The position numbers and the translations under genes are program-made. Under the pieces are notes generated by a model that saw nothing but the letters and a program-made list of their open reading frames with translations, did no database searches and was not told where the DNA came from. A stretch of DNA of 64,000 nucleotides, taken from positions 1 to 64,000 of the forward strand of contig CALAOT010000117.1 of NCBI GenBank assembly GCA_937889545.1. The letters are read 5' to 3'. This stretch comes from an uncultured Opitutaceae bacterium (GTDB lineage Bacteria; Verrucomicrobiota; Verrucomicrobiia; Opitutales; Opitutaceae). Below are positions 1-64,000 of this stretch, piece after piece (the first letter of the stretch is position 1; the number at the start of each line of letters is the position of its first letter).

Positions 1-215
1 AGGGGCCAGCGCGCGCCGCGGCCCGCCCAGGGGCCGGCCGCCGCGAGGTTCGACTCCTCCCACGCCTCTATGGGGCGCCAGGCGCCCTCATACGGGTCGA
101 AGCACACGGCGACCGCCTTCCCGGCCCATTCGCGGCGGAGCGCCCGGGCGACCCGCTGGACCCCGGTCCGGGCCCGCGTGTGGCTCGTGTGCGTGAGGTC
201 GAGGAGGAGGGGCAC
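1..215 (-). CDS. Glycosyltransferase family 4-like protein, 5' fragment (runs off the window)
   Basis: The first 71 codons of a gene reading leftward out of the window. The N-terminus reads VPLLLDLTHTSHTRARTG followed by VQRVARALRRE. This is the usual opening of GT-B fold GT4 enzymes: a first beta-strand, a loop with TG, then the first helix carrying an R at the start of the acceptor domain. I chose the GTG at 215-213 because the hydrophobic first strand starts directly after it. An in-frame TTG lies about ten codons upstream, inside the preceding gene. The start lies 8 nt past the stop of the upstream membrane protein, so the two are probably cotranscribed. Family assignment is reasonable; donor and acceptor cannot be told from this fragment. 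Confidence 0.6.
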   Translation of the reverse strand, partial: MPLLLDLTHTSHTRARTGVQRVARALRREWAGKAVAVCFDPYEGAWRPIEAWEESNLAAAGPWAGRGARWP

Positions 216-222
216 GGGCGTC

Positions 223-1749
223 TCAGGGTTTTGCCGCGTCAAAGTCGCGCCGCCATATGGTCACGTCGTTCACGCTCCCGACTTGGCTCCAATGGCCCGG
301 CATCCTCGTCTCAAGGACGCGCGATTCGGCGGCCTCGAACGGGAAAAGGACGGCGTACAGGGGCCGCTTCGAGGCGCGGATGGCGGTCTCAACCCTGCCG
401 ACGTTTGCCTGGTCGAGCGTATCCCAGCGGATGATCGTGAACTTCGTGTAGTAGAACAGGGCCCCGCTCGCCTGCATCGCGAGGATCACGGAGTCGGGCG
501 GGACGCTCCTCTGCAGCCAGTCCGCGAGGCGCCCGTACCTCTGCTCGTCTGCGCCGACGCTGAGAGCGGACAGGCTGTGGGTCTCCCAGGCGCAGCACGA
601 CGCCACCAGGGCGAGGAGGGCCGCGAGGGCCGGCAGCGAGCGGCCCGGGTCGATCCAGCCGGGCGCCCGCGAGAGAAGGGCCCGCAGGACGAGGAGGCTC
701 GCGGCAACCAGGGCCGGGGCCGCCGGGAGCAGGAACCGCAGGTACCACCACGATTCATGGGTGTACTCGTAGGATGAGTAGAAGGCCGCGTAGGCGAGCA
801 CCCACGTCCCGAGGATCCACCTCGTGCGCGCCCCGGCCGCGCCGATCCACGGCAGGCCGAGGGCGAGGGCCGCAAGGGGCGTGAACAGGGCCGGCAGCCA
901 CCGGGCGTAGTGGAGGAGGGTGGCGGGCACGTACCGGGCGAGGAACGCGAGGGAGTTGTCCCCGTAGCCGGTGGTTGCGAAGCTGCCGTAGGCGGCCACG
1001 CTGTGCGCGCCGAAGAAGACGGCGCCAGGCAGGCCCCCGATGATCAAATGGATCCAGCGCCTGGGCGAGGCCCCGAGCGCGATCCCGACCGGGATGAAGG
1101 CAAGGACGTTGGTGGGGCGCAGGAGGACGTCGAGCGCCATCGCCGCGCCCGCGGCCAGCGCCCACGGGGCGCGCTCACGGCTCTTCCACGCAGCCATCAC
1201 CGCCAGGGTCGTCCAGACAAGCGACGGGACGTCGCTCATCGCCTGGAGCGACATGAAGAGGTAGAGGGGGCTGAGGCCGATGACCGCAGCCCCCACCGCG
1301 GCCCACCGCCGTCCCAGGCCGGCCATCCGGCAGAGCAGGTACGTCGCGAGCAATCCTGCGATCGAGTGCAGGACGATCACGGCGTCGCCCGCGTGCGTCC
1401 AGCCGGCGAGCGGCTTGAGCGCCAGGACAAAGAGAGCCAGCCCCGTGGGGTAGGTGGGGACGATGCCGTCACCGTTCCAGGCCGGCTTGAACCCCAGGGG
1501 CACGTACAGGAACGTCGGGAGGCCGGCCTGGGGCAGTCCGGCCAGCGTGCGCGGCTGGACATGGATCCGGCCCGCGGCGAGCAGCCGGGCGTGGTTCATG
1601 TAGCCCGACGAGTCCGAGCCTCCCGCGACCGCGCCCACGTGCCGGACGAGGAGCACCCCGTACAGGGCCAGCAGCACGAGCGCCGCGCCGGCCGCGGCAC
1701 GGCGCCACGGCGGGTGGGCCGGCGTCGTCATGGCGGTGGGAAAATCCAT
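223..1749 (-). CDS. GT-C-like polytopic membrane glycosyltransferase (ArnT/PMT type), 508 aa
   Basis: A polytopic inner-membrane protein with about ten hydrophobic segments. After the first helix (residues about 18-38) comes a luminal loop reading GGSDSSGYMNHARLL. An acidic residue at this place is the hallmark of GT-C enzymes, which move sugars from polyprenyl-phosphate donors on the periplasmic side. The C-terminal 120 residues are soluble and contain a predicted beta strand next to DTLDQANVGRVE. The ATG at 1749 is used; a second ATG lies six codons downstream. It is transcribed divergently from the next membrane protein across an 84-bp gap and is followed 8 nt later by a GT4 gene. The specific sugar is unknown. 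Confidence 0.65.
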   Translation of the reverse strand: MDFPTAMTTPAHPPWRRAAAGAALVLLALYGVLLVRHVGAVAGGSDSSGYMNHARLLAAGRIHVQPRTLAGLPQAGLPTFLYVPLGFKPAWNGDGIVPTYPTGLALFVLALKPLAGWTHAGDAVIVLHSIAGLLATYLLCRMAGLGRRWAAVGAAVIGLSPLYLFMSLQAMSDVPSLVWTTLAVMAAWKSRERAPWALAAGAAMALDVLLRPTNVLAFIPVGIALGASPRRWIHLIIGGLPGAVFFGAHSVAAYGSFATTGYGDNSLAFLARYVPATLLHYARWLPALFTPLAALALGLPWIGAAGARTRWILGTWVLAYAAFYSSYEYTHESWWYLRFLLPAAPALVAASLLVLRALLSRAPGWIDPGRSLPALAALLALVASCCAWETHSLSALSVGADEQRYGRLADWLQRSVPPDSVILAMQASGALFYYTKFTIIRWDTLDQANVGRVETAIRASKRPLYAVLFPFEAAESRVLETRMPGHWSQVGSVNDVTIWRRDFDAAKP

Positions 1750-1833
1750 ACTTGCTTTAGAACTGGGGGAAGAGTGGTTTGTCCTCTTTTAGTGGGCGGA
1801 CTCAAATCATTTCTCTCGGATCGCGCCAAGCTT

Positions 1834-3414
1834 ATGCGGTGGCTCGCGTGCGGCGCGGTCGCCGCCCTCTTCGCCTGGAACGTCGCCTTCTTCTACCTGC
1901 CGGGCCTCGGCTTCACCTACCTGATCCAGTTCGGCCAGAGGCAGCACAGGAGCTACCTTCCGGAGCTCAAGGCGGTGAACCATTACGAGGCGCCCGACTC
2001 GGTGGGGTACGACTCCCAGTACTACGCCCAGATCGCGCTGCGGCCGAACCCGCGCGACCCGCTCCTCAGCAGGGCGGTCGACGGGCTGCGCTACCGCGCG
2101 CGGCGGATCCTGTTCCCCCTCGCGGCGTGGTCGCTCGGGGGCGGCGATCCCGGGCGCGTCCTCAACGTCTTCGCGCTCGAGAACGTCGCCTGCTGGTTCC
2201 TGCTGGCGGCGCTACTATTCCGGTGGCTTCCGCCGGTCAGCTGGGGCAACTGCGCCCGGTGGGCGGCCGTGCTCTTCTCTTTCGGCCTCATCTTCAGCGT
2301 GGCGCGCGCCCTCCTGGACGGGCCCAGCCTGCTCCTCGTGGCCTTCGGGATGGCGCTCGTCGAGTCGAGGCGCCCCTGGCTCGCCGCGGCGCTCCTCGGG
2401 GTGGCCGGCCTTGGCAAGGACACCAACGTCCTCGGCGGGGCGGCGATAGACCCGCCCGAATTCCGGAGGCCGGCGACCTGGGCCCCCTGGCTCGCGAAGA
2501 TGGCCGTCGTCCTCCTGCCGCTCGCCGCGTGGACGCTGTGCCTCAGGTTCTGGCTCGGCCGGGGGGACGACCTGGGCGATGCGCGCAACTTCGCGCCTCC
2601 GTTCGCCGCCCTGGCGGAGAAGCTCCAGCAGTCCGTCTCGCAGCTTGTCGCCGAGGGCTACCCGTCGGTCGCCAAGTTCGACCTGCTGGTCATGGCCGGT
2701 CTCCTCGCGCAGTTCTTCTTCTTCGTCTCCCGCCACCGCTGGAGCGAGCCCTGGTGGCGCCTGGGGGCCTCCTACGCCGTCCTGATGGTCTTCCTCGGGA
2801 CCGCCGTCTGGGAGAACTACCCCTCGGCCGCTGCGCGCGTGCTCCTGCCGATGACGCTAGCTTTCAACATCACGGTCCCGCGCCGGGGATGGTGGCCGCT
2901 CCTCCTCGTCTTCGGCAACCTGGGGATCCTCGGCTCGCCGGACATCTTCAAGCCGCCCGGCAGAGAGAGCTACGTCGTCGAGGGACCGAACGCCCTGCGC
3001 ATTAACCCGAGGGATGGGAGCGCGGTCGAGGCGATCTACGGCCCGCGCAACTGGTGGCGCCCGGAGAAGTCGCGGTGGGAGTTCTGGCGCTGGAGCCTGG
3101 GCGACGCCACCGTGGCGGTGCGCAACCCGCAGCCCTTCACCCTCGTGGCCGACATCAGGTTCAGGCTGCGCTCCGTGGACGAGCGCGAGGCCGTGGTCGC
3201 GCTCGGCGAGCGCGTCCTCTGGAGGGGGATGCTCCCCGCGGGGGAGGTGGTGAGGGTAAGGCTGGCGGACATCGCCCTGGCGCCCGGCGACACGGTCCTG
3301 CGGTTCAGGAGCGACCGGCCCGCGGCGTATCCCGGCAACAGCGACCCGCGAAGACTCAGCTTCAGCCTGAGGGCCTTCGAGATCGACGTGGAGCGGAGGC
3401 AACCGGGGCCATGA
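1834..3414 (+). CDS. Polytopic membrane protein with C-terminal beta domain, 526 aa
   Basis: Function not known. The first 370 residues hold about eight hydrophobic helices; the first starts at residue 3 (LACGAVAALFAWNVAFF). The loop after it contains APDSVGYDSQYYAQIAL, with acidic residues in the position typical of GT-C active-site loops. The last 130 residues (WRFWSLGD-like start, ending near IDVERRQPGP) look like a beta-sandwich without membrane segments. The ATG at 1834 is chosen because the helix starts right after it; in-frame GTG codons at 1792 and 1774 are possible earlier starts. The stop overlaps the methyltransferase start (ATGA at 3411-3414), which implies translational coupling. 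Confidence 0.6.
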   Translation: MRWLACGAVAALFAWNVAFFYLPGLGFTYLIQFGQRQHRSYLPELKAVNHYEAPDSVGYDSQYYAQIALRPNPRDPLLSRAVDGLRYRARRILFPLAAWSLGGGDPGRVLNVFALENVACWFLLAALLFRWLPPVSWGNCARWAAVLFSFGLIFSVARALLDGPSLLLVAFGMALVESRRPWLAAALLGVAGLGKDTNVLGGAAIDPPEFRRPATWAPWLAKMAVVLLPLAAWTLCLRFWLGRGDDLGDARNFAPPFAALAEKLQQSVSQLVAEGYPSVAKFDLLVMAGLLAQFFFFVSRHRWSEPWWRLGASYAVLMVFLGTAVWENYPSAAARVLLPMTLAFNITVPRRGWWPLLLVFGNLGILGSPDIFKPPGRESYVVEGPNALRINPRDGSAVEAIYGPRNWWRPEKSRWEFWRWSLGDATVAVRNPQPFTLVADIRFRLRSVDEREAVVALGERVLWRGMLPAGEVVRVRLADIALAPGDTVLRFRSDRPAAYPGNSDPRRLSFSLRAFEIDVERRQPGP

Positions 3415-4178
3415 ACCTCTGGCACGTGCGCCGCCACTGGGACGCCCTCGCGAGGGCCGATCCGTATTTCGCCGTCCTGACCGATTCGGGGAAGCAGGGC
3501 AACCGCTGGGCGAGCGACGAGTTCTTCCGGACCGGCGTCGCGGAGGCCGACAGCGACATGGCCCGGATACGCCAGCTTGCGCCGGGCCTGCCCCTGCGCC
3601 ACGCGCTCGATTTTGGCTGCGGCGCGGGCCGGCTGACGCAGGGGCTGGCGCGCCACTTCGCCCGGGTGACCGGGGTCGACATCTCGGGGCGCATGGTGGA
3701 CCTGGCCCGGGGGCAGAACCGCGACGCCAAGGTGGGCTTCGTGCACAACTTCAGGCCGGACCTGAGGGCCTTTGGCGACAACACCTTCGACCTGGTCTGC
3801 AGCCGCATAACCCTCCAGCACATCGCCCCGCGCTACACGAGGCGTTACCTGCGAGAGTTCGTCCGCGTCCTGGCCCCCGGAGGCGTGATGCTGGCCCAGG
3901 TGCCGGCCAGGGTGCCCGCCGGCGATCCGCCCGAGCGCCTCCGGTTCTCGATCTGGCCGCCCACCGTGTGGATGCGCGTCAAGCGGTATGTGCGCTACCA
4001 CCATCCGGGCTGGTTTCCCGGCACGCCGAAGATGCAGATGTACGCCGTGGCCAGGGAGGAGGTCCTTGGGTGGCTTGCGGCGGCCGGCGCCGATGTCCTG
4101 TCCGTCGAGAGGGACGAGCACGAGGGCCTTGACAATCTCACCTACATAGCGCGCAAGCCCGGCGGCCAGCCAGGTTGA
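3411..4178 (+). CDS. Class I SAM-dependent methyltransferase, 255 aa
   Basis: A cytoplasmic Rossmann-fold methyltransferase. Motif I is ALDFGCGAGRLTQGLARHF (about residues 64-82). It is followed by the acidic end of strand 2 in VTGVDISGRM and the motif IV/post-motif region FDLVCSRITLQHI. The C-terminal part (YHHPGWFPGTPKMQMY) is aromatic and probably forms the acceptor lid. It overlaps the preceding membrane-protein gene by 4 nt (ATGA), so the two are coupled. In this setting it probably O-methylates a sugar of the glycan or caps the chain end; that is inference from the neighbourhood. Confidence 0.8.
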   Translation: MNLWHVRRHWDALARADPYFAVLTDSGKQGNRWASDEFFRTGVAEADSDMARIRQLAPGLPLRHALDFGCGAGRLTQGLARHFARVTGVDISGRMVDLARGQNRDAKVGFVHNFRPDLRAFGDNTFDLVCSRITLQHIAPRYTRRYLREFVRVLAPGGVMLAQVPARVPAGDPPERLRFSIWPPTVWMRVKRYVRYHHPGWFPGTPKMQMYAVAREEVLGWLAAAGADVLSVERDEHEGLDNLTYIARKPGGQPG

Positions 4179-4344
4179 CGCAGCTGCCGGCTCGACCCGT
4201 TGGCCTAGGTTCTGCACGCTGTTCCCCAAGGATGCGCGTGAAAGCAACGAAACATCAGCCGGATCGGTTTCGGACGCCGTCGCCACCGCCGGGCGCGCGT
4301 TCCGGGGGCCGGTGTTCGCGGCCGGCGCTGAGCAAGGGCGGAGG

Positions 4345-4836
4345 ATGACGGAATACCCCACCTTGGCGCGCGACCAAGCGCAGGAGGACGGCAGGCACCT
4401 GCGGCTGCTGGTCATCCTGAATTTTGTCGCGGCCGGCCTCTGCTTTGCCGGGATCGGCTTTCTTTTCTGGCACCACAGGAGGATGCATGACGCCTTCCTG
4501 GAGATTGGGGTGCCCAAGAACCGGAAGAATGGGGGGATCGCGCTCGAGCAGTTCTTCGATACGTTCATGCTGTTCTATTTGTTTTCGGGTGCCGTCCTGA
4601 CCGTGATCGGAGCCGGCAATCTGCTGTCGGGCCTGTGCATCAGGAGGAGGAAATACCGCATCGTCTCGCTGCTTGTCGCCTGCCTGAACTTCATCCTGGT
4701 GCCCATAGGCACCGTCCTTGGGGCCTTTGCCCTTGTCGTGCTCCTGCGCCCCTCCGTCCGCGGGGCCTATGAAGCCGGAGCCGCCCGTCCCGCCCCCCCG
4801 GGCGGCGACCTCCCGGGGCCGACGCCAGGCGGCTGA
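4345..4836 (+). CDS. Small membrane protein of unknown function, 163 aa
   Basis: Not recognised. About 20 polar N-terminal residues are followed by three or four hydrophobic segments: LVILNFVAAGLCFAGIGFLF (about 22-41), a segment around MLFYLFSGAVLTVIGAGNLL, and VSLLVACLNFILVPIGTVL. The tail is rich in Pro, Ala and Gly. The arrangement resembles small DUF4064-like integral membrane proteins. The ATG at 4345 is preceded by a GGGCGGAGG ribosome-binding sequence. The 166 bp before it hold no other gene. It converges with the GT4 gene to its right, 34 nt away. Confidence 0.5.
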   Translation: MTEYPTLARDQAQEDGRHLRLLVILNFVAAGLCFAGIGFLFWHHRRMHDAFLEIGVPKNRKNGGIALEQFFDTFMLFYLFSGAVLTVIGAGNLLSGLCIRRRKYRIVSLLVACLNFILVPIGTVLGAFALVVLLRPSVRGAYEAGAARPAPPGGDLPGPTPGG

Positions 4837-4870
4837 TTCGATGCCGTTGGGGCCGGACCCGTCCCCGGGG

Positions 4871-6523
4871 CTAGATGCTTGCGATGGTCTCAAGGCGGCG
4901 GCGGTAGCGGCCGCCGATCGCGGCGGGGGAGAAACGCTCCTCGATCGTGCGGCGCGCGGCCGCGCCGGCCCGCGAGGCGCCGGCCGGGTCCGAGGCGACC
5001 CGCTGCATCAGTTCCGCGGCGTGCCCGATGTCGGGCTCGGCCCATGTCGAACCCTTGGAGTAGGGCCCGTGGCTCCGGTCCAGCTCGACGAGCGAGAAGC
5101 GGACCGGGAAACCGTTTTCCTGGTTGAGGTACTCGGAGGTCGCGGACCAGTCCGTGGCGATCACGGGCTTGCCCAGGTACATGCACTCCGCCACGGCGAG
5201 CCCGAATCCCTCGGACCGGTGGAGCGAGACAAAGCAGTCGCAGGCCGCCTCCAGGGCGTAGATGTCAGCGCGCGACAGGGTCTCGCTGATAAGAACTGTC
5301 CCGGGAAGGTCCCGGACGGACTCGGAAATGGCGGCGAATTCGGCCGCGTTCTCCGCCGTGTTCTGCAGCTTTATTACGAGCGCGGCGCCCCGCCCGGCGA
5401 GGCCGGACCTGCGGAAGGCCTCAATCGCCGCACGGGGATTCTTGCGGGCGGCATAGGAGTTCAGGTCGAACAGGCAAAGGAAGAGGAACGCGGCCGCGGG
5501 GAGCCCGAGCCGCGCGCGGGCCGGGGCCGGGTCCCCGCCGGGCCGCTCGAACCCTATGGCGTGCGCCATGGTGAGGACCGGGATCGGCGACTTGAGGGCG
5601 ATCGAGTCGCTCACGAAGTTGCTCGGGCACCAGATCTCGTCGAAGTAGTCGAGCGAGGGCATCCAGGCGTCCGGGAACTCGGGAAGCTCCCAGGCAAAGT
5701 AGCCGATGTTGTATTTACCCCTCAGGAACCCCGGGCCGTGGTGGTGGTCGATGTCGCGCGCGACCGGAGGATCGACATGGATGACGTTGACGCCGTGCGG
5801 GTTGGACTCCTGCAGCCGGCCCGCATAGGTCGTGTCGCCGAGCCGGTTTCTGCAGTTGAGCTTGAGCGGGACAAGGCAGGTCGGGATGGACGCGGCGTCG
5901 GCGGCCCGCGCCATGCACCGGGCGGACTCGCCGATGCCGAGGTCGGCGGCGAAGAATCCGACGATGTTCATCCCGGTCCGCGAGTGGGCGCGGGCGAAGG
6001 CTATGCAATAGGGGCTTTCACGCCTGGAGAAATCATAGATCCGCTCCCCCGTTCCCGACTCGACCGCCGAGACCCTCAGCTGGCGGTTCCGGTTCTGCGC
6101 GCGGAATCTCTGGATCGGCCCGAATCGCGTCACGCGCCCCAGCCAGGCGAGCGCGTTCGTGAGGCCCGTCCCGTGCAGCCGCAGGGTCAGGACCGAGCCG
6201 ATGCGGGCGGAGGAGGGATTGAGCGCAAGGGCGGCCTCCCAGGGTCCGGGCTCCCCGGACGAGACCGACCGCACGCTCCTGCCGTCCAGGAGCACCTCGA
6301 GGGTGGGAAAGCCGGCCTCGAGCCCGCGCGCGGACGGATGGGCGCGGAACTCCCCCTTTAGGAAGACCGAGTCCAGGCCCACGATCGGCGGCAGCCGGAT
6401 CACGGCCGTTTCGCGGATCCACGCGGAATCGTTCGCGAACTCGTCGAAGTAGAGCCCTGAAAAGGACGTGAAGCGCCTGGCGAAGGCGCCGCCGAAGGGC
6501 GGTGCGTGGGGGTGCGTGGCCAT
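4871..6523 (-). CDS. GT4 glycosyltransferase with N-terminal beta domain, 550 aa
   Basis: The C-terminal 370 residues are a GT-B fold enzyme of family GT4. The second Rossmann half carries SEGFGLAVAECMYLGKPVI, the E-x7-E signature that binds the nucleotide-sugar donor. It is preceded by NIVGFFAADLGIGESARCM, typical of the acceptor half. The first 150 residues are a separate beta-rich domain (starting near FTSFSGLYFDEFANDSAWI). It resembles the accessory beta domains of other glycosyltransferases in this window and may bind glycan or position the enzyme. The start is the ATG at 6523, two nucleotides after the stop of the upstream GT2 gene, so the pair is coupled. Confidence 0.75.
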   Translation of the reverse strand: MATHPHAPPFGGAFARRFTSFSGLYFDEFANDSAWIRETAVIRLPPIVGLDSVFLKGEFRAHPSARGLEAGFPTLEVLLDGRSVRSVSSGEPGPWEAALALNPSSARIGSVLTLRLHGTGLTNALAWLGRVTRFGPIQRFRAQNRNRQLRVSAVESGTGERIYDFSRRESPYCIAFARAHSRTGMNIVGFFAADLGIGESARCMARAADAASIPTCLVPLKLNCRNRLGDTTYAGRLQESNPHGVNVIHVDPPVARDIDHHHGPGFLRGKYNIGYFAWELPEFPDAWMPSLDYFDEIWCPSNFVSDSIALKSPIPVLTMAHAIGFERPGGDPAPARARLGLPAAAFLFLCLFDLNSYAARKNPRAAIEAFRRSGLAGRGAALVIKLQNTAENAAEFAAISESVRDLPGTVLISETLSRADIYALEAACDCFVSLHRSEGFGLAVAECMYLGKPVIATDWSATSEYLNQENGFPVRFSLVELDRSHGPYSKGSTWAEPDIGHAAELMQRVASDPAGASRAGAAARRTIEERFSPAAIGGRYRRRLETIASI

Positions 6524-6525
6524 GC

Positions 6526-7482
6526 TCAATCCGGGATCAAGTTCCGCCAGCGCGCGAGCTCCTTGTCGATCACTTCGTTCATCGCCGCGAGGCTGTTCGG
6601 GGGCGGACGGCGCCGGACGTGCGTCAGGAACAGGGCCACCCGGCAGGCCTCGAGCGGCTCGGGAAAATCGCGCGGCTCGTCGAAGGACCGGCGGAAGTGC
6701 CTCCAGGTCCACCTCCAGCCGGCCAGGACGGCGATCTGCCTGCGCCAGCGCCGGAAGAGGCGCCGGGTGTTGGCCTCGTCCCGGATCTTGCGCCCCGGGG
6801 AGGCGCTCACGTGGTGCAGGACGCGGCTGCGCAAGGCGACCGCGTTGATGAGGCCGGCCTCGCGGGCGCGAATGCACAGGTCGACGTCTTCGCATCCGTT
6901 GAAGTAGCGCTCGTCAAACCCGCCGAGCCGGACCCAGGTGTCCCGGTTGACCACGAGGCAGGCGCCGGTCACGGCGGCGACCTCCCGGACCGGGTCAAGC
7001 AGGATCGACGCAAGCCCGGGCTCCCTGCGGTCGTGCCTGGGCTTGCACTTGCGGTCGAAGTAGATCCCCGCGTGGTCCAGCTTGAGCGTGGCCGCGTCGA
7101 CCTGGAGATTGCCGACGAGGCCCGCCATGACGCCCAGGGAGTCCAGCGCGCCGAGCATCGGGCCGAGCCAGCCCCGCGTCAGGACGAGGTCGTTGTTGAG
7201 GAGGGCGAGGATCCGGCCTCGGGCGACCGCGGCTCCCCGGTTTGTGGCCGCGCCGAAGCCGAGGTTGCGCTCGTTCAGGACGACCCGGAAGGGGTGCCCG
7301 AGCGTGGAGAGCCAGTCGCGCGTCCCATCCGTGCTTGCGTCGTCGACAAGGATGATCTCGTGGGCCATGCGCCGCGGGATCGAGGCGCGCAGGCTCTCCA
7401 GCATCGCCTTGGTGAGCTCCAGGCAGTTGAAAAGCGGCGTGACGACGCTGATGTGAGGCGTGCCGGAGCTCCTCGTTGACAC
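6526..7482 (-). CDS. GT2 family glycosyltransferase (rhamnosyltransferase-like), 318 aa
   Basis: A cytoplasmic or membrane-associated GT-A fold enzyme. It begins with SVVTPLFNCLELT, has DDAST for uracil or thymine binding, NERNLGFGAATNRG, and LLNNDLVLTRGWL, where ND replaces a canonical DxD. VTGACLVVNRDTWVRLGGFDE follows and then a conserved CEDVDLCIRAREAG. This pattern fits the WbbL-like rhamnosyltransferase branch, in line with the rml genes directly upstream. The start is GTG 7482: an AGGAGG lies ten bases before it, and no good ATG exists. The gene follows rmlA closely, its ribosome-binding site overlapping the rmlA stop codon. Confidence 0.8.
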   Translation of the reverse strand: MSTRSSGTPHISVVTPLFNCLELTKAMLESLRASIPRRMAHEIILVDDASTDGTRDWLSTLGHPFRVVLNERNLGFGAATNRGAAVARGRILALLNNDLVLTRGWLGPMLGALDSLGVMAGLVGNLQVDAATLKLDHAGIYFDRKCKPRHDRREPGLASILLDPVREVAAVTGACLVVNRDTWVRLGGFDERYFNGCEDVDLCIRAREAGLINAVALRSRVLHHVSASPGRKIRDEANTRRLFRRWRRQIAVLAGWRWTWRHFRRSFDEPRDFPEPLEACRVALFLTHVRRRPPPNSLAAMNEVIDKELARWRNLIPD

Positions 7483-7491
7483 GGATGCCGG

Positions 7492-7497
7492 CCTCCT
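7492..7497 (-). promoter_or_regulatory. Ribosome binding site fixing the GTG start of the GT2 gene
   Basis: A perfect AGGAGG on the minus strand, ten bases before the GTG at 7482. It overlaps the TAG stop of rmlA (7498-7496). It decides the start of the GT2 gene and implies that translation of the two genes is linked. Confidence 0.7.
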
Positions 7498-8371
7498 ATT
7501 GCCCGGAGAGGAGCCTGCGAAGGTATTGGGCGTAGCCCGACTCGCCGAGCTTCGCAATGTTTGCCTCGAGCCGGGCGTCGTCGATCCAGCCCCGGCGCCA
7601 TGCGATCTCCTCGAGGCACGCGATCTTTAGGCCCTGCCTGTTCTCGATGACATGGACGAACTGGGCCGCCTCGAGGAGGGAGTTGTGCGTCCCGGTGTCG
7701 AGCCACGCGGTGCCGCGCCCCAGGATCTCCGCGTGCAGGCGGCCGGCCTTTAGGTAGAGCCGGTTCAGGTCCGTGATCTCGAGCTCGCCGCGCTTCGAGG
7801 GCCTGAGCCGGCGCGCGTACTTGACGACCTCTGCGTCGTAGAAATAGACGCCGGGGACCGCGTAGTTCGACCTCGGCTTCGCGGGCTTTTCCTGGAGCGA
7901 GAGCACGCGGCCGTCCGGCGCGAACTCCACGACGCCGTAGGACGAGGGGTTGGCGACATGGTAGCCGAAGATCGTGGCGCCCTTCGTGCGCTCGTTCGCG
8001 GCCGAGAAGGCCTTGGGGAGGTCCTGGCCGTAGAAGAGGTTGTCCCCCAGGATGAGGGTGCAGGGCGAGCCGGCGAGAAAGTCGGCGCCGATGAGGAAGG
8101 CCTGGGCCAGGCCTTCGGGCCTCGGCTGCTCGGCGTATTCCAGCTTGAGGCCGAAGTCCGAGCCGTCGCCCAGGAGCCGCCTGAAGAGGTGCAGGTCCTG
8201 GGGCGTCGAGATCACGAGCACCTCGCGGATGCCGGCAAGCATGAGCGCCGAGAGGGGGTAGTACACCATCGGCTTGTCGAACACCGGCATGAGCTGCTTG
8301 CTGACCGCGATCGTCAGCGGGTAGAGCCGCGTTCCCGAGCCGCCTGCGAGGATGATGCCTTTGCGTTTCAT
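7496..8371 (-). CDS. rmlA: Glucose-1-phosphate thymidylyltransferase RmlA, 291 aa
   Basis: Catalyses dTTP + glucose 1-phosphate to dTDP-glucose and pyrophosphate, the first step to dTDP-L-rhamnose. The nucleotide-binding signature [11 protein letters not shown] lies at residues about 10-20, and [18 protein letters not shown] follows. [10 protein letters not shown] carries the metal-binding Asp, and [16 protein letters not shown] is characteristic near the C-terminus. The length matches the short RmlA family (about 290). It starts at ATG 8371 and lies 21 nt after rmlB on the same strand. Assignment is very firm. Confidence 0.97.
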
Positions 8372-8392
8372 TGTGATTGCGTGGAGGGCCGC

Positions 8393-9460
8393 TCAGGCCG
8401 TCCTTCCCAGCCGCTCGCGCGCATAGCGCTTCACCGTGATCTCGCCGCACCATGCCCGGTTGGAGAGGTACCAGTCGACGGTTTTCGCGAGGCCCGTCTC
8501 GAACGATTCGGACGGGCGCCAGCCGAGCTCGCGCTGGAGCTTCGAGCAGTCGATCGCGTACCGGCGGTCGTGGCCCGGGCGGTCCGCGACGAATTCGATC
8601 AGGTCGGCGTGGGCCCTGCCGTCCTCGCGCGGCGCCCTGGCGTCCAGGAGCGAGCAGATGAGCCGCACGGCCTCAAGGTTGGCGCACTGGTTCAGGCCGC
8701 CGACGTTGTAGGTCTCGCCCAGGCGGCCGTGCTCCAGCACGAGCGCGATCGCGCGGCAATGGTCCTCCACGTGGAGCCAGTCGCGGACCTGCTTGCCGTC
8801 GCCGTAGATCGGAAGCGGCTTTCCCTCGAGCGCGTTGAGGATCGTCAGCGGAAACAGCTTCTCGGGGAACTGGTAGGGCCCGTAGTTGTTCGAGCAGTTG
8901 GTCGTCAGCGTGGGAAGCCCGTAGGTGTGGCGGTAGGAGCGCACGAGATGGTCGCTCGCCGCCTTGGAGGCCGCGTACGGGGAATTGGGCGCGAACGGGG
9001 TCTCTTCCGTGAATGCGGGATCGTCCGGCGACAGCGTCCCGTACACCTCGTCGGTGGATATGTGCAGGAACCGGAAGGCCTCGCGCGCCGCGCCCGCCAT
9101 CGCCGTCCAGTGGCTCCGGGCGGCGTTGAGGAGCCGCAGCGTCCCAAGGACGTTGGTCTGCACAAAGGACTCCGGCGAATCGATCGAGCGGTCGACGTGG
9201 CTCTCCGCCGCGAAGTTGACGACGGCGCCGATCCCGTGCTCGGAGAGGATCCGGCCGACCAGCGCCTCGTCCCCGATGTCGCCGTGGACGAAGACGTACC
9301 GGCCGTCGCCCGCCACGTCGGCAAGGTTGGCGGGGTTTCCGGCGTACGTCAGCTTGTCGAGGTTGACGACCCGCGACGCGGCCATCGGCGCGTCCGCGAG
9401 GAGCCTCCGGACGAAGTTGCTCCCGATGAACCCGCAGCCGCCTGTGACGAGGGTGTTCAT
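8393..9460 (-). CDS. rmlB: dTDP-glucose 4,6-dehydratase RmlB, 355 aa
   Basis: Converts dTDP-glucose to dTDP-4-keto-6-deoxyglucose using tightly bound NAD. It is an extended SDR protein: [10 protein letters not shown] at residues 7-16 binds [11 protein letters not shown] carries the catalytic Asp-Glu pair, and [12 protein letters not shown] contains the YxxxK dyad. [15 protein letters not shown] and [12 protein letters not shown] are family signatures. Length is normal. The start is ATG 9460, 11 nt after the reductase gene upstream. With rmlA and the UER-like gene it would complete a dTDP-rhamnose pathway. Confidence 0.97.
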
Positions 9461-9471
9461 GGGGCGCGTGT

Positions 9472-10344
9472 TCAAGCCGCCTTCCTCCAGGCCTTGAGGT
9501 CGCGCTCGATGGCCTCGTGGACCTCGGTCAGCCGGATTCCGGCCCCCGCGAGCTTCGAGGGATTCAGGACGCAATTGGACCGGGGGGTCTTGGCCACGGC
9601 GCCCATGAACTCCGCCTCGTCCGAGAAGAACGCGAAATCCTTGTCGCAGACGCCCGAGCGGCGGATCAGCTCGACGACCTCGCGGGTCGTCACCTTCCCG
9701 GGATTGGTCACGTTGTACGTCCCGAATGGCACGCGCTTGGTCCAGCAGTCGAGCGTCGCCGCGGCGAACTCCTCGAGCTGGGAGATCGAGTTGGTCGCGT
9801 CCAGGAGCCTCGTGTAGCGCATGAGCTTCGACAGGTAATTCCGCGGATTGTCCACGCTGTCGAAGGGGATCCGCAGGCGCCAGACGAAGAGATTGGGATG
9901 GCCGGCCAGCACCTCCTCGCCCAGGCCCTTGGTCCCGCTGTAGAACGAGCAGCGGTTCGCCCGGAACGTGAAGTTTGGCTCGTCCTTCTCCGTGAAGCCG
10001 CTGCCTCCCGGCCCGTCCCCGCTGTAGATGCACCCCGAGGAGACGTGCCCCCAGGGGACGCCCGCCTCCTCGCAGGCCTGCGCGATGACGCCCGGCAGGA
10101 CCGCGTTTCCGAGCAGGCACTCGGCCTTGTGCAGCTCGCAGGCGTCGACATTGGGCTTGCCGGTGTATCCCGCGGCGTTGACGAGAAATTCGGGCCTGTC
10201 CCTCTGGAGGCCCACGCGAAGCGTCTCGCCGTCGGTGTAGTCCACCTCGAAGCGGCTCAGGCTCCGGTAGGGTATTGCCTTGAGCCTGAACAGCGCCTGG
10301 TAGGCGTGTCCGACGTATCCCGAGCCTCCTAGAAGGTAGATCAT
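9472..10344 (-). CDS. Plant UER/RHM-C-like NDP-4-keto-6-deoxyhexose epimerase/reductase, 290 aa
   Basis: An SDR enzyme that sits where rmlC and rmlD would be expected. NAD(P)-binding GGSGYVGH lies at residues 6-13. It differs from classical RmlD and matches the layout of the plant UER1 protein and the C-terminal half of RHM, which perform both 3,5-epimerisation and 4-keto reduction. Matching landmarks are [18 protein letters not shown], a VSSGCIYS block, [11 protein letters not shown] with the YxxxK-type dyad, [20 protein letters not shown] and [15 protein letters not shown]. No rmlC is visible anywhere in the window. I infer it makes dTDP-L-rhamnose from the RmlB product; a simple reductase role remains possible. 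Confidence 0.8.
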
Positions 10345-10348
10345 GGTG

Positions 10349-11089
10349 CTATTTCCTGCGGTAATCGCCCCGACTGAAGTACTTTTCCAGCCACACGTAC
10401 ATGCAAATGAAAAAATAGCGGCTGCCCATCTCCTTGATCTTCAGCTTGGCGACCCCGTGGTTCCGGTTGCGCCAGGAGATCGGGACGACCTTCCATGTGT
10501 ACCCCCGGACGATCGCCTTGAGCGGCAGCTCGACCGTGAAATTGAAATGGGGCGCCAGGAAGGGCCGGCAGCCCTCGATCACGTTCCGGCGGTAGGCCTT
10601 GAACGCGTTTGTCGTGTCGTTGAGCGGGATGTTGAACATCACCCTGATGAAGAGGTTCGCCAGGCGGTTGACGAAGAGCTTGAGCCTCGGGTAGTCGACA
10701 ATGTCGCCCCTGCGCAGAAAGCGGCTGCCAAACGCGCACTCGCAGCCCTCGCCCAGCAGGCGCCAGTACTTGACCGCGTCCGCCGGAAGGTCCGAGGCAT
10801 CCGCCATCATGATGACCACGGCGTCCCCGCGGATCTGGCCGAGCCCGTGAATGACGGCCCGGCCGAAGCCGTTGGCCCCCGGGTTCTGCACCGGCACGAG
10901 CGTGGGAATCTCGGCCTTGAGGGCCTGCAGGACCGTCCACGTGGCGTCCTGGCTCCCGTCGTCCACCGCGACGATCTCGTGGGGCACCCCCTCGCGCGAG
11001 AACTCGGCGTAGATGTCGCGCAGGGTCGACGGAAGCGATTCCGCCTCGTCGCGTGCGGGGACAACAACCGAGAACAGATTGAGGCTCAT
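10349..11089 (-). CDS. GT2 glycosyltransferase, polyprenyl-phosphate sugar synthase type, 246 aa
   Basis: A GT-A fold enzyme resembling dolichyl/undecaprenyl-phosphate mannosyl- or glucosyltransferases. Landmarks are SVVVPARDEAESLPSTL at the N-terminus, VDDGSQDATW, IMMADASDLP in place of DxD, and GSRFLRRGDIVDYPRLK. LNDTTNAFKAYRR and the late WRNRNHGVAKLKIKE segment are typical of the Dpm/GtrB group. It has no long C-terminal membrane region, like soluble Dpm1-type enzymes. It would load a lipid-linked sugar for the GT-C-like proteins. ATG 11089 overlaps the stop of the upstream epimerase by 4 nt. Confidence 0.82.
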   Translation of the reverse strand: MSLNLFSVVVPARDEAESLPSTLRDIYAEFSREGVPHEIVAVDDGSQDATWTVLQALKAEIPTLVPVQNPGANGFGRAVIHGLGQIRGDAVVIMMADASDLPADAVKYWRLLGEGCECAFGSRFLRRGDIVDYPRLKLFVNRLANLFIRVMFNIPLNDTTNAFKAYRRNVIEGCRPFLAPHFNFTVELPLKAIVRGYTWKVVPISWRNRNHGVAKLKIKEMGSRYFFICMYVWLEKYFSRGDYRRK

Positions 11090-12159
11090 CCGAGCGGCGC
11101 CGACAACTCGAGCCAGTCGGGGTGGGTGCCGGCGTGCGCCGCTATCTCCTCCAGGACCGACTGGACCGGGATCCTTGGCTTCCATCCCCAGATCCGCCCG
11201 GCCTTCGACGCATCGAGCACGATCCACGGGATGTCGAAGGGGCGCGGCGCGGGGTCCGAGGCGACGGGGTGGGGGCCGAAGCGGTCGTCGCACCAGTCCG
11301 TCAGCTGCAGGAGCGACATGGCCGAGGCCGCGCCCCCGCCGACGTTCACGATCCGGTCGGCGGCGTCCGTCTTCGGGGCCCCGAACTGCGCCGCGAGAAG
11401 CGGGGCGAGGTCGGCCGGGTGCAGGCAGTCGCGCACCTGGTGGCCCTTCCCCCCGAACCCGATGTACCGGAGCGGCCGCCGGCGCAGGTGGCTGTTGATC
11501 CAGTAGGCGAAGATCCCCTGGTCCGGGCGGCCGAACTGGCCCGCGCCCGCAAGGATGCCGCACCGGTTGACGAAGACGGGCAGGTCGAACGCCTGGCCGT
11601 ATTCGAGGGCAAGGGCCTCGCTCGCCAGCTTGGTCGCGCCATAGAGCGACACGGGCGCCGCGGTCGGGAAGGACTCCGAGACGCCCAGGGGGCCGGCGCC
11701 GGCGGGCAGGGCGCGCTCATCCGGGCGAAACGCGCGGTCCTCCACGCGCATGGGCAGCGCCGACAGGGGGGCGATGCTGTAGACGCGGCTCGTGCTCAGG
11801 AGGACGAACCCGGCGCGGCTGCGCCTGCAGAACTCGAGAAGGTTGAGCGTGCCGACAAGGTTGTGCTCGACCAGCTGCCGCGGGCTCGAGAGCCCGTCGA
11901 CCCCGGCCAGGATGCTCGGGTTCGCGGCGGCGTCGATCACCCAGTCGCTCGCGGGAAGGGCGTCGATGTCGCTCGCCGCGCGGGCGTCGCCGTGCACGAG
12001 CCTGACGCCGAGGCGCTTCAGGTCCGCGCGGTTCCCCTCGCTCCCGGGACGGATGAAGTTGTCGAAGCCCGAGATCTCGTATCCCGGGCCGTGCGCCGCC
12101 AGCGCCCGGGCGATCGCGCTTCCGGCAAAACCGCAGATTCCGGAGATGAGTATGCGCAC
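11086..12159 (-). CDS. NAD-dependent epimerase, CDP-paratose-2-epimerase-like, 357 aa
   Basis: Extended SDR. The NAD-binding motif is GICGFAGSAI (residues about 7-16), an unusual form of GxxGxxG. The catalytic region contains LSTSRVYS and LYGATKLASEALALEYG (YxxxK). FGGKGHQVRDCLHPADL is the signature shared with CDP-paratose/tyvelose 2-epimerases. An insert of about 30 residues between the STS and YxxxK motifs also fits that group. It starts with GTG 12159 behind AGGGG, in an operon with the GT2 gene below. A second enzyme of the same group lies at 12837-13898. No rfbF/rfbG/rfbH genes for CDP-paratose are visible, so the substrate is open. Confidence 0.72.
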   Translation of the reverse strand: MRILISGICGFAGSAIARALAAHGPGYEISGFDNFIRPGSEGNRADLKRLGVRLVHGDARAASDIDALPASDWVIDAAANPSILAGVDGLSSPRQLVEHNLVGTLNLLEFCRRSRAGFVLLSTSRVYSIAPLSALPMRVEDRAFRPDERALPAGAGPLGVSESFPTAAPVSLYGATKLASEALALEYGQAFDLPVFVNRCGILAGAGQFGRPDQGIFAYWINSHLRRRPLRYIGFGGKGHQVRDCLHPADLAPLLAAQFGAPKTDAADRIVNVGGGAASAMSLLQLTDWCDDRFGPHPVASDPAPRPFDIPWIVLDASKAGRIWGWKPRIPVQSVLEEIAAHAGTHPDWLELSAPLG

Positions 12160-12172
12160 GCCCGTCTTGCCC

Positions 12173-12799
12173 CTAGTTGGAAGGCTGTGCGGGTGGCTCG
12201 GAGGCGGCCTTCTGCCTCGCCTCCTGGTAGGCCTTGCGCTGCTGGACGCCTATCTCGAGAAGGTCGCTCACGAGCATCCGGGCCTCCCGCTGCTCCGTGA
12301 CGGCGTCCGCGGGGGGCGCCGGGGCGGGGGACGCGACCGGGCCGGGGAACGCCGGTTGAACAAGCGGCGCGGCCTGCGCACTGACGGGTGCCGCGGCCCT
12401 GGCCACCGGGGCCGGGCCCGTCGATGCGAACGTGGCCTTGCGCAGCGTCAGCTCCTTGAATGCCCCCCCGACGTTCACGACGGCCTTGTCGTGGGCGGCG
12501 TCAAAGCTGATGACATGGATGCCATCGCAGACCCCGCCGACGGGGATCCATTGGCTGCGCTTGGCCTGGCGCTCGTAGATGCACACCGAGACGTCGGATC
12601 CCTGCACGCTCGAGCCTGAAAGTTCGATGGCCTCCGCCTGGGCCGGCCCGGCCGCGCCGGAGCCAGCCGCTGGCGCAAAGGGCGAGTTGCCCACCAGCGT
12701 CACCTGCCCGAACCCGGCCGCGGCGCCCGCCGCCGAGGCGAGCGCGGCCATGCACAGGCTCCGGATCGCGGACGAGATGCTGGATTCGGGTTTACTCAT
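12173..12799 (-). CDS. Secreted orphan protein with low-complexity middle, 208 aa
   Basis: Not recognised. The N-terminus has a charged start and a hydrophobic stretch (MAALASAAGAAAGFGQ) ending in a plausible signal-peptidase site, so it is likely exported. Residues about 50-115 look like a small beta domain (VSVCIYERQ, HVISFDAAHDKAVVNVGG). They contain two cysteines and the phrase GGAFKELTLRKATF. A Pro/Ala-rich linker follows, then a helical C-terminus (REARMLVSDLLEIGVQQRKA). ATG 12799 is preferred to TTG 12802. It lies between the two paralogous epimerases and seems out of place in a cytoplasmic sugar pathway. Confidence 0.5.
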   Translation of the reverse strand: MSKPESSISSAIRSLCMAALASAAGAAAGFGQVTLVGNSPFAPAAGSGAAGPAQAEAIELSGSSVQGSDVSVCIYERQAKRSQWIPVGGVCDGIHVISFDAAHDKAVVNVGGAFKELTLRKATFASTGPAPVARAAAPVSAQAAPLVQPAFPGPVASPAPAPPADAVTEQREARMLVSDLLEIGVQQRKAYQEARQKAASEPPAQPSN

Positions 12800-12836
12800 C
12801 AAGGGCTTAAGACGCTAGGACATCGGCGAGGATACG

Positions 12837-13898
12837 TCAAACCTGCCGTCGTCGCCTCCAGGATTCGACAATCTGGCGGACGGTTTCCGCCAGCGACTGG
12901 GTGATTTCCCACTTGGGGTAGTGTCTGCGGATCTTACGCAGGTCGGAGTAGTAGCAGATGTGGTCGCCGATCCTGTTCTTGTCCACGTACGTGTACACCT
13001 GCGCCTTGCCGGTGAACGATTCCGCGGTCTTGAACGCCTCGAGGATCGAGGTGCTGTTGGCCTTGCCGCCCCCGAGGTTGTAGACCTCCGCGGAGCGGGG
13101 CGCCCCGACGAACGCGGCGATGAACCGCGCGACATCGAGCGAGTGGATGTTGTCGCGGACCTGCTTCCCCTTGTATCCCAGGACCTTGTATTCGCGGCCC
13201 TCGAGGTTGCACTTGACCAGGTAGCTCAGGAACCCGTGGAGCTCTACGCCAGAGTGGTTCGGCCCGGTCAGGCAGCCTCCGCGCAGGCAGCACGTGGGCA
13301 TGCCGAAATAGCGACCGTATTCCTGGACCATCACGTCGGCCGCGGCCTTAGAGGCGCCGAATAGCGAGTGCAGCGACTGGTCGATCGTGAAGGTCTCGCC
13401 GATCCCGTCGGCGTAGGCGGGATCCGCGAAATCCCAGCGCGTCGGAAGCTCCCTGAGCGCGATCCGGTTCGGGGCGTCGCCGTAGACCTTGTTCGTGCTC
13501 AGGAACAGGAAGGGCGACTCGGGGCAGGCCTGGCGCGCGGCCTCGAGGAGGTTCATCGTCCCGACGGCGTTCGTGTCGAAGTCGTCGAACGGGATCGCCG
13601 CGGCCCGGTCGTGGCTCGGCTGGGCCGCCGCGTGGACGATCGCGGACGGCCGGAGCGAGCGCATCAGGGCGAGGACCCCGGCCCGGTCGCGGACATCGAG
13701 CTCGTGGTGCTGGAACCCGGGCAACTCCCGCTTGAGCCGCTCCTGGTTCCAGCGGGTGTCGCCCTGCGGGCCGAAGAACACCGCCCGCTGGTTGTTGTCG
13801 ACGCCGTGCACGGCGTATCCCAGCTCGCGGCCGAAGTACATGCACACCTCGGAGCCGATCAGGCCGGAGGAGCCGGTTACAAGGAGGCTCTTGCTCAT
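12837..13898 (-). CDS. NAD-dependent epimerase, CDP-paratose-2-epimerase-like, 353 aa
   Basis: Extended SDR with [11 protein letters not shown] at residues 8-18 and [15 protein letters not shown] long family insert before the dyad includes [16 protein letters not shown], with the substrate-side Ser and Lys. [18 protein letters not shown] and [17 protein letters not shown] are also characteristic. These features define the CDP-tyvelose/paratose epimerase branch, which inverts C2 of the hexose by transient oxidation. The usual YxxxK Tyr is replaced by Phe in FGASK as I read it, which is worth checking. ATG 13898 lies 22 nt after the Dpm-like GT2. Confidence 0.75.
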
Positions 13899-13920
13899 CG
13901 GGGCCGAGTTTGCAGCGAAG

Positions 13921-14667
13921 TCACAGCCTTTGGAAGCGGTACTTCACCAGGGCTCGCATCCAGGTGAGCGGGTCGCGGACCATGGAGACCTTCTTGCCCT
14001 CGTTGAACGACCGCGACCGGTAGGAGACCGGGATCTCTAACGGGCGGTAGCCCCTGCGCACCAGCTTGATCAGGAGCTCCCAGTCGAAATCGAACCGGTT
14101 GCTCTCGAGCCTGAGCCCCGAGATGCAGTCCCTGCGGAACACCTTGTACATCGTGAACGGATCGGTGAGCCAGATGCCGAGCGAGGCGTTGATCATGAGC
14201 GTGAAGGTCCAGTGCGCGAGGTTGAGCACGAAGGCGTGGAGCCTCTGGTCGGTGAACTTGCGTATGGCCCAGCCGTTCTTCCTGTGCCGCGTCCCGAGCA
14301 CGAACGGGTGCTCCTGCCGGGCGATCGGCGCCAGCAGTTTCTCGTAGTCCCCCAGGTCGTACTCAAGGTCGGCATCCTGGATGATGACAATCTCGCCCGC
14401 CGCGGCCGCCAGCCCGGTGCGGACCGCGTGGCCCTTGCCCCTCGGCCTCTCCTCGAGGATCACGGTCACCGACGGCCGGCCCTGGTAGCCGAGCACGGCG
14501 TCGCGCGAGCCGTCGGTCGAATTGCTCTCGACGACGATCAGCTGCAGCTCGTACCCGGGGATCCGCTTTTCCACGAGGGCGTCCAGCAAGGTGCGGACGG
14601 TCGGAGCCTCGTTGTAAACCGGTATGATGACCGAGACCGTCGTGGCTGGGGGGGCGGTCAGGGCCAT
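13921..14667 (-). CDS. GT2 glycosyltransferase, DPG/Dpm-like, 248 aa
   Basis: GT-A fold enzyme that makes a polyprenyl-phosphate sugar. [17 protein letters not shown] opens the domain, [12 protein letters not shown] is the nucleotide-binding loop, and [18 protein letters not shown] holds the DADLEYD metal site typical of dolichyl-phosphate glucosyl/mannosyltransferase homologues. GTRHRKNGW and [12 protein letters not shown] are further family marks. No C-terminal helices are present. It is the first gene of the leftward operon, divergent from the 799-residue membrane protein with a 54-bp gap that must hold both promoters. Confidence 0.85.
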
Positions 14668-14721
14668 CTCGGTGAAGGATTTTGATAATCGCCAGCTTCG
14701 GCAGGTCTGACGTATTGGTTC

Positions 14722-17121
14722 ATGCCACCACGATCCATGGATGCTTTTGCGCCTCCGTCAATCCGCGCGGAATCCCCAAGGTCCGGGCCGCTCCGCGTTG
14801 CCGGGGATGCGCTGCTCACCCTGGTGCTGGGGGTGTCCCTGTTCGGCGTCCCGCTGCCTCCCGACGCGACGCTCGACGGGTCCTGGCAGGCGATGCTTGT
14901 TTATGCCCATGCGCACGGCCTCCAGTTCGGGCGGGACCTGATCTTCACCTGGGGCCCCTGGGGCTTCCTCTGCTCGCTGTACCACCTGGGGAGCGCGGAG
15001 GCGGTCCCGATGCTCGTTTGGCAGACAGCGGGCCAGTTCCTTGTCGCGCTCTCGCTCGTGGTCCTCACGCGCAGGCTCGCCCTTTGGCGGAGGCTGGCGT
15101 TCGCCGCCCTCTTCCTCTGCTTCCACTGGCTGTTCCTGGACTCTGTCTACTTCGTCCTCATCGCGCTGATCGTCATCTCCGGGATGATGAGAAAGGACGC
15201 CCCGCTCGTCCGCCTGGTCGCCTGGGCGCTCGTCCTGGGTTTCCTGGCCCAGCTCAAGTTCACGTATCTCGTGCTGGCGACCGCCGGGACCGCGTCCGCG
15301 GCGGCGTGCTGGGCGGGGCGGGGCGCATGGGGCCGGACCTGGGGAATCGCGGGCGGCTTCGCCCTTGCGGTTGTCGCGGCGTGGATCGCGGCGGGCCAGA
15401 GTCCCGACAATCTCTACCCCTACCTGCTGCGTAGCCTCGAAATCGCCTCCGGCTACGGGGACGCGATGAGCACCGACGAGTCGTGGTCCGCCTTCCTCTG
15501 GGGCTCGGGACTGGTCCTCGTCTGCGTCGCCTTTGTCTGGACCGCCTGGCGTCGCGTGCCGGAGCGCGCCTTCGCCACTTCCGCGTGCGCCTACCTGGCG
15601 TTTTCCCTCCTGGTCATGTGGAAGGAGAGCTTCACGCGCGCCGACCTCGTGCCGCTCGGCGGCCACGTGTTCGGCTTCTTCACCTACGTGCTCATCCTTG
15701 CCCCGGTCATTGCCGGCCTTCTCTATCCCGGTAGGCGCTGGCACTGGTTCGACGCCACGATTGTCCTCTGCCTTGCCGCCGTCGCGTGCTTCGACCGCCC
15801 GTATTACTCGCTGGGGCCCAGGATCGAGTGGCAGCGCCTGCATGGGAACGCGGCGGCGCTGGGGCGCCTTGGCTCCCTCCCGCAGGAGTGGCAGGGCGCT
15901 TACGAGGGCGCGTGCGAGAAGGAGTCGCTCCCCAGGATCCGCGCCGCCGTGGGCCGCTCGACCGTCGACGTGTACGACTTCAGCACGGGCGCGGCGCTCC
16001 TCAACCGGCTGAACCTCGACCCAAGGCCGATCTTCCAGAGCTATTCCGCCTACACGCCGAGCCTCGAGGGATGGAACCTGCGCTCGTACCAGTCCGGCCG
16101 CGCTCCGGACTTCCTGCTCTGGAACGACGAGCGGGTCGACAACCGCTATCCCGGGCAGGACGACGCGATGCTCCTCGCTGCCCTTTCCGGGCACTACGAG
16201 CCGGTCTTCCCCGAGCGGGGCTACTGGCTCTTCAAGAGGGTTTCGCCGGTCGCGCGGGCCCAGGTCGAGCGCCGGCTGCTCCTTAACCGGGGCGTGCGTC
16301 TGTCCGAGGAGATCGAGCTCCCCCTGGAGCGCGACCATGCGATCTGGCTTACGGCTGATCCCATCCCGAACAACCTTGGGCGGCTGAGGGCGCTCCTCTA
16401 CAAGCCTGCGGCCATCAGCATCTCGACGGCCGACGACATGGGCCGCCGGCGCGTCTGGCGTCTCCTGCCCCGGGTCGCGAGGGCCGGGTTCATCCTTGTC
16501 CCCACCCTCGAGAGCGGGGGCGACATGGCGTCGTTCCTGCGGGGGGAGGCGGACTCCTTCGTGGATTCATTCCATTTCGAGGCTCCCCCGGGCCAGGAGG
16601 AATTCTGGAGCCGCGTCAACGTGGCGGTGTTCGCCCTGCCCGGCATCCCGCTGCGCCCCGCGCGGCCGTTCCAGCGCCTCGTGGAGCTGGGCATCTTCGA
16701 CCGGCCCCCCGTCTCGATCACCTCCGTGTTCCGGCACGAGGTCATCGAGACTCCCGAGGGGCCCGCGGTGCTCGTCCACGCGGAGGGCGAGGTCGTTCTT
16801 GGCGTCCCCGCCGGGGCGAGCCGCCTGGCGGGGGACTTCGGCATCCGCGAGGGGGCCTATACGGGCGGCGGGCACACGGCCGGGGTTCGGTTCGAAGTCT
16901 ACGCAGCCTGGGATTCCGGCCGGAGGGAAAGGCTTTGGGGCCGCTTCCTGAATCCCGTGGGCCAGCTGTCGGACCGGGGAACGCAGCATTTCGACCTGGC
17001 GATCCCGGGCGATGCGCCCGACCGGCTGATCCTGCGCACGGGGCCGGGCCTGGCGGACGACAACCGTTGGGACTGGTCCTACGTCGCCTCCCTGCGCTTT
17101 GATGCGCCCTCCAAGCCATGA
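14722..17121 (+). CDS. Large polytopic membrane protein with C-terminal carbohydrate-binding-like region, 799 aa
   Basis: Residues about 25-350 contain roughly ten hydrophobic helices, starting with VAGDALLTLVLGVSLFGVPL. The first loop has PPDATLDGSWQAMLVYAHAHG, with an Asp where GT-C enzymes put their catalytic acid. The remaining 450 residues are soluble and presumably periplasmic. The final domain (about 690-799) includes GVRFEVYAAWDSG, then LNPVGQLSDRGTQHF and DDNRWDWSYV, a layout I know from NPCBM/CBM-like modules appended to membrane proteins of polysaccharide loci. ATG 14722 is used; ATG 14737 is an alternative. It overlaps the next gene by 4 nt. The exact reaction is unknown. Confidence 0.6.
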   Translation: MPPRSMDAFAPPSIRAESPRSGPLRVAGDALLTLVLGVSLFGVPLPPDATLDGSWQAMLVYAHAHGLQFGRDLIFTWGPWGFLCSLYHLGSAEAVPMLVWQTAGQFLVALSLVVLTRRLALWRRLAFAALFLCFHWLFLDSVYFVLIALIVISGMMRKDAPLVRLVAWALVLGFLAQLKFTYLVLATAGTASAAACWAGRGAWGRTWGIAGGFALAVVAAWIAAGQSPDNLYPYLLRSLEIASGYGDAMSTDESWSAFLWGSGLVLVCVAFVWTAWRRVPERAFATSACAYLAFSLLVMWKESFTRADLVPLGGHVFGFFTYVLILAPVIAGLLYPGRRWHWFDATIVLCLAAVACFDRPYYSLGPRIEWQRLHGNAAALGRLGSLPQEWQGAYEGACEKESLPRIRAAVGRSTVDVYDFSTGAALLNRLNLDPRPIFQSYSAYTPSLEGWNLRSYQSGRAPDFLLWNDERVDNRYPGQDDAMLLAALSGHYEPVFPERGYWLFKRVSPVARAQVERRLLLNRGVRLSEEIELPLERDHAIWLTADPIPNNLGRLRALLYKPAAISISTADDMGRRRVWRLLPRVARAGFILVPTLESGGDMASFLRGEADSFVDSFHFEAPPGQEEFWSRVNVAVFALPGIPLRPARPFQRLVELGIFDRPPVSITSVFRHEVIETPEGPAVLVHAEGEVVLGVPAGASRLAGDFGIREGAYTGGGHTAGVRFEVYAAWDSGRRERLWGRFLNPVGQLSDRGTQHFDLAIPGDAPDRLILRTGPGLADDNRWDWSYVASLRFDAPSKP

Positions 17122-18413
17122 GTGGAATCCAGCCGCAGCACCGCGATCGCGCACCCGGGTCTAGCGACCGCTGGATCCTTCTTGCCGCAGGCTGCCTCGC
17201 CCTCGCGCCGTTCGTCGCGTATCACCGCCTGTTCGGGCGCCTGTACTGGTTCGGCGACGAGTTTGACCTGATCGACCAGATCGACCGGATCGGGTTCTGG
17301 CGCTGGATCTGGCTCGTCTTTGCCGAGAATTTCGTGCCCGTCTTCAAGCTCCTCTGGGGGGGCGGCGTGCTGGCCTTCGGGGGGTCGTACTTGGCGATGG
17401 TCGCGACGGTGTGGCTGACCCACGCCCTGAATGTCGCGCTCCTCGGACGGGTGATGCGCACGTGCGGCCTGTCCTGGGTCGCCGTGATCTGCGCGCAGGT
17501 CGCCTTCGGGCTTTCGCCTGCCAACATCGAGACCCTTGCCTGGACCGTCCAATGGTCGGCCGTGCTTTCGGTGACCTTCATGCTCCTGGCGTTCGACGGC
17601 TTTTTTCGCGCGCCATCGGGGCCGGCGTCGTTCGCCTGGTCCGCCGCGAGCGCGCTGTCCTTCTCCCGCGGGGTGCTCGCGGGGCCCCTGCTCGCGCTTG
17701 GGAGCCTCTGGCCGGGCCGCGGCCAGCCGGAGGCGCGCCCCGCGCAGCGCGCGATGCGGGCGGCAGGCTATCTCCTCCCGGCGGCTGCCGTGGCTATCCT
17801 GATCGCCGTCCTCGCAACGGGCAACCATCACCACATGAAGGGGCACTGGGGCGAGGCCGCGGTGTTTGGCACCTGGTACTACTGCCTCAACCCCGCCTAT
17901 CACCTGCTCTCGGTGGAATCCTGGGGATGGCGCACCGTCGTGCTGCTGGGTCTTTGCAAGTTTGCCCTTGCCGGTTGGGCCCTCGCGCGCAGCCAGGGGC
18001 GCCAGCGCCTGCTGTTCGTCCTCGTGGTGGCCTTCGACCTGGGCAACGCCGCCCTCCTTGGCATCGGGCGCTACCACACCGGCCTCCTGGCCACCGTCTC
18101 GTCGCGCTACCAGTACGCCTCGCTGATCGGGATCGCCCCGCTGGCCGGATTCTGGATCTCGCGGCAATGGGACCGGATCCCGGTCCCGGCGGTCCTGCGG
18201 GGCCTGGCCGCCTCCGCCCTCCTCGCGGCCGGCGCCGTCCACCTGTGCCGGCAATGGGGCGGCGACCTGGAACCCTTCACGCAGTCCCGCGGCACCGAGT
18301 CCCGCCGGATCCTACTCCTTGAGCCAAACCCGGATCCGCAGTCGGTCCCTGGGATCCCGGGGCTTCCTGTGGAAAGGGCGAGGGCGCTCATTGCCAAGTA
18401 CGGCTTGCACTAG
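17118..18413 (+). CDS. Polytopic membrane protein, putative GT-C-like, 431 aa
   Basis: About ten hydrophobic segments; the first is WILLAAGCLALAPFVAYHRLF (about 20-40). The following loop is LYWFGDEFDLIDQIDRIGFW, where the FGDEFDL acidic cluster matches the GT-C active-site loop. The short C-terminus after the last helix (VHLCRQWGGDLEPF onwards) is soluble. It is coupled to the preceding gene by an ATGA overlap, so the two proteins are probably made in equal amounts. It converges with the methyltransferase at 18515. Donor and acceptor are unknown. Confidence 0.6.
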   Translation: MSGIQPQHRDRAPGSSDRWILLAAGCLALAPFVAYHRLFGRLYWFGDEFDLIDQIDRIGFWRWIWLVFAENFVPVFKLLWGGGVLAFGGSYLAMVATVWLTHALNVALLGRVMRTCGLSWVAVICAQVAFGLSPANIETLAWTVQWSAVLSVTFMLLAFDGFFRAPSGPASFAWSAASALSFSRGVLAGPLLALGSLWPGRGQPEARPAQRAMRAAGYLLPAAAVAILIAVLATGNHHHMKGHWGEAAVFGTWYYCLNPAYHLLSVESWGWRTVVLLGLCKFALAGWALARSQGRQRLLFVLVVAFDLGNAALLGIGRYHTGLLATVSSRYQYASLIGIAPLAGFWISRQWDRIPVPAVLRGLAASALLAAGAVHLCRQWGGDLEPFTQSRGTESRRILLLEPNPDPQSVPGIPGLPVERARALIAKYGLH

Positions 18414-18447
18414 GCGGCAGGCGGTCCGGCAGAAGCAGGGGTTTTGC

Positions 18448-18469
18448 GTTTGCATCCGCAAATGCAAAC
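18448..18469. terminator. Hairpin between convergent genes, possible bidirectional terminator
   Basis: An 8-bp perfect stem, GTTTGCAT and ATGCAAAC, with a 6-nt loop. It lies in the 101-bp gap between convergent genes ending at 18413 and 18515. Neither side has a strong T run, so termination is only suggested. The rest of the gap shows nothing else recognisable. Confidence 0.35.
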
Positions 18470-18514
18470 ATCCCTTCCGAACAGCCCCCGGGGGGAAGAA
18501 AGGCGCCGCCGGCC

Positions 18515-19231
18515 TCAGTCCGGCTTGCGGCCCGTCGCCGCGATCAGCTCGTTCGGCAGGTCGTGCACGCGCACGTCGGCGAATCCGGCCTTCCTCAGGT
18601 AGACGCCCAGCTCCTCGCGGGACGACGACATGCTCAGGTGGGCCGGGCGGCGCTCGAGGGGGTAGCGCGCGCTCTCCATAAAGACGTTCCAGCCGTGGTC
18701 CGAATCGAGCGAGAAGTTGTCGAAGTAGCACCGGCCGCCCGGGCGCAGGACGCGGAAGGCCTCCTCCACGTAGCGGAAGCGGTCCCACTCGAAGAGGTGC
18801 ATGAAGACGATCGTGCAGTACACCAGGTCGAAGGCGTCCCCCGGGAACTCCTGGAGGCCCACGGTGGCCAGCTCGACGAGCGTCGTGTTGGGGCGGTCCC
18901 TGAGCCGCGCGGCGGCGTGCCCGAGCATCCCGCCGGAGATGTCGGCCCCGAACCAGTGCAGGCACTCCTGGCTGAGGGGCTTGCCGACGCGGCCGATGCC
19001 GCAGCCGATCTCGAGGACGATGTCGTTCGGCCCGATGCCGACGGCGGGGCGGAGCATGTCGATGAACCCGCGCGCGGTGAGGTCGAGGGTCGCCTCGTCG
19101 GTGTGGCCCGCTACGGAGAGCCATGCCAGGTCCAGGTCCGTCGCCTGCCGGTCCCAGACCTTCTTGTACGAGGAGCGGTCCCCGAGCGAGGAGGCTGCGG
19201 CCTGCCAGCGCGCCTGGGCGTCGGAGCTCAT
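18515..19231 (-). CDS. Class I SAM-dependent methyltransferase, 238 aa
   Basis: Rossmann-fold methyltransferase with motif I VLEIGCGIGRVGKPL, then HWFGADISGGMLGHA (acidic residue of strand 2), and FDLVYCTIVFMHLFEWDRF followed by FRVLRPGGRCYFDNFSL. The C-terminal GFADVRVHDLPNELI closes the fold. The start is ATG 19231, which overlaps the stop of the coiled-coil gene by 4 nt. A longer reading frame exists upstream but lies inside that gene. It is the last gene of a coupled trio with the coiled-coil protein and the 1315-residue glycosyltransferase, and probably methylates the sugar or chain they make. Confidence 0.8.
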   Translation of the reverse strand: MSSDAQARWQAAASSLGDRSSYKKVWDRQATDLDLAWLSVAGHTDEATLDLTARGFIDMLRPAVGIGPNDIVLEIGCGIGRVGKPLSQECLHWFGADISGGMLGHAAARLRDRPNTTLVELATVGLQEFPGDAFDLVYCTIVFMHLFEWDRFRYVEEAFRVLRPGGRCYFDNFSLDSDHGWNVFMESARYPLERRPAHLSMSSSREELGVYLRKAGFADVRVHDLPNELIAATGRKPD

Positions 19232-19947
19232 GCGCGGCTCGGCTCGCACCAGATCGAGGTCCTCATGATCCAGAGCCACCCGGCCCCCTCGACCTGCGCC
19301 TCGAGGCTGAGCGAGTGCCGGCCCGGGGGCGTCTCAAACGTGATCTCGAAGCCGGGGAGCGGGTTCGCCGCCTGGGGTCCGAACCTCGCGATCACCTCGG
19401 GCTCCTCGAGCCCATGGCGGCCATTGAAGATGCGCCCGCCCAGGTTGACCCGGACCGCGGTTACGGCCCGCCCGTCCTGGGGCCACGCCCAGCCCCGCAG
19501 CGTGAATCGCGAGTCCCGGTATATCCGGAAAGGCGAGGTGTGCAGGTAGTAGTTGAAGACGCCGGGCTCGGCGGGGGCGCGCTCCACGGGGGCCGCGGGA
19601 GGCTGCGCCTCGAACCTGCGCCCGATTGCGCGAAGCGGCGCAAGGAGCCTCCAGGACCAGGATCGCCTGATCCGCCCGAGCTCCGCCTCCAGGGCCGCGG
19701 CCTTCTCCCCCTCGGCCTCGAGCATGCGGGTCAGCTCCTCCAGGTCCGCGAATGACTCCTGCTCGCGCTTGACGAGCGCGGCCCGTTCCTCGCGCAGGAC
19801 GTGGAGGTACGTGTTGCGCTCGCCGCGGTCGAGGAACTCGTGGACCATCTTCGCGCGAAACTCCGCCTCGCGCCGCTTCACGGCCTCGAGTTCGGCCTGG
19901 AGGGCGGCGATGCGCGGGCTGGGGTCGTCCGGGGCTGGGGTGTTCAT
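19228..19947 (-). CDS. Coiled-coil protein with glycosyltransferase-stalk-like beta domain, 239 aa
   Basis: No enzyme domain. Residues about 15-100 are strongly coiled-coil (heptad-rich IAALQAELEAVKRREAE, then FADLEELTRMLEAEGEKAA). A basic linker carries SWSWRLLAPLRAIGRRFE, and residues 125-239 form a beta domain beginning FNYYLHTSPFRIYRDSRF with LRGWAWPQDGRAV. Both the 'SWxLxAPLR' linker and the beta domain recur in the 1315-residue glycosyltransferase just upstream, so this looks like that protein's stalk without catalytic domains. Such proteins can act as chain-length rulers or scaffolds. Overlaps with both neighbours (ATGA) suggest one complex. Function is inferred only. Confidence 0.6.
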   Translation of the reverse strand: MNTPAPDDPSPRIAALQAELEAVKRREAEFRAKMVHEFLDRGERNTYLHVLREERAALVKREQESFADLEELTRMLEAEGEKAAALEAELGRIRRSWSWRLLAPLRAIGRRFEAQPPAAPVERAPAEPGVFNYYLHTSPFRIYRDSRFTLRGWAWPQDGRAVTAVRVNLGGRIFNGRHGLEEPEVIARFGPQAANPLPGFEITFETPPGRHSLSLEAQVEGAGWLWIMRTSIWCEPSRA

Positions 19948-22900
19948 GGGAGGTGGGCCGCCCACGACTTCGGCGCGCGGGAGAGGTACGCCGGCGAGAA
20001 GTCCTCCCCGACGAGCGTGAGGTTGGGGTTGTAGGCGGGGTCGGCCATGAGGAGCGCTCCCCAGGTGTTCATCATGTAGTCGATCTCGGCCTGGAAGCGC
20101 GCCTTCTTTTCAGCGGTGTCCTCCACGCCGCGCGTGGCCGACTCGTGGTGGTAGAACTCCGCGTACGGCGTCCAGACGTTGCGGTAGCCCGCGTGGATCA
20201 GCTTGCAGCAGAGGTCGACGTCGTTGAAGGCGATCTGCAGGTCCCTCTCGTTGAAGCCGCCGACCTCCAGGAACCGGTCCTTGCGGATGACGAGGCACGC
20301 CCCCGTGACCGCGCTGTAGTTCTGGACGAGGCGCAGCCGGTTCATCTGGCCCTGGTCGCCCCGGGGGAACTCCTTAAACGGGTGCCCGGCGACGCCGCCC
20401 AGGCCCAGGATGACCCCGGCGTGCTGCACGGTGTTGAGCGGGTAGTAGAGCATGGCGCCGACGGCCCCGATCCCGGGGAGGGCGGCGTGGCTCACCATCT
20501 CGGCGAGCCAGCCCGGCGCGATCGCCTCCACGTCGTTGTTGAGGAACCCGATGACCTCGCCGTGTGCCTCGCGCACGGCGCGGTTGTTGAGCGCCGAGTA
20601 GTTGAAGGGCTCGGGGAAGGGCAGGACGCGCAGCCGCGGGTCGGCGCCCCGGCCGATTTCCTTGAGGTAGGCCATCGTCTCCGGGTCGTCCGACTGGTTG
20701 TCGACGATGATGATCTCCAGGTTGGGGTAATCGGTCGCGGTCAGGATGCTCGCGACCGCCTGGCGCAGGAGCTTTAGCCCATTGCGGGTCGGGATGATGA
20801 GCGAGACGAGCGGCGCCGGCGACGGGAGCGGATACTTCACCCGCCAGTGGTCGCCCGGCACCGGCAGCAGCTCCACGGTCTCGCCCATGCGCCTGAAATG
20901 GTCCTCGAGGGCCATGCGGGCCGCCTCGATGGGGTAGGTCTTCTCGGCTAGCTGGAGCGCGGTCGAGCCCGGGGCGGCCCTCCAGTGGTACAGCAGCTTC
21001 GGGATGTGCCGGATGGCGGAGGCCGGGATCTTCTCGACTGCGCGAAGGACCAAGTCCCAGTCCTGGCTCCCCTCGTAGCCCTTCCTGAATCCCCCCAGGG
21101 AGCGGATGAGGTCGGCCCGGTAGACCGAGAGGTGGGAGGTGTAGTTCTGGCCGTGGTTCAGCTCGGGATTCCAGTCGGGCTTGAAATACGGGTCGAACCG
21201 GCGGTCCTCCATGTCGACCTTGTCCTCGTCCGTGTAGATCAGCTGGGCGTCCGGGTGCGCGTCGATCTCGGCCGCGACCTCGTACAGCGCCATCGGCGAG
21301 AGCACGTCGTCGTGGTCGAAGAACGCGACGAATTCCCCGGCCGCGAGGCCGAGCGCGGTGTTCGTCGCCTCGCAGATGTGGCCGTTCTCCTGCCGGTAGG
21401 CCACCTTGATCCGCGGGTTCTTCGATGCAAGGCCCTCCAGGGCCGCGCGCACGTGGGGCTCGGTCGAGGCGTCGTCGGCCACGCAGAGCTCCCAGTTCGG
21501 GTAGACCTGGTCCTCTACGGACTGGACGGCCTTGGCGAGGAGGGCCTCCGGCGTGTTGTACACCGGCATCACGACGGAGATCAGGGGCCGCGACCGGAAG
21601 GCCTCGATGTGCCTGCGGATGGCCGGCAGGTCTTCGTCCCCGAGGGTCTCGTGCTGCTGGCACCATTTCTCGTACTCGCTCGTTTCCGCGGGGTCGCCGG
21701 CCTTTCCGACGTGCACCATCGTCTGGAAGAGGGGGTTCCAGCGGTCCCCGTGCCGGACCTCGATGACGAGCGGGTGGTCGCCCAGGTGCGTGCGGACGTC
21801 GAGCTTGATGCCGCAGTACTCGGCCTGCTTCATCCCGGTCGAGGCGAGGACGTCGAGGCGCTTCGACCCGTAGATCCCCTCGACCGTCTGGCCCGCGAAA
21901 TGGGCCCGGATGCCCAGGATCGGGACCGCGGAATTCTCATAGCACCAGCCGAGGATGAGGAGCTTGTTCGAGGCGGTGCTCCACGTCCTCGGGTGGTCGA
22001 TGTTGAAGGTGTAGTGGTAGGCCGGCGGCGCGGCCCCGGCCTGCGGGGCGCCCGGGGCGGGCGGAGGGGAAGCCTTCGGCTCCTCCTGCTTCGCGGGCGC
22101 CGGGGCGGGCTGGGGCTTCGACTTGAGCCGCCGGATGAATCTCTCGACGTCCCGCATCGGCGCGGCGAGCTTCCAGGAGGCGGACCGGAAGATTGCCTTC
22201 AGGCGCTCCTCGCGCGCCTTGAGCTCCGCGTCCATCTCAAGGATCCGGGCGACGAGCCTCGTGTGCTCGGCGGACGCCGCGGCGCCGGCGGCTGCCGCCG
22301 CGGCGACTTCGGCGGCGGCCCTCTCGGTCTGGGTGCGGGCGACCTTCTCGATTCCGATTATCCGGGCCTCCAGGTTCTGTATATGCCGGTCGGATAATTT
22401 CTTGTGAAGCTTCAGGTGGCGGTCCTGCGATTCGATCTTTTCCTCGAGGTTGCGCGCATGCTGGTTCGTCAGGTCCCTCTGCAACTCCAGGTGGCGCACC
22501 TTCTCCTCCAGGCGCAGCCGCACGCGGTCCCTCTCCTCCGTCGCGCGCGATCCCCTCTCGTCCTCAATCCTCACGATGGCGGCCAGGTCGGCCGCGAGCG
22601 CCGGCAGATCATCCGCTCGGCCGCCGCCCCCGATGCCGGGCTGAAGCGCCTCGGCCAGTTCGCTGATCGCGGCGGTGAGGTCGGACCCGCGCGAGTTCCG
22701 GATGATCTCCCAGCACGGCCGCGGCGGCCTCGCAACGACCTCGTCGTAGGTCTTGAGCAGGGCCGCCGTGTTGGCGGCCAGGTCGAAATGCTTCCGCGCG
22801 AACGCGGCGCCGTTCTTTCCGAGGCTCGCCCCGAGGGAGGCGTCCTTGAATATCCGCTCGCAGCAGTCAGCGATGTCGTCGGGGGTTCCGCTTGACAGGA

Positions 22901-23891
22901 ATAGGGCCTCGACCCCGTCGCGCATCCCGAGCGCGACATTTGTCGGGGGAAGCACGACCGGCCGGCCCGACGCCAGGAACTCGGGCAGCTTGGAAGGAAG
23001 CCGGTAGTCGTTGAAGGGCCCGGGCCTGCCCGGCTGGACGAGCGCGTCGGCGAGGACGAGCAGCTTCGGGAGCCTTGCCTTCGCGATGAAGCCCAGGTCC
23101 AGCACGTGGGCCTTGAGGTCGGGCGAGAGGCCCTCGAGGAATTCCGGCCTGTTGAAACCCGTGCGGACAAGCCGGGTCGGGATCCCCCTCTGGTTGAGGA
23201 GCCTGATGGCCACGTACAGCTCCCGCATCTCCGGCTCGTTCGCGAAGGTGTTGCTTCCCGTGAAGACGATGAGCTTCTCGTTCTCCGGGAGCCCGAGCTC
23301 CCTGCGCAGCCCCGGGTCCGCGCCGTGGGGCCTGAGGTAGTCCGGGTCCACGCCCGGCTGGAGCACGGAGCAGGGCACGGTGGGGGGGACGAGTTCCTTC
23401 AGGCGGCCGACGATCACGGTCGCGGCGTCCGCCAGCCGCAGGAAGGTCCTGTGGCGCACCGGGTGGGGGAGGCTTTCGGACACGATCGAATCGAGCTCCT
23501 CAAACCCCATCGACCGGAGCTCGCCGATCGAACGCCGGGCATATCCCGAAATCAGGTTCTCCTCGTTGTCCTCGAGGTGGACGATCAGCCTGGCCGCCCG
23601 CCTGGCCGCCTTCTGGTAGGCGACGACGAACTTGCGGACGCACTCCCGGGGCGTCCAGGCGTGGATCACGTCCGCCGTGCCGCGGTCGGGGAAGATCGCC
23701 GGCTGCTCTAGGGCCTCCTCGTAGATCGCGGCGATGAAGACCGGATTTTGCGTCGCCGAGAGGGTGTCCTTCCCGAAGGGCACGGCCACGACGCAGGCGT
23801 GGCCCCGCGCGCACAGCGTGTTCGCGAAACCGCCAATGTGGTTCAGGCTATTGGTGGTGAAATCGCCGTAGTTTACGAAAAGGATGTTCAC
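19944..23891 (-). CDS. Triple-domain glycosyltransferase: GT4-like, coiled coil, stalk domain, two GT2 domains, 1315 aa
   Basis: A very large cytoplasmic multienzyme. Residues 1-400 form a GT-B/GT4-like unit (start NILFVNYGDFTTNSLNHIG; donor half with DYRLPSKLPEFLASGRPVV). Residues about 437-580 are coiled-coil, ending in SASWKLAAPMRD. Residues about 620-730 are a beta 'stalk' domain (HYTFNIDHPRTW). Two GT2 units follow: SVVMPVYNTPEALL with YTDEDKVDMED (about 770-990), then VSLIIPTRNGLKLL with FLNNDVEAIAPGWL (about 1030-1290). The layout suggests a polymerase that adds two or three residues per cycle, with length set by the coiled coil. GTG 23891 is the start. It is coupled to the coiled-coil gene downstream. 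Confidence 0.82.
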   Translation of the reverse strand: MNILFVNYGDFTTNSLNHIGGFANTLCARGHACVVAVPFGKDTLSATQNPVFIAAIYEEALEQPAIFPDRGTADVIHAWTPRECVRKFVVAYQKAARRAARLIVHLEDNEENLISGYARRSIGELRSMGFEELDSIVSESLPHPVRHRTFLRLADAATVIVGRLKELVPPTVPCSVLQPGVDPDYLRPHGADPGLRRELGLPENEKLIVFTGSNTFANEPEMRELYVAIRLLNQRGIPTRLVRTGFNRPEFLEGLSPDLKAHVLDLGFIAKARLPKLLVLADALVQPGRPGPFNDYRLPSKLPEFLASGRPVVLPPTNVALGMRDGVEALFLSSGTPDDIADCCERIFKDASLGASLGKNGAAFARKHFDLAANTAALLKTYDEVVARPPRPCWEIIRNSRGSDLTAAISELAEALQPGIGGGGRADDLPALAADLAAIVRIEDERGSRATEERDRVRLRLEEKVRHLELQRDLTNQHARNLEEKIESQDRHLKLHKKLSDRHIQNLEARIIGIEKVARTQTERAAAEVAAAAAAGAAASAEHTRLVARILEMDAELKAREERLKAIFRSASWKLAAPMRDVERFIRRLKSKPQPAPAPAKQEEPKASPPPAPGAPQAGAAPPAYHYTFNIDHPRTWSTASNKLLILGWCYENSAVPILGIRAHFAGQTVEGIYGSKRLDVLASTGMKQAEYCGIKLDVRTHLGDHPLVIEVRHGDRWNPLFQTMVHVGKAGDPAETSEYEKWCQQHETLGDEDLPAIRRHIEAFRSRPLISVVMPVYNTPEALLAKAVQSVEDQVYPNWELCVADDASTEPHVRAALEGLASKNPRIKVAYRQENGHICEATNTALGLAAGEFVAFFDHDDVLSPMALYEVAAEIDAHPDAQLIYTDEDKVDMEDRRFDPYFKPDWNPELNHGQNYTSHLSVYRADLIRSLGGFRKGYEGSQDWDLVLRAVEKIPASAIRHIPKLLYHWRAAPGSTALQLAEKTYPIEAARMALEDHFRRMGETVELLPVPGDHWRVKYPLPSPAPLVSLIIPTRNGLKLLRQAVASILTATDYPNLEIIIVDNQSDDPETMAYLKEIGRGADPRLRVLPFPEPFNYSALNNRAVREAHGEVIGFLNNDVEAIAPGWLAEMVSHAALPGIGAVGAMLYYPLNTVQHAGVILGLGGVAGHPFKEFPRGDQGQMNRLRLVQNYSAVTGACLVIRKDRFLEVGGFNERDLQIAFNDVDLCCKLIHAGYRNVWTPYAEFYHHESATRGVEDTAEKKARFQAEIDYMMNTWGALLMADPAYNPNLTLVGEDFSPAYLSRAPKSWAAHLP

Positions 23892-23916
23892 CGGGGTTAC
23901 GGGCGCGGCGCCCGAT

Positions 23917-25350
23917 CTAGTAGGGCTTCACGGTGCTCGCGGCGTCGCTCACGGTGGTCGATTCGGCCTCCGGCAGGTTGTCGAATCCGCCTGCGAACTT
24001 GAAGACCACCGCGTCCCAAGGCGTCGCGCCGCGCTGCGACCGGTTGGGGGACAGGCTCCAGTCCATGATCGCCGTGGCGAGGATGCACGGGTCCGAGATG
24101 GGCAGCTCGGCGAAAGTGCTTTCCCGGACCACGAGACGGACCTGCGTTGAGTCCATCCGGCCGATGAATTCCGAGAGGCCCGCCTGGTCGGCATCGGCGG
24201 CGCCGCGCGCGGCAAGCTCCTTGCGCCCCCGCTCCGCCTCATCCATCCGGCCCGCCTCCGCATAGAGTTCGATGGCCTTGAGCGCGCAGGCGCGCCTGTC
24301 CTTCCCCGCCAGGTTCTCTTCGCGCGCATACGACCCCGCCTCGTCCAGCCGCCCCGCGTCCGCAAGGTAGCGCAGGTAGGCGAGGTGGGCGTCGATTGCG
24401 GCGCCGGTCCCGGGCCGGGCACCCATGGCCGCGCTGTACACGGCGAGGAGTGGAGCGGCCGCCTCCGGCCTGCCGGGAAGGAGCTGGGCGGCGACCGCGG
24501 CAACGTCATCCCTCACGGCTGTCCGCTGAACGCCGAAGTGGACGTCCGGTATCGAGTCGGCAAAGGAGAGGTGGAGCATCTCCTTGCGGTGGATCAGGAC
24601 CGCGCGCTCCACGACGGCGCGCAGGGCTGAGATCCGGACGGCGTCCTCGGGATGATCGGCCACGAATTGGTACAGCTCGGAGCGCGGCTTTCCAAGCAGC
24701 ACCTGGGCCTCGGCCATGATGGGATAGAAGCCCACCGCTGCCGTCTCCTCGGGGGTCGCCACGTGGACCATGTCCTCGGCGATCTTCTTCTGGTCATAAT
24801 AGGCCGCCACGCGGAAGATGGTGCGCAGGAGAAGGGGCTTGTGCTCCTCCAGGACCGGGAAGCGCATGACCTCGCCCCAGCGCTGCCGCCGCGCCATGGC
24901 CTCCAGGATGCCCGACAGGGCCTCCTCCCGGATCGGATCCTTCCTCTTCGCGTCGAGACCGTAGAGGAAGATGGCGCAGTTGACGTCGTCGAACGCTCCG
25001 AGGCGCTTGCGCTCGAGGTTGGAGAGGACGCGCTCCTTGAAGTAGTCCAGCTGGTAGGGCCCGATCCTCAGGTCCCCCCGCACCAGCGCCCGGGCGGTCG
25101 GAGAATCCGCGTAGACCCGGCGCACCCGGTCGACGTTGGCCTGGGCGTGCTTCCAGTAGAATTGAAGGTAGGCGTACGAATAGCGCCCTTCCGCCATGGT
25201 CGTCACATAGTCATTGGCCCCTGCATAAAGCCTTGCGGCCTCGGCATTTCCGGCCGCAGCCGACGAGCCGTCCAGGTTGGCGGCCCCAAGGGGCGCCAGG
25301 ACGGCCAGCGCGGGGACTGCGAGACTCAACAGGCGTATCCGATTGGGCAT
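23917..25350 (-). CDS. Secreted helical-repeat protein, 477 aa
   Basis: Not recognised. An N-terminal signal peptide (MPNRIRLLSLAVPALAVLAP, cleavage probably after LGAA) is followed by an almost entirely helical protein with TPR/HEAT-like periodicity. Examples are ARLYAGANDYVTTMAEGRYS, YLADAGRLDEAGSYAREE and IELYAEAGRMDEAERGRKE. The last 60 residues are less helical and contain one Cys in ISDPCILATAIMDW. The start is ATG 25350, just after a terminator hairpin, so it may have its own promoter. Periplasmic TPR proteins in such clusters often scaffold assembly complexes, but that role is not shown here. Confidence 0.55.
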   Translation of the reverse strand: MPNRIRLLSLAVPALAVLAPLGAANLDGSSAAAGNAEAARLYAGANDYVTTMAEGRYSYAYLQFYWKHAQANVDRVRRVYADSPTARALVRGDLRIGPYQLDYFKERVLSNLERKRLGAFDDVNCAIFLYGLDAKRKDPIREEALSGILEAMARRQRWGEVMRFPVLEEHKPLLLRTIFRVAAYYDQKKIAEDMVHVATPEETAAVGFYPIMAEAQVLLGKPRSELYQFVADHPEDAVRISALRAVVERAVLIHRKEMLHLSFADSIPDVHFGVQRTAVRDDVAAVAAQLLPGRPEAAAPLLAVYSAAMGARPGTGAAIDAHLAYLRYLADAGRLDEAGSYAREENLAGKDRRACALKAIELYAEAGRMDEAERGRKELAARGAADADQAGLSEFIGRMDSTQVRLVVRESTFAELPISDPCILATAIMDWSLSPNRSQRGATPWDAVVFKFAGGFDNLPEAESTTVSDAASTVKPY

Positions 25351-25360
25351 AAAGGAAACA

Positions 25361-25390
25361 GGCGGACTCCCAGAATTGGAGGAGTCCGCC
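25361..25390 (-). terminator. Rho-independent-like terminator of the heptose operon
   Basis: A perfect 10-bp stem (GGCGGACTCC and GGAGTCCGCC) with a 10-nt loop, followed on the minus strand by TGTTTCCTTT. It lies 27 nt after the transaldolase stop and directly before the next gene's start, so it separates the heptose operon from the secreted protein gene. Confidence 0.65.
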
Positions 25391-25417
25391 CGTGAGGTAA
25401 ATGACGAAGTGGGCGCG

Positions 25418-26137
25418 TCAGAGCTTGTATCCGCACTCCGCCGCGTCCTTTGCAAACATCCTGACCGTGTCGAGCGAAAGCTCGGTCAGGTCCATTGCGA
25501 GCAGCTTTGCGGCCTTTGCCAGGATGTCGTGGGGGACGGTGATGATGTCGCATCCGCATTCCTGCGCGTGAAAGATGTTGAGGACCTCGCGGGTGCTGGC
25601 CCAGAGGAGCTCTGCCTTGTCATGGCCCTCGAGGAGCGCCCCGCACGCGCGCATGAGCGGGACGGGATCCACGCCGGTGTCTGCGATCCGGCCCGCGAAG
25701 ACGGAGACGACGGAGGGAACGGCGGGGTTCAGGGCCTCGGCCACCCCCGCCACCTGCCTCAGCGTGAGGATGGCCGTGATGTTCAGCTTTACGCCCTGTT
25801 TGGCGAGCTCCCGGACGAGGGGAAGAGAGGACTCGCCGCGCGAGTTCGTGATCGGGATCTTCGTGTAGACGTTGTCGCCGAGCGCGGAGATCTTGAGCGC
25901 CTGGCGCTTCATGTCGGCGAAGTCGTCCGTGAAGACCTCTAGGGAGATGGGCTTTGCCTTGACCGTCTGGAGGATGTCCTTGGCAAACGCCTCGTAGTCC
26001 TTGATCCCGGCCTTCTTCATGAGGCTCGGGTTCGTGGTCAGTCCCTTGATGTAGGGCTTGGCGTAGAGGTCGAGGATGCCGGCCTTGTCGGCTCCGTCGG
26101 CATAGAGGTGTATTTTGAGATCGCTGAGGGACTTCAT
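25418..26137 (-). CDS. Transaldolase / fructose-6-phosphate aldolase-like (TalC type), 239 aa
   Basis: A cytoplasmic class I aldolase with a TIM-barrel fold. The Schiff-base Lys is in VYTKIPITNSRG. TNPSLMKKAGIKDYEAF at the N-terminus and SVFAGRIADTGVDP are family marks, and the length of about 240 fits the short TalC/FSA branch. Transaldolases interconvert sedoheptulose 7-phosphate with fructose 6-phosphate and erythrose 4-phosphate. It is the last gene of an operon that turns sedoheptulose 7-phosphate into GDP-heptose, so it may supply that precursor. That link is inference. ATG 26137; a hairpin terminator follows. Confidence 0.8.
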   Translation of the reverse strand: MKSLSDLKIHLYADGADKAGILDLYAKPYIKGLTTNPSLMKKAGIKDYEAFAKDILQTVKAKPISLEVFTDDFADMKRQALKISALGDNVYTKIPITNSRGESSLPLVRELAKQGVKLNITAILTLRQVAGVAEALNPAVPSVVSVFAGRIADTGVDPVPLMRACGALLEGHDKAELLWASTREVLNIFHAQECGCDIITVPHDILAKAAKLLAMDLTELSLDTVRMFAKDAAECGYKL

Positions 26138-26188
26138 GGTTTTTTGTGCCCCCGAATTGAGGTCACGGCCGGGAATCGGGCAAGTAGA

Positions 26189-26749
26189 TTAGACATCCGA
26201 CTTGCCTCGACCCGCTATCCCGAGAATCAGGGATGCCGCCTCGGGGAAGGTGCCCACGGTGTAGTCGGGCGCGGAGTTGAATTTCTCGGAATACCGGAAA
26301 TCGATGAACACCGTCCTCACGCCTGCGCGCTTGCCGCAATCCACGTCTCGCCAGCGGTCGCCGACCATCCAGGAGCGCGACAGGTCGATTCCAAGGGCCT
26401 TCGCGGCGTCCAGGATCATGCCCGGCTCGGGCTTGCGCCGGAGAGATGCCTCGCCGCGGCCGGAATCGTAGCACGCCTCCACACGGTCGATCTCCGGGAC
26501 GAGCTTGCGCAGGCGCGCATGCATAGCGTCGACGACCGCCTCGGAGATCGTGCCCCGGCCGACATCGGGCTGGTTCGTGACGACCACGAGCAGGAAGCCG
26601 GCCGCCTTGAGCGCGCGGCAGGCCTCGGGGACCCCCTCAAAGAGGCGGAACTCCTCGAGGGAGGCGGCCGCGAACGGCCTTCCGTCCCGGAGCACCTGGA
26701 CGTTCAGGGTTCCGTCCCGGTCCAGAAAGACTGCCGGCCGAAGCGCCAT
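26189..26749 (-). CDS. gmhB: HAD phosphatase, GmhB-like (heptose 1,7-bisphosphate 7-phosphatase), 186 aa
   Basis: A HAD-family phosphatase: motif I is FLDRDGTLN (nucleophile and acid Asp), motif II is VVTNQPDVGRG (Thr), and motifs III/IV are RRKPEPGMI and WMVGDRWRDVDCG. This matches GmhB, which removes the 7-phosphate of D-glycero-D-manno-heptose 1,7-bisphosphate. One oddity: the Cys/His zinc loop of classical GmhB (CxH...CxC before RKP) is replaced by CYDSGRGEASL, which keeps one Cys. It lies 4 nt after the GmhA-like gene. Function in heptose synthesis is strongly supported by context. Confidence 0.82.
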   Translation of the reverse strand: MALRPAVFLDRDGTLNVQVLRDGRPFAAASLEEFRLFEGVPEACRALKAAGFLLVVVTNQPDVGRGTISEAVVDAMHARLRKLVPEIDRVEACYDSGRGEASLRRKPEPGMILDAAKALGIDLSRSWMVGDRWRDVDCGKRAGVRTVFIDFRYSEKFNSAPDYTVGTFPEAASLILGIAGRGKSDV

Positions 26750-26753
26750 CCTG

Positions 26754-27359
26754 CTAGGTCTTGGCCGTCACCGACTCCCATTTGGTCTGGTTCACCTTGA
26801 GGTCGGGATGCGAGACGAACAGGTGCCAGATGACCGCCTGGAACGCCTCGCTGTGGGGCGTGACGTTGTTGGGGTTAACGGTCGGCACGATGACGCAGGC
26901 GTCGGCTACCTTGGCCGTGTAGCCCCCGTCCTTGCCGATGATCCCGATGATCTTCGCGCCGACCTGCTTCGCCAGCTGCATGGCGGCGACCAGGTTGGGC
27001 GAGACGTTCTTCTCCAGGTTCCCGCCCCCGACCGACAGGATGAACAGGCAGTCCTTGCTGCTCAGCCTGCTGGTGCGCAGCCAATCGACGAAGACGCTGG
27101 CCCAGCCGTCGTCGTTCGTGCGCGCCGTCAGCTCCGATACGTTGTCGGTCGGGGCGTACGTCTCGATCCCCGTGATCTTCCGAAAGTCGTTCACCGCGTG
27201 GGACGCGTTGGCCGCGCTGCCCCCGACGCCCAGCATGAACAGCCGGCCCCCGTGCTCCCTGACGGCGCGCAGTTCGGCGACGCATTTCTCGCAGTCCGCC
27301 GGGTTGAGCTTGGCCACGATTTCGGCCGTTTCCTTGAGGTGTTGTGCGGAGTATGACAT
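26754..27359 (-). CDS. gmhA: SIS-domain sugar isomerase, GmhA-like, 201 aa
   Basis: A sugar isomerase (SIS) fold protein. It has FMLGVGGSAANASHAVNDF for phosphosugar binding, LFILSVGGGNLEKNVSPNL in place of the usual SGNS, and NVTPHSEAFQAVIWHLFVSH, which supplies the late Glu and His residues. The family member GmhA converts sedoheptulose 7-phosphate to D-glycero-D-manno-heptose 7-phosphate. The replacement of the typical SxSGNSxN loop by SVGGGNL suggests a divergent active site, as seen in GDP-heptose branch enzymes. ATG 27359; 4 nt before gmhB. Confidence 0.78.
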   Translation of the reverse strand: MSYSAQHLKETAEIVAKLNPADCEKCVAELRAVREHGGRLFMLGVGGSAANASHAVNDFRKITGIETYAPTDNVSELTARTNDDGWASVFVDWLRTSRLSSKDCLFILSVGGGNLEKNVSPNLVAAMQLAKQVGAKIIGIIGKDGGYTAKVADACVIVPTVNPNNVTPHSEAFQAVIWHLFVSHPDLKVNQTKWESVTAKT

Positions 27360-27409
27360 GGGATTCAGAATGCAAGGGGCCGCTTCGAATGCGAGGCGGC
27401 AATGAATCT

Positions 27410-28120
27410 TTAGCGGGTTTTTCGAAGGAGCCGGTCGAGCTCCTCCAGGCCCGCGTGCGAGCCGATCTCGTAGAAGCGCTCGGCGACCTCGAATCCGGCC
27501 AGCTGGCCCCGCGATAGGAGGGCCTTCTGGACGTCGGCCAGATCCAGGACCTTGTCCCCGGGGAACCCGTCGAATGCCGCCTTGCGGAAGACGCCGAGGC
27601 CGTAGTCGATGTGCCGCATGCCCGGGAGCCGCGTCTTCTTGTCGTAGGCCCGGATCGAGCCGTTTTCGAACCAGAGGTTGCTCGCGTCGTACTGCCCGCG
27701 GTTCTCGAACACGGTCATGAGGCCCAGCTTCCCCGACTCGATGAAGCTCTGGCCGACCGGCTGGTAGTCGATCGGCAGGTAGCTGTCGCCGTAGAGGACG
27801 TAGAACGCGTCCCCGAGCCTCGGCAGGGCGTGGATCAATGCGCCGCCGGTCCCAAGGAGCTTCGGACCGTCGAAGACGTAATCGATCCGGACCCCCCATT
27901 GCGCGCCGTCCCCATAGCGCTCGACGATCCTTTCGCCAAGGTAGCCGACGCAGACGACGATGCGGGCCAGGCCGGATTTCCGGACGAGCCGTATCTGGTG
28001 GGAGAAGAAGGGCTCTCCGGCCACCTCGACCAGGAGCTTGGGCACCTTCTCGGTGATCGGCTTAAGGCGGGTTGCGAGTCCGCCGGCCAGAATGGCCACC
28101 GGGAGTTCTGCGGGATTCAT
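27410..28120 (-). CDS. hddC: Nucleotidyltransferase, HddC-like (heptose-1-phosphate guanylyltransferase), 236 aa
   Basis: A GT-A-like pyrophosphorylase. The nucleotide-binding motif is AILAGGLATRLKPITEKVPK at residues 8-27. Then come GTGGALIHALPRLG and YVLYGDSYLPIDY with the metal-binding Asp, and ERFYEIGSHAGLEELDRLL at the end. The HddC family transfers GMP to D-glycero-alpha-D-manno-heptose 1-phosphate. Length and operon partners (hddA, gmhA, gmhB) fit. The base specificity cannot be proved by eye. ATG 28120 overlaps the acyltransferase stop by 4 nt. Confidence 0.82.
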   Translation of the reverse strand: MNPAELPVAILAGGLATRLKPITEKVPKLLVEVAGEPFFSHQIRLVRKSGLARIVVCVGYLGERIVERYGDGAQWGVRIDYVFDGPKLLGTGGALIHALPRLGDAFYVLYGDSYLPIDYQPVGQSFIESGKLGLMTVFENRGQYDASNLWFENGSIRAYDKKTRLPGMRHIDYGLGVFRKAAFDGFPGDKVLDLADVQKALLSRGQLAGFEVAERFYEIGSHAGLEELDRLLRKTR

Positions 28121-29172
28121 CCTGCGCCTGCCGGCAGCCTCCTTGTGGCGTCTCCTCCAAGGAGCGCGAATGCCCGCGCGACAACCGCGTGCACGGCGAC
28201 GCTGACCGCGAGGGTCAGGCCCAGGGCCAGGAAGATGCCCGTAAGGAGCTGCTCGTGGGTCGGCGCGGGCACGTGGAGGATCACGTGGTAGACGTACAGG
28301 TTGTAGTCCCGAATGAGGGGCTGGTGGAAGAGATAGATCTCGTAGGAGATGAGGCCGAGCAGCGAAAAGGAGGCGAGGAGGGCGCCGCCCAGGGGGATCT
28401 TCAGGACCAGCCAGCGAAACCCGATCCATGTCAGGACGAATCCAATGGCGGGCAGCGTGTAATCGCACGTGATTCCCCGGAAGAACGTGAGGTAGTAGAA
28501 ACAGATCAGGCCCAGGCCAAGGAGCAGATTGAACCTGATCTCCGCGGTCCCGGCGCCGAGCAGCCGTCCCGCGACCACGCCGGCGAAGAAACTCGGGATC
28601 CTGATCGCAAGGGAGCGCAGCCCGGCCTCATTGCCGTTGACCTGGTAGACGACCGCCGCGGTCACGGTGAGCAGCCCGGACACCGCAAAGACGAGCGAGA
28701 GGTTGTCGAGGTGCCGCCGGATGCAGGCGAACGCGACGTAGGCGGCGACAATCATCGAGACGAACCAGAACGCGTACGTGAAATCGGAGAAGGTTTCCTG
28801 CCGCGAGAAGGCATGGACGCCTGCAATGTGCTGCCAGATGCTGGACCAGGGCCTGACGATGCCCAAGTATCTGTAATGCATCCAGATGAACAACCCCAAC
28901 GCGATCCAGTAGCTGGGGTAGATCCGCAGGAAACGGCGGAGGGCGAACCTGCCGAGGGGCATCTCGGCCGACGTGAGCGCCTGCGTGAAGCCGCTCAGGA
29001 GAAGGAAGATGTCCACGCCGATCTCGCCGTGGATGGTGTTGGGGGCGCCGAGAACCCCGCAGCTGTGGTAGATGATGATGAGCAGGATGCCGACCCCCTT
29101 CAGCTCGTCGACCGCCGCGATCCTGCGGCCCGCGAAAACCGTGGGCGAAAGGTTGATTCGGACGGAGCGCAT
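28117..29172 (-). CDS. Membrane O-acyltransferase (acyltransferase 3 family), 351 aa
   Basis: An inner-membrane protein with about ten helices. The family's catalytic region is VDELKGVGILLIIIYHSCGV (about residues 20-40), with the essential His in YHS. EIGVDIFLLLSGFTQAL follows and LGRFALRRFLRIYPSYW carries the family's Arg. Acyltransferase-3 proteins add acetyl or other acyl groups to glycan sugars, often periplasmically. It sits in the heptose operon between hddA and hddC, which suggests that the heptose residue or its neighbour is acylated. ATG 29172 is used because a longer reading frame would start inside hddA. Confidence 0.85.
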   Translation of the reverse strand: MRSVRINLSPTVFAGRRIAAVDELKGVGILLIIIYHSCGVLGAPNTIHGEIGVDIFLLLSGFTQALTSAEMPLGRFALRRFLRIYPSYWIALGLFIWMHYRYLGIVRPWSSIWQHIAGVHAFSRQETFSDFTYAFWFVSMIVAAYVAFACIRRHLDNLSLVFAVSGLLTVTAAVVYQVNGNEAGLRSLAIRIPSFFAGVVAGRLLGAGTAEIRFNLLLGLGLICFYYLTFFRGITCDYTLPAIGFVLTWIGFRWLVLKIPLGGALLASFSLLGLISYEIYLFHQPLIRDYNLYVYHVILHVPAPTHEQLLTGIFLALGLTLAVSVAVHAVVARAFALLGGDATRRLPAGAG

Positions 29173-29179
29173 CCCCGGC

Positions 29180-30163
29180 CTAGTTCTGGGCCACGACCTT
29201 GGTGCCCTCGAAATCAAACCGGAAGCGGACCTCCTGGAGGCCCTTCTCCCGCATCGCGTGGCGCAGCTGCCTCTTGTCGCCCGCGTAGAACATCAGGAAG
29301 CCCCCGCCGCCGGCGCCGATCAGCTTGCCGCCCAGGGCCCCGTTCGCCATCGCGTAGTCGTACCACTGGTTGATCTGCGCGTTGCTCATCCCGGCGCTCC
29401 GCGCCTTCTTGCGCTGCCAGTGCACGTCCATCAGCATCGCGAACTCCTCGAGGTTTCCCCGCTCGAGGCTTTCGAGCGACTTGTAGCCGAGCTCCTTCGT
29501 GAAATGGAGGTTCTCGAGGATGGACGAGTCCTTCTTCTTCGAGCGGTCGTTCTGGTCCTTGAGTATCGACGAGGCGCTCCTTGAATACCCGGTGAAGAAG
29601 AGCAGCAGGTTGTCCTCGAGGTTGTACAGCGTCTCCTCCGCGATCTTGCACGGCCGGAACTCGACCCGGCCGTCCTTGTGGAAGGTGAACGCGGTGATCC
29701 CGCCCACGGCCGCGATGTACTGGTCCTGCTTGCCGATGGGCTCGCCGAGCCTGTTTATCTCGATCTCGCAGGCCTGCTCGGCCAGCTCCGCCGGCGAGAC
29801 GAGGTTCTTCTTGAAGGTGTGGAGCGCCTTTAGGAGCGCCGTCGTGAAGCTGCCCGACGACCCGAGGCCGGTCCCCCCCGGGATGTCGGCCATGGAGGTG
29901 AGCTCGATGTGCGGGTCCGTTACGCCCGTCAGCTTGAGCGCCTCGCGCACGATCGGGTGCTCGATCTGGTCGACCGAGGCGACCCGCTCCAATTTCGAGT
30001 ACTTGACGATGATCTCCTCCTGGAAGGTCGTGTGCTTGGTGATGTACACGTACTTGTCGATGGCGGCGGCAACCAGGAATCCGCCGTATTCGCCGTAGTA
30101 GCTGGCAAGGTCGGTGCCTCCGCCTCCGAGGGAGACGCGCAGGGGCGAGCGTGTGATGATCAT
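29180..30163 (-). CDS. hddA: GHMP kinase, HddA-like (heptose 7-phosphate kinase), 327 aa
   Basis: Phosphorylates C1 of D-glycero-alpha-D-manno-heptose 7-phosphate with ATP. SPLRVSLGGGGTDLASYYGE at the N-terminus is a signature of the HddA/FKP-type GHMP branch. The ATP loop is DIPGGTGLGSSGSFTTAL. The late Gly-rich motif is LIGAGGGGFLMFYA. Length fits. It starts at ATG 30163, overlapping the Gfo/Idh stop by 4 nt, and the acyltransferase starts 7 nt after its stop. Confidence 0.9.
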   Translation of the reverse strand: MIITRSPLRVSLGGGGTDLASYYGEYGGFLVAAAIDKYVYITKHTTFQEEIIVKYSKLERVASVDQIEHPIVREALKLTGVTDPHIELTSMADIPGGTGLGSSGSFTTALLKALHTFKKNLVSPAELAEQACEIEINRLGEPIGKQDQYIAAVGGITAFTFHKDGRVEFRPCKIAEETLYNLEDNLLLFFTGYSRSASSILKDQNDRSKKKDSSILENLHFTKELGYKSLESLERGNLEEFAMLMDVHWQRKKARSAGMSNAQINQWYDYAMANGALGGKLIGAGGGGFLMFYAGDKRQLRHAMREKGLQEVRFRFDFEGTKVVAQN

Positions 30164-31179
30164 GGGGTGGGATAGCCGCTTTTCTTGTAGATCGACTCGA
30201 CTATCTCGAGCGCCCGGATGCCTTCCTGCAAGCCCGGCGAGGGCGCGCGCGCCCGGCGGATGTCCTCCGCGAAGGCCGCCGTCTCGGCGGCCCATGAGCC
30301 GTCGCCGCTCGGGAAATCCCAGGCCGTGGTCTCCGGCGGACCCATCTGGGGAAGCATCCGGTAGTGGGTGAGCCGCTCGGTCCCGTAACTCCCGCCGAGC
30401 CCGTCGACGGACAGCTTCCCGTACCGGCCGTAGATCTCCAGGGAGAACATGTTCTTCCACTCGGTGCAGCTCACGTGCAGCCACGCGGTCTGGCCGGCCG
30501 CCGTGCGAAGGCTGAGGAACGCGTTGTCGTCGACCCTCATGTCCCAGAAGAATGTGGCCGCGTGGCCGTCCACCGAGGTGAAGTCGCCGAGGAACCACGA
30601 GGCCAGGTCGATCAGGTGCACCCCCTGGTCGATGAGCTCGCCGCCGCCCGACAGCTTCGGGTCGGCCCGCCATTCGCGGTCGTAACCCTTGCGCCCGCCG
30701 TGCCCGTAGCGGCCCCGGATGAACATGAGGGGCCCCAGGGCCCCGGAGTCGACGATCTCCCGGGCCTTCACAAGGCCGGGGTGGAACCGGTGGTTGTAGC
30801 CGATGCGCACGCGGACGTTCGTGGCCGCGGCGGCGTCCCGGACCTCGCGGAGTTCCGCTGCGCAGAGGGCGCCCGGCTTCTCGATGAGCGCATGCTTGCC
30901 GGCCCTGGCCGCCGCCAGGGCGATCGGCGCGAGCGAGGCGTTCAAGGTCGAGACGACGACCGCGTCGACGCCGGCATCGGCGATTACGCTGCGGAAATCG
31001 GTGGCGGCCCCGCATCCGGGGACGAGCATGGCCGCCTCGGAGGCCCGCTTCGCGTCGAGGTCGCACGCCCAGCGCAGGCGGGCTCCCGGAACCTGCGCGA
31101 GCGCTGCGGCCCGCCTCTTTCCGATCAGTCCGCAGCCTATGACGGCAAAGTTGAGCGGCGCGTCTGCTGCGGGGGACAT
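30160..31179 (-). CDS. Gfo/Idh/MocA family oxidoreductase, 339 aa
   Basis: An NAD(P)-dependent sugar oxidoreductase. The Rossmann motif is FAVIGCGLIGKRRAAAL (about 10-26). HALIEKPGALCAAEL carries the conserved EKP lysine. The catalytic region is GGGELIDQGVHLIDLASWF, with the DxxxH pair typical of the family. It is the first gene of the heptose operon and may oxidise or invert the sugar before or after activation. Its substrate is unknown. ATG 31179. The 222-bp upstream region holds the operon's promoter. Confidence 0.85.
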   Translation of the reverse strand: MSPAADAPLNFAVIGCGLIGKRRAAALAQVPGARLRWACDLDAKRASEAAMLVPGCGAATDFRSVIADAGVDAVVVSTLNASLAPIALAAARAGKHALIEKPGALCAAELREVRDAAAATNVRVRIGYNHRFHPGLVKAREIVDSGALGPLMFIRGRYGHGGRKGYDREWRADPKLSGGGELIDQGVHLIDLASWFLGDFTSVDGHAATFFWDMRVDDNAFLSLRTAAGQTAWLHVSCTEWKNMFSLEIYGRYGKLSVDGLGGSYGTERLTHYRMLPQMGPPETTAWDFPSGDGSWAAETAAFAEDIRRARAPSPGLQEGIRALEIVESIYKKSGYPTP

Positions 31180-31401
31180 GCGCGACCAGCGTCTGCCAAT
31201 GCGGTGATGAAGATCAACCCGAAAAGCCCCCGCGGGATGCGGGCCGGCGCGCGAACGGCCGAAGGGGCCTGGGGCCCGGAATAAGGCGCCCGTCCGGAGG
31301 CAACGCCGCCTGCGGGCGGTCCGGGCGTTGGACGAGCAGTGCCGGTGGAGGACCGCGTTGAGTCTTGTCAGGGTTGGCGTGCTCCGGTTTGGCTCAGGCG
31401 G
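31180..31401. other. Divergent intergenic region between the heptose operon and the GtrA-fusion gene
   Basis: No gene is seen in these 222 bp. They must hold the promoter of the leftward heptose operon and that of the rightward giant gene. A GC-rich imperfect hairpin is formed by CGCCCG and CGGGCG around 31288-31328, with an inner AGGC/GCCT stem. I could not identify convincing -35/-10 boxes. If the giant gene starts at GTG 31339 instead of 31402, the spacer shortens to 159 bp. Confidence 0.4.
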
Positions 31402-34400
31402 GTGCCGACACGTTCTCCAGAAACCGAAGGGATCTCCCTGATTGACCGCGCGGCCTCCCACCGCCTGGTGCGGTTCGCGTGCGTGGGCGGGGTCGTGACG
31501 GTCTTCTTCATGGGGTTCAACGCGCTGCTCGCTCGCGGATTCGGGTTTGGCGCGCAATCCGCGTTCCTCGCCTCCTATCCGCCGGCGCTGGCCCTGCATT
31601 TCACCCTGAACAAGATCTGGACGTTTGGGGACCGGCGCGCGACGAGCGCAAGGCACGTCGGGGACTACCTTTTCTCCGTGGTCGTCACGTTTCTCATCCA
31701 GTGGCCGGCCTTCATCGCGCTGCACGGGATGTTGAGCCTTCCTGGATGGGTCGCCGCCGGCGGCGCGAACGTCATCCAGATGACGGCGAGCTATCTGTTC
31801 CTGAGGCACAGGGTGTTCAAGGCCGTGAAGGACGAGCATCCGTCCGAATCCCTTTCCTCCTGGCTTCGCCTGGCGACCTTGGTCGCCGCGGTCGGCGCCG
31901 CGGCGTTCATTGCGTGGACCGTCTCCACGACGGGGTACAGGCTCGAATTCCATGGTCCCAAGCGGGACTATTACAACCTGCTGGCGCAGGGGTTCCGGAA
32001 GGGCCACCTGTACATGGACGCCGCGCCGGATCGCGCGCTCCTGGCGCTGCCTGCCAGCGAGCGCCCGGGCAACGCGCCCTTCCTGCTCGATGCGAGCCTG
32101 TACCGCGGCCACTATTACCTGTACTTCGGCGTCGTCCCGGTCGTGCTGCTCTACCTTCCGTACGCGGCCCTGACCGGCCAGGGGCTTCCCGAGGCGGGGG
32201 CCGCGCTGTTCTTCGCCTCGGCCGGCCTGATCTTCGCGGCGCTCTGGTGGTTCGACGCCCGCCGCCGCCTCTTCCCAAGGTCGGGAGCCGCGTGGGCCCT
32301 GGTGAGCCTCCTCGCGATCGCCCTCGGCTCGGCGATGCCGTCGACGCTCCGGCGCCCCATCTTCTACGAGGTGGCGATCACGGCGGGTTATGCGTTCATG
32401 ATGCTGGCGCTCTGGGCATTCACGCGGGCCAGGTACGCGAGCGAGCGCAGGACGGCCTGGCTTGTTCTTGGGGCCGTGGCCGCGGGGCTTGCGGTCGGCT
32501 CGCGCGCCAACCTTGCGCCGTCGTGTCTTGTGCTTGTTGTTTGCGGCGCGGCCGCCGCAGGGACGGGCCGCAGGCGCGGCATGGCTTCGGCCCTTTTCGC
32601 GGCCGGGCTGGCATTCAGCGCCGTTATCGCGGCCCTTGGGGGCTACAATGCCGCCCGCTTCGGCGACCCGCTGGAATTCGGCCACACCTATCAGATTGGG
32701 GTGGAGCCGAAGCAGTTGTTCCACCTGGCGAACCTCGGGCACAACGCCCGGCTCTACTACCTGCGGCCGCCGGCGCTGAACGGCTTTTTCCCGTTCATGG
32801 CGCCCGCCCCCGAATCGATCAAGCCGGACGACTACGTGGGCCGCGAGAGCGCGCATGGCGAATGGGTCTGGCTGCCGCTGGCGATCGCCGCCCTCGGGGC
32901 TTGGATAGGGATGTCACGGGGCCGCGCCAGGGAGGGGCAGCGGGAAGCCAAATGGATCGTTGGGCTGCCGGCGGCCGTGTTTGCCGTGAATTTCATCGTG
33001 ACCGCGTCCGTTGGAGTCCGGGCGAACCGCTACATGCTCGATTTCCATCCGATGCTGGTTCTTGCGGTGCTCGGCGTTCTCGGGATGGGCCTGGCTGGGG
33101 CGGGGCGGCTCGCGCGCCTGGGCTCGCTTGCCGCCGGGGCCGCCATCCTCGTAGCCGTTGTTTTCAACATGCTTGGGAGCATCCAGGCGCAGGGATTCTT
33201 CCGGTTCACCGACCCGATTGTCTACTCGCGCGTTGCGGCCGCCGCCGACCATCTCGTGTGGCCGCTTCTGCGGGCGGAGCCAACTGTGGGCGACCGGGTC
33301 GTCCGCCTGCGGTGGCCCTTGCACCCGACCCGGGCGGCGCTGGAGCCGGTCGGCGCGGCGGGCACCCCCGGATACGACGATGTGCTGTGGGTCGAGTACG
33401 GAGCCGGGGAGCAGGCCCGTCTTGTCTACCAATACTGGGAATACGGCCGGGCATTCGGGCGATGGTTTGCATTCGAACCCGGAAAGACTTCGGAGATGAG
33501 GGTATCCGGGGCGTTCCTGCTGCCGAGGCCGGGCCATCCCTGGTTCGGCGGGCGGCCGATGGACGAGCAGGAGATCCTCAAGCGATCGCTATGCGTGTCG
33601 GTGGACGGCGTGACGCGGTTCGAGCGCGACGTCCCGAGCCACGACTCGTCCCCGGCTCTGCAGTCCTGGGGCGCGTGGAGGCACGCCGACGGCACCGAAC
33701 ACGCATTCAGAGGCGCGATTCTGGGCGTCAGGAGCGAGCCCGTGCGGGATCCGGTCGCCCTGCGACAGGCTGCGGACTGGGGGACGGTCCGCATGCGGCT
33801 GGAATTCTCCCCGCGCTGCCTGGGGACCAGCGAGCCGCTTCTCCAGAGCGGATCGCCGCAGGCGTTCGACACCCTTGTCGTCCGCTATGTCCGCCCGGGT
33901 TTCGTCCAGCTGATCCACGACCAGCTCGGGGGCGGGGCCCGTTCGTCGCGCGAGTTCGCGGTGGACTATTCCGGCGCGCAGCATGTCGAGGTCGAGCTGC
34001 CATTCGCGGACGACCGCGTCGATTGGCTGGCGGATGGCCCGGCCTTCCGGGACAAGGACACGGAGCGGATGCGAGTCACATGGAACGGCCGGGTCGTATT
34101 CGAACCCGAGCTTCCGCCCGTTCCCGCCGACAGGCGCAGCGTCGCCCTTGGAGCGAATCTGCTGAACTCAAGCGTGGCGCGGGCCACGTTCGAGGGAATC
34201 CTGGAAGAGGAGCCGCCCAGGAAGGCGCTGGGGGCCATCGGGGCGGGAAGCCTCGAGTTCAGGCCTGAGGCCTCGGTCGCGTTCGAGGACGAGCATGGGA
34301 CTCTCGTTCGATTCGACCGGGACGACGGCAGGGCGGCCGGGCTCGCCTGGCGCCGGGGCGAAACGGCCGGCAGCGTGTACCTGGGCTGGACGGAGGGGGG

Positions 34401-35145
34401 GATATCCACGTGGTCCAGCCGTCCGGTCGCCGGGGTGAGGGGGCCGATCACCGTGAGCCTGTCCAGGGACGGGGCGGCGATCGGGGACGTATCGGCACGC
34501 GGGGATCCTGGTTCGCTTGGGCGCCTGGTGGTCGAGAAAGGGGCTTCGCCGGTGCTGGCGCAGCGCACGAGTTTCTTTTCCGCCGGTTCGGTGCGGGCGC
34601 ATGCCTCCGGCGGCGGCGCATGGTCCGGGACGGCGCTCGTGGGGGCCCCCGGCACGGGAAGCGCCAGGTCATCCGCCGCGCAGCCTCCGGCGCTTCCCGG
34701 CAGGATCCGCCTGAGCTTCCTGACGCCGAGGCAGGGCCGGATCTCAAGCTCGCCCCTGGTGGAGGCGGGCAGGGCGGGGGCTGCCGACTCGCTCTACCTC
34801 CGGGGTCTTGCCGACGGCCGATACGTTGTCGGGCTCGATCACTGGTCCGTGGGCGCCGTCGAATCGGCGCCGTTCGACCTGGCAGATGGCGACATCCACA
34901 CGATCGGGGTCGAGATGGCGTCGCTCGATGCCGGCAGGCAGGCCCCCGGCGGCGCGGTCAGGATCTCAGTGGACGGGCGCATGGTCATGGATCGCGTCAC
35001 TGCGCTTTATGCCGTGCTGCCCGGGGAGGTTGTGTTCGGGGCAAATCCACTGGGCATGTCCACAAGCGGGAGCCTGTTCGAGGGCGACCTGATAGTGGTC
35101 CGCACGCACCAGGCCGCCGAGGACCTGTTTCCCGGGAACCGGTAG
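31402..35145 (+). CDS. Giant membrane protein: GtrA domain, GT-C-like helices, four LamG-like modules, 1247 aa
   Basis: Residues about 20-140 are a GtrA-like four-helix domain (LVRFACVGGVVTVFFMGFN, then LHFTLNKIWTFGDRR), the family that flips polyprenyl-phosphate sugars. Residues about 155-620 form a second polytopic region with a luminal loop reading KRDYYNLLAQGFRKG, like a GT-C enzyme. The remaining 620 residues are periplasmic and consist of four beta modules; at least three end in a 'GANxL...F.G' strand pair. A flippase fused to its own transferase and binding modules would be self-contained. The start is unclear (GTG 31402 chosen; GTG 31339 possible). A homologue without the GtrA part lies at 38301. 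Confidence 0.72.
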   Translation: MPTRSPETEGISLIDRAASHRLVRFACVGGVVTVFFMGFNALLARGFGFGAQSAFLASYPPALALHFTLNKIWTFGDRRATSARHVGDYLFSVVVTFLIQWPAFIALHGMLSLPGWVAAGGANVIQMTASYLFLRHRVFKAVKDEHPSESLSSWLRLATLVAAVGAAAFIAWTVSTTGYRLEFHGPKRDYYNLLAQGFRKGHLYMDAAPDRALLALPASERPGNAPFLLDASLYRGHYYLYFGVVPVVLLYLPYAALTGQGLPEAGAALFFASAGLIFAALWWFDARRRLFPRSGAAWALVSLLAIALGSAMPSTLRRPIFYEVAITAGYAFMMLALWAFTRARYASERRTAWLVLGAVAAGLAVGSRANLAPSCLVLVVCGAAAAGTGRRRGMASALFAAGLAFSAVIAALGGYNAARFGDPLEFGHTYQIGVEPKQLFHLANLGHNARLYYLRPPALNGFFPFMAPAPESIKPDDYVGRESAHGEWVWLPLAIAALGAWIGMSRGRAREGQREAKWIVGLPAAVFAVNFIVTASVGVRANRYMLDFHPMLVLAVLGVLGMGLAGAGRLARLGSLAAGAAILVAVVFNMLGSIQAQGFFRFTDPIVYSRVAAAADHLVWPLLRAEPTVGDRVVRLRWPLHPTRAALEPVGAAGTPGYDDVLWVEYGAGEQARLVYQYWEYGRAFGRWFAFEPGKTSEMRVSGAFLLPRPGHPWFGGRPMDEQEILKRSLCVSVDGVTRFERDVPSHDSSPALQSWGAWRHADGTEHAFRGAILGVRSEPVRDPVALRQAADWGTVRMRLEFSPRCLGTSEPLLQSGSPQAFDTLVVRYVRPGFVQLIHDQLGGGARSSREFAVDYSGAQHVEVELPFADDRVDWLADGPAFRDKDTERMRVTWNGRVVFEPELPPVPADRRSVALGANLLNSSVARATFEGILEEEPPRKALGAIGAGSLEFRPEASVAFEDEHGTLVRFDRDDGRAAGLAWRRGETAGSVYLGWTEGGISTWSSRPVAGVRGPITVSLSRDGAAIGDVSARGDPGSLGRLVVEKGASPVLAQRTSFFSAGSVRAHASGGGAWSGTALVGAPGTGSARSSAAQPPALPGRIRLSFLTPRQGRISSSPLVEAGRAGAADSLYLRGLADGRYVVGLDHWSVGAVESAPFDLADGDIHTIGVEMASLDAGRQAPGGAVRISVDGRMVMDRVTALYAVLPGEVVFGANPLGMSTSGSLFEGDLIVVRTHQAAEDLFPGNR
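33286..35142 (+). repeat. Four tandem LamG-like beta modules in the GtrA-fusion protein
   Basis: Module borders by eye: 33286-33783, 33784-34248, 34249-34701 (most divergent) and 34702-35142. Recurrent features are an opening 'R.R..F/W', a central strand ending in Y or W followed by an acidic loop (LVYQYWEYG, LIHDQLGGG, VVGLDHWSVG), and a closing strand (ALGANLLNSS...FEG, VFGANPLGMS...FEG). The pattern matches concanavalin/LamG-type sandwiches. Borders are approximate. Confidence 0.6.
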
Positions 35146-35156
35146 CACCGGGCCGG

Positions 35157-35987
35157 CTAAGCCTGCCAGCGAAGGCCCCTGTCCTCGGGGACAATCCGGC
35201 GCAAGGTGTAGACATCGCTCGCCGCCAGGGCTTCCTTGTTCTTGGCCAGACCCGGCCATGGATCCCAAGGGGCGCTCAAAAGCCTGCCGCTGATGCCGTC
35301 GCTCTCCGGGGACAGAAGCCATTCGACGAGGTCCAGGGCCCGCTCGAGGGGGGCGCCTCCGGCGTCCTTCTGCTTGAGCGCCGCCTGGTATTCGGCCTCG
35401 CCGGCGACCGAAGGGCCCAGCGCCAGGACCTCCTCGGTCAAGCGGGTGTGGATTGCCCCGGGAGCCACGGCATTGATGTCGAGCGCAGCCGACTTCTCCT
35501 CCTCCGCGATCGTCTCGACGAGCCTCGCGACGGCGGCCTTCGCCGCTCCATAGGCCGAGAACCTGGCGCGGGCCTTCGTCGCCCCGCCGCCCGAGAAGCA
35601 CACGATCTTCGCGCGTCGGGGCACGCGGGAGAGAAGGGGGTGAAACGCGCGGATCGCGTGAAACGTCCCGTCCAGATTGGCGCGCACGGTCGCGCCCCAG
35701 CGGGCGGGGTCGGCCGTCATCGCGCGTCCGATCTCCCCCTGGAGCCCCGCACAGGTGACGAGCCCGTCCACGTGCGGCCACGCCCGTTCCACCTCCCGGG
35801 CGGCGCGCTCCAGTGCATCCCATTGCGCCACGTCGCAGCGCGACGAGCGGAACCGGCCCTTGTGCTTCCCCTCGAGATCAGACTGGTCCGACCGGGCCAG
35901 GCCCCAGACAAGGTGCCCGCGGCCGATGAGGCGCAGGACGAGGCCGCGCCCTATGCCCGAGCTGCTCCCTGTGACGACGAGGTTCAA
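35157..35987 (-). CDS. Short-chain dehydrogenase/reductase, 276 aa
   Basis: A classical SDR. TGSSSGIGRGLVLRL at residues 6-20 is the TGxxxGIG cofactor motif, LVTCAGLQGEIG replaces the usual NNAG, SAYGAAKAAVARLVE has the catalytic YxxxK, and INAVAPGAIHTRL is the PG motif. Strand 2 is followed by LARSDQSDL, a Ser/Arg-rich loop that favours NADP. The start seems to be TTG 35987. It converges with the giant gene on its left (11 nt apart) and follows the small anchored protein by 12 nt. A role in sugar or lipid modification is only guessed from context. Confidence 0.8.
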   Translation of the reverse strand: MNLVVTGSSSGIGRGLVLRLIGRGHLVWGLARSDQSDLEGKHKGRFRSSRCDVAQWDALERAAREVERAWPHVDGLVTCAGLQGEIGRAMTADPARWGATVRANLDGTFHAIRAFHPLLSRVPRRAKIVCFSGGGATKARARFSAYGAAKAAVARLVETIAEEEKSAALDINAVAPGAIHTRLTEEVLALGPSVAGEAEYQAALKQKDAGGAPLERALDLVEWLLSPESDGISGRLLSAPWDPWPGLAKNKEALAASDVYTLRRIVPEDRGLRWQA

Positions 35988-35999
35988 GGGGCGGATGCG

Positions 36000-36494
36000 T
36001 CAGTAGTTGAAGCGTGGGACGGCATAGTCGGGCAGGACTCGCGGAGCCTTGCCCTCCTTCTCGGGTGAATGGTCCAGGATCCAGAAGGCATCCACCCGCG
36101 GATACTTGAAGCTGACCTCGTCGCCGAGGAGGATCTCAAAGCTGATGCTGGTGGAGGCCCGGCTCTCCGTGCGCCGCACCGACACGATCCGGAAGCGCGT
36201 GCCCGCCTTGATGACGTCGAGAATCCTGACATCGGGGAATCCGGCGCCGATGCTCCTGGGGTCCACGGTCTCGGGAAGCGCCGGCACCGTCGCCCTCGAG
36301 GCGATCAGGGGCCAGTCGCTGTTGTCCTTCTTGAACTTGAAAAGGTAGCAGTCGTGCTCGAGGAAGTACTCGCGCCCGGGCAGCGAGCTGTAGGCGGGCA
36401 GCCCGTTCACATACGAGACCTTTGCCGCCAGGGACTGCCAATAGAGGAGCCCGACGATGACGATGGCCGCCACGGCGGCGATGACCCATTTCAT
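36000..36494 (-). CDS. Small membrane-anchored protein of unknown function, 164 aa
   Basis: A single N-terminal helix (VIAAVAAIVIVGLLYW, residues about 4-19) is followed by an exported beta-rich domain. The domain includes SSLPGREYFLEHDCYLFKF, one Cys, and a tail DYAVPRFNY. The G-x4-L-x2-D spacing inside GREYFLEHD recalls a small group of verrucomicrobial 'GDYxxLxxD' proteins, but I cannot confirm membership. ATG 36494 precedes the helix directly. It lies immediately downstream of the TnpB-like gene on the same strand and 12 nt before the SDR, so it probably forms a bicistron with the SDR. Confidence 0.5.
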   Translation of the reverse strand: MKWVIAAVAAIVIVGLLYWQSLAAKVSYVNGLPAYSSLPGREYFLEHDCYLFKFKKDNSDWPLIASRATVPALPETVDPRSIGAGFPDVRILDVIKAGTRFRIVSVRRTESRASTSISFEILLGDEVSFKYPRVDAFWILDHSPEKEGKAPRVLPDYAVPRFNY

Positions 36495-36550
36495 TGCGGG
36501 CGAATTAACCGGCGCGCCCGGGGCTTGGCGACACTTTATACACAACGCCA

Positions 36551-38011
36551 TTAGTCCGCGTCGGAACTGACCCTCAAGCACAGTATATGAAGGTCATGAC
36601 CGAACGGCAATGACGCCCCCTCGCGAGGCTCGTAACGGAGGACTTTCGACCTGGGGTTGACGAGCGGGGCGAGGCGTGGGTTCCCGGGCGGGAGCTGGGG
36701 CCGCAGATCGGCCCGGGAACGGCGGCGTGCATCGGCCGCCTTGGGTTGGAGCTGGCTCCAGACGCTTTGCCAACCCCCGAGGGCGGGCCCCTTTCGGGGC
36801 TTGGCCCGCGCGCCATCCTTCCGTCGGCGGCGCGCGTTGGGCTTCGGGAGCTGCGCAGCATCTTTCTGCGGAGCGGAAAACCTGGCAGGCCAAATCGCCC
36901 TGCGGCCGAGTTCAACCGCCGCGCAGGCCGGATCTGGAACACGCAGGACATCAGCCCAGAGGTGGTTGCCCAGTTTCGAGGAAAAGGCACGGTTCTCCTC
37001 CGCATGGGCGATACCGGCGGCCTGCAAGCGCCTTATGAGCGGCTCCAGGAGGCCACGGCGGAACCACACCTGGTTGATCAAGCGGTTATACCGCCTGCCC
37101 TTGCCGTGGTCCTTCGGCCCCAACGCTAGCCGCTCCGTGACGACGGCGGACACCCGGTAGTGCTTCGCCAGAATAGCCACTTTCTTCGCTAAGATTGCCA
37201 GTTCGTGGCGGCGTTTGTGATTGTGGGCCAACGAGCGGCGATCGTCCGAGGCGAACCCGAGGCGCCGGGCGAAATCCGAGTACTCGAACACCCCCCAGGC
37301 CACGCACCGGAATGCACCCGGTCCTGTATGGCCGTGTTCAACCACAGCCCATCCCAGCCTTGCCGGGTTCAGGTCAAGTGCCAGCACCCGGTTGGCGATG
37401 CCGCATGCAGCAGGCATCGGCGGCTCATTCCAACTCAGGGCGATTTCCGCCGCGTTGATCGTAACGGTGAAAGGAACGTCCCGGAGGGTTTCGCACCGGG
37501 CCTGCAGCTCGATCAACCGGCGCCGGTACTCGCGGCTCTTTCGGGAAAGGCAAAGCTTGATTGGGAAGTCCCGGCCGTCCGGCCCATGGTAGATCACCCG
37601 GTCAGAGGCGATATCGAGCGTCACCAGATGGTTCCCTCCCTGCAGGCCGTAACTCTTTGCGTGTCCCTCGACATAAAGCGGCATCAGCATGGCGCTTCGC
37701 CACTCCTCGCGACTCATCCTGCCTTGGGCACGGTCAAGGAAGGCTCGCCTCCCGCCGAATACCACCTTGCCGCCGGGATGGCGCGAAAACAGTGCGCTGG
37801 CCTTTTTCATTCCGGAGAGAGTGAGCCATGTATGTAATCCCTGGCCGACGGGATGGGCTCGCAGCGCCGCATAGAGGTCGCGCTGCGCCATGCCGGCTAC
37901 CAAGCACCGATAGGCGGAGCGGATCAACCGCCCCTGGCGTCGCCGCTGGTCCGCGAGCACCTCAGCGAAACCAGCGATTGGCTCATAACGCAGTTTGATT
38001 GTGCGGGTCAT
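36551..38011 (-). CDS. TnpB-like RuvC nuclease lacking the zinc finger, 486 aa
   Basis: An IS200/IS605-type OrfB relative. The RuvC fold is recognisable: RVLALDLNPARLGWAVVE (D213), AVVTERLALGPKD (E293), and VPDPACAAVELGRRA with D360 as candidate third acid. AEENRAFSSKLGNHLWAD corresponds to the 'NPAYTS.IG...Y' block of TnpB proteins that lack the four-Cys finger. No CxxC pair is present. The N-terminal 200 residues would be the REC/WED region. Residues 380-486 are Arg/Pro-rich and repetitive in composition, where tnpB genes often overlap their guide RNA. No TnpA is present nearby. TnpB enzymes are RNA-guided nucleases. ATG 38011. Confidence 0.7.
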   Translation of the reverse strand: MTRTIKLRYEPIAGFAEVLADQRRRQGRLIRSAYRCLVAGMAQRDLYAALRAHPVGQGLHTWLTLSGMKKASALFSRHPGGKVVFGGRRAFLDRAQGRMSREEWRSAMLMPLYVEGHAKSYGLQGGNHLVTLDIASDRVIYHGPDGRDFPIKLCLSRKSREYRRRLIELQARCETLRDVPFTVTINAAEIALSWNEPPMPAACGIANRVLALDLNPARLGWAVVEHGHTGPGAFRCVAWGVFEYSDFARRLGFASDDRRSLAHNHKRRHELAILAKKVAILAKHYRVSAVVTERLALGPKDHGKGRRYNRLINQVWFRRGLLEPLIRRLQAAGIAHAEENRAFSSKLGNHLWADVLRVPDPACAAVELGRRAIWPARFSAPQKDAAQLPKPNARRRRKDGARAKPRKGPALGGWQSVWSQLQPKAADARRRSRADLRPQLPPGNPRLAPLVNPRSKVLRYEPREGASLPFGHDLHILCLRVSSDAD

Positions 38012-38060
38012 CTCGATCCTGCTCGAAAGGTTTCGGTCTTCTCAATCCACCATAGTAGGC

Positions 38061-38087
38061 GTTCAAATGAATGGCGTTCATCTGAAC
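38061..38087. repeat. Imperfect palindrome upstream of the TnpB-like gene
   Basis: An 11-bp stem with one mismatch (GTTCAAATGAA against TTCATCTGAAC) and a 5-nt TGGCG loop. The half-site GGCGTTCA also occurs as a direct repeat with 15-bp spacing. It could be an element-end hairpin or an operator; a 10-bp palindrome CTCAATTGAG follows at 38108-38117. The region 38012-38300 holds no gene that I can see. Confidence 0.5.
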
Positions 38088-38300
38088 GGTATCAAGGAAA
38101 AAATGCTCTCAATTGAGCCCGTATGCAGTCATCAGCCCAGGCGATGGGTCGAAACCCCCGATTTCCAGTTCCTACCACGCCGTACCCCCGCCGTTTTGGG
38201 CCCTGCGTTCGTCACGAGCATTTTGCCGCAGGCGGCCCGCATCGCCGCTCGATTGGGCATCTCGGCTAACAATAGATGTTGATCCAGCGTGTCGGGACTT

Positions 38301-41213
38301 ATGTCGTCGTGTATAGAAAAGAACTTGAACGGTTTGCTCTGCCTTTCCGGAATGTACCCGTCGCTTCCTTTGACCCGCAAGGTATGGCCGTTCCTGGCGT
38401 CCTTCGGCCTGCGCGAGCGGACCCTGTTCCTTGTGGCCGTGGCGATCGTGCTGGGAGCATACGCCTACCTGAACGTCAAGGCGACCGTGCCCGTGCCCGA
38501 CTCCGTTCCCCATTCGTATTACCAGCTTCTCACCGAGGCGTTCTTTTCCGGCAGGACGTACATCAACCTGGAGCCCGATCCCCGGATGAAGGCGCTCCCG
38601 GATCCATGGGCGGGGGCCCAGGGCGTGCCGCGCGCGCACGATGCGACCTACTATGACGGCAGGTACTACATCTATTTCGGGGTGGGCCCTGTGCTGGCCC
38701 TCCTTGGGCCGTGGCGCCTGCTGACCGGGACCTATCTGAGGGACGGGACGGCAACCGGGGTTTTCTGCGCAGCGGGCTTTCTCCTAGCGGCGTTTTTCTA
38801 CCTGCGGTGCAAGCGCCGCTATTTTCCCGGGATCGCACCGGAGTGGACCTTTCTTGCCGTGCTGGTCCTTGGCTTGGGCTCGTTCATCCCGTTCGTGATC
38901 AGCAGCTCGAGGATCTACGAGGTGCCGATAACATGCGCATTTGCGTGCTGCATGCTGTCCGCGCACGCCATCCTCTCGGCGGCGGCGGCGGCCGAGTCGA
39001 GGGCCCGCAATCTCTGGATCCTCGTGGCGAGCGCCGCATGGGGGCTGGCGGTGGCCTCGCGCCCGAATTATGTCTTCGGATTCATCCCCCTGTGGATCAC
39101 CACGGGCCTGATTTTCCGGCGCATCCGGGGGGAGTCCAGGCCCCTCGCGGCCGCGGGGCTCTGGATCGCCGCCATCGCACCGGCCGTCCTCGTCTGTGCC
39201 GCCATCGGCCTCTACAACTACGCGCGCTTTGCGAATCCGCTCGAGTTTGGGACCACGTACCAGGTGTCGGCCATGGACATGCGCCGCACGAATCTTTTCG
39301 CCCTTTCAAATGTCGGCCAGTCGCTCCGGGAATACCTTTTCAACGGAGTCCACCGCTCCGCCTATTATCCGTTTCTGAACCAGGACATCGCCGTTTTCGG
39401 AGTCATCCCGTGGTCGCCGTTTTCCCTCTTGGCCCTCGGGCTTCCCCTGACGCTCCTCCTGCGCCGGATGCGCGACAATATCTGGGCTCCCGTGCTGGGA
39501 TTCCTTGTTGCGGCATCGCTGTGCAATTTCGCCACGCTATTGCCGCTGCCCTTTGCCAACGGGCGCTATGAGGTCGATTTCCTCCCGTCGGTGATGCTCG
39601 TCGCGCTGCTTGTCGCCTCCGTCGGTATCTCGGCTATTGGCGGCGCGCCCCGATGGGCCAGGTCGGCCGCGGGGCTGGGGATCCTCGCCGCCCTTGCGCT
39701 GTCGCTCATCGACTCGGTGGGAAGCGCCCTGCCGGCGGTCGGATCCGGTTCCGGCGTTCGCGCCGCCGCGCGCCTCCTCGATCTTCCGGCCGAGGGGATT
39801 GAGCGCCTGGTCGGAATCCGGCAGGGCCCGGTCGAATTCGACGTCGAGTTCGCGGACCGTCCCAGGGGGCGCCGGGAGCCGCTGGTCGCCACCGGCGGCA
39901 GCGGCGACTGCGTGTTTGTCGAATACCTGGGCGGTGGGGAGGCAAGGTTCGGATACTTCCACCTGGGGGCGTCCGGGCCCCTGAGCGCGCCGGTCTCCGT
40001 GGGCGCCGGACGCCACAGGCTCCGCGTCGACCTGGGCGGGCTCTACCCGCCGGCCGAGCACGCGGCGTTCGAGGACTGGACGGACGAGGAGATCGCGGTC
40101 CTAAGGCGCAGGGTCGAGGTGAGTCTGGACGGCACAACCGTCCTCAGGGCTTCGTCGGCGTTCTATCCCTCCGACCCATGGCAGACATCGATCGGGTCCG
40201 CCTCGGTTCCCGGGCAGATGGAGGGCAAGTTCTCGGGGCGGATCGCGAACGTCTCCAGGCTGGGGATCCCGGAAAGGAGCGACGTTCCGGGCGGATTGAT
40301 GACCGGGCCCGTCCGGCTGGTCGCGCGGCTTCCCGAATTCCGTGCCATCGTCGGCCAGCCGCTGGTGAGCACGGGCGTCCACGGCGCGGGAGACCTGGTT
40401 TATGTCTTCTATCTCGCCCCCGGAAAGGCGCGCTTTGGCCACGACTGCTGGAATTACGGCCTCTTTGAGACGGAGCCCGTGCTCTTCGATCCAAACGAGG
40501 ACCAGGTCATCGAGATCGACATGGATTCGCTTCACGCCGTGCCCAACGGCGGAATCCGCCCGTTCAAGCTGCGCTTCAACGGGCGCGACATCGCGTCAAA
40601 CGTGGGGCTCTGCAATCCTTCGACGCCGGAGGAGGTGGCCTTTGGCTACAACGCGATCCGCGCCAGCACGGCCGAGGTCATTTTCAGCGGGCCAAAGCTC
40701 GACCCCGAGAGGCTGCCGTCAATGCCCTCCGGGGAGCCTCCCGCAGGCGGCGTGCACATGGTCCTGAAGCTTCCCAGCGAGCGGAACCGCGGGCCGGAGC
40801 CGCTGCTCGTGACGGGCCGGGAGGGCGCGGCGGACTTCGTGTACCTTTCCTATCCGGACGCCGGCCACGTGCAGATCGGATACGACCACTGGGGTGTGGG
40901 GGGACCCATCAGCGCCAAGATCGCCGTGCGCGGAGGCGAGAACCTTGAGGTCGAGGTGAGCCTTGGGTCTCTCCACTACGAGGCGGATCCGCAGTGGGCC
41001 GCGCTGAGCGCCGCGACGCGCGAGCGGCTCGCCTCCACCGTCGTCGTGCACGCCAATGGCGCAAGGGTTCTCGAGGCCAGGGCCAGCCCCTACGCCTGCG
41101 GGCCGGGCGAGATCCACATCGGTGCCAATCCCCTCGGGGGATCGACCTGCGGTCCAAAATTCGGGGGCGCGATTGTTTCAACCCAAAGGATCGGGGTCCT
41201 TTACCTTAGGTAG
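38301..41213 (+). CDS. Giant GT-C-like membrane protein with three LamG-like modules, 970 aa
   Basis: After about 30 residues of uncertain N-terminus come roughly ten helices. The first, FLVAVAIVLGAYAYLNVKA, is followed by a luminal loop PHSYYQLLTEAFFSGRTYIN and DGRYYIYFGVGPVLALLGPW. The 31402 protein shows the same layout ('GHYYLYFGVVPVVLLYLPY'), so the two are paralogues; this one lacks the GtrA domain. The C-terminal 460 residues hold three periplasmic modules with FGYFHLG, FGHDCWNYG and IGYDHWGVG motifs. ATG 38301 is preferred; ATG 38352 and GTG 38289 are possible. The UGM-like gene starts 6 nt after its stop. Confidence 0.7.
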   Translation: MSSCIEKNLNGLLCLSGMYPSLPLTRKVWPFLASFGLRERTLFLVAVAIVLGAYAYLNVKATVPVPDSVPHSYYQLLTEAFFSGRTYINLEPDPRMKALPDPWAGAQGVPRAHDATYYDGRYYIYFGVGPVLALLGPWRLLTGTYLRDGTATGVFCAAGFLLAAFFYLRCKRRYFPGIAPEWTFLAVLVLGLGSFIPFVISSSRIYEVPITCAFACCMLSAHAILSAAAAAESRARNLWILVASAAWGLAVASRPNYVFGFIPLWITTGLIFRRIRGESRPLAAAGLWIAAIAPAVLVCAAIGLYNYARFANPLEFGTTYQVSAMDMRRTNLFALSNVGQSLREYLFNGVHRSAYYPFLNQDIAVFGVIPWSPFSLLALGLPLTLLLRRMRDNIWAPVLGFLVAASLCNFATLLPLPFANGRYEVDFLPSVMLVALLVASVGISAIGGAPRWARSAAGLGILAALALSLIDSVGSALPAVGSGSGVRAAARLLDLPAEGIERLVGIRQGPVEFDVEFADRPRGRREPLVATGGSGDCVFVEYLGGGEARFGYFHLGASGPLSAPVSVGAGRHRLRVDLGGLYPPAEHAAFEDWTDEEIAVLRRRVEVSLDGTTVLRASSAFYPSDPWQTSIGSASVPGQMEGKFSGRIANVSRLGIPERSDVPGGLMTGPVRLVARLPEFRAIVGQPLVSTGVHGAGDLVYVFYLAPGKARFGHDCWNYGLFETEPVLFDPNEDQVIEIDMDSLHAVPNGGIRPFKLRFNGRDIASNVGLCNPSTPEEVAFGYNAIRASTAEVIFSGPKLDPERLPSMPSGEPPAGGVHMVLKLPSERNRGPEPLLVTGREGAADFVYLSYPDAGHVQIGYDHWGVGGPISAKIAVRGGENLEVEVSLGSLHYEADPQWAALSAATRERLASTVVVHANGARVLEARASPYACGPGEIHIGANPLGGSTCGPKFGGAIVSTQRIGVLYLR
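39825..41210 (+). repeat. Three tandem LamG-like beta modules in the 970-residue protein
   Basis: Modules at 39825-40304, 40305-40751 and 40752-41210, each about 150 residues. Each begins 'G/V-P-V-x-h-x-h', reaches a PLVxTG...D.V.V.Y block (PLVATGGSGDCVFVEY, PLVSTGVHGAGDLVYVFY, PLLVTGREGAADFVYLSY), then FGYxHxG. Each closes with a strand ending in F.G (KFSGRIANV, EVIFSGPKL, KFGGAIVST). The regular period shows internal duplication. Confidence 0.7.
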
Positions 41214-41219
41214 CCGCGC

Positions 41220-42710
41220 ATGCCGACCTCCGCCCCCAAACTCCGTGTGGTCATTGTCGGCGCCGGGCCTGCGGGCCTGACGGCGGCCTGCGGCGCGCGG
41301 GAGGCGGGAATGGAGGTCACCGTCCTCGAGAAGGATCCGGACTATGTCGGGGGGATATCGCGGACGGTCGTCAAGGGAGGCTTCCGGTTCGACATCGGAG
41401 GCCACCGGTTCTTCAGCAAGAGCGAGGAGGTCACGAACTGGTGGAAGAGGCGGCTTCCGAACGACTTCATCCGGGTGCGCAGGATATCCAGGATCTATTA
41501 CCGGGGCAGGTTTTTCGATTACCCGCTGAAGCCATGGAACGCGCTATCCGGCCTGGGGCTGTTCACGAGCATCTCCTGCGTGGCGAGCTACCTCTGGGCG
41601 CGGCTCTTCCCGCGCCGGCCCGAGCTATCCTTCGAGGATTGGGTGTCGAACCGCTTCGGCCGGCGGCTCTTCTCGATCTTCTTCAAGACCTACACCGAGA
41701 AGGTCTGGGGGATGCCGACGAGCCAGCTGAGCGCCGACTGGGCCGCGCAACGGATCAAGGGGCTTTCCCTGTCGAAGGCCGTCATCAACGCCTTCAGTGG
41801 CGGCCAGCCGAATGCGGGAGAGACGATCAAGACCCTGATCGACACCTTCGACTATCCGAGGCTGGGTCCCGGGCAGATGTGGGAGAAGGCGGCCGCGGAC
41901 CTGAGGGCGCAGGGCGGGCGCCTGGAGATGGGCAGGCGGGTCGTCCGGATCATCCGCGAGGGCGACCGGGTGACCGCCGTCGAGACGGAGGACAGCGGAG
42001 GCGCCCGCACCGTGGTGCACGGGGACCAGTTCATCGTCTCGATGCCCCTCCGGGAGGCGGTGCTTGCGTTCGACCCTCCGCTTCCGGAGCAAATACAGGC
42101 GGCTGCGCGCGGGTTGTCGTACCGGGACTTCATCACGGTCGCGCTGGTCGTCGAGGGCGAGAATCCGTTTCCGGACAACTGGCTCTATATCCACGAGCCG
42201 GGCGTAAGGCTCGGGAGGGTCCAGAACTTCAGGAACTGGAGCGAGGCGATGATCGGCCGCCCCGGAACGACGTGCCTGGGGCTCGAGTACTTCTGCTTCG
42301 AGGGCGACGGCCTGTGGACCATGGCGGATTCCGACCTAGTCGAGCTGGGGAAACGCGAGCTGGCCCAGCTCGGGCTGTGCGGCGCCGGCCGCGTGACGGA
42401 CGGGTCCGTTGTCCGGGTCGAGAAGGCCTACCCGGTCTACGGCCCGGGCTACCAGGCCAACCTGGACGCCATACGCCCGGCCCTGGGCGAACTTTCCAAC
42501 TTCCAGGTGGTGGGTCGCAACGGAATGCACAAGTACAACAATCAGGACCACTCGATGATGACCGCCCTGCTCGCCGTGCGGAACCTCCAGGGGGGGCATT
42601 TCGACCTCTGGAAGGTGAACACCGACGCCGAATACCACGAGGAGGCCGACCCATCCGCCGTCGACCGCACCGGACGCGTCATGCCTGAGCGAGCGGAGGG
42701 GCCGGAATAG
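41220..42710 (+). CDS. FAD-dependent UDP-galactopyranose-mutase-like oxidoreductase, 496 aa
   Basis: A flavoprotein with VVIVGAGPAGLTAACGAREA at residues about 9-28, EKDPDYVGGISRTV, and FDIGGHRFFSKSEEV. The last motif is shared by UGM-like and related amine-oxidase-fold enzymes found in O-antigen loci. The late signature NFQVVGRNGMHKYNNQDHSM is typical of this bacterial subgroup. It may interconvert a pyranose and a furanose form of the nucleotide sugar, but it is longer than classical Glf (about 370-400), so another redox step is possible. ATG 41220; its 3' end overlaps the convergent 227-residue gene by 32 nt. Confidence 0.78.
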   Translation: MPTSAPKLRVVIVGAGPAGLTAACGAREAGMEVTVLEKDPDYVGGISRTVVKGGFRFDIGGHRFFSKSEEVTNWWKRRLPNDFIRVRRISRIYYRGRFFDYPLKPWNALSGLGLFTSISCVASYLWARLFPRRPELSFEDWVSNRFGRRLFSIFFKTYTEKVWGMPTSQLSADWAAQRIKGLSLSKAVINAFSGGQPNAGETIKTLIDTFDYPRLGPGQMWEKAAADLRAQGGRLEMGRRVVRIIREGDRVTAVETEDSGGARTVVHGDQFIVSMPLREAVLAFDPPLPEQIQAAARGLSYRDFITVALVVEGENPFPDNWLYIHEPGVRLGRVQNFRNWSEAMIGRPGTTCLGLEYFCFEGDGLWTMADSDLVELGKRELAQLGLCGAGRVTDGSVVRVEKAYPVYGPGYQANLDAIRPALGELSNFQVVGRNGMHKYNNQDHSMMTALLAVRNLQGGHFDLWKVNTDAEYHEEADPSAVDRTGRVMPERAEGPE

Positions 42711-43362
42711 GCCCACTTCCGGCGTTGCCCCCCATGGGGCCGGAGCGAAACTGGCGGATGGCCCTGGATGCAAGCCAGCCCAGGGCCGACACGGCGAGAA
42801 GGCATCCGGTCGAGAATGAGGCCCAGAACGCCGCCAGGAGACGAGGCGTGCCGGCATAGCGAAGGTTGAATTGGTGCTCGCCCGCCGGAACCTCGACCAT
42901 AACTGAGTGGTCCGGCGATTCGGCGACCCGGGCCGGGCGTTCGTCAACCGTTGCCGCGTAGCCTGGAATGAAGCGCCTGGGGGTTTCCAGCCACGCGGCC
43001 TCGCCCGCCCGCACCAGTCCCGACAAGGGAAGAAGTCCGTCCACCTCGACCGGAAGACTCCGGGGGTCGATTTCGCGCAGTTCATATCCGCCGACCACGC
43101 CGGGCTCATTCACCCCGATCAGGGTCAGCCGGACCTGCGCGCCGACCGGATTGGTTGTCCAGAGGACAAGCGAGCGGTCGTTGCCCGGTTTCATTCCGAA
43201 TCCGCGTGGTTCGCCTGCGCTCGGAAGCGGGTACGCGCGCCGGAAGTGATCACCCTCCATGATCAGGGCGCCGGTGACCGGGGGAATCTTGAGATCAAGG
43301 GTGAGGCGGTAGCAATGGTAGGACTCGATCCGGATCAGGGGCGCGATGGCAAGGGGCGTCAT
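42679..43362 (-). CDS. Membrane-anchored tail fragment related to a GT-C-like protein, 227 aa
   Basis: A beta-rich N-terminal 170 residues and one hydrophobic segment (LLAAFWASFSTGCLLAVSALGW) near the C-terminus. The end (ETPRRFIPGYAATVDERPARV, then EVPAGEHQFNLRYAGTPRLL) closely matches the end of the protein at 58980-61196 (ETPRMFVPGYAATVNGAAAAV, VPQGESQVELRFAGPLAL). The preceding LPVEVDGLLP also aligns. This protein therefore looks like the detached C-terminal domain of such an enzyme, either a remnant or a stand-alone partner. ATG 43362. It shares its 3' end with the UGM-like gene on the other strand. Confidence 0.6.
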   Translation of the reverse strand: MTPLAIAPLIRIESYHCYRLTLDLKIPPVTGALIMEGDHFRRAYPLPSAGEPRGFGMKPGNDRSLVLWTTNPVGAQVRLTLIGVNEPGVVGGYELREIDPRSLPVEVDGLLPLSGLVRAGEAAWLETPRRFIPGYAATVDERPARVAESPDHSVMVEVPAGEHQFNLRYAGTPRLLAAFWASFSTGCLLAVSALGWLASRAIRQFRSGPMGGNAGSGPIPAPPLAQA

Positions 43363-43374
43363 GTCATAAGCGCG

Positions 43375-44349
43375 CTACCGGCGCGCGTCGTAGACCCAGC
43401 GATTTGCCTCGAGCCAGCGCAGGGTGCGCACAATGCCCTGCTCGATCGAGAGCCTGGGATTCCATCCGGTGGAGAGGATTTTCTTGGTGTCGAGGAAGAT
43501 GAATGGGTTGTCGCCGATCCAGCCGCGGTCGCCACCGCCGTAGCGCAGCTCGGGCTTAAGGCCCAGCGCCGCGCAGATGAAGCCCACGCTGTCGCTCACC
43601 CGGACGTACTCCGAGGTCCCGAGGTTGTACACCTGGACCCGGTGGCGCGATTCGCGGGCCGTCCCCATCCGGGTCGTGCGGAGGATGGCCTCCATGCAGT
43701 CCTGGATGTAGAGGTAGCTCTTCCTCTGCGTCCCGTCCCCGAGGATCTTGAGCCAGCCGGGGTGCTCGGTGAGCTGCTGGTAGAAGTCGAACACGTGCCC
43801 GTGGGTGTAGCGCTCCCCGAGGATCGAGACGAAGCGATAGACGTACCCCTCGAACCCGAATCCCTCGCAGTAGGCGCAGATGAGCGCCTCGCACGCGACC
43901 TTCGACGCCCCGTAGAGGGACGTCTGGATGGGAAACGGCGCATCCTCGGGGGTGGGGATGAGCTCCGCCTCGCCGTAGGTGGAGCCGGTCGAGGAGAACG
44001 CGATCCGCTTGATTGCGTTCGCCCGCATCGCCTCCAGCACGTTGTGCGTGGCGATCGTGTTCTGCTCGAGGTCCCTCCTCGGGTGTTCGGTGCCGAAGCG
44101 CACGTCGGCGTTAGCGGCCAGGTGGAACACGGTGTCACAGCCCGCCATCGCCTTCGAAAGCGCCGGCAGGTCCAGGTTGTCGCCGCGCACGAGCCGGAAA
44201 GCGGGGTGCCTTGAGGCGCCCTCTAGGAAGCGCTCCTGGCCGGTGGAGAAGTTGTCCCACCCGACCACCGTGACCCCGTCCGCCAGGAGGCGGTCGACCA
44301 GGTTTGAGCCGATGAAGCCGGCGGCGCCCGTGACGAAGGCCGTGCTCAT
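43375..44349 (-). CDS. NAD-dependent nucleotide-sugar epimerase/dehydratase, 324 aa
   Basis: Extended SDR: TGAAGFIGSNLVDRLLADG at residues 7-25 binds NAD, and VVGWDNFSTG carries the acidic end of strand 2. FHLAANADVR, FSSTGSTYGEA and LYGASKVACEALI (YxxxK) follow. The set resembles UDP-glucose/UDP-glucuronate C4-epimerases of the GalE/WbpP branch. It is coupled to the methyltransferase upstream (ATGA at 44349-44346). The substrate is not determined. Confidence 0.85.
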   Translation of the reverse strand: MSTAFVTGAAGFIGSNLVDRLLADGVTVVGWDNFSTGQERFLEGASRHPAFRLVRGDNLDLPALSKAMAGCDTVFHLAANADVRFGTEHPRRDLEQNTIATHNVLEAMRANAIKRIAFSSTGSTYGEAELIPTPEDAPFPIQTSLYGASKVACEALICAYCEGFGFEGYVYRFVSILGERYTHGHVFDFYQQLTEHPGWLKILGDGTQRKSYLYIQDCMEAILRTTRMGTARESRHRVQVYNLGTSEYVRVSDSVGFICAALGLKPELRYGGGDRGWIGDNPFIFLDTKKILSTGWNPRLSIEQGIVRTLRWLEANRWVYDARR

Positions 44350-45065
44350 GCCGGGCGCGGCTTCAGGGAAAGGCCGATGCACAGGTTGCTGAACACCCAC
44401 GGCAGGAACGGGAGCGGGAAGAAGACCTTCCTCTCCACCGTGAAGTAGGGATCCAGCTCCTCCAGGATCTCGTGGGGCCGGTTGATGTGCTCGCGCGCGA
44501 TGAGCCAGCCATATCCGCCTTCGAAATACCTGTTGTAGACCCGCTCGGCCGAGATCTTCCGCGCGAACGAGTACGCGAGGCCGCCCTCGCACGGGATCAC
44601 GGCAAGCATCTGGCCGCGCTGCTTGTCGAGCAGGCGGTGGGCCTCGCGAAGGCAGGCGGGGAGATTGGGCAGGTGCTCGAGGACGTGGACGGCGATGTAG
44701 CGGTCGAAGTGCCCGTCCGGAAAGTCGAGGCGCGCCTGGCAGTCTCCCATGACGGCCTGGACCTTGGGGAAGCTCTTGCGGATCTCTACGACCATGTTCT
44801 CCCGCAGCTCTACGGCGCAGTAGGCCTTTTCCTGCTCGGGCGTCAGGGTCTCGTAGTGGAGGTGCTCGCCCAGCCCGGCGCCGATCTCCAGGGTCGCGCG
44901 GAACCCGGGCAGGGACTGGCGCACGGGAAAGGAATGGTTGAAGCGCTCGACGACGCCGTAGCGGGTCGGAAGCTGCTCGTGCCAGCGCTTCATGAACTCG
45001 TCGCTGATCCGCTTCTGCTCCGGGGTGAGCGGGGGCAGGACCTTGGGCCACTTGGCTGTTTGCAT
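44346..45065 (-). CDS. Class I SAM-dependent methyltransferase, 239 aa
   Basis: Motif I is TLEIGAGLGEHLHYE, then AVELRENMVVEIRKSF for ribose binding, GDCQARLDFPDGHFDRYIAV, and HVLEHLPNLPACLREAHRLL. The C-terminal part is hydrophobic (FFPLPFLPWVFSNLCIGLSL), suggesting membrane contact and perhaps a lipid-linked acceptor. ATG 45065. The 71-bp gap upstream to the GT2 gene shows no other feature. Confidence 0.82.
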   Translation of the reverse strand: MQTAKWPKVLPPLTPEQKRISDEFMKRWHEQLPTRYGVVERFNHSFPVRQSLPGFRATLEIGAGLGEHLHYETLTPEQEKAYCAVELRENMVVEIRKSFPKVQAVMGDCQARLDFPDGHFDRYIAVHVLEHLPNLPACLREAHRLLDKQRGQMLAVIPCEGGLAYSFARKISAERVYNRYFEGGYGWLIAREHINRPHEILEELDPYFTVERKVFFPLPFLPWVFSNLCIGLSLKPRPA

Positions 45066-45136
45066 GGAGGCGCTATTGGACGGGCATTTGGCCCTTTGGA
45101 AAAGACATTAATGCACGCCGCCCGGCCGGGCCGGCG

Positions 45137-46084
45137 TCATGCGGGGCCCGACCTGCCGCCAAAGCCCTCGGCCCGGTCGACGATGAATCTCGGGCGGGCG
45201 CGGACCTCCTCGTAGATCCGCCCGATGTACTCCCCCAGGATCCCGACGCTGATCAGCTGGATGCCCCCAAGGAAAAGGATCAGGATGACCAGGGTCGGGT
45301 TGCCGACGGGAAACGGGAAGCCGCACAGCTTCATGATCAGGTAGGCGAGCGCGATCAGGAACGATGCCCCCGCGATCACGAAACCGAGCTGGGTGCTGAG
45401 CGTCAGGGCGTAGGTCGAAAAGCAGAAGATCCCGTTGAATCCGATCCGCAGGGACCCGAAAAACCGGTTGTACTTGGTCTCCCCGGCGAACCGCGCGGGG
45501 CGCTCGAAGGGCAGCAGGTACTGCCTGAAGCCAACGACCGCGACCATGCCGCGCAGGAAGCCGTGGCACTCGCGCAGCCTGACGACCTCGTCTGCGACCC
45601 TCCGGGACATGAGACGGAAGTCGCCGGTGTTCGGGGGGATCCCCACGTCCGCGATCTTGTTGATCACCTTGTAGCCGGTGTCGGCCACGAGCCTCTTGAC
45701 CCAGGGCTCGCCCGTCCGGCGGGTGCGCTGCGGCAGGACGACGTCGTAGCCCTCGCGCCACTTGCCGACCATCTCGGCGACCAGCTCGGGGGGGTCCTGC
45801 ATGTCGACGTCCATCACGATGATGGCCTCGCCCGAGGAATACTGCATCCCGGCGAGGCTGGCCATCGGCTGGCCGAACCTGCGCGAGAACTTAAGAAGCT
45901 TGATGCGGTCGTCCCTCGCGCGGTGCTCCAGGATCACGTCCTCGGTCCGGTCGGGCGAGGGGTCCATCGCGAATATGATCTCATAGTCCTGGGTGATGCC
46001 GCCGACGATGGTGCCGATCCTGCGGATGAACTCCGGAATGTTCTTCTCCTCCCTGAATACGGGTACGACTAGGCTGAGCAGCAT
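45137..46084 (-). CDS. GT2 polyprenyl-phosphate glycosyltransferase, ArnC/GtrB-like, 315 aa
   Basis: A membrane-anchored GT2. SLVVPVFREEKNIPEFIRR at the start, a metal site MDVDMQDPPELV, KLLKFSRRFGQPMASLAG, and two C-terminal helices (FVIAGASFLIALAYLIMKL and LVILILFLGGIQLISVGIL) followed by GEYIGRIYEEVRARP. This is the layout of GtrB, ArnC and PglN-like enzymes that load a sugar onto undecaprenyl phosphate. It would feed the adjacent 1217-residue membrane protein. ATG 46084. Confidence 0.92.
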   Translation of the reverse strand: MLLSLVVPVFREEKNIPEFIRRIGTIVGGITQDYEIIFAMDPSPDRTEDVILEHRARDDRIKLLKFSRRFGQPMASLAGMQYSSGEAIIVMDVDMQDPPELVAEMVGKWREGYDVVLPQRTRRTGEPWVKRLVADTGYKVINKIADVGIPPNTGDFRLMSRRVADEVVRLRECHGFLRGMVAVVGFRQYLLPFERPARFAGETKYNRFFGSLRIGFNGIFCFSTYALTLSTQLGFVIAGASFLIALAYLIMKLCGFPFPVGNPTLVILILFLGGIQLISVGILGEYIGRIYEEVRARPRFIVDRAEGFGGRSGPA

Positions 46085-46109
46085 GGCGGCCCGGAGGATT
46101 GGCGAAAAC

Positions 46110-47205
46110 TCAGTCGAAGTCGATGTTCACTACGCGGTAGGAGCGGATCCGCATGTCGGGTGCCGCCAGCGGGAAGCTCTCGTCGGTCGAGAGCACCGCG
46201 TCCGTGTCACGGGTCCTGGACAGGGGGATCCGGATCCGCTCGGTGCGCTCCAGGCCAAGGGTCCGCTCCTTCTCGGAACTGCCGTCCTGTGACACCCCGA
46301 GGGAGATGTCCCACTTGGACGGGAAGCGGACCACCTCGACAATAGCCTCCTTGAACCTCTTCGTGGGCGGGAAGCGGAATTCCAGGCGCTTGTCGACCCA
46401 TCCGTCGGTGTCCGCACCGCTGATGCCGAAGAGGTATCCCGACCTGTGCCATCCCCGCGCGAGGAGATCAGTCCGGCCCAGGTTCTCGAAGGAGATGTTC
46501 TTCAGGGCGAAGGAGCGCATCCTCCCGTCGCCGGGTAGCGCGAAGACGTCGGAGGAGTCGAGGCGCACGAGCCTCTGGCCGCCCGGGGGAAGGGGCACGT
46601 AGACGCTCTCGTACGTCTGGCGGGGGACGGAGTCCGCCTGCACGACCTTGCCGTCTACTGACACCTTGATCGTATTCGAGGCGATCGACGCCCAGCCGGG
46701 CATCTCGAGGTCGAGCCTCAAGACCTTGAAATCCTGGAAGGACGGGGCCTTGAATTCGGCCGACTTGGCGATCCAGCCGTCGGGGTCAACCCCCGCCAGC
46801 TCGAACTTCTCGCCGTAGTCGTTGGCAATGTTGCGGAAGCTCGTGAAATCCGGGATGTCGTTGATCGAGATCTCGTCCACGAACGCCGAGACCGCGCGCT
46901 TGTCCTGGTCGTTGTCGTAGACCTGCGCATCCGAGAAATGCAGCGAGATGGAGGTGATGTCGGAGGATTCCTTGATGAGGCGCGTGAGCGTGAACCGGCC
47001 CGCCTTCAGCTTCACCATCTCGGTCGGGCGCTCATTGATCGAGATCGTCGCGTCCACGCCGTCGCGCCGGAACCGGGGCGTGTCGGGGATGAATCCCTTG
47101 AAATAGAGCACCTGCCCGGCGTGGGAGGCGCCCAGCTTGAAATACGCGTCCTGGCCGGTCCAGCCGTCCTCGTAGATCCCCGAATACTCCAGCCCCTTGT
47201 ACTCG
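46110..47205 (-). repeat. Three tandem 'DGW' beta modules
   Basis: Approximate module positions on the minus strand: 47205-46855, 46812-46480 and 46450-46110. Each starts with a GxxxDGW turn, has a strand with alternating charged and hydrophobic residues, and closes with an acidic strand (DEISIND, LKNISFEN, RVVNIDFD). Sequence identity is low, so these are diverged duplications. The family differs from the LamG-like modules at 31-41 kb. Confidence 0.6.
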
Positions 47206-49763
47206 AGAAGGTCCCGGGGGAACTTGGAGATCTTCGTGGGCCGCAGCATCGCGCGGTACTCCTCGTCGGTCAGGACGGATATGTCGCGCGTGAAGCCGAT
47301 GAGCCGCCGGTCGTCGAGGGCGAACTTGATGCCGTACCAGCGCATGAGCCCTGTCTTGGGCTTGTCGATCACCCTGGCCATGTCGCCAAAGTCGATCGTG
47401 ATGTAGGCCTGCCCCTCGTAGTACTCGGGCGTGACGACCGGCGAGACGACCCGCGCCGAGCCGCCCCCGACGAACGGGAGTCGGTAGTCCTCGTCGCCGA
47501 CGACGATCGCCTTCTCGGGCAGCATGGTTCGGCCGACGCCGAGCGACGTGCGCGAGAAGTCCACGATGACCCTCAGGCCCGGGGAGGGGTTAACGATGTG
47601 GAACACGTTGTACCGGCCGGTGCCGTGGAACGAGGAGGTGCCGTGAGAGACCGGCTCCGTCTCCCTCTGGAAGAACGCGGCCTTGAAGCGGGCCGACGAG
47701 TAATAGTGCGGGCTCAGCTCGGAATGCACGAAGACCAGGCGGTTCCTGACCTGGCTCTCGAGCTTGTACTGGTACATGTTCTGCAGAGTCCAGCCCGTGC
47801 CGGGATTCAGCTTGTTGAAGTGGTCCAGGTCGGTCCTGGTCGAGACGAACAGGCGGTCGTCGTACCTGAGGTGCCTCGAGCTCGTCTCGGTCCAGTTGTT
47901 GGCGTAGAGGACGCTGTCGGCCTCCTTGTGGATCGTGGCGACGCGGTAGTCCGGGATGTCGCCCGACAGGATCTCCTCGGGCAGCATGAAGCGCAGGAGC
48001 GAGAGCTTCTCGACGAGGCGGGCCTGCGGCCCGAGGTCGGGGTCCTCCGTGCGCAGGAACTTGAGCACGGCGATGTTGGCGATGTTGTCCATGTAGCTCC
48101 TGGACAGGAACCGCGTGTCGATGCCCCTCGTGTACTGCGAGAGCATCTTGGCGCTCACCACGTTCGAGATGTCGCTCTCGATCCCGCTGTACCTGATGTT
48201 CTTGGGCGGCGTGAAGCCCACGCCGAGCGCGGAGCCCTTCACGATTTCAGTGAGGCCGCCGCCGTAGGTGCCGAGCGAGGCGATCGTGTAGTAGAAGAAC
48301 GAGGCGGTGGTGCCGACAAAGAAGACGGCGATTGCGATCCGGGCCCTTCTCCTGACCGGTGCGCTGGGCGCGAAAAGAAAATGGGCGAATCCCTGGGCGA
48401 GGCACAGCGTGGTGATGGGCTGCGCATACATCGCCAGCTTGAACAGCCCGAAATCCTGCCCCTTTTGGAACAGATAGATGCCGAGGAGGATCGCGACGAC
48501 GCCGAGATAGCCGACGGGAGCCCCCTTGAGCAGGTTCCTCCAGGTGCGCCAGGCGAAAAAGAGCAGGAAGGCGACGCCGACCACGATCTGGGCCGATATC
48601 CACGGATCGACGCCCACGATGCCGAACGGGTGCAGGCCGAAGAGCATCGGGATGAAGGAGGGCACGAGCGTCCAGGGGAAGAGGACAAGCCCGCCGCTCT
48701 GGTCGTTGATCTCCGCCATGGCGCCGAGGCCCGCGGAGCCCACCGACTGCATGACGAGCGTGTTGACGAACTCGTAGGTGTTGCTGGCGATGAGGAGGAA
48801 CGTCAGCGCCGCCACTCCCGCGATGAAGAGGAGATAGGGCCGGAAGCGGGCCGGCTCCGTGTAGTGCACCCGCATCGCCACGAGCAGGATGCCGAGCGCC
48901 ACGAACGGCGAGACCTCCGGATAGAAGATCGCGAGGCTCGCCGTGAGGAGCCCCCCGACCGCCCCGATCCGCACCGAGATCCGGCGGGGCAGGAAAAGAA
49001 CCGAGGCGATCACCAGCAGAAGGGCGATGCCCCCGACCTGCGCGATCAGCTGGTAGAGCGTCCCCAACCCGAAGAGCGGGCTCGTCGCAAACAGGAAGAA
49101 CGCGACCAGCGCGATCCGGCGGTACCGCCCCCTCCAGATCGCGATCGTCCCCATGGCGAAGAGCTGCATCAGGCTGAGAAGGAGGATCGCCGGCATGAAC
49201 ACCTCGTGGGCGCGGCGGCCGGTGAGCGAGGCGATCCACGCGATCGTCATCTCCGAGCCGGGCCGGATCTGCTGGAGCGCATGCATGAACCAGTAGTGCT
49301 GCGTGTAATCGCGGCCCTGCAGCTCGGTCTGGAGGGGGATGGCGTAGTAGCCGTGCTCCAGGAACCGCTCGGCCGCCAGGACGTAGTTGGCCATGTCGTC
49401 GTTCGCGTAGGAGATCCAGTTGAACCCGTAGCGGAGCGAGGGCCAGCCCACGTAGAGGAGGTAGCCGGCCCCGATGCCAAGGAAGGGGATCAGCTTGCGC
49501 AACGGCAGCAGGGGCCGGCGCCAGGCGAGCACGGCGGCGGCCCCGGCGAGGAGCGCGAGCGTGGTCCACGGTCCCGCGGTCCTGACCGGGATCCCCCAGA
49601 CATTGAGCCGGGTGATGATCACGATCAGGAGCGACAGGCCCAGCGTCGGCGCCGCGAACCAGCTCCAGAGCACGCCCAGGCGGGGCCTGAAGAGGCTCAC
49701 CACGGCCTGCCCGATGACGGAGAGGTAGGCGTAGAGGACTGCGACGAGGAGCAGGGCGATCAT
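46110..49763 (-). CDS. Giant membrane protein with three C-terminal 'DGW' beta modules, 1217 aa
   Basis: Residues 1-540 hold about twelve helices. The first luminal loop contains NWISYANDDMANYVLAAERF, an acidic ANDD motif where GT-C enzymes place their catalytic residue. From about 560 on the protein is periplasmic. Three tandem modules, each opening with a GxxxDGW motif (GIYEDGWTGQDAYF, GVDPDGWIAKSAEF, GADTDGWVDKRLEF), fill residues about 855-1217. They should bind or scaffold glycan. It is followed 25 nt later by the ArnC-like GT2, a plausible donor-making partner. ATG 49763. Confidence 0.65.
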   Translation of the reverse strand: MIALLLVAVLYAYLSVIGQAVVSLFRPRLGVLWSWFAAPTLGLSLLIVIITRLNVWGIPVRTAGPWTTLALLAGAAAVLAWRRPLLPLRKLIPFLGIGAGYLLYVGWPSLRYGFNWISYANDDMANYVLAAERFLEHGYYAIPLQTELQGRDYTQHYWFMHALQQIRPGSEMTIAWIASLTGRRAHEVFMPAILLLSLMQLFAMGTIAIWRGRYRRIALVAFFLFATSPLFGLGTLYQLIAQVGGIALLLVIASVLFLPRRISVRIGAVGGLLTASLAIFYPEVSPFVALGILLVAMRVHYTEPARFRPYLLFIAGVAALTFLLIASNTYEFVNTLVMQSVGSAGLGAMAEINDQSGGLVLFPWTLVPSFIPMLFGLHPFGIVGVDPWISAQIVVGVAFLLFFAWRTWRNLLKGAPVGYLGVVAILLGIYLFQKGQDFGLFKLAMYAQPITTLCLAQGFAHFLFAPSAPVRRRARIAIAVFFVGTTASFFYYTIASLGTYGGGLTEIVKGSALGVGFTPPKNIRYSGIESDISNVVSAKMLSQYTRGIDTRFLSRSYMDNIANIAVLKFLRTEDPDLGPQARLVEKLSLLRFMLPEEILSGDIPDYRVATIHKEADSVLYANNWTETSSRHLRYDDRLFVSTRTDLDHFNKLNPGTGWTLQNMYQYKLESQVRNRLVFVHSELSPHYYSSARFKAAFFQRETEPVSHGTSSFHGTGRYNVFHIVNPSPGLRVIVDFSRTSLGVGRTMLPEKAIVVGDEDYRLPFVGGGSARVVSPVVTPEYYEGQAYITIDFGDMARVIDKPKTGLMRWYGIKFALDDRRLIGFTRDISVLTDEEYRAMLRPTKISKFPRDLLEYKGLEYSGIYEDGWTGQDAYFKLGASHAGQVLYFKGFIPDTPRFRRDGVDATISINERPTEMVKLKAGRFTLTRLIKESSDITSISLHFSDAQVYDNDQDKRAVSAFVDEISINDIPDFTSFRNIANDYGEKFELAGVDPDGWIAKSAEFKAPSFQDFKVLRLDLEMPGWASIASNTIKVSVDGKVVQADSVPRQTYESVYVPLPPGGQRLVRLDSSDVFALPGDGRMRSFALKNISFENLGRTDLLARGWHRSGYLFGISGADTDGWVDKRLEFRFPPTKRFKEAIVEVVRFPSKWDISLGVSQDGSSEKERTLGLERTERIRIPLSRTRDTDAVLSTDESFPLAAPDMRIRSYRVVNIDFD

Positions 49764-49813
49764 TCTGGCGGGAAGGGGTTAGACTTCGGAATCCACGTCA
49801 AGAAAACAAGCTC

Positions 49814-52786
49814 CTACCAGCGGATCCCGGCCGCGTGCAGCCTCGCGGTTAAGGCGCCCCGGAACCGTATCCTGCGCGCCTGGCTCTCGATGTTCGCGGC
49901 GCTGTCCTTCTCGGCCCCGTGAAAGCGCGAGCGTATGCGGGACATCTCCTGCGCCCCGGTCGTGTGGATCACCTGGCTGGTCTTCTGCTGGGCGTGGACG
50001 CGGAAGCAGCCGAGAAAGTAGGGCAGCCGGACGATCCTGCAGCCGGCCTGGCGGAACCGCGCGAGGAGGTCCCAGTCGAGGGCGAACTGGAAGGTCGGGT
50101 CGATGCCCCCTGCGAGGTCCCATGCGCGCTTCCTCCAGAAGAGGGTCTCCTGCGGCACGTAGTCGATCCACTCGATCGAGTCCCGCTCGTGGCGGGGCAT
50201 GATCCAGCGGCCGATCTCGCGGTCGGCGTCGTTGATGATGATCCGGTGGCCGTAGACCGCATCCACGCGCGGATGCGACGCGAAGTAGGAGGCGACGAAC
50301 CTCAGGGCCCTGGGCGCCACCAGGTCGTCCGAGTTGAACCACGCCATGACGTCGTCCGGGCTGAGGTCGGGCTCGACATGGGCGAACGCCTTCCGGATGG
50401 CGTCCGCCTGGCCCTTGTCGGGCTCGGATGCCCAGTGCCGCAGCTTCGGGGCATACCGGGCGATAATCCCCGCGCTCGCGTCGTGCGAGGCGCCGTCCTG
50501 GATGACGTAGAGGAGCTTCGGGTAATCCTGGTTCAGGATGCTCACGATCGTGCTCTCGAGGAACGCGGGCTGCTCGAAGCTGGGGGTCACGATCGCCATC
50601 TTCGGAAGGGCATGGTCCGCAACCCCGGGCCTGGGGAGCCTGCGGTCCCACTCGATGGGGCGGGGTTCGTACTGCCTGAGGACGCCGATCTGCATCCAGT
50701 AGTCCTCGACGACCTTCCTGAAGATCCAGCGGTCGACGGGACGCCAGAGCTTCTCGCGGACCCCCAGCTTCAGGGCGATCCAGAGCTTGCGCAGGGTCGC
50801 CGTCGCGGCCGTCGCCTCGGCGGCCATCTGGTTGATCACCGCCTCCCGCTCGACGCAGGCGCGGTTAAGCTCCTGGATCACCGCCTCCTTTTCCGAGAGG
50901 AGCCGGCCGTAGTGCCTCGCCTGCTCGGTGTTCGCGTGGCCGGACGCGTAGTTTGCGATCTCCTGCTTGAGCGCCAGGATCTCCCCGTCCTGGTTCCTCA
51001 TGGCAGTCTCGATGTTGCCGATGTGGACATCCTTGTCGTGGATGACCTGCGCCCACAGCGCCGCGTCGGGCGGGAGCTTTCCAAGGAGCTCTAGCCGGGC
51101 CGCGAGGGCCTCGCGCTCAGCCTCGATCCTGGCCACCCGGCGCTCCCACTCGGGCACCGCCGCGATGTGCGCCTTCAGGCCCGCGTCGAGCCGGACGACG
51201 ATCCTCTCGCGTTCGTCGCACGTCTCCTTGAGGGCCGCGATCTCCCCATCCTTGGTGTCGGCCTCTTTCTTAAGCTCGGCGATCTCGGTGTCCTTGTCGG
51301 CGCACTCCTGCTCGAGCTCGGCCTTGATGGCCTCCATCTCGGTCTTGCGCTCCTCAGCGGCGCGCTTGAGGTCCTCGATCTCCACGTCCTTGGAATTGGT
51401 CTCGACCTTAAGCTCGGCGATCTCGGTGTCCTTGTCGGCGCATTCCTGCTCGAGCTCGGCCTTGATGGCCTCCATCTCGGTCTTGCGCTCCTCCGCGGCG
51501 CGCTTGAGCGCCTCTATCTCGACGTCCTTGGAGTCGGTCTCGTCCTTGAGCTCCTCGATCTTGTGCTGGCGGTCCACGCGGTCGCGCTTGAGCGCGATGA
51601 TCCCGGGGGTCGACGCGGAGATGAGCTTCAGGGCCTCCGGCGGCAGCGCGCGGGATTCCACGACGGCGTCGACCGGCTGGTCGGCCGCAGCCAAGGCCCG
51701 CCTTATGCCCTCGATGACATCGGAGGCCGGGATCGTCTTCACGCAGGGACCGTCGCCGAAGTGGCAGTCCCAGTTGCAGCCGAAGCAGGGCAGGGGCTGG
51801 ACCACGGAGACGCCCTGCCGGGCCGAGGGCTTGAAGCGGGGCCAGTGGCCTCCGCCGAATATCCCGACCACCGGCCGGCCGGCCGCGCCCGCCATGTGCA
51901 TGGCGCCCGTGTCGTGCCCCACGTACAGCCCGGAATCCTTGAGGAGGGCCGCGAGGAGCGGCAGCTCGCCATCCTTCCCGAGCCACGCCCCGGGCCGGGA
52001 GCCGCCCGATCCCGCCACCCCCGAGGCGACGGCCTCGATTCCGGAGGCCTCGTCCGCGTGGGCGAGGAGGAGCACGGGCATCTTCCTCGCCTGCAGCCAC
52101 GAGACCACCTCGGCAAATCCCTTGGCGTGCCAGGACTTCACGGGAACGTTCGCGAGCCCGCCCGGGAACACCGCCGCCCACTTGCCCTCGGCGAGCCCGT
52201 GGCTGGCGGCGATCGCGCGCGCCCTTGCCGACAGGTCCTTCGAAATCTCGATTGACGGGAGGACCTTCGGAAGGCCGCGGCCGATCACCTTCTCCGCGAA
52301 ACGGTGCTGGCTCTCGACGTCGCCGGCGGCCTTGTCCGCGGCCACCGTTTCCCTGAATGAGCTGGCGGGATCGACGCCGAGATCGAGCCTTAGCGACGCG
52401 GCAAAGATCGGGTCCACATCGGCCCCGCCGAGGACGACGCTCCGGACCTTCCCGAAATGCGCCGCGACGGCGATCTCGAGCCAGGTGCGGTTGAGCGTCG
52501 GGGCAAGGATAAGCTCCGGCTTCAGCGCAGCCAGGTCGCCCAGCAGCGCCGCCAGCTCCGCGCGGCATTCCGAGGGCCTCTGCTTGAAGGGATTGAGCCG
52601 GGCCACCTTCCACTCAAGGGCCCCGGGAAATAGCGGCGCCAGGCTTTCGTAACCGTGCCTAACGACAATGACATGGCGAGCCTTCGGCCATTCGGCGATG
52701 AACTGGCCCAGCGCCGGGGTGAACAGGATCAGGTCGCCGATCGTGTCGGGGCGCAGGTAAACGATGGTCTTGGGCTGGGCGGGCAC
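49814..52786 (-). CDS. GT9-like heptosyltransferase fused through a coiled coil to a GT2 domain, 990 aa
   Basis: Residues about 1-375 are a GT-B heptosyltransferase-like unit: IVYLRPDTIGDLILFTPALG, VFPGGLANVPVKSWHAKGF, and VGHDTGAMHMAGAAGRPVVG. Residues about 405-648 are a long coiled coil with an exact 46-residue internal repeat. Residues about 730-960 are a GT2 unit (MAIVTPSFEQPAFLESTIV, WFNSDDLVAPRALR). The GT9 half fits a locus that makes GDP-heptose, although GT9 enzymes normally use ADP-heptose. GTG 52786 is the start. It lies 49 nt after the methyltransferase. Confidence 0.82.
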   Translation of the reverse strand: MPAQPKTIVYLRPDTIGDLILFTPALGQFIAEWPKARHVIVVRHGYESLAPLFPGALEWKVARLNPFKQRPSECRAELAALLGDLAALKPELILAPTLNRTWLEIAVAAHFGKVRSVVLGGADVDPIFAASLRLDLGVDPASSFRETVAADKAAGDVESQHRFAEKVIGRGLPKVLPSIEISKDLSARARAIAASHGLAEGKWAAVFPGGLANVPVKSWHAKGFAEVVSWLQARKMPVLLLAHADEASGIEAVASGVAGSGGSRPGAWLGKDGELPLLAALLKDSGLYVGHDTGAMHMAGAAGRPVVGIFGGGHWPRFKPSARQGVSVVQPLPCFGCNWDCHFGDGPCVKTIPASDVIEGIRRALAAADQPVDAVVESRALPPEALKLISASTPGIIALKRDRVDRQHKIEELKDETDSKDVEIEALKRAAEERKTEMEAIKAELEQECADKDTEIAELKVETNSKDVEIEDLKRAAEERKTEMEAIKAELEQECADKDTEIAELKKEADTKDGEIAALKETCDERERIVVRLDAGLKAHIAAVPEWERRVARIEAEREALAARLELLGKLPPDAALWAQVIHDKDVHIGNIETAMRNQDGEILALKQEIANYASGHANTEQARHYGRLLSEKEAVIQELNRACVEREAVINQMAAEATAATATLRKLWIALKLGVREKLWRPVDRWIFRKVVEDYWMQIGVLRQYEPRPIEWDRRLPRPGVADHALPKMAIVTPSFEQPAFLESTIVSILNQDYPKLLYVIQDGASHDASAGIIARYAPKLRHWASEPDKGQADAIRKAFAHVEPDLSPDDVMAWFNSDDLVAPRALRFVASYFASHPRVDAVYGHRIIINDADREIGRWIMPRHERDSIEWIDYVPQETLFWRKRAWDLAGGIDPTFQFALDWDLLARFRQAGCRIVRLPYFLGCFRVHAQQKTSQVIHTTGAQEMSRIRSRFHGAEKDSAANIESQARRIRFRGALTARLHAAGIRW
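51272..51547 (-). repeat. Tandem 138-bp repeat in the coiled-coil region
   Basis: Two near-identical copies, 51272-51409 and 51410-51547, in frame, 46 codons each. They encode AEERKTEMEAIKAELEQECA followed by DKDTEIAELK. The copies differ at only a few bases, so the duplication is recent or kept uniform. Confidence 0.9.
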
Positions 52787-52835
52787 GTAAAAGGGGTCAC
52801 TTCACACCAAGTGCGCCGGGTGAGGCGAGCCTGTT

Positions 52836-53759
52836 CTAGGGGTGCGGCGGCGGGGGGTTGAGCTTCGCCTCCAGGCGCTGCATCGCCCACCAGCGGTCGG
52901 CGGATTCACGGGCCTTGTCGAGGAGCGCCTGGACGAGGCGCCCGACGGGCGCCTTGGAAAGGGAGGCCGCCGCAGAAGCCTCGTCGTTGGGCTTCAACGG
53001 GGACCGTCCCGCGACGAATGACATGTCGTAGGAATAGACCGGGCTCGAGAAATCGAGATGGGGAAACCCGAGCCTTGAAAAAAACACCCCGGCCGAGCGC
53101 CTGCTGAAAAGGTACAGGTGCTCCTCGTTGTTCCGGTCCATGTGCTTCAGGAAAAGGTCGTTCTTGGCCCGCAGGTCCGCGTAGCTCAGGTGCTCGATGT
53201 ACTCGGGAGTCTGGATGACGAAGAACCCGTCCTTGGACAGGAGCCCGGCGCAGTGGCCCATCGTCCTCACGGGGTTCGGCAGGTGCTCGATCACATCGTT
53301 TAAGACAATCACGTCGAAGCTTCCCGCCTTGAAATCTTGGCTTTCGACATCCCCGGTGAGGACCTTGATCCCGAAGGTCTCATGGGCAAAGCGCGACATC
53401 CAGGGGCTTATCTCCGTGCCCGTTGCCTCGAATCCGGCCCAGCCGAGGAGGGCGACGTAGCCCCCGTGGGCGCAGCCCACCTCGAGGACGCGGGCGGGAG
53501 GCAGCCGGAACTCGAGGAGGCGCCGGAGCCAGTGGGTGCACCGCTCGGGCAGGTCGAGCCGCGCGCGGTCCCGGATATCGGGCAGCCCGTGGTGTCCGGT
53601 CTGGCGCTCGGTCCAGTACTCCCGGCTGTAGAGCCCCTCGACCGGCAAGGCGCTGCTCACCAATGTCCCGCACGCCCGGCATACCCTGTAGTCGTCGGAG
53701 TAGGACTCCAGCTGCGGATGGCCGCACCAGCAGGCCCGTTCGGCGGGTTTGTCGCTCAT
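52836..53759 (-). CDS. SAM-dependent methyltransferase with N-terminal zinc-ribbon-like motif, 307 aa
   Basis: The N-terminus carries four cysteines, C10, C12, C27 and C30 (CWCG and CRAC), like a small zinc ribbon. A class I methyltransferase follows: VLEVGCAHGGYVALLGWAGF, ATGTEISPWMSRFAHETFG, FDVIVLNDVIEHLPNPVRTM. The zinc-ribbon plus methyltransferase layout resembles sugar C-methyltransferases and chain-terminating methylases next to ABC exporters. Since the Wzt-like ATPase lies directly upstream, a terminal-cap methyltransferase that is read by the Wzt C-terminal domain is plausible, but unproven. ATG 53759. Confidence 0.83.
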   Translation of the reverse strand: MSDKPAERACWCGHPQLESYSDDYRVCRACGTLVSSALPVEGLYSREYWTERQTGHHGLPDIRDRARLDLPERCTHWLRRLLEFRLPPARVLEVGCAHGGYVALLGWAGFEATGTEISPWMSRFAHETFGIKVLTGDVESQDFKAGSFDVIVLNDVIEHLPNPVRTMGHCAGLLSKDGFFVIQTPEYIEHLSYADLRAKNDLFLKHMDRNNEEHLYLFSRRSAGVFFSRLGFPHLDFSSPVYSYDMSFVAGRSPLKPNDEASAAASLSKAPVGRLVQALLDKARESADRWWAMQRLEAKLNPPPPHP

Positions 53760-53761
53760 TG

Positions 53762-55105
53762 CTAGAGATAGCTGATGTCCATCGGCAGCTGGGCGATGCC
53801 GTAGAAGGGCAGGGCGCCCGAGCCGAAGTTTCCCACGTTGAGCGGCCCGAGGCCGCCGATCCTGTCGTAGAAAGCGCCCACGTTGGGATTGTCCTCGTCA
53901 AATTCGGCGGCATCGAGCGACAGCGTGTAGGCGCCGGGCTGGAGGGAGAGAGCTATCCTGAACTCCAGCAATATCTCCTCGCCCTTGGACAGGGCCGGCA
54001 GCGGAAAGCGCAGCTGGGGCGTCCCCGCGGCAAAGACCAAGTTGCCCATCCTGTCGTGGAGCTGGATCCCGGCCGACGGCCTCTTGATTTCGGCGTTCGC
54101 CCTGAGGTGCATCCGGACGGCCGCGCGGTGCATCATCTCGAAATCCCAGGTCGCCGCGCCGTGCCCGTCGACCACCACGGCGGCCGCGATCTCAAGGGCC
54201 TTGTCCCCGTGCCGCGACTTCGCCGTGGAAAGGATGTCGCCCGACCGGACGGAATTGAGCACCGCCGGATTCACGGGGGGGTGCTTCCCCGCGACGGACT
54301 GGCCCGACTTCATCGAGACCTTGTGCAGGTTGAAGTACCTGCTGACGCAGTCCTCCGGGACCCCGTCGAACATGAGGCTCCCCTGGTTGAGGAGGAGCGC
54401 CCGGTCACAGAGCGACTGGACGGCCCCCATGTCATGGGAGACGAAGATGAGCGTGGCGCCGCGGTGGACGATCTCGCGGATCCGCTGGAAGCATTTCTGG
54501 GAGAAGAAGACGTCGCCGACGGCGAGCGCCTCGTCGATGATCAGCACGTCCGGCTGGACGTTCACGGCGACCGCGAAGGCGAGCCTCATCATCATGCCCG
54601 AGGAGTACGTCTTGACCGGCTGGTCGATGAATTCGCCTATGTCGGCGAAAGCGGTCACCTCGTCCATCCGCGTGTCCATCTCGGCGTGGGTGAACCCGTA
54701 GATCGCGCCGTTGAGGAACACATTCTCCCTCCCGGTGAAGTCCGGGTTGAAGCCGCTTCCGAGCTCGAGGAGCGCCGAAATACGGCCGCTGGTCCTCACG
54801 GAGCCGGCCGTCGGCATCAGCGTACCGGCGATCAGCTGGAGGAGCGTGCTCTTGCCCGAACCATTGCGCCCGATGATTCCCGTTGCCTCGCCGCGGCGGA
54901 TGCAGAAGCTCACGTCGCGCAGGGCGTAGAAATCGCGGAACCTGCTGGAGGCATGGCGCGCCAGCGCGCGGCGCGCAGAGGACCCCTTCGGCAGCAGCGC
55001 CGATGCGGCCTCAAGGAACGGCACGGTGAGGCGCGAGGACGGGCTCTCCCAGATCCTGTAGGCCTTGGTGAGGCCGCCGACCTCGATTAGGGGTTCGCTG
55101 GACAT
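53762..55105 (-). CDS. ABC transporter ATPase with C-terminal glycan-binding domain (Wzt/TagH type), 447 aa
   Basis: Residues about 1-260 are an ABC ATPase: Walker A GRNGSGKST (about 78-86), signature TYSSGMMMRLAFA, Walker B VLIIDEALAVGD and SHDMGAVQSL. Residues about 285-447 are a beta domain (LQPGAYTLSLDAAEFDEDN near the end), as in Wzt proteins that recognise the finished O-antigen before export. ATG 55105 is chosen; a longer frame reaches to 55138. It starts 16 nt after the permease stop. Product recognition by the C-terminal domain is known for the family and likely here. Confidence 0.93.
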   Translation of the reverse strand: MSSEPLIEVGGLTKAYRIWESPSSRLTVPFLEAASALLPKGSSARRALARHASSRFRDFYALRDVSFCIRRGEATGIIGRNGSGKSTLLQLIAGTLMPTAGSVRTSGRISALLELGSGFNPDFTGRENVFLNGAIYGFTHAEMDTRMDEVTAFADIGEFIDQPVKTYSSGMMMRLAFAVAVNVQPDVLIIDEALAVGDVFFSQKCFQRIREIVHRGATLIFVSHDMGAVQSLCDRALLLNQGSLMFDGVPEDCVSRYFNLHKVSMKSGQSVAGKHPPVNPAVLNSVRSGDILSTAKSRHGDKALEIAAAVVVDGHGAATWDFEMMHRAAVRMHLRANAEIKRPSAGIQLHDRMGNLVFAAGTPQLRFPLPALSKGEEILLEFRIALSLQPGAYTLSLDAAEFDEDNPNVGAFYDRIGGLGPLNVGNFGSGALPFYGIAQLPMDISYL

Positions 55106-55121
55106 GGTTGGGAGGTGCCCC

Positions 55122-55940
55122 TTAGACCACGTCGGCAAAGGCCGGCCGGAGCCTCATAAACACCCAGCGGCCGGCAAGGAGTACGGCAAGTCCCGCGGCG
55201 TACGTGTAGCCTAGGTGCATTGCGTTGACGGGCATGCCCCAGAGCACCACTTCGCGGGCCAGCACCACGGTCTGGAGGAAGGGGTTCCACTTGAGGATCG
55301 CCCACAGGTTGGCGGGAATCCGGCTGACCGGAAAAAAGACCGCGCTCGAATACAGCACGATCTGCGCGAAAAAAGGCATCACCTGGGCGAGATCGCGGTA
55401 GAAGACGCCGAGTGCCGCAAAGAGCCATGCGAGTCCCGCGGTAAGCATGAGAAGGGGAATCAGGATGACCGGCAGCCATGCGAGGCCCGCCAGGCTGAGG
55501 CCGCTCCCGAAGATCAACGCGCCGCCGAGCGCAAGGACAAGACCGATGGCCAGGTTGAACCACAGGCCCCCGGAATGCGACAGGGGCAGTATCTCAAGGG
55601 GGAAGACGACCTTCTTCACGAGACTGGTGTTCCCGACGATGAGGAGCGGCGACGTCCCCAGGATGTCCGCGACCAGCATGTAGAGGGTCAGCCCCAGGAA
55701 CATGACCATGGCGAAGTCCGTCTCGGTTTCCACCTTGGGGTCGCGGAAATGACCTTTGAAGATCTGTCCAAAGACGACGTAGTAGATGCCAAGCATCAGC
55801 ACGGGGTTGAGCACGGCCCAGATGATGCCGAGGTAGCTGCCGCGGTAGCGGGATTCAACGGCCCTAACGGTGAACTGCCACCAGAGATCGCGTTTCCGGG
55901 CAATGCCTGAGAAGGGCGAGGCTGTTGCTGGGGCGCTCAT
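55122..55940 (-). CDS. ABC-2 polysaccharide export permease (Wzm/TagG type), 272 aa
   Basis: Six helices, amphipathic N-terminal stretch (LWWQFTVRAVESRYRGSYLG), then YYVVFGQIFKGHF and a late SSAVFFPVSRIPANLW, all standard for O-antigen or teichoic-acid exporters. The length fits. It is the first gene of a pair with the Wzt-like ATPase. ATG 55940. It sits immediately beside a lower-GC stretch that starts at 55941. Confidence 0.94.
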   Translation of the reverse strand: MSAPATASPFSGIARKRDLWWQFTVRAVESRYRGSYLGIIWAVLNPVLMLGIYYVVFGQIFKGHFRDPKVETETDFAMVMFLGLTLYMLVADILGTSPLLIVGNTSLVKKVVFPLEILPLSHSGGLWFNLAIGLVLALGGALIFGSGLSLAGLAWLPVILIPLLMLTAGLAWLFAALGVFYRDLAQVMPFFAQIVLYSSAVFFPVSRIPANLWAILKWNPFLQTVVLAREVVLWGMPVNAMHLGYTYAAGLAVLLAGRWVFMRLRPAFADVV

Positions 55941-56006
55941 AAATGGCCCTAGAAATACCGCACAGACAAGGGGTTGGAGTCAACCTGAACTGGCACTAGG
56001 CTGGTT

Positions 56007-56043
56007 CGCCCATTCTGGGCGGGTTCAAGTTCTCGCGAGAACT
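56007..56043 (-). terminator. Two adjacent hairpins after the membrane-protein gene
   Basis: A 16-bp perfect palindrome AGTTCTCGCGAGAACT (56028-56043) lies 7 nt past the stop of the membrane protein at 56051. A 15-nt hairpin CGCCCA-TTC-TGGGCG follows (56007-56021). No T run is visible, so termination is not certain. The remaining gap to 55941 must hold the promoter of the exporter operon; TTGACT (55983-55978) is a possible -35. Confidence 0.4.
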
Positions 56044-56050
56044 CCCTACG

Positions 56051-58720
56051 TTACGGCTTTGCCTCCCAAGTCACCTCACAAGGAGTGATCAACGAATCAA
56101 GCCCCAGCCCAGCCGGCGCTTTGATTGCGGCATAAGTGCGGACGGAACCAAAAGGAAGCCCATCGTCGTTTGTGTAGAAATAGGAAAGATTCCGGTCGAA
56201 ATATAGACTGCGATCGATCGCGCGGTCGCCGGACACCTTCACCACATTCTTCGTGGTTTCGCCAAGCCTGGTCCGCAGATAAGACTTCTGCCCCCGCCTC
56301 CCCACGAAATTTCCGGCATAGGCGATTGCCAGGATTAGAATAACAATCGCAGAAAATTCTGGCAGCCCGCGGGCGAGCTTAGCATTTCTATCGCCAGGAG
56401 TAGATGGCTCCACAAGCAAGCAGATGAGAGCGACGAACACAAAGATTTCATACGTCACGCTAACGCGATAGCCGCTTACGAACCCAAGAACGGCGTGCAA
56501 CGTAAGGGATCCAACATAGCACAATGCAAAACAAACGGCCATGGGGCATCCCCTAAGGATTCCAGCGGCAGCGATCACCCCGGCTAGGATCAACGCCGGG
56601 TAATGAAAGGCTACCGCGTCGCGCGTCACAATCATCCATATCAAGACTATGACGCCGATCAGGCAGATCCCAATTCCCCAATCCCGCCACTTGATCTGAT
56701 TGCCATGCTCCGGAAATGGCTTGTTGGGAGATTCGTGGTCTTTGCGATTTGTCCACCACCCAAGCGCTGCACAAACAAACAAAAGACCGAGGAATGCGGA
56801 GCGCCTGATATGGAGGGCGTCCTGCTCCAGTGGATAGGCCATTGCCGAACGCACGAAAGCACGGCCACCCGGACTGGCGATGAACTCGACGAAGTGCGTA
56901 ACGACGACCTGATTCGACGGATTCTTCAGGTGATAGAGTTGATCGGTCTGTGGGGTCCAGGCGTGCGCTGGATCGGTATAAGCGCAATAGAGATTCGCCA
57001 TGGCATTATTGGTTACTCCATAGGCTGTTCGGATCGAGTTGTCGCAGAGTGTCGGAGCGAGAAAAGTGACGACAGAAAGCGTCAAGGTCCTCCATTCGCG
57101 TTCCTGGATCCAGCGTCTTGCGCACCAACCCAAGACGAGGCCCCCGCCAAGCAGCTGCGGCCCCTGTACCGCCGCTGCGACACCCACTAGGCCAAAGCCG
57201 GCGACCGCCGGCAGCCATCGCCGGGTGTCAGCATTCCGGCTTAGTCCAATCAGAATGAGACCGATCACTGAGAATGACATGGTCCAGAAACCCATCATGA
57301 TACACTCGGGATGAAGTGCCGAAACGAACGCATCGTAGTTCAGATTCAAGGTGACCAAAGTCGCGACTATGATGATTCTCAAAAAAATGGGGCCGCTGAC
57401 GAAAAAGTAGATCGCTGCTGCGAGGAAGGCTGCAATGAGGACCTTGGGGATTGCCGAGACCGCCTGAAATATTGTTAGAATCGTGCTGAAGAATAGGCCG
57501 ATAGTTGGCCGATAAAGATTGGTCGTGGGCGTATCGTGAAGATAGTAGCTCATTGTCCCTCGGAGCCACGGGTCCATCGCGTCGGAAAAGGGTGCGCTGG
57601 CGTTGCCATAGCCGATAACGGCGAGACGCGGTTCGGTTAGCCGTAGGAACGAGGCGTGCACGTGGATAATAAAAAGAATCAGGGCTCCCATGAAAAAAGG
57701 CGTCATGTAAAACTCCAAGGCCTGGAATCGTTTCGATCTAGGGGTCAACCAGTGAGCGCCTGGCAGCTTCGATAGCTGGCGAGTCGCACCGCGGGCTATC
57801 CGTGCTGCGAAATCCAAATTTGCGGCCACGGCCACCAAGAGGCACAACGCACACAGCCATTGCGCACTCAAAGAGGGGACTGCAACTATATGGGCGACAT
57901 AGGCCCGACCGTTGGAACGGGGGTCACTATTGTCGGAGGTGGAGAAATATATCGCTGAACGCCATTGAGAAAATGCGCCGCGTCCTTCCATGCGGACATG
58001 ATCATGAATCGCGTGAGCGGGGTGGAGGGCATGTCCGTCTTCGAACAATTGGGTAGGAGCGCGATGCGCATTCCAGGGATCGTCATCCAGAGGCGTCAAT
58101 AAATCCGGAGTCGCGAGTGCAACCTGGTAGGCGTATCCCTGCTCTGCCGAAATCTCATCAGCCGCTATTGGGCGCTTGATTTCGATGCCCCTGTTTGCCT
58201 TAAGAAAAAGGGCGGCTAAAGCCGCCGCAACCAGGAGGCTCAGTCGCCGCCAAAGAAGCCGTGCTGCGCGATCCAAATTTGCGGCCACGGCCGCCAAGAG
58301 GCACAACGCACACAGCCATTGCGCACTCAAAGAGGGGACTGCAACTATATGGGCGACATAGGCCCGACCGTTGGAACGGGGGTCACTATTGTCGGAGGTG
58401 GAGAAATATATCGCTGAACGCCATTGAGAAAATGCGCCGCGTCCTTCCTTGCGGATATGATCATGAGTCGCGTGAGCGGGATGGAGGGCATGTCCGTCTT
58501 CGAACAACTCGGTAGGAGCGCGATGCGGATTCCGGGGATCGTCAGCCAAAGGCGTCAATAGATGCGGAGTTGCGAGCGCAACCTGGTAGGCGTATCCCTG
58601 TTCTGCCGAAATCTCACCAAACGCTATTGGGCAGTTGATTTCGGTGCCCCTATTTGCCTTAAGAAAAAGGGCGGCTAAAGCCGCCGCAACCAGCAGGCTT
58701 AGTCGACGCCAAAGAAGCAT
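56051..58720 (-). CDS. Polytopic membrane protein with duplicated first luminal loop, 889 aa
   Basis: Not assigned to a family. The first 308 residues consist of two near-identical units, each with one helix (LLWRRLSLLVAAALAALFL), a loop of about 95 residues (EISAEQGYAYQVALATP to SNGRAYVAHIVAV) and another helix. About ten more helices follow, with ALHPECIMMGFWTMSFSVIG and an ending around YFYTNDDGLPFG. In GT-C enzymes the first luminal loop is catalytic, so the duplicated unit probably doubles it. Base composition is visibly lower in GC than the rest of the window. ATG 58720 (GTG 58726 possible). Confidence 0.55.
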   Translation of the reverse strand: MLLWRRLSLLVAAALAALFLKANRGTEINCPIAFGEISAEQGYAYQVALATPHLLTPLADDPRNPHRAPTELFEDGHALHPAHATHDHIRKEGRGAFSQWRSAIYFSTSDNSDPRSNGRAYVAHIVAVPSLSAQWLCALCLLAAVAANLDRAARLLWRRLSLLVAAALAALFLKANRGIEIKRPIAADEISAEQGYAYQVALATPDLLTPLDDDPWNAHRAPTQLFEDGHALHPAHAIHDHVRMEGRGAFSQWRSAIYFSTSDNSDPRSNGRAYVAHIVAVPSLSAQWLCALCLLVAVAANLDFAARIARGATRQLSKLPGAHWLTPRSKRFQALEFYMTPFFMGALILFIIHVHASFLRLTEPRLAVIGYGNASAPFSDAMDPWLRGTMSYYLHDTPTTNLYRPTIGLFFSTILTIFQAVSAIPKVLIAAFLAAAIYFFVSGPIFLRIIIVATLVTLNLNYDAFVSALHPECIMMGFWTMSFSVIGLILIGLSRNADTRRWLPAVAGFGLVGVAAAVQGPQLLGGGLVLGWCARRWIQEREWRTLTLSVVTFLAPTLCDNSIRTAYGVTNNAMANLYCAYTDPAHAWTPQTDQLYHLKNPSNQVVVTHFVEFIASPGGRAFVRSAMAYPLEQDALHIRRSAFLGLLFVCAALGWWTNRKDHESPNKPFPEHGNQIKWRDWGIGICLIGVIVLIWMIVTRDAVAFHYPALILAGVIAAAGILRGCPMAVCFALCYVGSLTLHAVLGFVSGYRVSVTYEIFVFVALICLLVEPSTPGDRNAKLARGLPEFSAIVILILAIAYAGNFVGRRGQKSYLRTRLGETTKNVVKVSGDRAIDRSLYFDRNLSYFYTNDDGLPFGSVRTYAAIKAPAGLGLDSLITPCEVTWEAKP
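57802..58719 (-). repeat. 459-bp in-frame tandem duplication inside the membrane-protein gene
   Basis: Copy A 57802-58260 and copy B 58261-58719, offset exactly 459 bp (153 codons), joined without any spacer. The copies match over long exact stretches with scattered substitutions. Each copy holds a helix, the EISAEQGYAY loop and a second helix. The match ends abruptly at both sides, as expected for a single unequal-exchange or slippage event. Confidence 0.92.
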
Positions 58721-58979
58721 AGGCACACAGGCATCAACGACGTACAGCCATAAGTCTCATATGTACGTACGAACAGCGCCGGCGAGGGCAAATCGATATT
58801 GTGGCATTCCGGGCTTCCATGGAGCGGCTTTGCGCATGTCGTTACGTTACCAGTTTCGGCCCAGGATGGCGCCGACATCGAACTTTAGGGCCGACGGGTT
58901 GTCGTAAGAAGAATGGTTAGCCTGCTGCCGGATCCGGCGGCCGCGCTCGGAATACGTCCTGCGGGGCAGGAGTGACACG
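58721..58979. other. 259-bp gap between two membrane-protein genes
   Basis: No gene is seen. It contains the hairpin TCCTGC-CCC-GCAGGA (about 58956-58970) and a 12-bp palindrome GCCGGATCCGGC (about 58927), which may end transcription from the gene at 58980-61196. TATGTACGTAC (about 58758) is another short palindrome. The promoter of the duplicated gene is likely in the left half. Confidence 0.35.
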
Positions 58980-61196
58980 CTAGCCTTGGCCTCCTTGGGT
59001 CTCCCGAGGAAAATTGGAGCTGAGTTCCGGATGGGCAGCCTTGGGCGGCTTGGATCCCAATCCTGTCGCTCGCGCAGCGGTCCAAAGGGCAGCGACGATC
59101 CAACCCACGGCGCTCAGCCAGAATGCCAGGTGCAGGGCGAGCGGGCCGGCGAATCGCAGCTCGACCTGGCTTTCTCCCTGCGGGACCGGGAAGGCCACCA
59201 GTCCTTCGGCGGACCTGCGCACCGCCGCGGCGGCGCCGTTGACCGTGGCGGCGTAACCGGGGACGAACATTCGAGGGGTCTCGAGCAGCGCTGCCCCCGG
59301 GCTGCGCACGGTTGCGCGGTAGGGGATGAGCGAACTCACGCGCACCGGCAGCGCCTGCTCATCGATCTTCTGGAGGCGGTACCTGGCAAACGGGATGTAA
59401 TCGCTCGGTTTGGCCTGCTCCGCCGTGGGAATGAAGCGCAGCCTGACGGTCTCCGATCCCGGCGCGCTCGTCCAGATAGTGATGGATTTTTCGGATTCGC
59501 GTTCGCTGCCGAACGACTTCAATTCGCCTGACCGCGGCAGACTGTATTCCCGGTAGAGGGTGGGGCCGATTATCTGGAGCAGGCCGGCCGTGTCCCTGCG
59601 TGCGAAGCCGAAGGTCAGCAGGTATTGCTCGCCCGGCCTGAGTGTAAGCGGCGGATCAAGGTCAAGGATGCCGGGATTGACATCGATCGTTCCCCGAAAA
59701 TCCTCCTGCGGCGCCTTGGCGCGGCCTTGGTCGTAGTCCGAGATGAGTAGGCTGCCCGTAGTGGGATCGAGCAGGCGGCTCTCCAGGCGCGGCTCAACGA
59801 CGCCGTGAGTGAAATATGCGGGCCGCCTCGGGAATAGGCCGTAAGTGTGGCGCTGGACAGCGACGTTCTCCAGGCGGGACCAGCGGCGCGAATCGAGAAC
59901 GGTGTCGCTCTGGCGGCGGGCCATCTCGATGAACTTTCCGGCCTCCTTGGCGCTCCAGAGCGTCGCCACCAAGAGCCCAAGCCGGACCGAGTCGCGCCCA
60001 ATCGCGCCTGTTGCCGGAAACTCCCGCAGAAGACGCTGCCCGCAGACGACAGCGGCCGCAGCGATGAGGATGTAGAACCTTTGCATCGGCCAGTAGAGCG
60101 TCATGCCGACGACGGTCTCGGGAAAACTGAGCCAGAGAGCCCTGTTAATCCACGGAAAGGGAAACAACAGGAGGACCATCAGTGCCGCCGATGCGAGCAA
60201 CAAGGCGACCGCCCAAAGGCGGGGGCGAAAGCACCACGCAATGCCGCCCGCGAGCAGGACGAGCCATAGCCCGTAACCGAGTTGCATGTAGGTGAGGATG
60301 GGAGCATTGAGATCAATCGGCTGGAGCGAGGAGGGGAACGACTTGCGCACCACCTCCAGCAGCGCCTGGCGGTCCATGATGTAGGGGACGATTGCCTCGC
60401 CGGGGGTGCGCAGCAGGAAGACGGACACGAACGGATAGGCTGCAAGCGCGGCAAAAATGCCGGCGCCAATGGCGGCGCGGGCGAACCCAAGGCGACTGAG
60501 CCTTCGATCGATCAATCGGACGACCTCTCCGACCGCGGCGAAGGCCGTAGCCCATAGCGCAATTGGGGAGTGCGCCCACCACAGGGCGGCAAGGCTCGCC
60601 GCGAGGACGGCCTGCGGTCCCAGGCTATCATCGTCGAACGAGCGCACCAGGGCGGCGAACGCGAGCGGGACCCAAGGCAGGGCCATGCCGCTCATGTAGA
60701 GGTCCTGGGCGTAGAACAGGCCGGCGACGCCCGGGCACATTACGTAAAGAAGGGCGAGAGCGGCCGCCGACCAGCGCTGGCCCGGGGCGATCCATACGAG
60801 GGCCCAATAGGCGGTGGCCGCGCCCGTAAGGACACTCACGATGGCAGTCAGGTGCTCTAGGGCAAAGAACCCCAGCGTTCGGCCGGTGAGCAGGTCGAGA
60901 AGCCCTGCGAGATATTGGTAATAGGGGGCGGCGCGAAGGGGATAGATCGAGCCGTTGAACGAATAGTCGGACTGGCCTACGAACACGGGAAAGACGCCCG
61001 CGCGAAACTGCGTGACGGCGTCGGCCAGCGAATGGTGGTACCAGAGCGCATCGCCCGTGCCAATCAGGCGCGCCGCGAAGTACGGGTGAACGAGCCAAAT
61101 CGTGGCGGCGAGCAGCACGAGCCAGCGTGCGGCCTCGGCGCAAAGAAAGGCGCGGCGATCAGGGCCGGCCGCGGGGCTTCCAGATTCCGACTTCAA
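58980..61196 (-). CDS. GT-C-like polytopic membrane protein with C-terminal beta domain, 738 aa
   Basis: About ten helices in the first 430 residues, with HPYFAARLIGTGDALWYHHS after the first helix (GTGDALW acidic loop, GT-C style). A periplasmic part follows, then a closing domain with ETPRMFVPGYAATVNG and a last helix LALHLAFWLSAVGWIVAALW. The same closing unit occurs alone at 42679-43362. The start is uncertain: TTG 61196 gives a 38-nt overlap with the upstream gene and fits the first helix, whereas ATG 61316 would overlap by 158 nt. Donor and acceptor are unknown. Confidence 0.6.
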   Translation of the reverse strand: MKSESGSPAAGPDRRAFLCAEAARWLVLLAATIWLVHPYFAARLIGTGDALWYHHSLADAVTQFRAGVFPVFVGQSDYSFNGSIYPLRAAPYYQYLAGLLDLLTGRTLGFFALEHLTAIVSVLTGAATAYWALVWIAPGQRWSAAALALLYVMCPGVAGLFYAQDLYMSGMALPWVPLAFAALVRSFDDDSLGPQAVLAASLAALWWAHSPIALWATAFAAVGEVVRLIDRRLSRLGFARAAIGAGIFAALAAYPFVSVFLLRTPGEAIVPYIMDRQALLEVVRKSFPSSLQPIDLNAPILTYMQLGYGLWLVLLAGGIAWCFRPRLWAVALLLASAALMVLLLFPFPWINRALWLSFPETVVGMTLYWPMQRFYILIAAAAVVCGQRLLREFPATGAIGRDSVRLGLLVATLWSAKEAGKFIEMARRQSDTVLDSRRWSRLENVAVQRHTYGLFPRRPAYFTHGVVEPRLESRLLDPTTGSLLISDYDQGRAKAPQEDFRGTIDVNPGILDLDPPLTLRPGEQYLLTFGFARRDTAGLLQIIGPTLYREYSLPRSGELKSFGSERESEKSITIWTSAPGSETVRLRFIPTAEQAKPSDYIPFARYRLQKIDEQALPVRVSSLIPYRATVRSPGAALLETPRMFVPGYAATVNGAAAAVRRSAEGLVAFPVPQGESQVELRFAGPLALHLAFWLSAVGWIVAALWTAARATGLGSKPPKAAHPELSSNFPRETQGGQG

Positions 61197-62958
61197 GGCC
61201 GGTGACAGGGTTGGTGGTTTGGCTGATCTTCGTGTAGCCGTCTGGGAAATCGATCCCGCAACTAAGAAACTGCGGGCGAAATGGACGAACATCCGCCTGG
61301 GTAATGATCCATGCATGCTGGCGGCGCTTCAACGGGACCCGATCCAGTTTTAGCTGGTCGATGTTTTCTTGTTGGTACCAGGTGCCAAAGTACCACGGAG
61401 CTCCGGGTTCCTTTGCGCCGACGGAGAATATGATGCCGGGAAGGTTGAAGAAGCCGAACACGTCATCACCGGGTTTGTAGCCATTTGCGTCGAGCGCTGT
61501 GCGTACGTCGCGGAGAAAGGTAGCGAGGGCGGGGTCGATCTTTAGCCTGGTTGCGGGGAAGCCGATCTCGACGCTCTCGGTCTGTTTCCAGAGGCTTGGC
61601 TGATACATGTACGGCCGAAGAAAATGGCCTGAGAAAATATGCCCGGCGGCGCCAAGCGAGATGAGGGCAGCCATTGCGGGCCTAAACCAAGGCGCGGCGA
61701 ATGCCCCGGCAATATGATCCGAGACGAGTAGAAGGCCGGCAACCCAATACACGGTCTCATGGAGGGCGGTTACATACACTGTGTTTGTGCTGCCAAAAGA
61801 GCTGATCAAGGGCAGCATGAGCAGGACTATAACCCAGGCGATGTGCCGAGGAGTCGCCTTGTATCCCGTTCCGGTCCTTGGCCAAAAGCTAATAATCCAA
61901 ACCGGCAGCAGCGAACCCCAAAGGAGCAGGTAAAAACGTGATGCTTCACCGCTTACTGCTGCTTGAAAACTGCTGTCCCAAAGCCGTCTTTCGAGCAGCG
62001 CAACGGCGAATGCCAATAACAGGAGAAGCAGGCTGGCTGCCGACCACCTCCGCAGGCGATTAGTGCGCGAGGTACCGAAAAGCGCCGCCCCACACGCCAA
62101 GATCATCGGGCCCGCTGTCCAACTGAAGTCCAGGCGCAATGCGGGCAATAGGCGGACGATTTCAGTCCAATACCTCAGTAAGGTGTAATAAATGAAGTTG
62201 GGGGTTATGAGCAAGCCTTTCACAGAGAACGCCTCATTTATTCCAAAGCCGCGCCGGGTTACGACAAAGAGCGCGGCCCCCAAGCCAACGACGGCCATTA
62301 ATACGCCTATAACGACAAGCGCGCGGCGCAGCCGGGCATCAAGCCGCGATTCGAAACAGAAAAGGAAGTAACCGCAAATGGCAAAGGCCGCCGCAGCAGG
62401 AATCTTCGCAAGATAGACGCCGTAAATCAGTGCAGCTAGCACGAGAGCAATTGCCCATCGGATTGACCGTCTCGGTAGCCAAGCCGCTAGCGATTCAAAA
62501 GATCCCAGGATAATCGCGAATCCGAGCAGGCCGAATAGGGTCGGGATCGAATTGTAAGTCAGCGCTACGGGCACCCATGTGAGGCCGGACATGGTCGCCA
62601 GCCACAGCGGCCACCAACAAATGCCTGCGTTCTCGTAACGCGGCACCAGTCGCTTCCACGCTCGCCAAAAAAGCCAGCTCGCTGCCGACGCCAGTGCGAG
62701 AGTGACGATTCTGAAGGCGACAATATTCTGGTCGCACAGCAGCCATATCGGGCGAGCAAGCAAATGAAACCGCGTCTGTGTATCGGAAAAATCCGCGGGG
62801 TTTTGAAAAAGCAAAAAGTAATATGCCCCATCAAGCATGTCATAGCTGCGGAACTGGGCCCAAATAAGTGCCGCTACCGTGGTCGCACCGAGGCCCGTGA
62901 GGGCGAGCGCCAACGCTCGGCTTGCACGGGCACTTTGAGAAGGGGCGGCGCCGGTCAT
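61159..62958 (-). CDS. GT-C-like polytopic membrane protein, 599 aa
   Basis: About eleven helices. After the first (ALALTGLGATTVAALIWAQF) comes FRSYDMLDGAYYFLLFQNPA, an acidic DMLDG loop like that of GT-C enzymes. Central segments include LAFAVALLERRLWDSSF and WGSLLPVWIISFW. The last 130 residues are soluble (AWIITQADVRPF, then GLEVGIWKPRGRP at the end). Lower GC than the flanking genes. ATG 62958, 8 nt after the truncated methyltransferase. A sugar transfer role is inferred from layout and context only. Confidence 0.58.
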   Translation of the reverse strand: MTGAAPSQSARASRALALALTGLGATTVAALIWAQFRSYDMLDGAYYFLLFQNPADFSDTQTRFHLLARPIWLLCDQNIVAFRIVTLALASAASWLFWRAWKRLVPRYENAGICWWPLWLATMSGLTWVPVALTYNSIPTLFGLLGFAIILGSFESLAAWLPRRSIRWAIALVLAALIYGVYLAKIPAAAAFAICGYFLFCFESRLDARLRRALVVIGVLMAVVGLGAALFVVTRRGFGINEAFSVKGLLITPNFIYYTLLRYWTEIVRLLPALRLDFSWTAGPMILACGAALFGTSRTNRLRRWSAASLLLLLLAFAVALLERRLWDSSFQAAVSGEASRFYLLLWGSLLPVWIISFWPRTGTGYKATPRHIAWVIVLLMLPLISSFGSTNTVYVTALHETVYWVAGLLLVSDHIAGAFAAPWFRPAMAALISLGAAGHIFSGHFLRPYMYQPSLWKQTESVEIGFPATRLKIDPALATFLRDVRTALDANGYKPGDDVFGFFNLPGIIFSVGAKEPGAPWYFGTWYQQENIDQLKLDRVPLKRRQHAWIITQADVRPFRPQFLSCGIDFPDGYTKISQTTNPVTGLEVGIWKPRGRP

Positions 62959-62966
62959 TCCTTAAT

Positions 62967-63368
62967 TCACTCGGAAACGATTGGCTGCGGATTCGAGCAG
63001 ATTGTCATATCCCTTGCAACTAACCGGTGGTGTTCATTTTGCGGCGATATCGAATAGGCTCCGTCCTCTCGGCTTGAAACAAAGCCTCCGGAGGCAGGTT
63101 CGAGACCGTAGCTTTCCACCCCGTAGTCGCGGCGCAGGACGGCCAGGAAGATCCCAAATCCGCTGCCGACCTCGAGCAGCCGCTCACCGCGCAGATCCTC
63201 GGGTTTCAGGCCAAAGGTGCCGCGAAAGAGCGCGACCTGGTCATGGACCTTTTCCTCATCCAGCACGTCGCGGGCGCATTTCTCCGCGGGAATCCTTGAA
63301 TAGGCCTCATAGGTGGCGCCATAGGTTTCCGTCACGCGCCGCAGAATGGAATCGGGGACACGGATCAT
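62967..63368 (-). pseudogene. Truncated SAM-dependent methyltransferase, 133 aa remnant
   Basis: The N-terminal half of a class I methyltransferase is intact: RLLEVGSGFGIFLAVLRRDY (motif I) and VESYGLEPASGGF (end of strand 2). The expected strands 3-7 and the FD...EH motif are missing. Instead about 45 unrelated residues (SREDGAYSISPQNEHH, then MTICSNPQPIVSE) lead to a stop. Full-length relatives have about 230 residues. ATG 63368 overlaps the stop of the upstream UPF0104-like gene by 4 nt. It is probably inactive; the break coincides with the edge of the low-GC stretch. Confidence 0.72.
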
Positions 63369-64000
63369 GACCCCGCTGCGGGCGGACGAGAACCGGAGAG
63401 GAAGATCACGATTTGCCAAAGGCCGCCCACAACCGCCTGGAGCACGCTCATCGCCAGGCATAGCCAGGCGAACGCCACGCCAGCCTCCCCCGGCAGGTGG
63501 TAGGCAGCAAAGAATCCCACGGCGAACCAGTCCCGCAGGCCGATCCCAGCAAAGGTGATCGGAGCCAGGCCCAGCACCGCTATTATTGAATACAGCGCGA
63601 AAGCCGGGATCAGGCCGAAGTGGATCGCGAGCGCGTGCAAGAGAGCGACATACATCGCAACGCTCAGGCCCTGTGAGAGAGCGCTAAGCGCGGCGGCCTG
63701 CCACAGGCGCCCGGGCTGCTTTGTGTAGGCAAACGTCGCCTCGGCAAACCTTTCGAACACATCCCTTGCCGCGCCCCATGGGAGATTTGCCAGCACGGCC
63801 AGCACGAGCCTTTGGCATGGCCTTGTCCAACCAAGCAGCAAAGCGCAAAAAGCCAGGAGCCCGATGCCGGCGGCCGGCAGAGCAAACCGCGCCAGCTCGG
63901 GTGAAGCGGATGCCTTCATGACCAGCAAGCTGCTCAGGCAAAAGAACAGCAGCATGACCGTTAGGCCGACCAACCGGTCGGCCAGTATGGACGCTGGAAG
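63365..64000 (-). CDS. UPF0104/LPG-synthase-TM-like membrane protein, 3' part (5' end outside the window)
   Basis: The C-terminal 211 residues of a polytopic protein. The visible part begins with PASILADRLVGLTVMLLFF, matching the conserved 'DRxxGL' helix of the UPF0104 (lysylphosphatidylglycerol synthetase TM) family. GLAPITFAGIGLRDWFAVGF corresponds to the family's P-x-x-x-x-G-I-G-x-R-E block, with D in place of E. Such proteins act as flippases or membrane partners in glycolipid pathways. The start lies beyond position 64000. Confidence 0.8.
   Translation of the reverse strand, partial: LPASILADRLVGLTVMLLFFCLSSLLVMKASASPELARFALPAAGIGLLAFCALLLGWTRPCQRLVLAVLANLPWGAARDVFERFAEATFAYTKQPGRLWQAAALSALSQGLSVAMYVALLHALAIHFGLIPAFALYSIIAVLGLAPITFAGIGLRDWFAVGFFAAYHLPGEAGVAFAWLCLAMSVLQAVVGGLWQIVIFLSGSRPPAAGS

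Follow-up and report, generated by a model that had tools for sequence, protein, structure and literature searches.

The model we propose, to which we assign a probability of roughly 0.55, is that P0001, a protein of 1315 residues from a soil bacterium of the family Opitutaceae (Verrucomicrobiota), is a multi-enzyme of a cluster for an ABC-transporter-dependent surface polysaccharide of the O-antigen type, built on the plan of the Klebsiella proteins WbbB and O7 ORF6. The C-terminal tandem pair of GT2 glycosyltransferases would be the polymerase that extends the chain, the coiled coil in front of it would oligomerise and space the enzymes, and the distal GT4 unit would attach its sugar in a step apart from theirs, as an end cap, which is the case in WbbB, or as one sugar of the repeat. 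The small protein P0002, which shares the coiled-coil/beta module of P0001, would dock a methyltransferase, P0006, to the complex. The length of the chain, if it is set by a rod at all, would more likely be set by a second coiled-coil glycosyltransferase of the same cluster, P0003 (GT9-coiled coil-GT2), together with the methyltransferase P0005, than by P0001. The window, that is the whole stretch of 64,000 nucleotides that was analysed (G000:C117:1-64000), holds all these genes, and their coordinates are given in Table 1.

Table 1. Position, strand and supporting evidence of the features discussed, in window coordinates.
Feature	Position	Strand	Basis or remark
P0001, 1315 aa, GT4/coiled coil/Ig-like beta/GT2/GT2	19944..23891	(-)	Pfam and orthologue alignment
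P0001 GT4-like unit, residues 1-390, distal to the predicted polymerase pair	22722..23891	(-)	Glyco_trans_1_4
P0001 coiled coil, about residues 430-590, ending in a motif of the type S-W-K/R-x-T-x-P-L-R	22122..22604	(-)	
P0001 Ig/FnIII-like beta domain ('stalk'), about residues 624-740	21672..22022	(-)	AlphaFold2, VIA-align
P0001 GT2 unit a, residues 772-931, DHDD motif	21099..21578	(-)	Pfam
P0001 GT2 unit b, residues 1027-1253, NND motif	20133..20813	(-)	Pfam and alignment
P0002, stand-alone coiled coil and same beta domain as P0001, 239 aa	19228..19947	(-)	
P0006, class I methyltransferase, 238 aa	18515..19231	(-)	Pfam; start overlaps the P0002 stop
P0007, signal-peptide-like start, conserved upstream neighbour	23917..25350	(-)	no Pfam match
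P0003, GT9/long coiled coil/GT2, 990 aa, better ruler candidate	49814..52786	(-)	
In-frame 138-nt (46-aa) tandem repeat within the P0003 coiled coil	51227..51561	(-)	
P0005, methyltransferase beside Wzt	52836..53759	(-)	the L153 homologue has a long coiled coil of its own
Wzt, ABC ATPase with Wzt_C carbohydrate-binding domain	53762..55138	(-)	
Wzm, ABC-2 membrane protein	55122..55940	(-)	

P0001 is read from a GTG start within an open frame of 1327 residues. The original prediction had described a GT4-like unit, a coiled coil, a beta 'stalk' and two GT2 units, and this order is borne out by Pfam, by a COILS-style score and by an AlphaFold2 model. Pfam recognises Glyco_trans_1_4 at residues 206-350 (37.5 bits against a cut-off of 27), Glycos_transf_2 in two stretches, the best of them at residues 772-931 (160.5 bits against 23.3), and Glyco_tranf_2_3 at residues 1027-1253 (67.8 bits against 27); among the 25 NCBIfam matches listed for the protein, none reaches its cut-off. 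In a profile search the GT4-like unit hits GT4-like enzymes of solved structure, 3c4q and 2jjm among them, and the catalytic stretches of the GT4 and GT2 units are invariant across 18 aligned orthologues, E304 and the RLPSK..E stretch being those of the GT4 unit. GT2 unit a matches the chondroitin synthase K4CP (PDB 2z86/2z87), which shares the tandem GT2 pair with P0001 and is not known to have a coiled coil or a GT4 unit. The same tandem pair is presumably found in the RfbC-type proteins of Myxococcus, for which the literature search returned only an unrelated genome paper.

The coiled coils were scored in the manner of COILS against 400 composition-preserving shuffles. Residues 430-590 of P0001 peak at 1.81, a value attained by none of the 400 shuffles, and 83 of them lie above 1.4, which 6 of the 400 attained. 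The first 100 residues of P0002 peak at 1.62 (attained by 4 of 400), with 47 residues above 1.4 (2 of 400); its coiled coil is nevertheless the weaker one, since 100 shuffles of residues 1-95 had a maximum of 1.81. The 'stalk' of P0001 is modelled by AlphaFold2 as a compact beta sandwich with a mean pLDDT of 91.4, and we would read it as a generic Ig/FnIII-like fold only. The two Foldseek hits that reach E<=0.001 (best E 6e-4) are sulfite oxidase/dehydrogenase entries, and VIA-align gives Z scores of up to 9.7 against accessory beta domains of glucodextranase, sulfite dehydrogenase and S-layer proteins; the idea of a specific known module was dropped. A kinship with the Wzt_C carbohydrate-binding domain finds no support either in the hhalign probability of 0.6% against the C-terminus of the window's own Wzt, which entered as a single sequence. 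The AlphaFold2 model of P0002, which is of low confidence (mean pLDDT 67.9, 6 sequences), shows one long helix at residues 10-100 followed by the strand order of the P0001 'stalk'; P0002 has no match in NCBIfam. A supposed third copy of this module in the genome (L011) turned out to be an unrelated protein sharing a mere coiled-coil coincidence. P0006 is a methyltransferase alone, Pfam and the coiled-coil score revealing neither a kinase nor a coiled coil.

The coupling of the three genes by 4-nt overlaps, which had also been predicted, is confirmed and is kept within the genus. The stop of P0001 overlaps the start of P0002 at 19944-19947 and the stop of P0002 overlaps the start of P0006 at 19228-19231, both as ATGA. 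The first overlap reads ATGA, GTGA or TTGA in six of six same-genus loci and the second ATGA or GTGA in all five examined, L046 being omitted from the latter count as its contig stops within the second gene; L042 and L062 share a contig, as do L046 and L071, and each pair was counted once, L062 being dropped from the overlap count. The order P0007-P0001-P0002-methyltransferase is found in the window, in L042-L045 and in L047, and L046 ends inside P0002. Homologues of P0006 also stand directly behind the relatives' genes in L065 and in the Rhodospirillaceae locus L107 (52 bits each). In two loci (L142 and L084, the latter by its coordinates apparently on the same contig as L146) the GT4 unit and the tandem GT2 pair are separate adjoining genes that both encode a coiled coil, and the pair in L142 is followed by a methyltransferase of the P0006 type (204 bits); such split genes that keep their coiled coils, with the methyltransferase after them, support a complex. 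That P0001, P0002 and P0006 would form one is plausible.

The genomic setting points to an exported glycan. Some 30 kb upstream of P0001, at 52836-55940, stand Wzm, Wzt with its Wzt_C domain and a second methyltransferase, so that the exporter pair characteristic of ABC-transporter-dependent O-polysaccharides shares the cluster of P0001. The cluster also contains RmlA (473 bits against a cut-off of 361), an RmlB- or Gmd-like gene, an RmlD-like gene, a heptose-kinase-like GHMP gene (163 bits with the HddA model, under its cut-off of 600) and SIS, HAD and transaldolase genes. Taken together, the sugar genes and Wzm/Wzt make it likely that the product is an ABC-exported glycan, probably with rhamnose and perhaps with heptose. 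The closest named locus, L062, belongs to an Opitutaceae MAG from palsa and is 75% identical to P0001 over its full length. In at least 16 genomes of the family (G000, G003, G013, G023, G025, G055, G064, G065, G066, G072, G074, G094, G125, G131, G162 and G199), a Wzt_C match shares the contig with an open frame of 1200 residues or more and lies no farther than 70 kb from it, a count limited to the genomes that the listed positions can decide, those with different or short contigs or with unlisted positions being left out. The Wzt_C gene lies clearly elsewhere with respect to the P0001 orthologue in G049 (892 kb), G034 (267 kb) and G007 (another contig). None of the GT4-unit loci has a full Wzt inside its fetched 10-kb flanks, which places P0001 outside the export operon itself. 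Outside the GT4 group, a full Wzt is present in the fetched locus for 14 of 64 tandem-GT2 proteins, and at least 56 coiled-coil residues precede the GT2 pair in 7 of these 14 versus 9 of the 50 that have no Wzt.

The plan of P0001 has published precedents. As described in the accessible part of the source (PMC11231755), WbbB of Klebsiella O12 combines termination, a coiled-coil ruler and two polymerase glycosyltransferases in one polypeptide of an ABC transporter pathway, its modules being GT99 (a distal beta-Kdo transferase), GT102 and GT103, and ORF6 of K. pneumoniae O7 is composed of a methyltransferase-kinase, a coiled coil and two GT2 units, plus an accessory domain called CBM; in both, the coiled coil bears the terminator at its distal end. 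P0001 resembles this portrait of WbbB in its three glycosyltransferase modules, one distal and two C-terminal, in the coiled coil between them and in the ABC transporter pathway. Family assignment tells the two apart: the distal unit of P0001 is GT4-like by Pfam and by solved structures, whereas that of WbbB is a GT99 beta-Kdo transferase, and the polymerase modules are GT2 by Pfam instead of GT102 and GT103. The Ig-like domain and the coupled P0002/methyltransferase pair are additions of the P0001 system with respect to WbbB. The likeness to O7 ORF6, so far as the same account goes, is one of domain plan (a coiled coil, then two C-terminal GT2 units, with an accessory domain), but P0001 bears a distal GT4 and its methyltransferase is a separate gene, where O7 ORF6 has a distal methyltransferase-kinase. 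By its predicted families, P0001 follows the WbbB/O7 ORF6 plan, yet its enzyme classes match those of none of the systems compared here.

The original prediction had evoked WbdA/WbdD systems and had presented the joining of ruler and polymerase in one polypeptide as the contrast with them. The first part stands as far as the ABC-transporter-dependent setting is concerned (Wzm, and Wzt with Wzt_C), and is otherwise loose, because P0006 has neither kinase nor coiled coil. WbdD of E. coli O9a is a methyltransferase-kinase-coiled coil protein whose coiled coil parts the terminator from the polymerase, according to the text available from two sources (PMC6286764, PMC11231755). P0001, unlike WbdD, contains no methyltransferase or kinase, and membership of the WbdD group is ruled out, no kinase being found in P0001 or P0006; P0001 is built from one GT4 and two GT2 units, where WbdA is a multi-module mannosyltransferase recruited by WbdD. 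The second part has to be given up as a contrast, and the joined ruler and polymerase as a novelty, since the available text of PMC11231755 already describes the joining in WbbB and O7 ORF6, and that of PMC2943079 describes WsaE of the Geobacillus stearothermophilus S-layer glycan as a methyltransferase with two glycosyltransferases, encoded in a wzm/wzt cluster. WsaE differs from P0001 in that it has no GT4 and in that the available text does not mention a coiled coil (PMC2943079). As it stands, P0001 is a conserved enzyme of known design and brings no new principle. The literature searches for O-antigen, Wzt, glycosyltransferase and coiled coil in Verrucomicrobia gave no paper naming Verrucomicrobia among the matches listed.

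Which rod, if any, would then measure the chain? The ruler model was established with the systems of E. coli O9 and Klebsiella O12 (PMC11231755). A serious contender, to which we give a little less than an even chance, is that P0003 and P0005, beside Wzt and Wzm, are the real ruler and terminator, and that P0001 provides only the polymerase and side activities. The order Wzm-Wzt-methyltransferase-P0003-P0004, with its GT9-coiled coil-GT2 protein, is preserved in L162-L165, P0004 falling off the contig end in L165. The coiled coil of P0003 contains two copies of a 46-residue unit, as do those of L163, L164, L165 and L170, while L162 has a single copy and a coil region exactly 46 residues shorter than that of P0003. 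Since 46 residues equal five heptads and one hendecad, the gain or loss of such a unit would preserve the register of the coil, and the number of units does differ between relatives. Within a gene the copies are 89-97% identical over 117 nt, and between species 82% on average and 88% at most, which would be expected if each lineage exchanges or duplicates its own units. In L153, a P0005-type methyltransferase directly after Wzm-Wzt is fused to about 350 coiled-coil residues, a WbdD-like plan. It follows from the place of P0003 in the Wzm/Wzt operon, from its 46-residue units and from the fusion in L153 that P0003 and P0005 would be the first suspects if a rod sets the length. Against their being ruler and terminator, no kinase was found in P0005 by Pfam or NCBIfam, and we know of no precedent for a GT9 terminator. 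Moreover, among 20 Wzt loci (L162-L181, hand-picked with the same genus first and not a random sample), nine have the fused P0003 type, two a split GT9-coiled coil and nine neither.

Another reading, which we hold to be possible though rather doubtful, denies any measuring function: the coiled coil would be a mere oligomerisation scaffold concentrating the three glycosyltransferases, and no rod would control the length. The retention of a coiled coil by both halves of the split forms agrees with it, as does the fact that certain O-antigens exported by ABC transporters lack a terminal cap and owe their length to the stoichiometry of enzyme and exporter (PMC6286764). It leaves unexplained, however, the change of P0003 by one whole unit and the recurrence of modifying enzymes at the distal end.

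The coiled coil of P0001 itself varies in a manner that bears on its role. Its span, linkers included, ranges from 129 to 314 residues among the 18 orthologues, its sequence is not conserved, and an HxxNL motif recurs in it at spacings of 14, 18, 21, 25, 28, 32, 49 or 70 residues, all equal to 0 or 4 modulo 7, which fits length changes that keep the register and continuous heptad/hendecad coils. It is dispensable, since no coiled coil was detected in L161 (1008 residues), where the GT4 unit is fused straight to the tandem GT2 pair, or in either of the two separate genes for GT4 and tandem GT2 of L147. The original idea that P0001, P0002 and P0006 form a chain-length-control complex, in which the coiled coil of P0001 would act as ruler and either the methyltransferase or the GT4 unit as terminator, is improbable in our estimation: the variable span with its register-keeping spacings, the coupled genes conserved in the genus and a layout equal to that of WbbB and O7 ORF6, with the terminator distal to the coil (PMC11231755), would favour it, but relatives do without the coil, the span is nearly constant (165-179 residues) in the six closest same-genus orthologues, and a second GT-coiled coil-GT protein, P0003, lies inside the Wzm/Wzt operon itself.

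The multi-enzyme that we propose would belong to a wide family. The P0001-type fusion is common in Opitutaceae: its GT4 unit is found at E<=1e-50 in 127 of 200 family genomes, in several architectures, and in 9 of the 11 genomes of the genus, and a query of the motif plus the beta domain finds 121 of the 200 at E<=0.01. The tandem GT2 half spans Proteobacteria, Verrucomicrobiota, Acidobacteria and others. It frequently follows a coiled coil, and the distal enzymes joined to it in other bacteria are of many kinds. Of 34 tandem-GT2 proteins of at least 900 residues without the GT4 unit, 32 were surveyed (L078, cut by its contig, and L084, a split form, were omitted), and their distal parts comprise 11 methyltransferases, of which three (L088, L115 and L138) score below the Pfam cut-off, 3 sulfotransferases, including L128, which Pfam, whose call was used, assigns to this class and which a home-made methyltransferase profile labelled as well, 2 PIG-L deacetylases with a GT2, 4 GT2 units, 2 TPR and 10 unrecognised parts. 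The sulfotransferase-coiled coil-GT2-GT2 arrangement is seen in loci L103 and L136. When 85 tandem GT2 pairs are placed on a tree, 43 of them labelled and 42 unlabelled, the six distal labels need at least 13 changes, the possible minimum being 5. Such distal enzymes may cap the chain, although the 10 unrecognised parts and the 2 TPR parts among the 32 prevent this from being general; nothing relevant was found in the literature on distal sulfotransferase/terminator fusions.

These observations lead us to a broader suggestion, which is tentative and, in our judgement, unlikely to hold in full. The tandem-GT2/coiled-coil protein would be a phylum-spanning chassis on which end-acting enzymes (methyltransferase, sulfotransferase, deacetylase, GT4, GT2) are repeatedly swapped, so that the chemistry of the cap and the length of the chain would evolve by module exchange, and the rod of P0003, which in Opitutaceae varies in whole quanta of 46 residues, would offer natural ruler length variants. 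If rods do measure length, these clusters, with their distal enzymes swapped and their rod units gained or lost, would be natural variants for testing the ruler model in another phylum, and one could guess from sequence which groups, sulfate or methyl for instance, terminate polysaccharides that are still unknown. The SW[RKQ]xTxPLR motif that closes the coiled coil recurs in part of the tandem-GT2 proteins.

In one relative (L153) the methyltransferase of the type found next to Wzt in the window (P0005) is joined to its coiled coil in a single protein, encoded immediately behind Wzm-Wzt; this layout resembles that of WbdD, the chain terminator of E. coli O9a, in a host of the family Opitutaceae. 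In three further relatives, the sulfotransferase fusions suggest glycans with sulfate ends.

In P0003, the GT9-coiled coil-GT2 protein, the coiled coil contains 46-aa units, one fewer in the L162 relative, and the copies in P0003 and its relatives are more alike within a gene than across species. The Ig-like beta domain of P0001, present in up to four copies in other proteins, looks like a general accessory of polysaccharide enzymes in Opitutaceae. For the nucleotidyltransferase of the heptose-type genes, the MurU model gives the better score, 109 bits against 66 bits for HddC, neither reaching the cut-off.

Through the duplication, a membrane protein that has no Pfam match and no homologue among the 24 loci searched carries a repeat of 153 aa. 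The 1217-aa protein also lacks a Pfam match, and the place of its gene behind P0003, in the Wzm/Wzt block, is conserved. P0007 is without known domain, and its position upstream of P0001 is conserved beyond the genus.

Features in the window and in the loci of relatives (L-numbers)
Feature	Position	Strand
Tandem 46-aa units, P0003	51227-51561, inside 49814-52786	-
Transaldolase adjoining heptose-type SIS, HAD, nucleotidyltransferase and GHMP kinase genes	25418-31066	-
Tandem Ig-like beta domains, non-P0001 proteins	L060:6665-9457; also L150, L158	+ (L060)
Direct duplication, 459 nt, 93% match	57800-58718, inside ORF 56051-58726	-
Multi-membrane-span protein, 1217 aa	46110-49763	-
P0007, signal-peptide-like start	23917-25350	-
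Sulfotransferase-coiled coil-tandem GT2 proteins	L103:4708-8046; L136:8501-11734; L128:7472-12502	
P0005-type methyltransferase with coiled coil of about 350 residues	L153:3674-6148	+

Follow-up and report, generated by a model that had tools for sequence, protein, structure and literature searches.

The window analysed here, i.e. the whole 64,000-nucleotide stretch of DNA from an uncultured Opitutaceae bacterium, encodes two giant paralogous membrane proteins, and we consider it likely that both are GT-C membrane glycosyltransferases belonging to a polyprenyl-phosphate-sugar (GtrA/GtrB/GT-C) system, in which the acceptor glycan is held by tandem LamG-type modules. Mycobacterial cell-wall enzymes already provide the outline of this architecture; what differs here is the LamG-like module family itself, its ordered tandems, the occurrence of the same module on several transferase cores, a family-wide expansion and the fusion to GtrA.

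Two paralogous membrane proteins

Both open reading frames are uninterrupted at the coordinates given below, with alternative in-frame GTG starts at 31339 (protein 1) and 38289 (protein 2). A search of protein 2 against its own genome returned protein 1 at E 3e-51, together with more copies, and this, with about 11 transmembrane (TM) helices, bears out the paralogy and the common polytopic core that a preliminary description of this DNA had proposed. The two proteins are laid out as follows:

31402..35145, + strand: giant protein 1, 1247 aa; GtrA domain, predicted GT-C core, three LamG-like modules and one degenerate stretch
31471..31818, + strand: GtrA (PF04138) domain, putative polyprenyl-P-sugar flippase; residues 24-139 of protein 1, E 5.7e-10
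31894..33258, + strand: predicted GT-C core of protein 1 (core HMM; homologous to the modelled core of protein 2)
32089..32091, + strand: conserved Asp230 of protein 1, first external loop, candidate catalytic base (alignment)
33298..33723, + strand: LamG-like module 1 of protein 1 (HMM, 104 bits)
33781..34203, + strand: LamG-like module 2 of protein 1 (HMM, 115 bits)
34204..34698, + strand: degenerate or unrelated stretch of protein 1 in the slot of a further module (1.3 bits)
34699..35091, + strand: LamG-like terminal module of protein 1 (HMM, 114 bits)
38301..41213, + strand: giant protein 2, 970 aa; predicted GT-C core and three LamG-like modules
38445..39791, + strand: predicted GT-C core of protein 2 (core HMM, AlphaFold models, structural comparison)
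38640..38642, + strand: Asp114 of protein 2, first external loop, nearly invariant acid (53/56 cores)
38658..38690, + strand: G.YY.YFG..P motif of protein 2, residues 120-130 (alignment)
39825..40247, + strand: LamG-like module 1 of protein 2, core-proximal type, without the DxWG...N set
40305..40697, + strand: LamG-like module 2 of protein 2
40746..41177, + strand: LamG-like module 3 of protein 2, terminal type, GYDHWG ... GANPLGGSTCGPKFGG

The PF04138 match on protein 1 spans profile positions 1-117 and, at E 5.7e-10, exceeds the curated cut-off; at the level of sequence this GtrA domain, which had been placed ahead of the core in one copy from the outset, is certain. Pfam returned nothing else for protein 1 beyond one sub-threshold PMT match, and protein 2 had no match in either Pfam or NCBIfam. 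A phmmer search of the whole protein against the PDB gave no match, comparison of the core profile with PDB sequences gave chance matches only, full Pfam scans gave no match to the Emb/Aft arabinosyltransferase families, and no core was found in the viral contigs searched.

The modelled core has a GT-C fold

AlphaFold models were built from shallow alignments (8 and 6 rows, drawn from the window and related-locus sequences) and reached moderate mean pLDDT values of 63.7 and 63.3, with a core-only pTM of 0.73 and part of the core below 50. Compared with the PDB, the core model matched 49 GT-C-type entries at Z 10.1-17.2, the next unrelated row falling to 5.8; the best matches were Pmt4 (17.2), ArnT (17.1), OST/Stt3 (17.1) and AftB (16.9), with EmbB at 14.4, and the remainder included ALG3/9/12, PglB, AglB and PimE. 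The model of full-length protein 2 recovered the same GT-C list as the core alone. Chance Z scores of up to 13 are possible for helical proteins, but the uniformity of the GT-C list and the sharp drop in Z below it are unlike chance. Foldseek likewise placed GT-C structures in its top rows for the core, although weakly (E about 1e-3). On these models the core fold is that of a GT-C glycosyltransferase, as the preliminary description had anticipated.

Nine hydropathy segments, together with two model helices in one loop, account for the TM helices of the core, whose positive charges lie on the same side as the N-terminus according to both hydropathy and the model, indicating that the N-terminus is inside and the C-terminal modules are outside. 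With about 11 TM helices and positively charged inside loops, the modules would thus lie on the periplasmic side. The expected G.YY.YFG..P loop is present in both giant proteins (DGRYYIYFGVGP; RGHYYLYFGVVP), and its residues Tyr123, Tyr125, Gly127 and Pro130 are 96-100% conserved across 56 cores, as are Arg252, Asn304, Arg307, Pro355 and Arg420-Tyr421. A conserved acidic loop residue, another feature looked for, is found as Asp114 in 53 of the 56 cores (95%), its position in loop 1 being derived from hydropathy and the model; in the subfamily with an N-terminal module the loop acid is Glu.

It seems to us quite improbable that the core is instead a GT-C-fold protein without transferase activity, e.g. 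a polymerase/ligase-like or flippase-like membrane protein. Such a reading draws on the fact that no curated family matches the core well (Pfam PMT and PMT_2 matches across cores are weak and rare), on the modest Foldseek E values, and on the position of the core acid, which, as we read the alignment, lies later in the loop than the canonical GT-C acid just after TM1. However, every structural match above Z 10 is GT-C-type and nearly all are enzymes, the loop acid is nearly invariant, with its replacement by Glu in the N-module subfamily, and the cores have GtrA partners.

Tandem LamG-like modules of position-specific type

The modules, each of about 145 aa, are arranged in tandem at the C-terminus of both giant proteins. 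HMM searches located them at residues 509-649, 669-799 and 816-959 of protein 2 (122-162 bits) and at residues 633-774, 794-934 and 1100-1230 of protein 1 (104-115 bits), using an HMM whose training set included both giant proteins; independent support comes from recurrence of the module in 50 of 200 genomes of the same bacterial family. The count of three modules first proposed for protein 2 thus stands, whilst the four proposed for protein 1 reduce to three plus one degenerate stretch. In the latter, residues about 935-1099 (165 residues) retain a co-linear module trace of 1.3 bits, with an hhalign probability of 5%, and on these values a fourth full module was rejected as unproven. The same degenerate stretch is present in the orthologue L009.

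In Foldseek searches the module models matched laminin LG4-5, neurexin, Gas6, agrin and galectins, with E values down to 5e-10 (laminin, neurexin), and in VIA-align they reached Z about 10 against ConA-like domains and galectins. When a profile of 45 modules was compared with the PDB the LamG region of agrin was the top match (E 0.0023); Pfam LamG families gave no match to the same 45 modules. The modelled fold is a LamG/ConA-like beta-sandwich, which agrees with the jelly-roll, lectin-like modules originally suggested.

A tree of 172 modules requires 3 changes of the label "first after the core", versus 30.6 when shuffled, and 7 of the label "terminal", versus 29.6, whereas protein labels change at least as often as they do in shuffles, i.e. 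modules do not cluster by protein. Recent module duplication inside each protein was rejected because position labels cluster strongly and protein labels do not; by the same pattern, the tandem order is old and its members are not equivalent. Terminal modules keep the W of DxWG in 35/36 cases, the N in 36/36 and the G in 35/36. First modules have in common a GSLyPP..P motif and are missing the DxWG/N set, W being rare and N present in 9/37. Judged by these sequence patterns, the terminal module, with its D-x-W-G...N set kept, appears the likelier glycan-binding unit, and the core-proximal module, from which the set has been lost, is probably a structural or docking piece.

This non-equivalence also bears on a further proposal, which we regard as highly improbable, namely that glycan chain length is set by the tandem modules acting as a ruler or a processive ladder. 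The variation in module number per core, from 0 to 5, would suit it, as would the role of the EmbC C-terminus in arabinan chain extension, for which PMC3044687 cites an earlier study, but the first, middle and last modules represent distinct ancient types and not equivalent rungs.

Distribution and architectures

In this genome the core profile found ten places, two of which are half-genes at contig ends, corresponding to about nine core genes; contig C87 of G011, the genome of a relative, carries about 16 core/module family genes in 100 kb. When the architecture was sought across Verrucomicrobiota, as the preliminary description had proposed, the module was detected in 5 of 241 genomes sampled across the phylum, all 5 in the window's own family, and the 50 positive genomes among the 200 from that family represent 19 of 49 genera. 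Among the Verrucomicrobiota sampled, the module has so far been found only in this one family, the Opitutaceae; the bare core is more widely spread. A contig search with protein 2 returned three loci, in two Opitutaceae MAGs only; among named relatives, the closest are MAGs of this family recovered from palsa samples. In the literature searched, no description of the architecture in Verrucomicrobiota was found.

Among 55 full cores, 0, 1, 2, 3, 4 and 5 modules occur in 12, 8, 11, 18, 5 and 1 cases, respectively, and the 12 module-free cases indicate that the core as such does not require modules. In three loci (L040, L067 and L087) the core is preceded by a module flanked by two additional N-terminal TM helices, and L069 holds a second GtrA-core-module fusion. 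One to four modules also follow YfhO-like or PMT_2-like membrane proteins, and in L060:9619-11460 a single TM helix is followed by three modules. The product of L044:67-2094 has the N-terminal unit of L040, L067 and L087 (a TM helix, a LamG-like module and a second TM helix) followed by a soluble domain that by eye is SGNH/GDSL hydrolase-like, so that the module is here joined to a possible glycan-modifying enzyme. Separately, the core copy at L022:715-3315 has no LamG modules and carries C-terminal TPR repeats instead.

A broader and more tentative reading, which we hold to be possible though doubtful, is that the Opitutaceae have evolved a periplasmic glycosylation toolkit specific to the family and modular in build, with one LamG-type module shuffled, in ordered tandems, among unrelated membrane transferase cores, i.e. 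the family's own GT-C core, YfhO-like and PMT_2-like proteins and possibly the SGNH-hydrolase-like protein.

Genomic context and partner genes

All 11 GtrA genes in the fetched loci are fused to, overlap or lie at most 13 bp from a core/module gene; they represent 10 distinct loci, and random placement would give 1.2 such cases. Of 16 GtrB-like GT2 genes, 10 have a core/module gene within 150 bp, where 1.5 would be expected. The window contains the following related features:

45137..46084, - strand: GT2 enzyme of the GtrB/ArnC/PgfS kind (polyprenyl-phosphate sugar synthase)
53762..55940, - strand: ABC glycan exporter; ATPase with Wzt_C sugar-binding domain at 53762-55138, ABC-2 permease at 55122-55940

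The GtrB gene lies 3.9 kb from protein 2, the nearer giant gene, on the opposite strand, and its product is the probable donor-making partner of the giant proteins in the same locus. Together with heptose-nucleotide, GT2, GT9 and methyltransferase genes, the Wzt_C exporter and the GtrB-like GT2 mark the window as a surface-polysaccharide locus.

Further genes in the window were noted in passing. Those at 26189-30097 (- strand) resemble the nucleotide-activated D-glycero-D-manno-heptose pathway (HddA, GmhB, GmhA, HddC-like), with scores below NCBIfam equivalog cut-offs. Adjoining the GtrB/ArnC-like GT2 gene, 46110-49763 (- strand) encodes a polytopic protein of 1217 aa whose C-terminal part is large and soluble; the protein has no Pfam match and falls outside the core and module families by HMMs. 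A 778-aa protein at 58980-61316 (- strand), with a weak YfhO-tail match, is possibly another large membrane transferase of the locus. Between the giant genes, a 486-aa ORF (36551-38011, - strand) is RuvC/TnpB-like by eye and had no match in Pfam, PADLOC or PDB sequences; further copies in the same genome and in three relatives, one 90% identical and others degenerate, suggest a mobile element.

LamG folds bind proteins, lipids and Ca2+ as well as glycans, and the modules could instead bind proteins or peptidoglycan, or pack transferases into assemblies, leaving the core to transfer sugar alone. We judge this rather unlikely. Protein contacts are indeed a frequent role of LamG folds, the structures nearest to the modules being those of laminin, neurexin, agrin and Gas6; 12 of 55 cores dispense with modules altogether, and the carbohydrate-binding module (CBM) of the GT136 enzyme ORF12 proved dispensable under the conditions tested (PMC11127046). 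Nevertheless, the modules occur on several distinct membrane-transferase cores as well as on a lone TM anchor, their loci are full of glycan genes and adjoin GtrA/GtrB, and an aromatic/Asn set is kept in the terminal module.

Comparison with known systems and proposed mechanism

The statement in the preliminary description that no described enzyme has this layout does not hold, since EmbA/B/C, AftD, which is a GT-C transferase with periplasmic CBMs, and GT136 have already been described. EmbA/B/C (GT53) and AftD combine a GT-C core with periplasmic CBMs of beta-sandwich fold; a similar layout is predicted here for the giant proteins, whose modules, however, belong to a LamG-like family of their own, with up to four or five in tandem. 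The C-terminal domain of EmbC is a lectin-like CBM that binds di-arabinoside and resembles CBM6/36 (PMC3044687). EmbB has two CBMs, one of them anchored by a pair of additional N-terminal TM helices (PMC7341804), the layout also seen in L040, L067 and L087.

GT136 ORF12 of Citrobacter youngae likewise has a GT-C core and a C-terminal module, in a locus with a CBM-bearing Wzt exporter, and its purified CBM binds the acceptor O-polysaccharide (PMC11127046). Compared by description, GT136 has a single Ig-like CBM and a MATE flippase, whereas tandem LamG-like modules and GtrA are found here. In GtrA/GtrB/Gtr(type) serotype conversion, genes for a GT2 undecaprenyl-P-sugar synthase, a GtrA flippase and a GT-C transferase also stand side by side; unlike that system, the transferase here has LamG modules, is fused to GtrA in two loci and belongs to a family with up to about 16 genes per contig. 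With LamG/concanavalin A-like modules (laminin, agrin, galectin, CBM40) the present ones have the predicted fold in common, and a weak profile match to agrin, but they match no Pfam family and are attached to membrane transferases.

GtrA, GtrB and a GT-C enzyme constitute a known pathway for sugar addition outside the membrane (PMC11127046). In the mechanism that we infer for the giant proteins as GT-C transferases, a GtrB-like GT2 enzyme would make the polyprenyl-phosphate sugar donor inside the cell and a GtrA protein would flip it, flippase and transferase being one chain in protein 1. At the outer face of the inner membrane the GT-C core would then take the sugar from its polyprenyl-phosphate carrier and add it to a glycan acceptor, which may be O-antigen, capsule or some comparable polymer of the cell surface. 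In the periplasm this acceptor would be held by the C-terminal tandem of LamG-like sandwiches, the core-proximal module docking or supporting and the terminal module binding; the precedent for such a role is the binding of acceptor glycan by the CBMs of EmbC and GT136 (PMC3044687, PMC11127046).

Implications

The combination of a GT-C core with glycan-binding modules, as a principle, would thus be extended from a few systems to a large, expanded family in Verrucomicrobiota that brings with it a new module family and a fusion of GtrA to the transferase. The split between core-proximal and terminal types, together with the 0 to 5 modules found per core, offers a natural series in which the role of the module in acceptor choice, processivity or length control may be explored. 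Should the more tentative toolkit reading also prove correct, docking and binding positions would set acceptor choice or glycan length for at least a dozen paralogous transferases in each genome.
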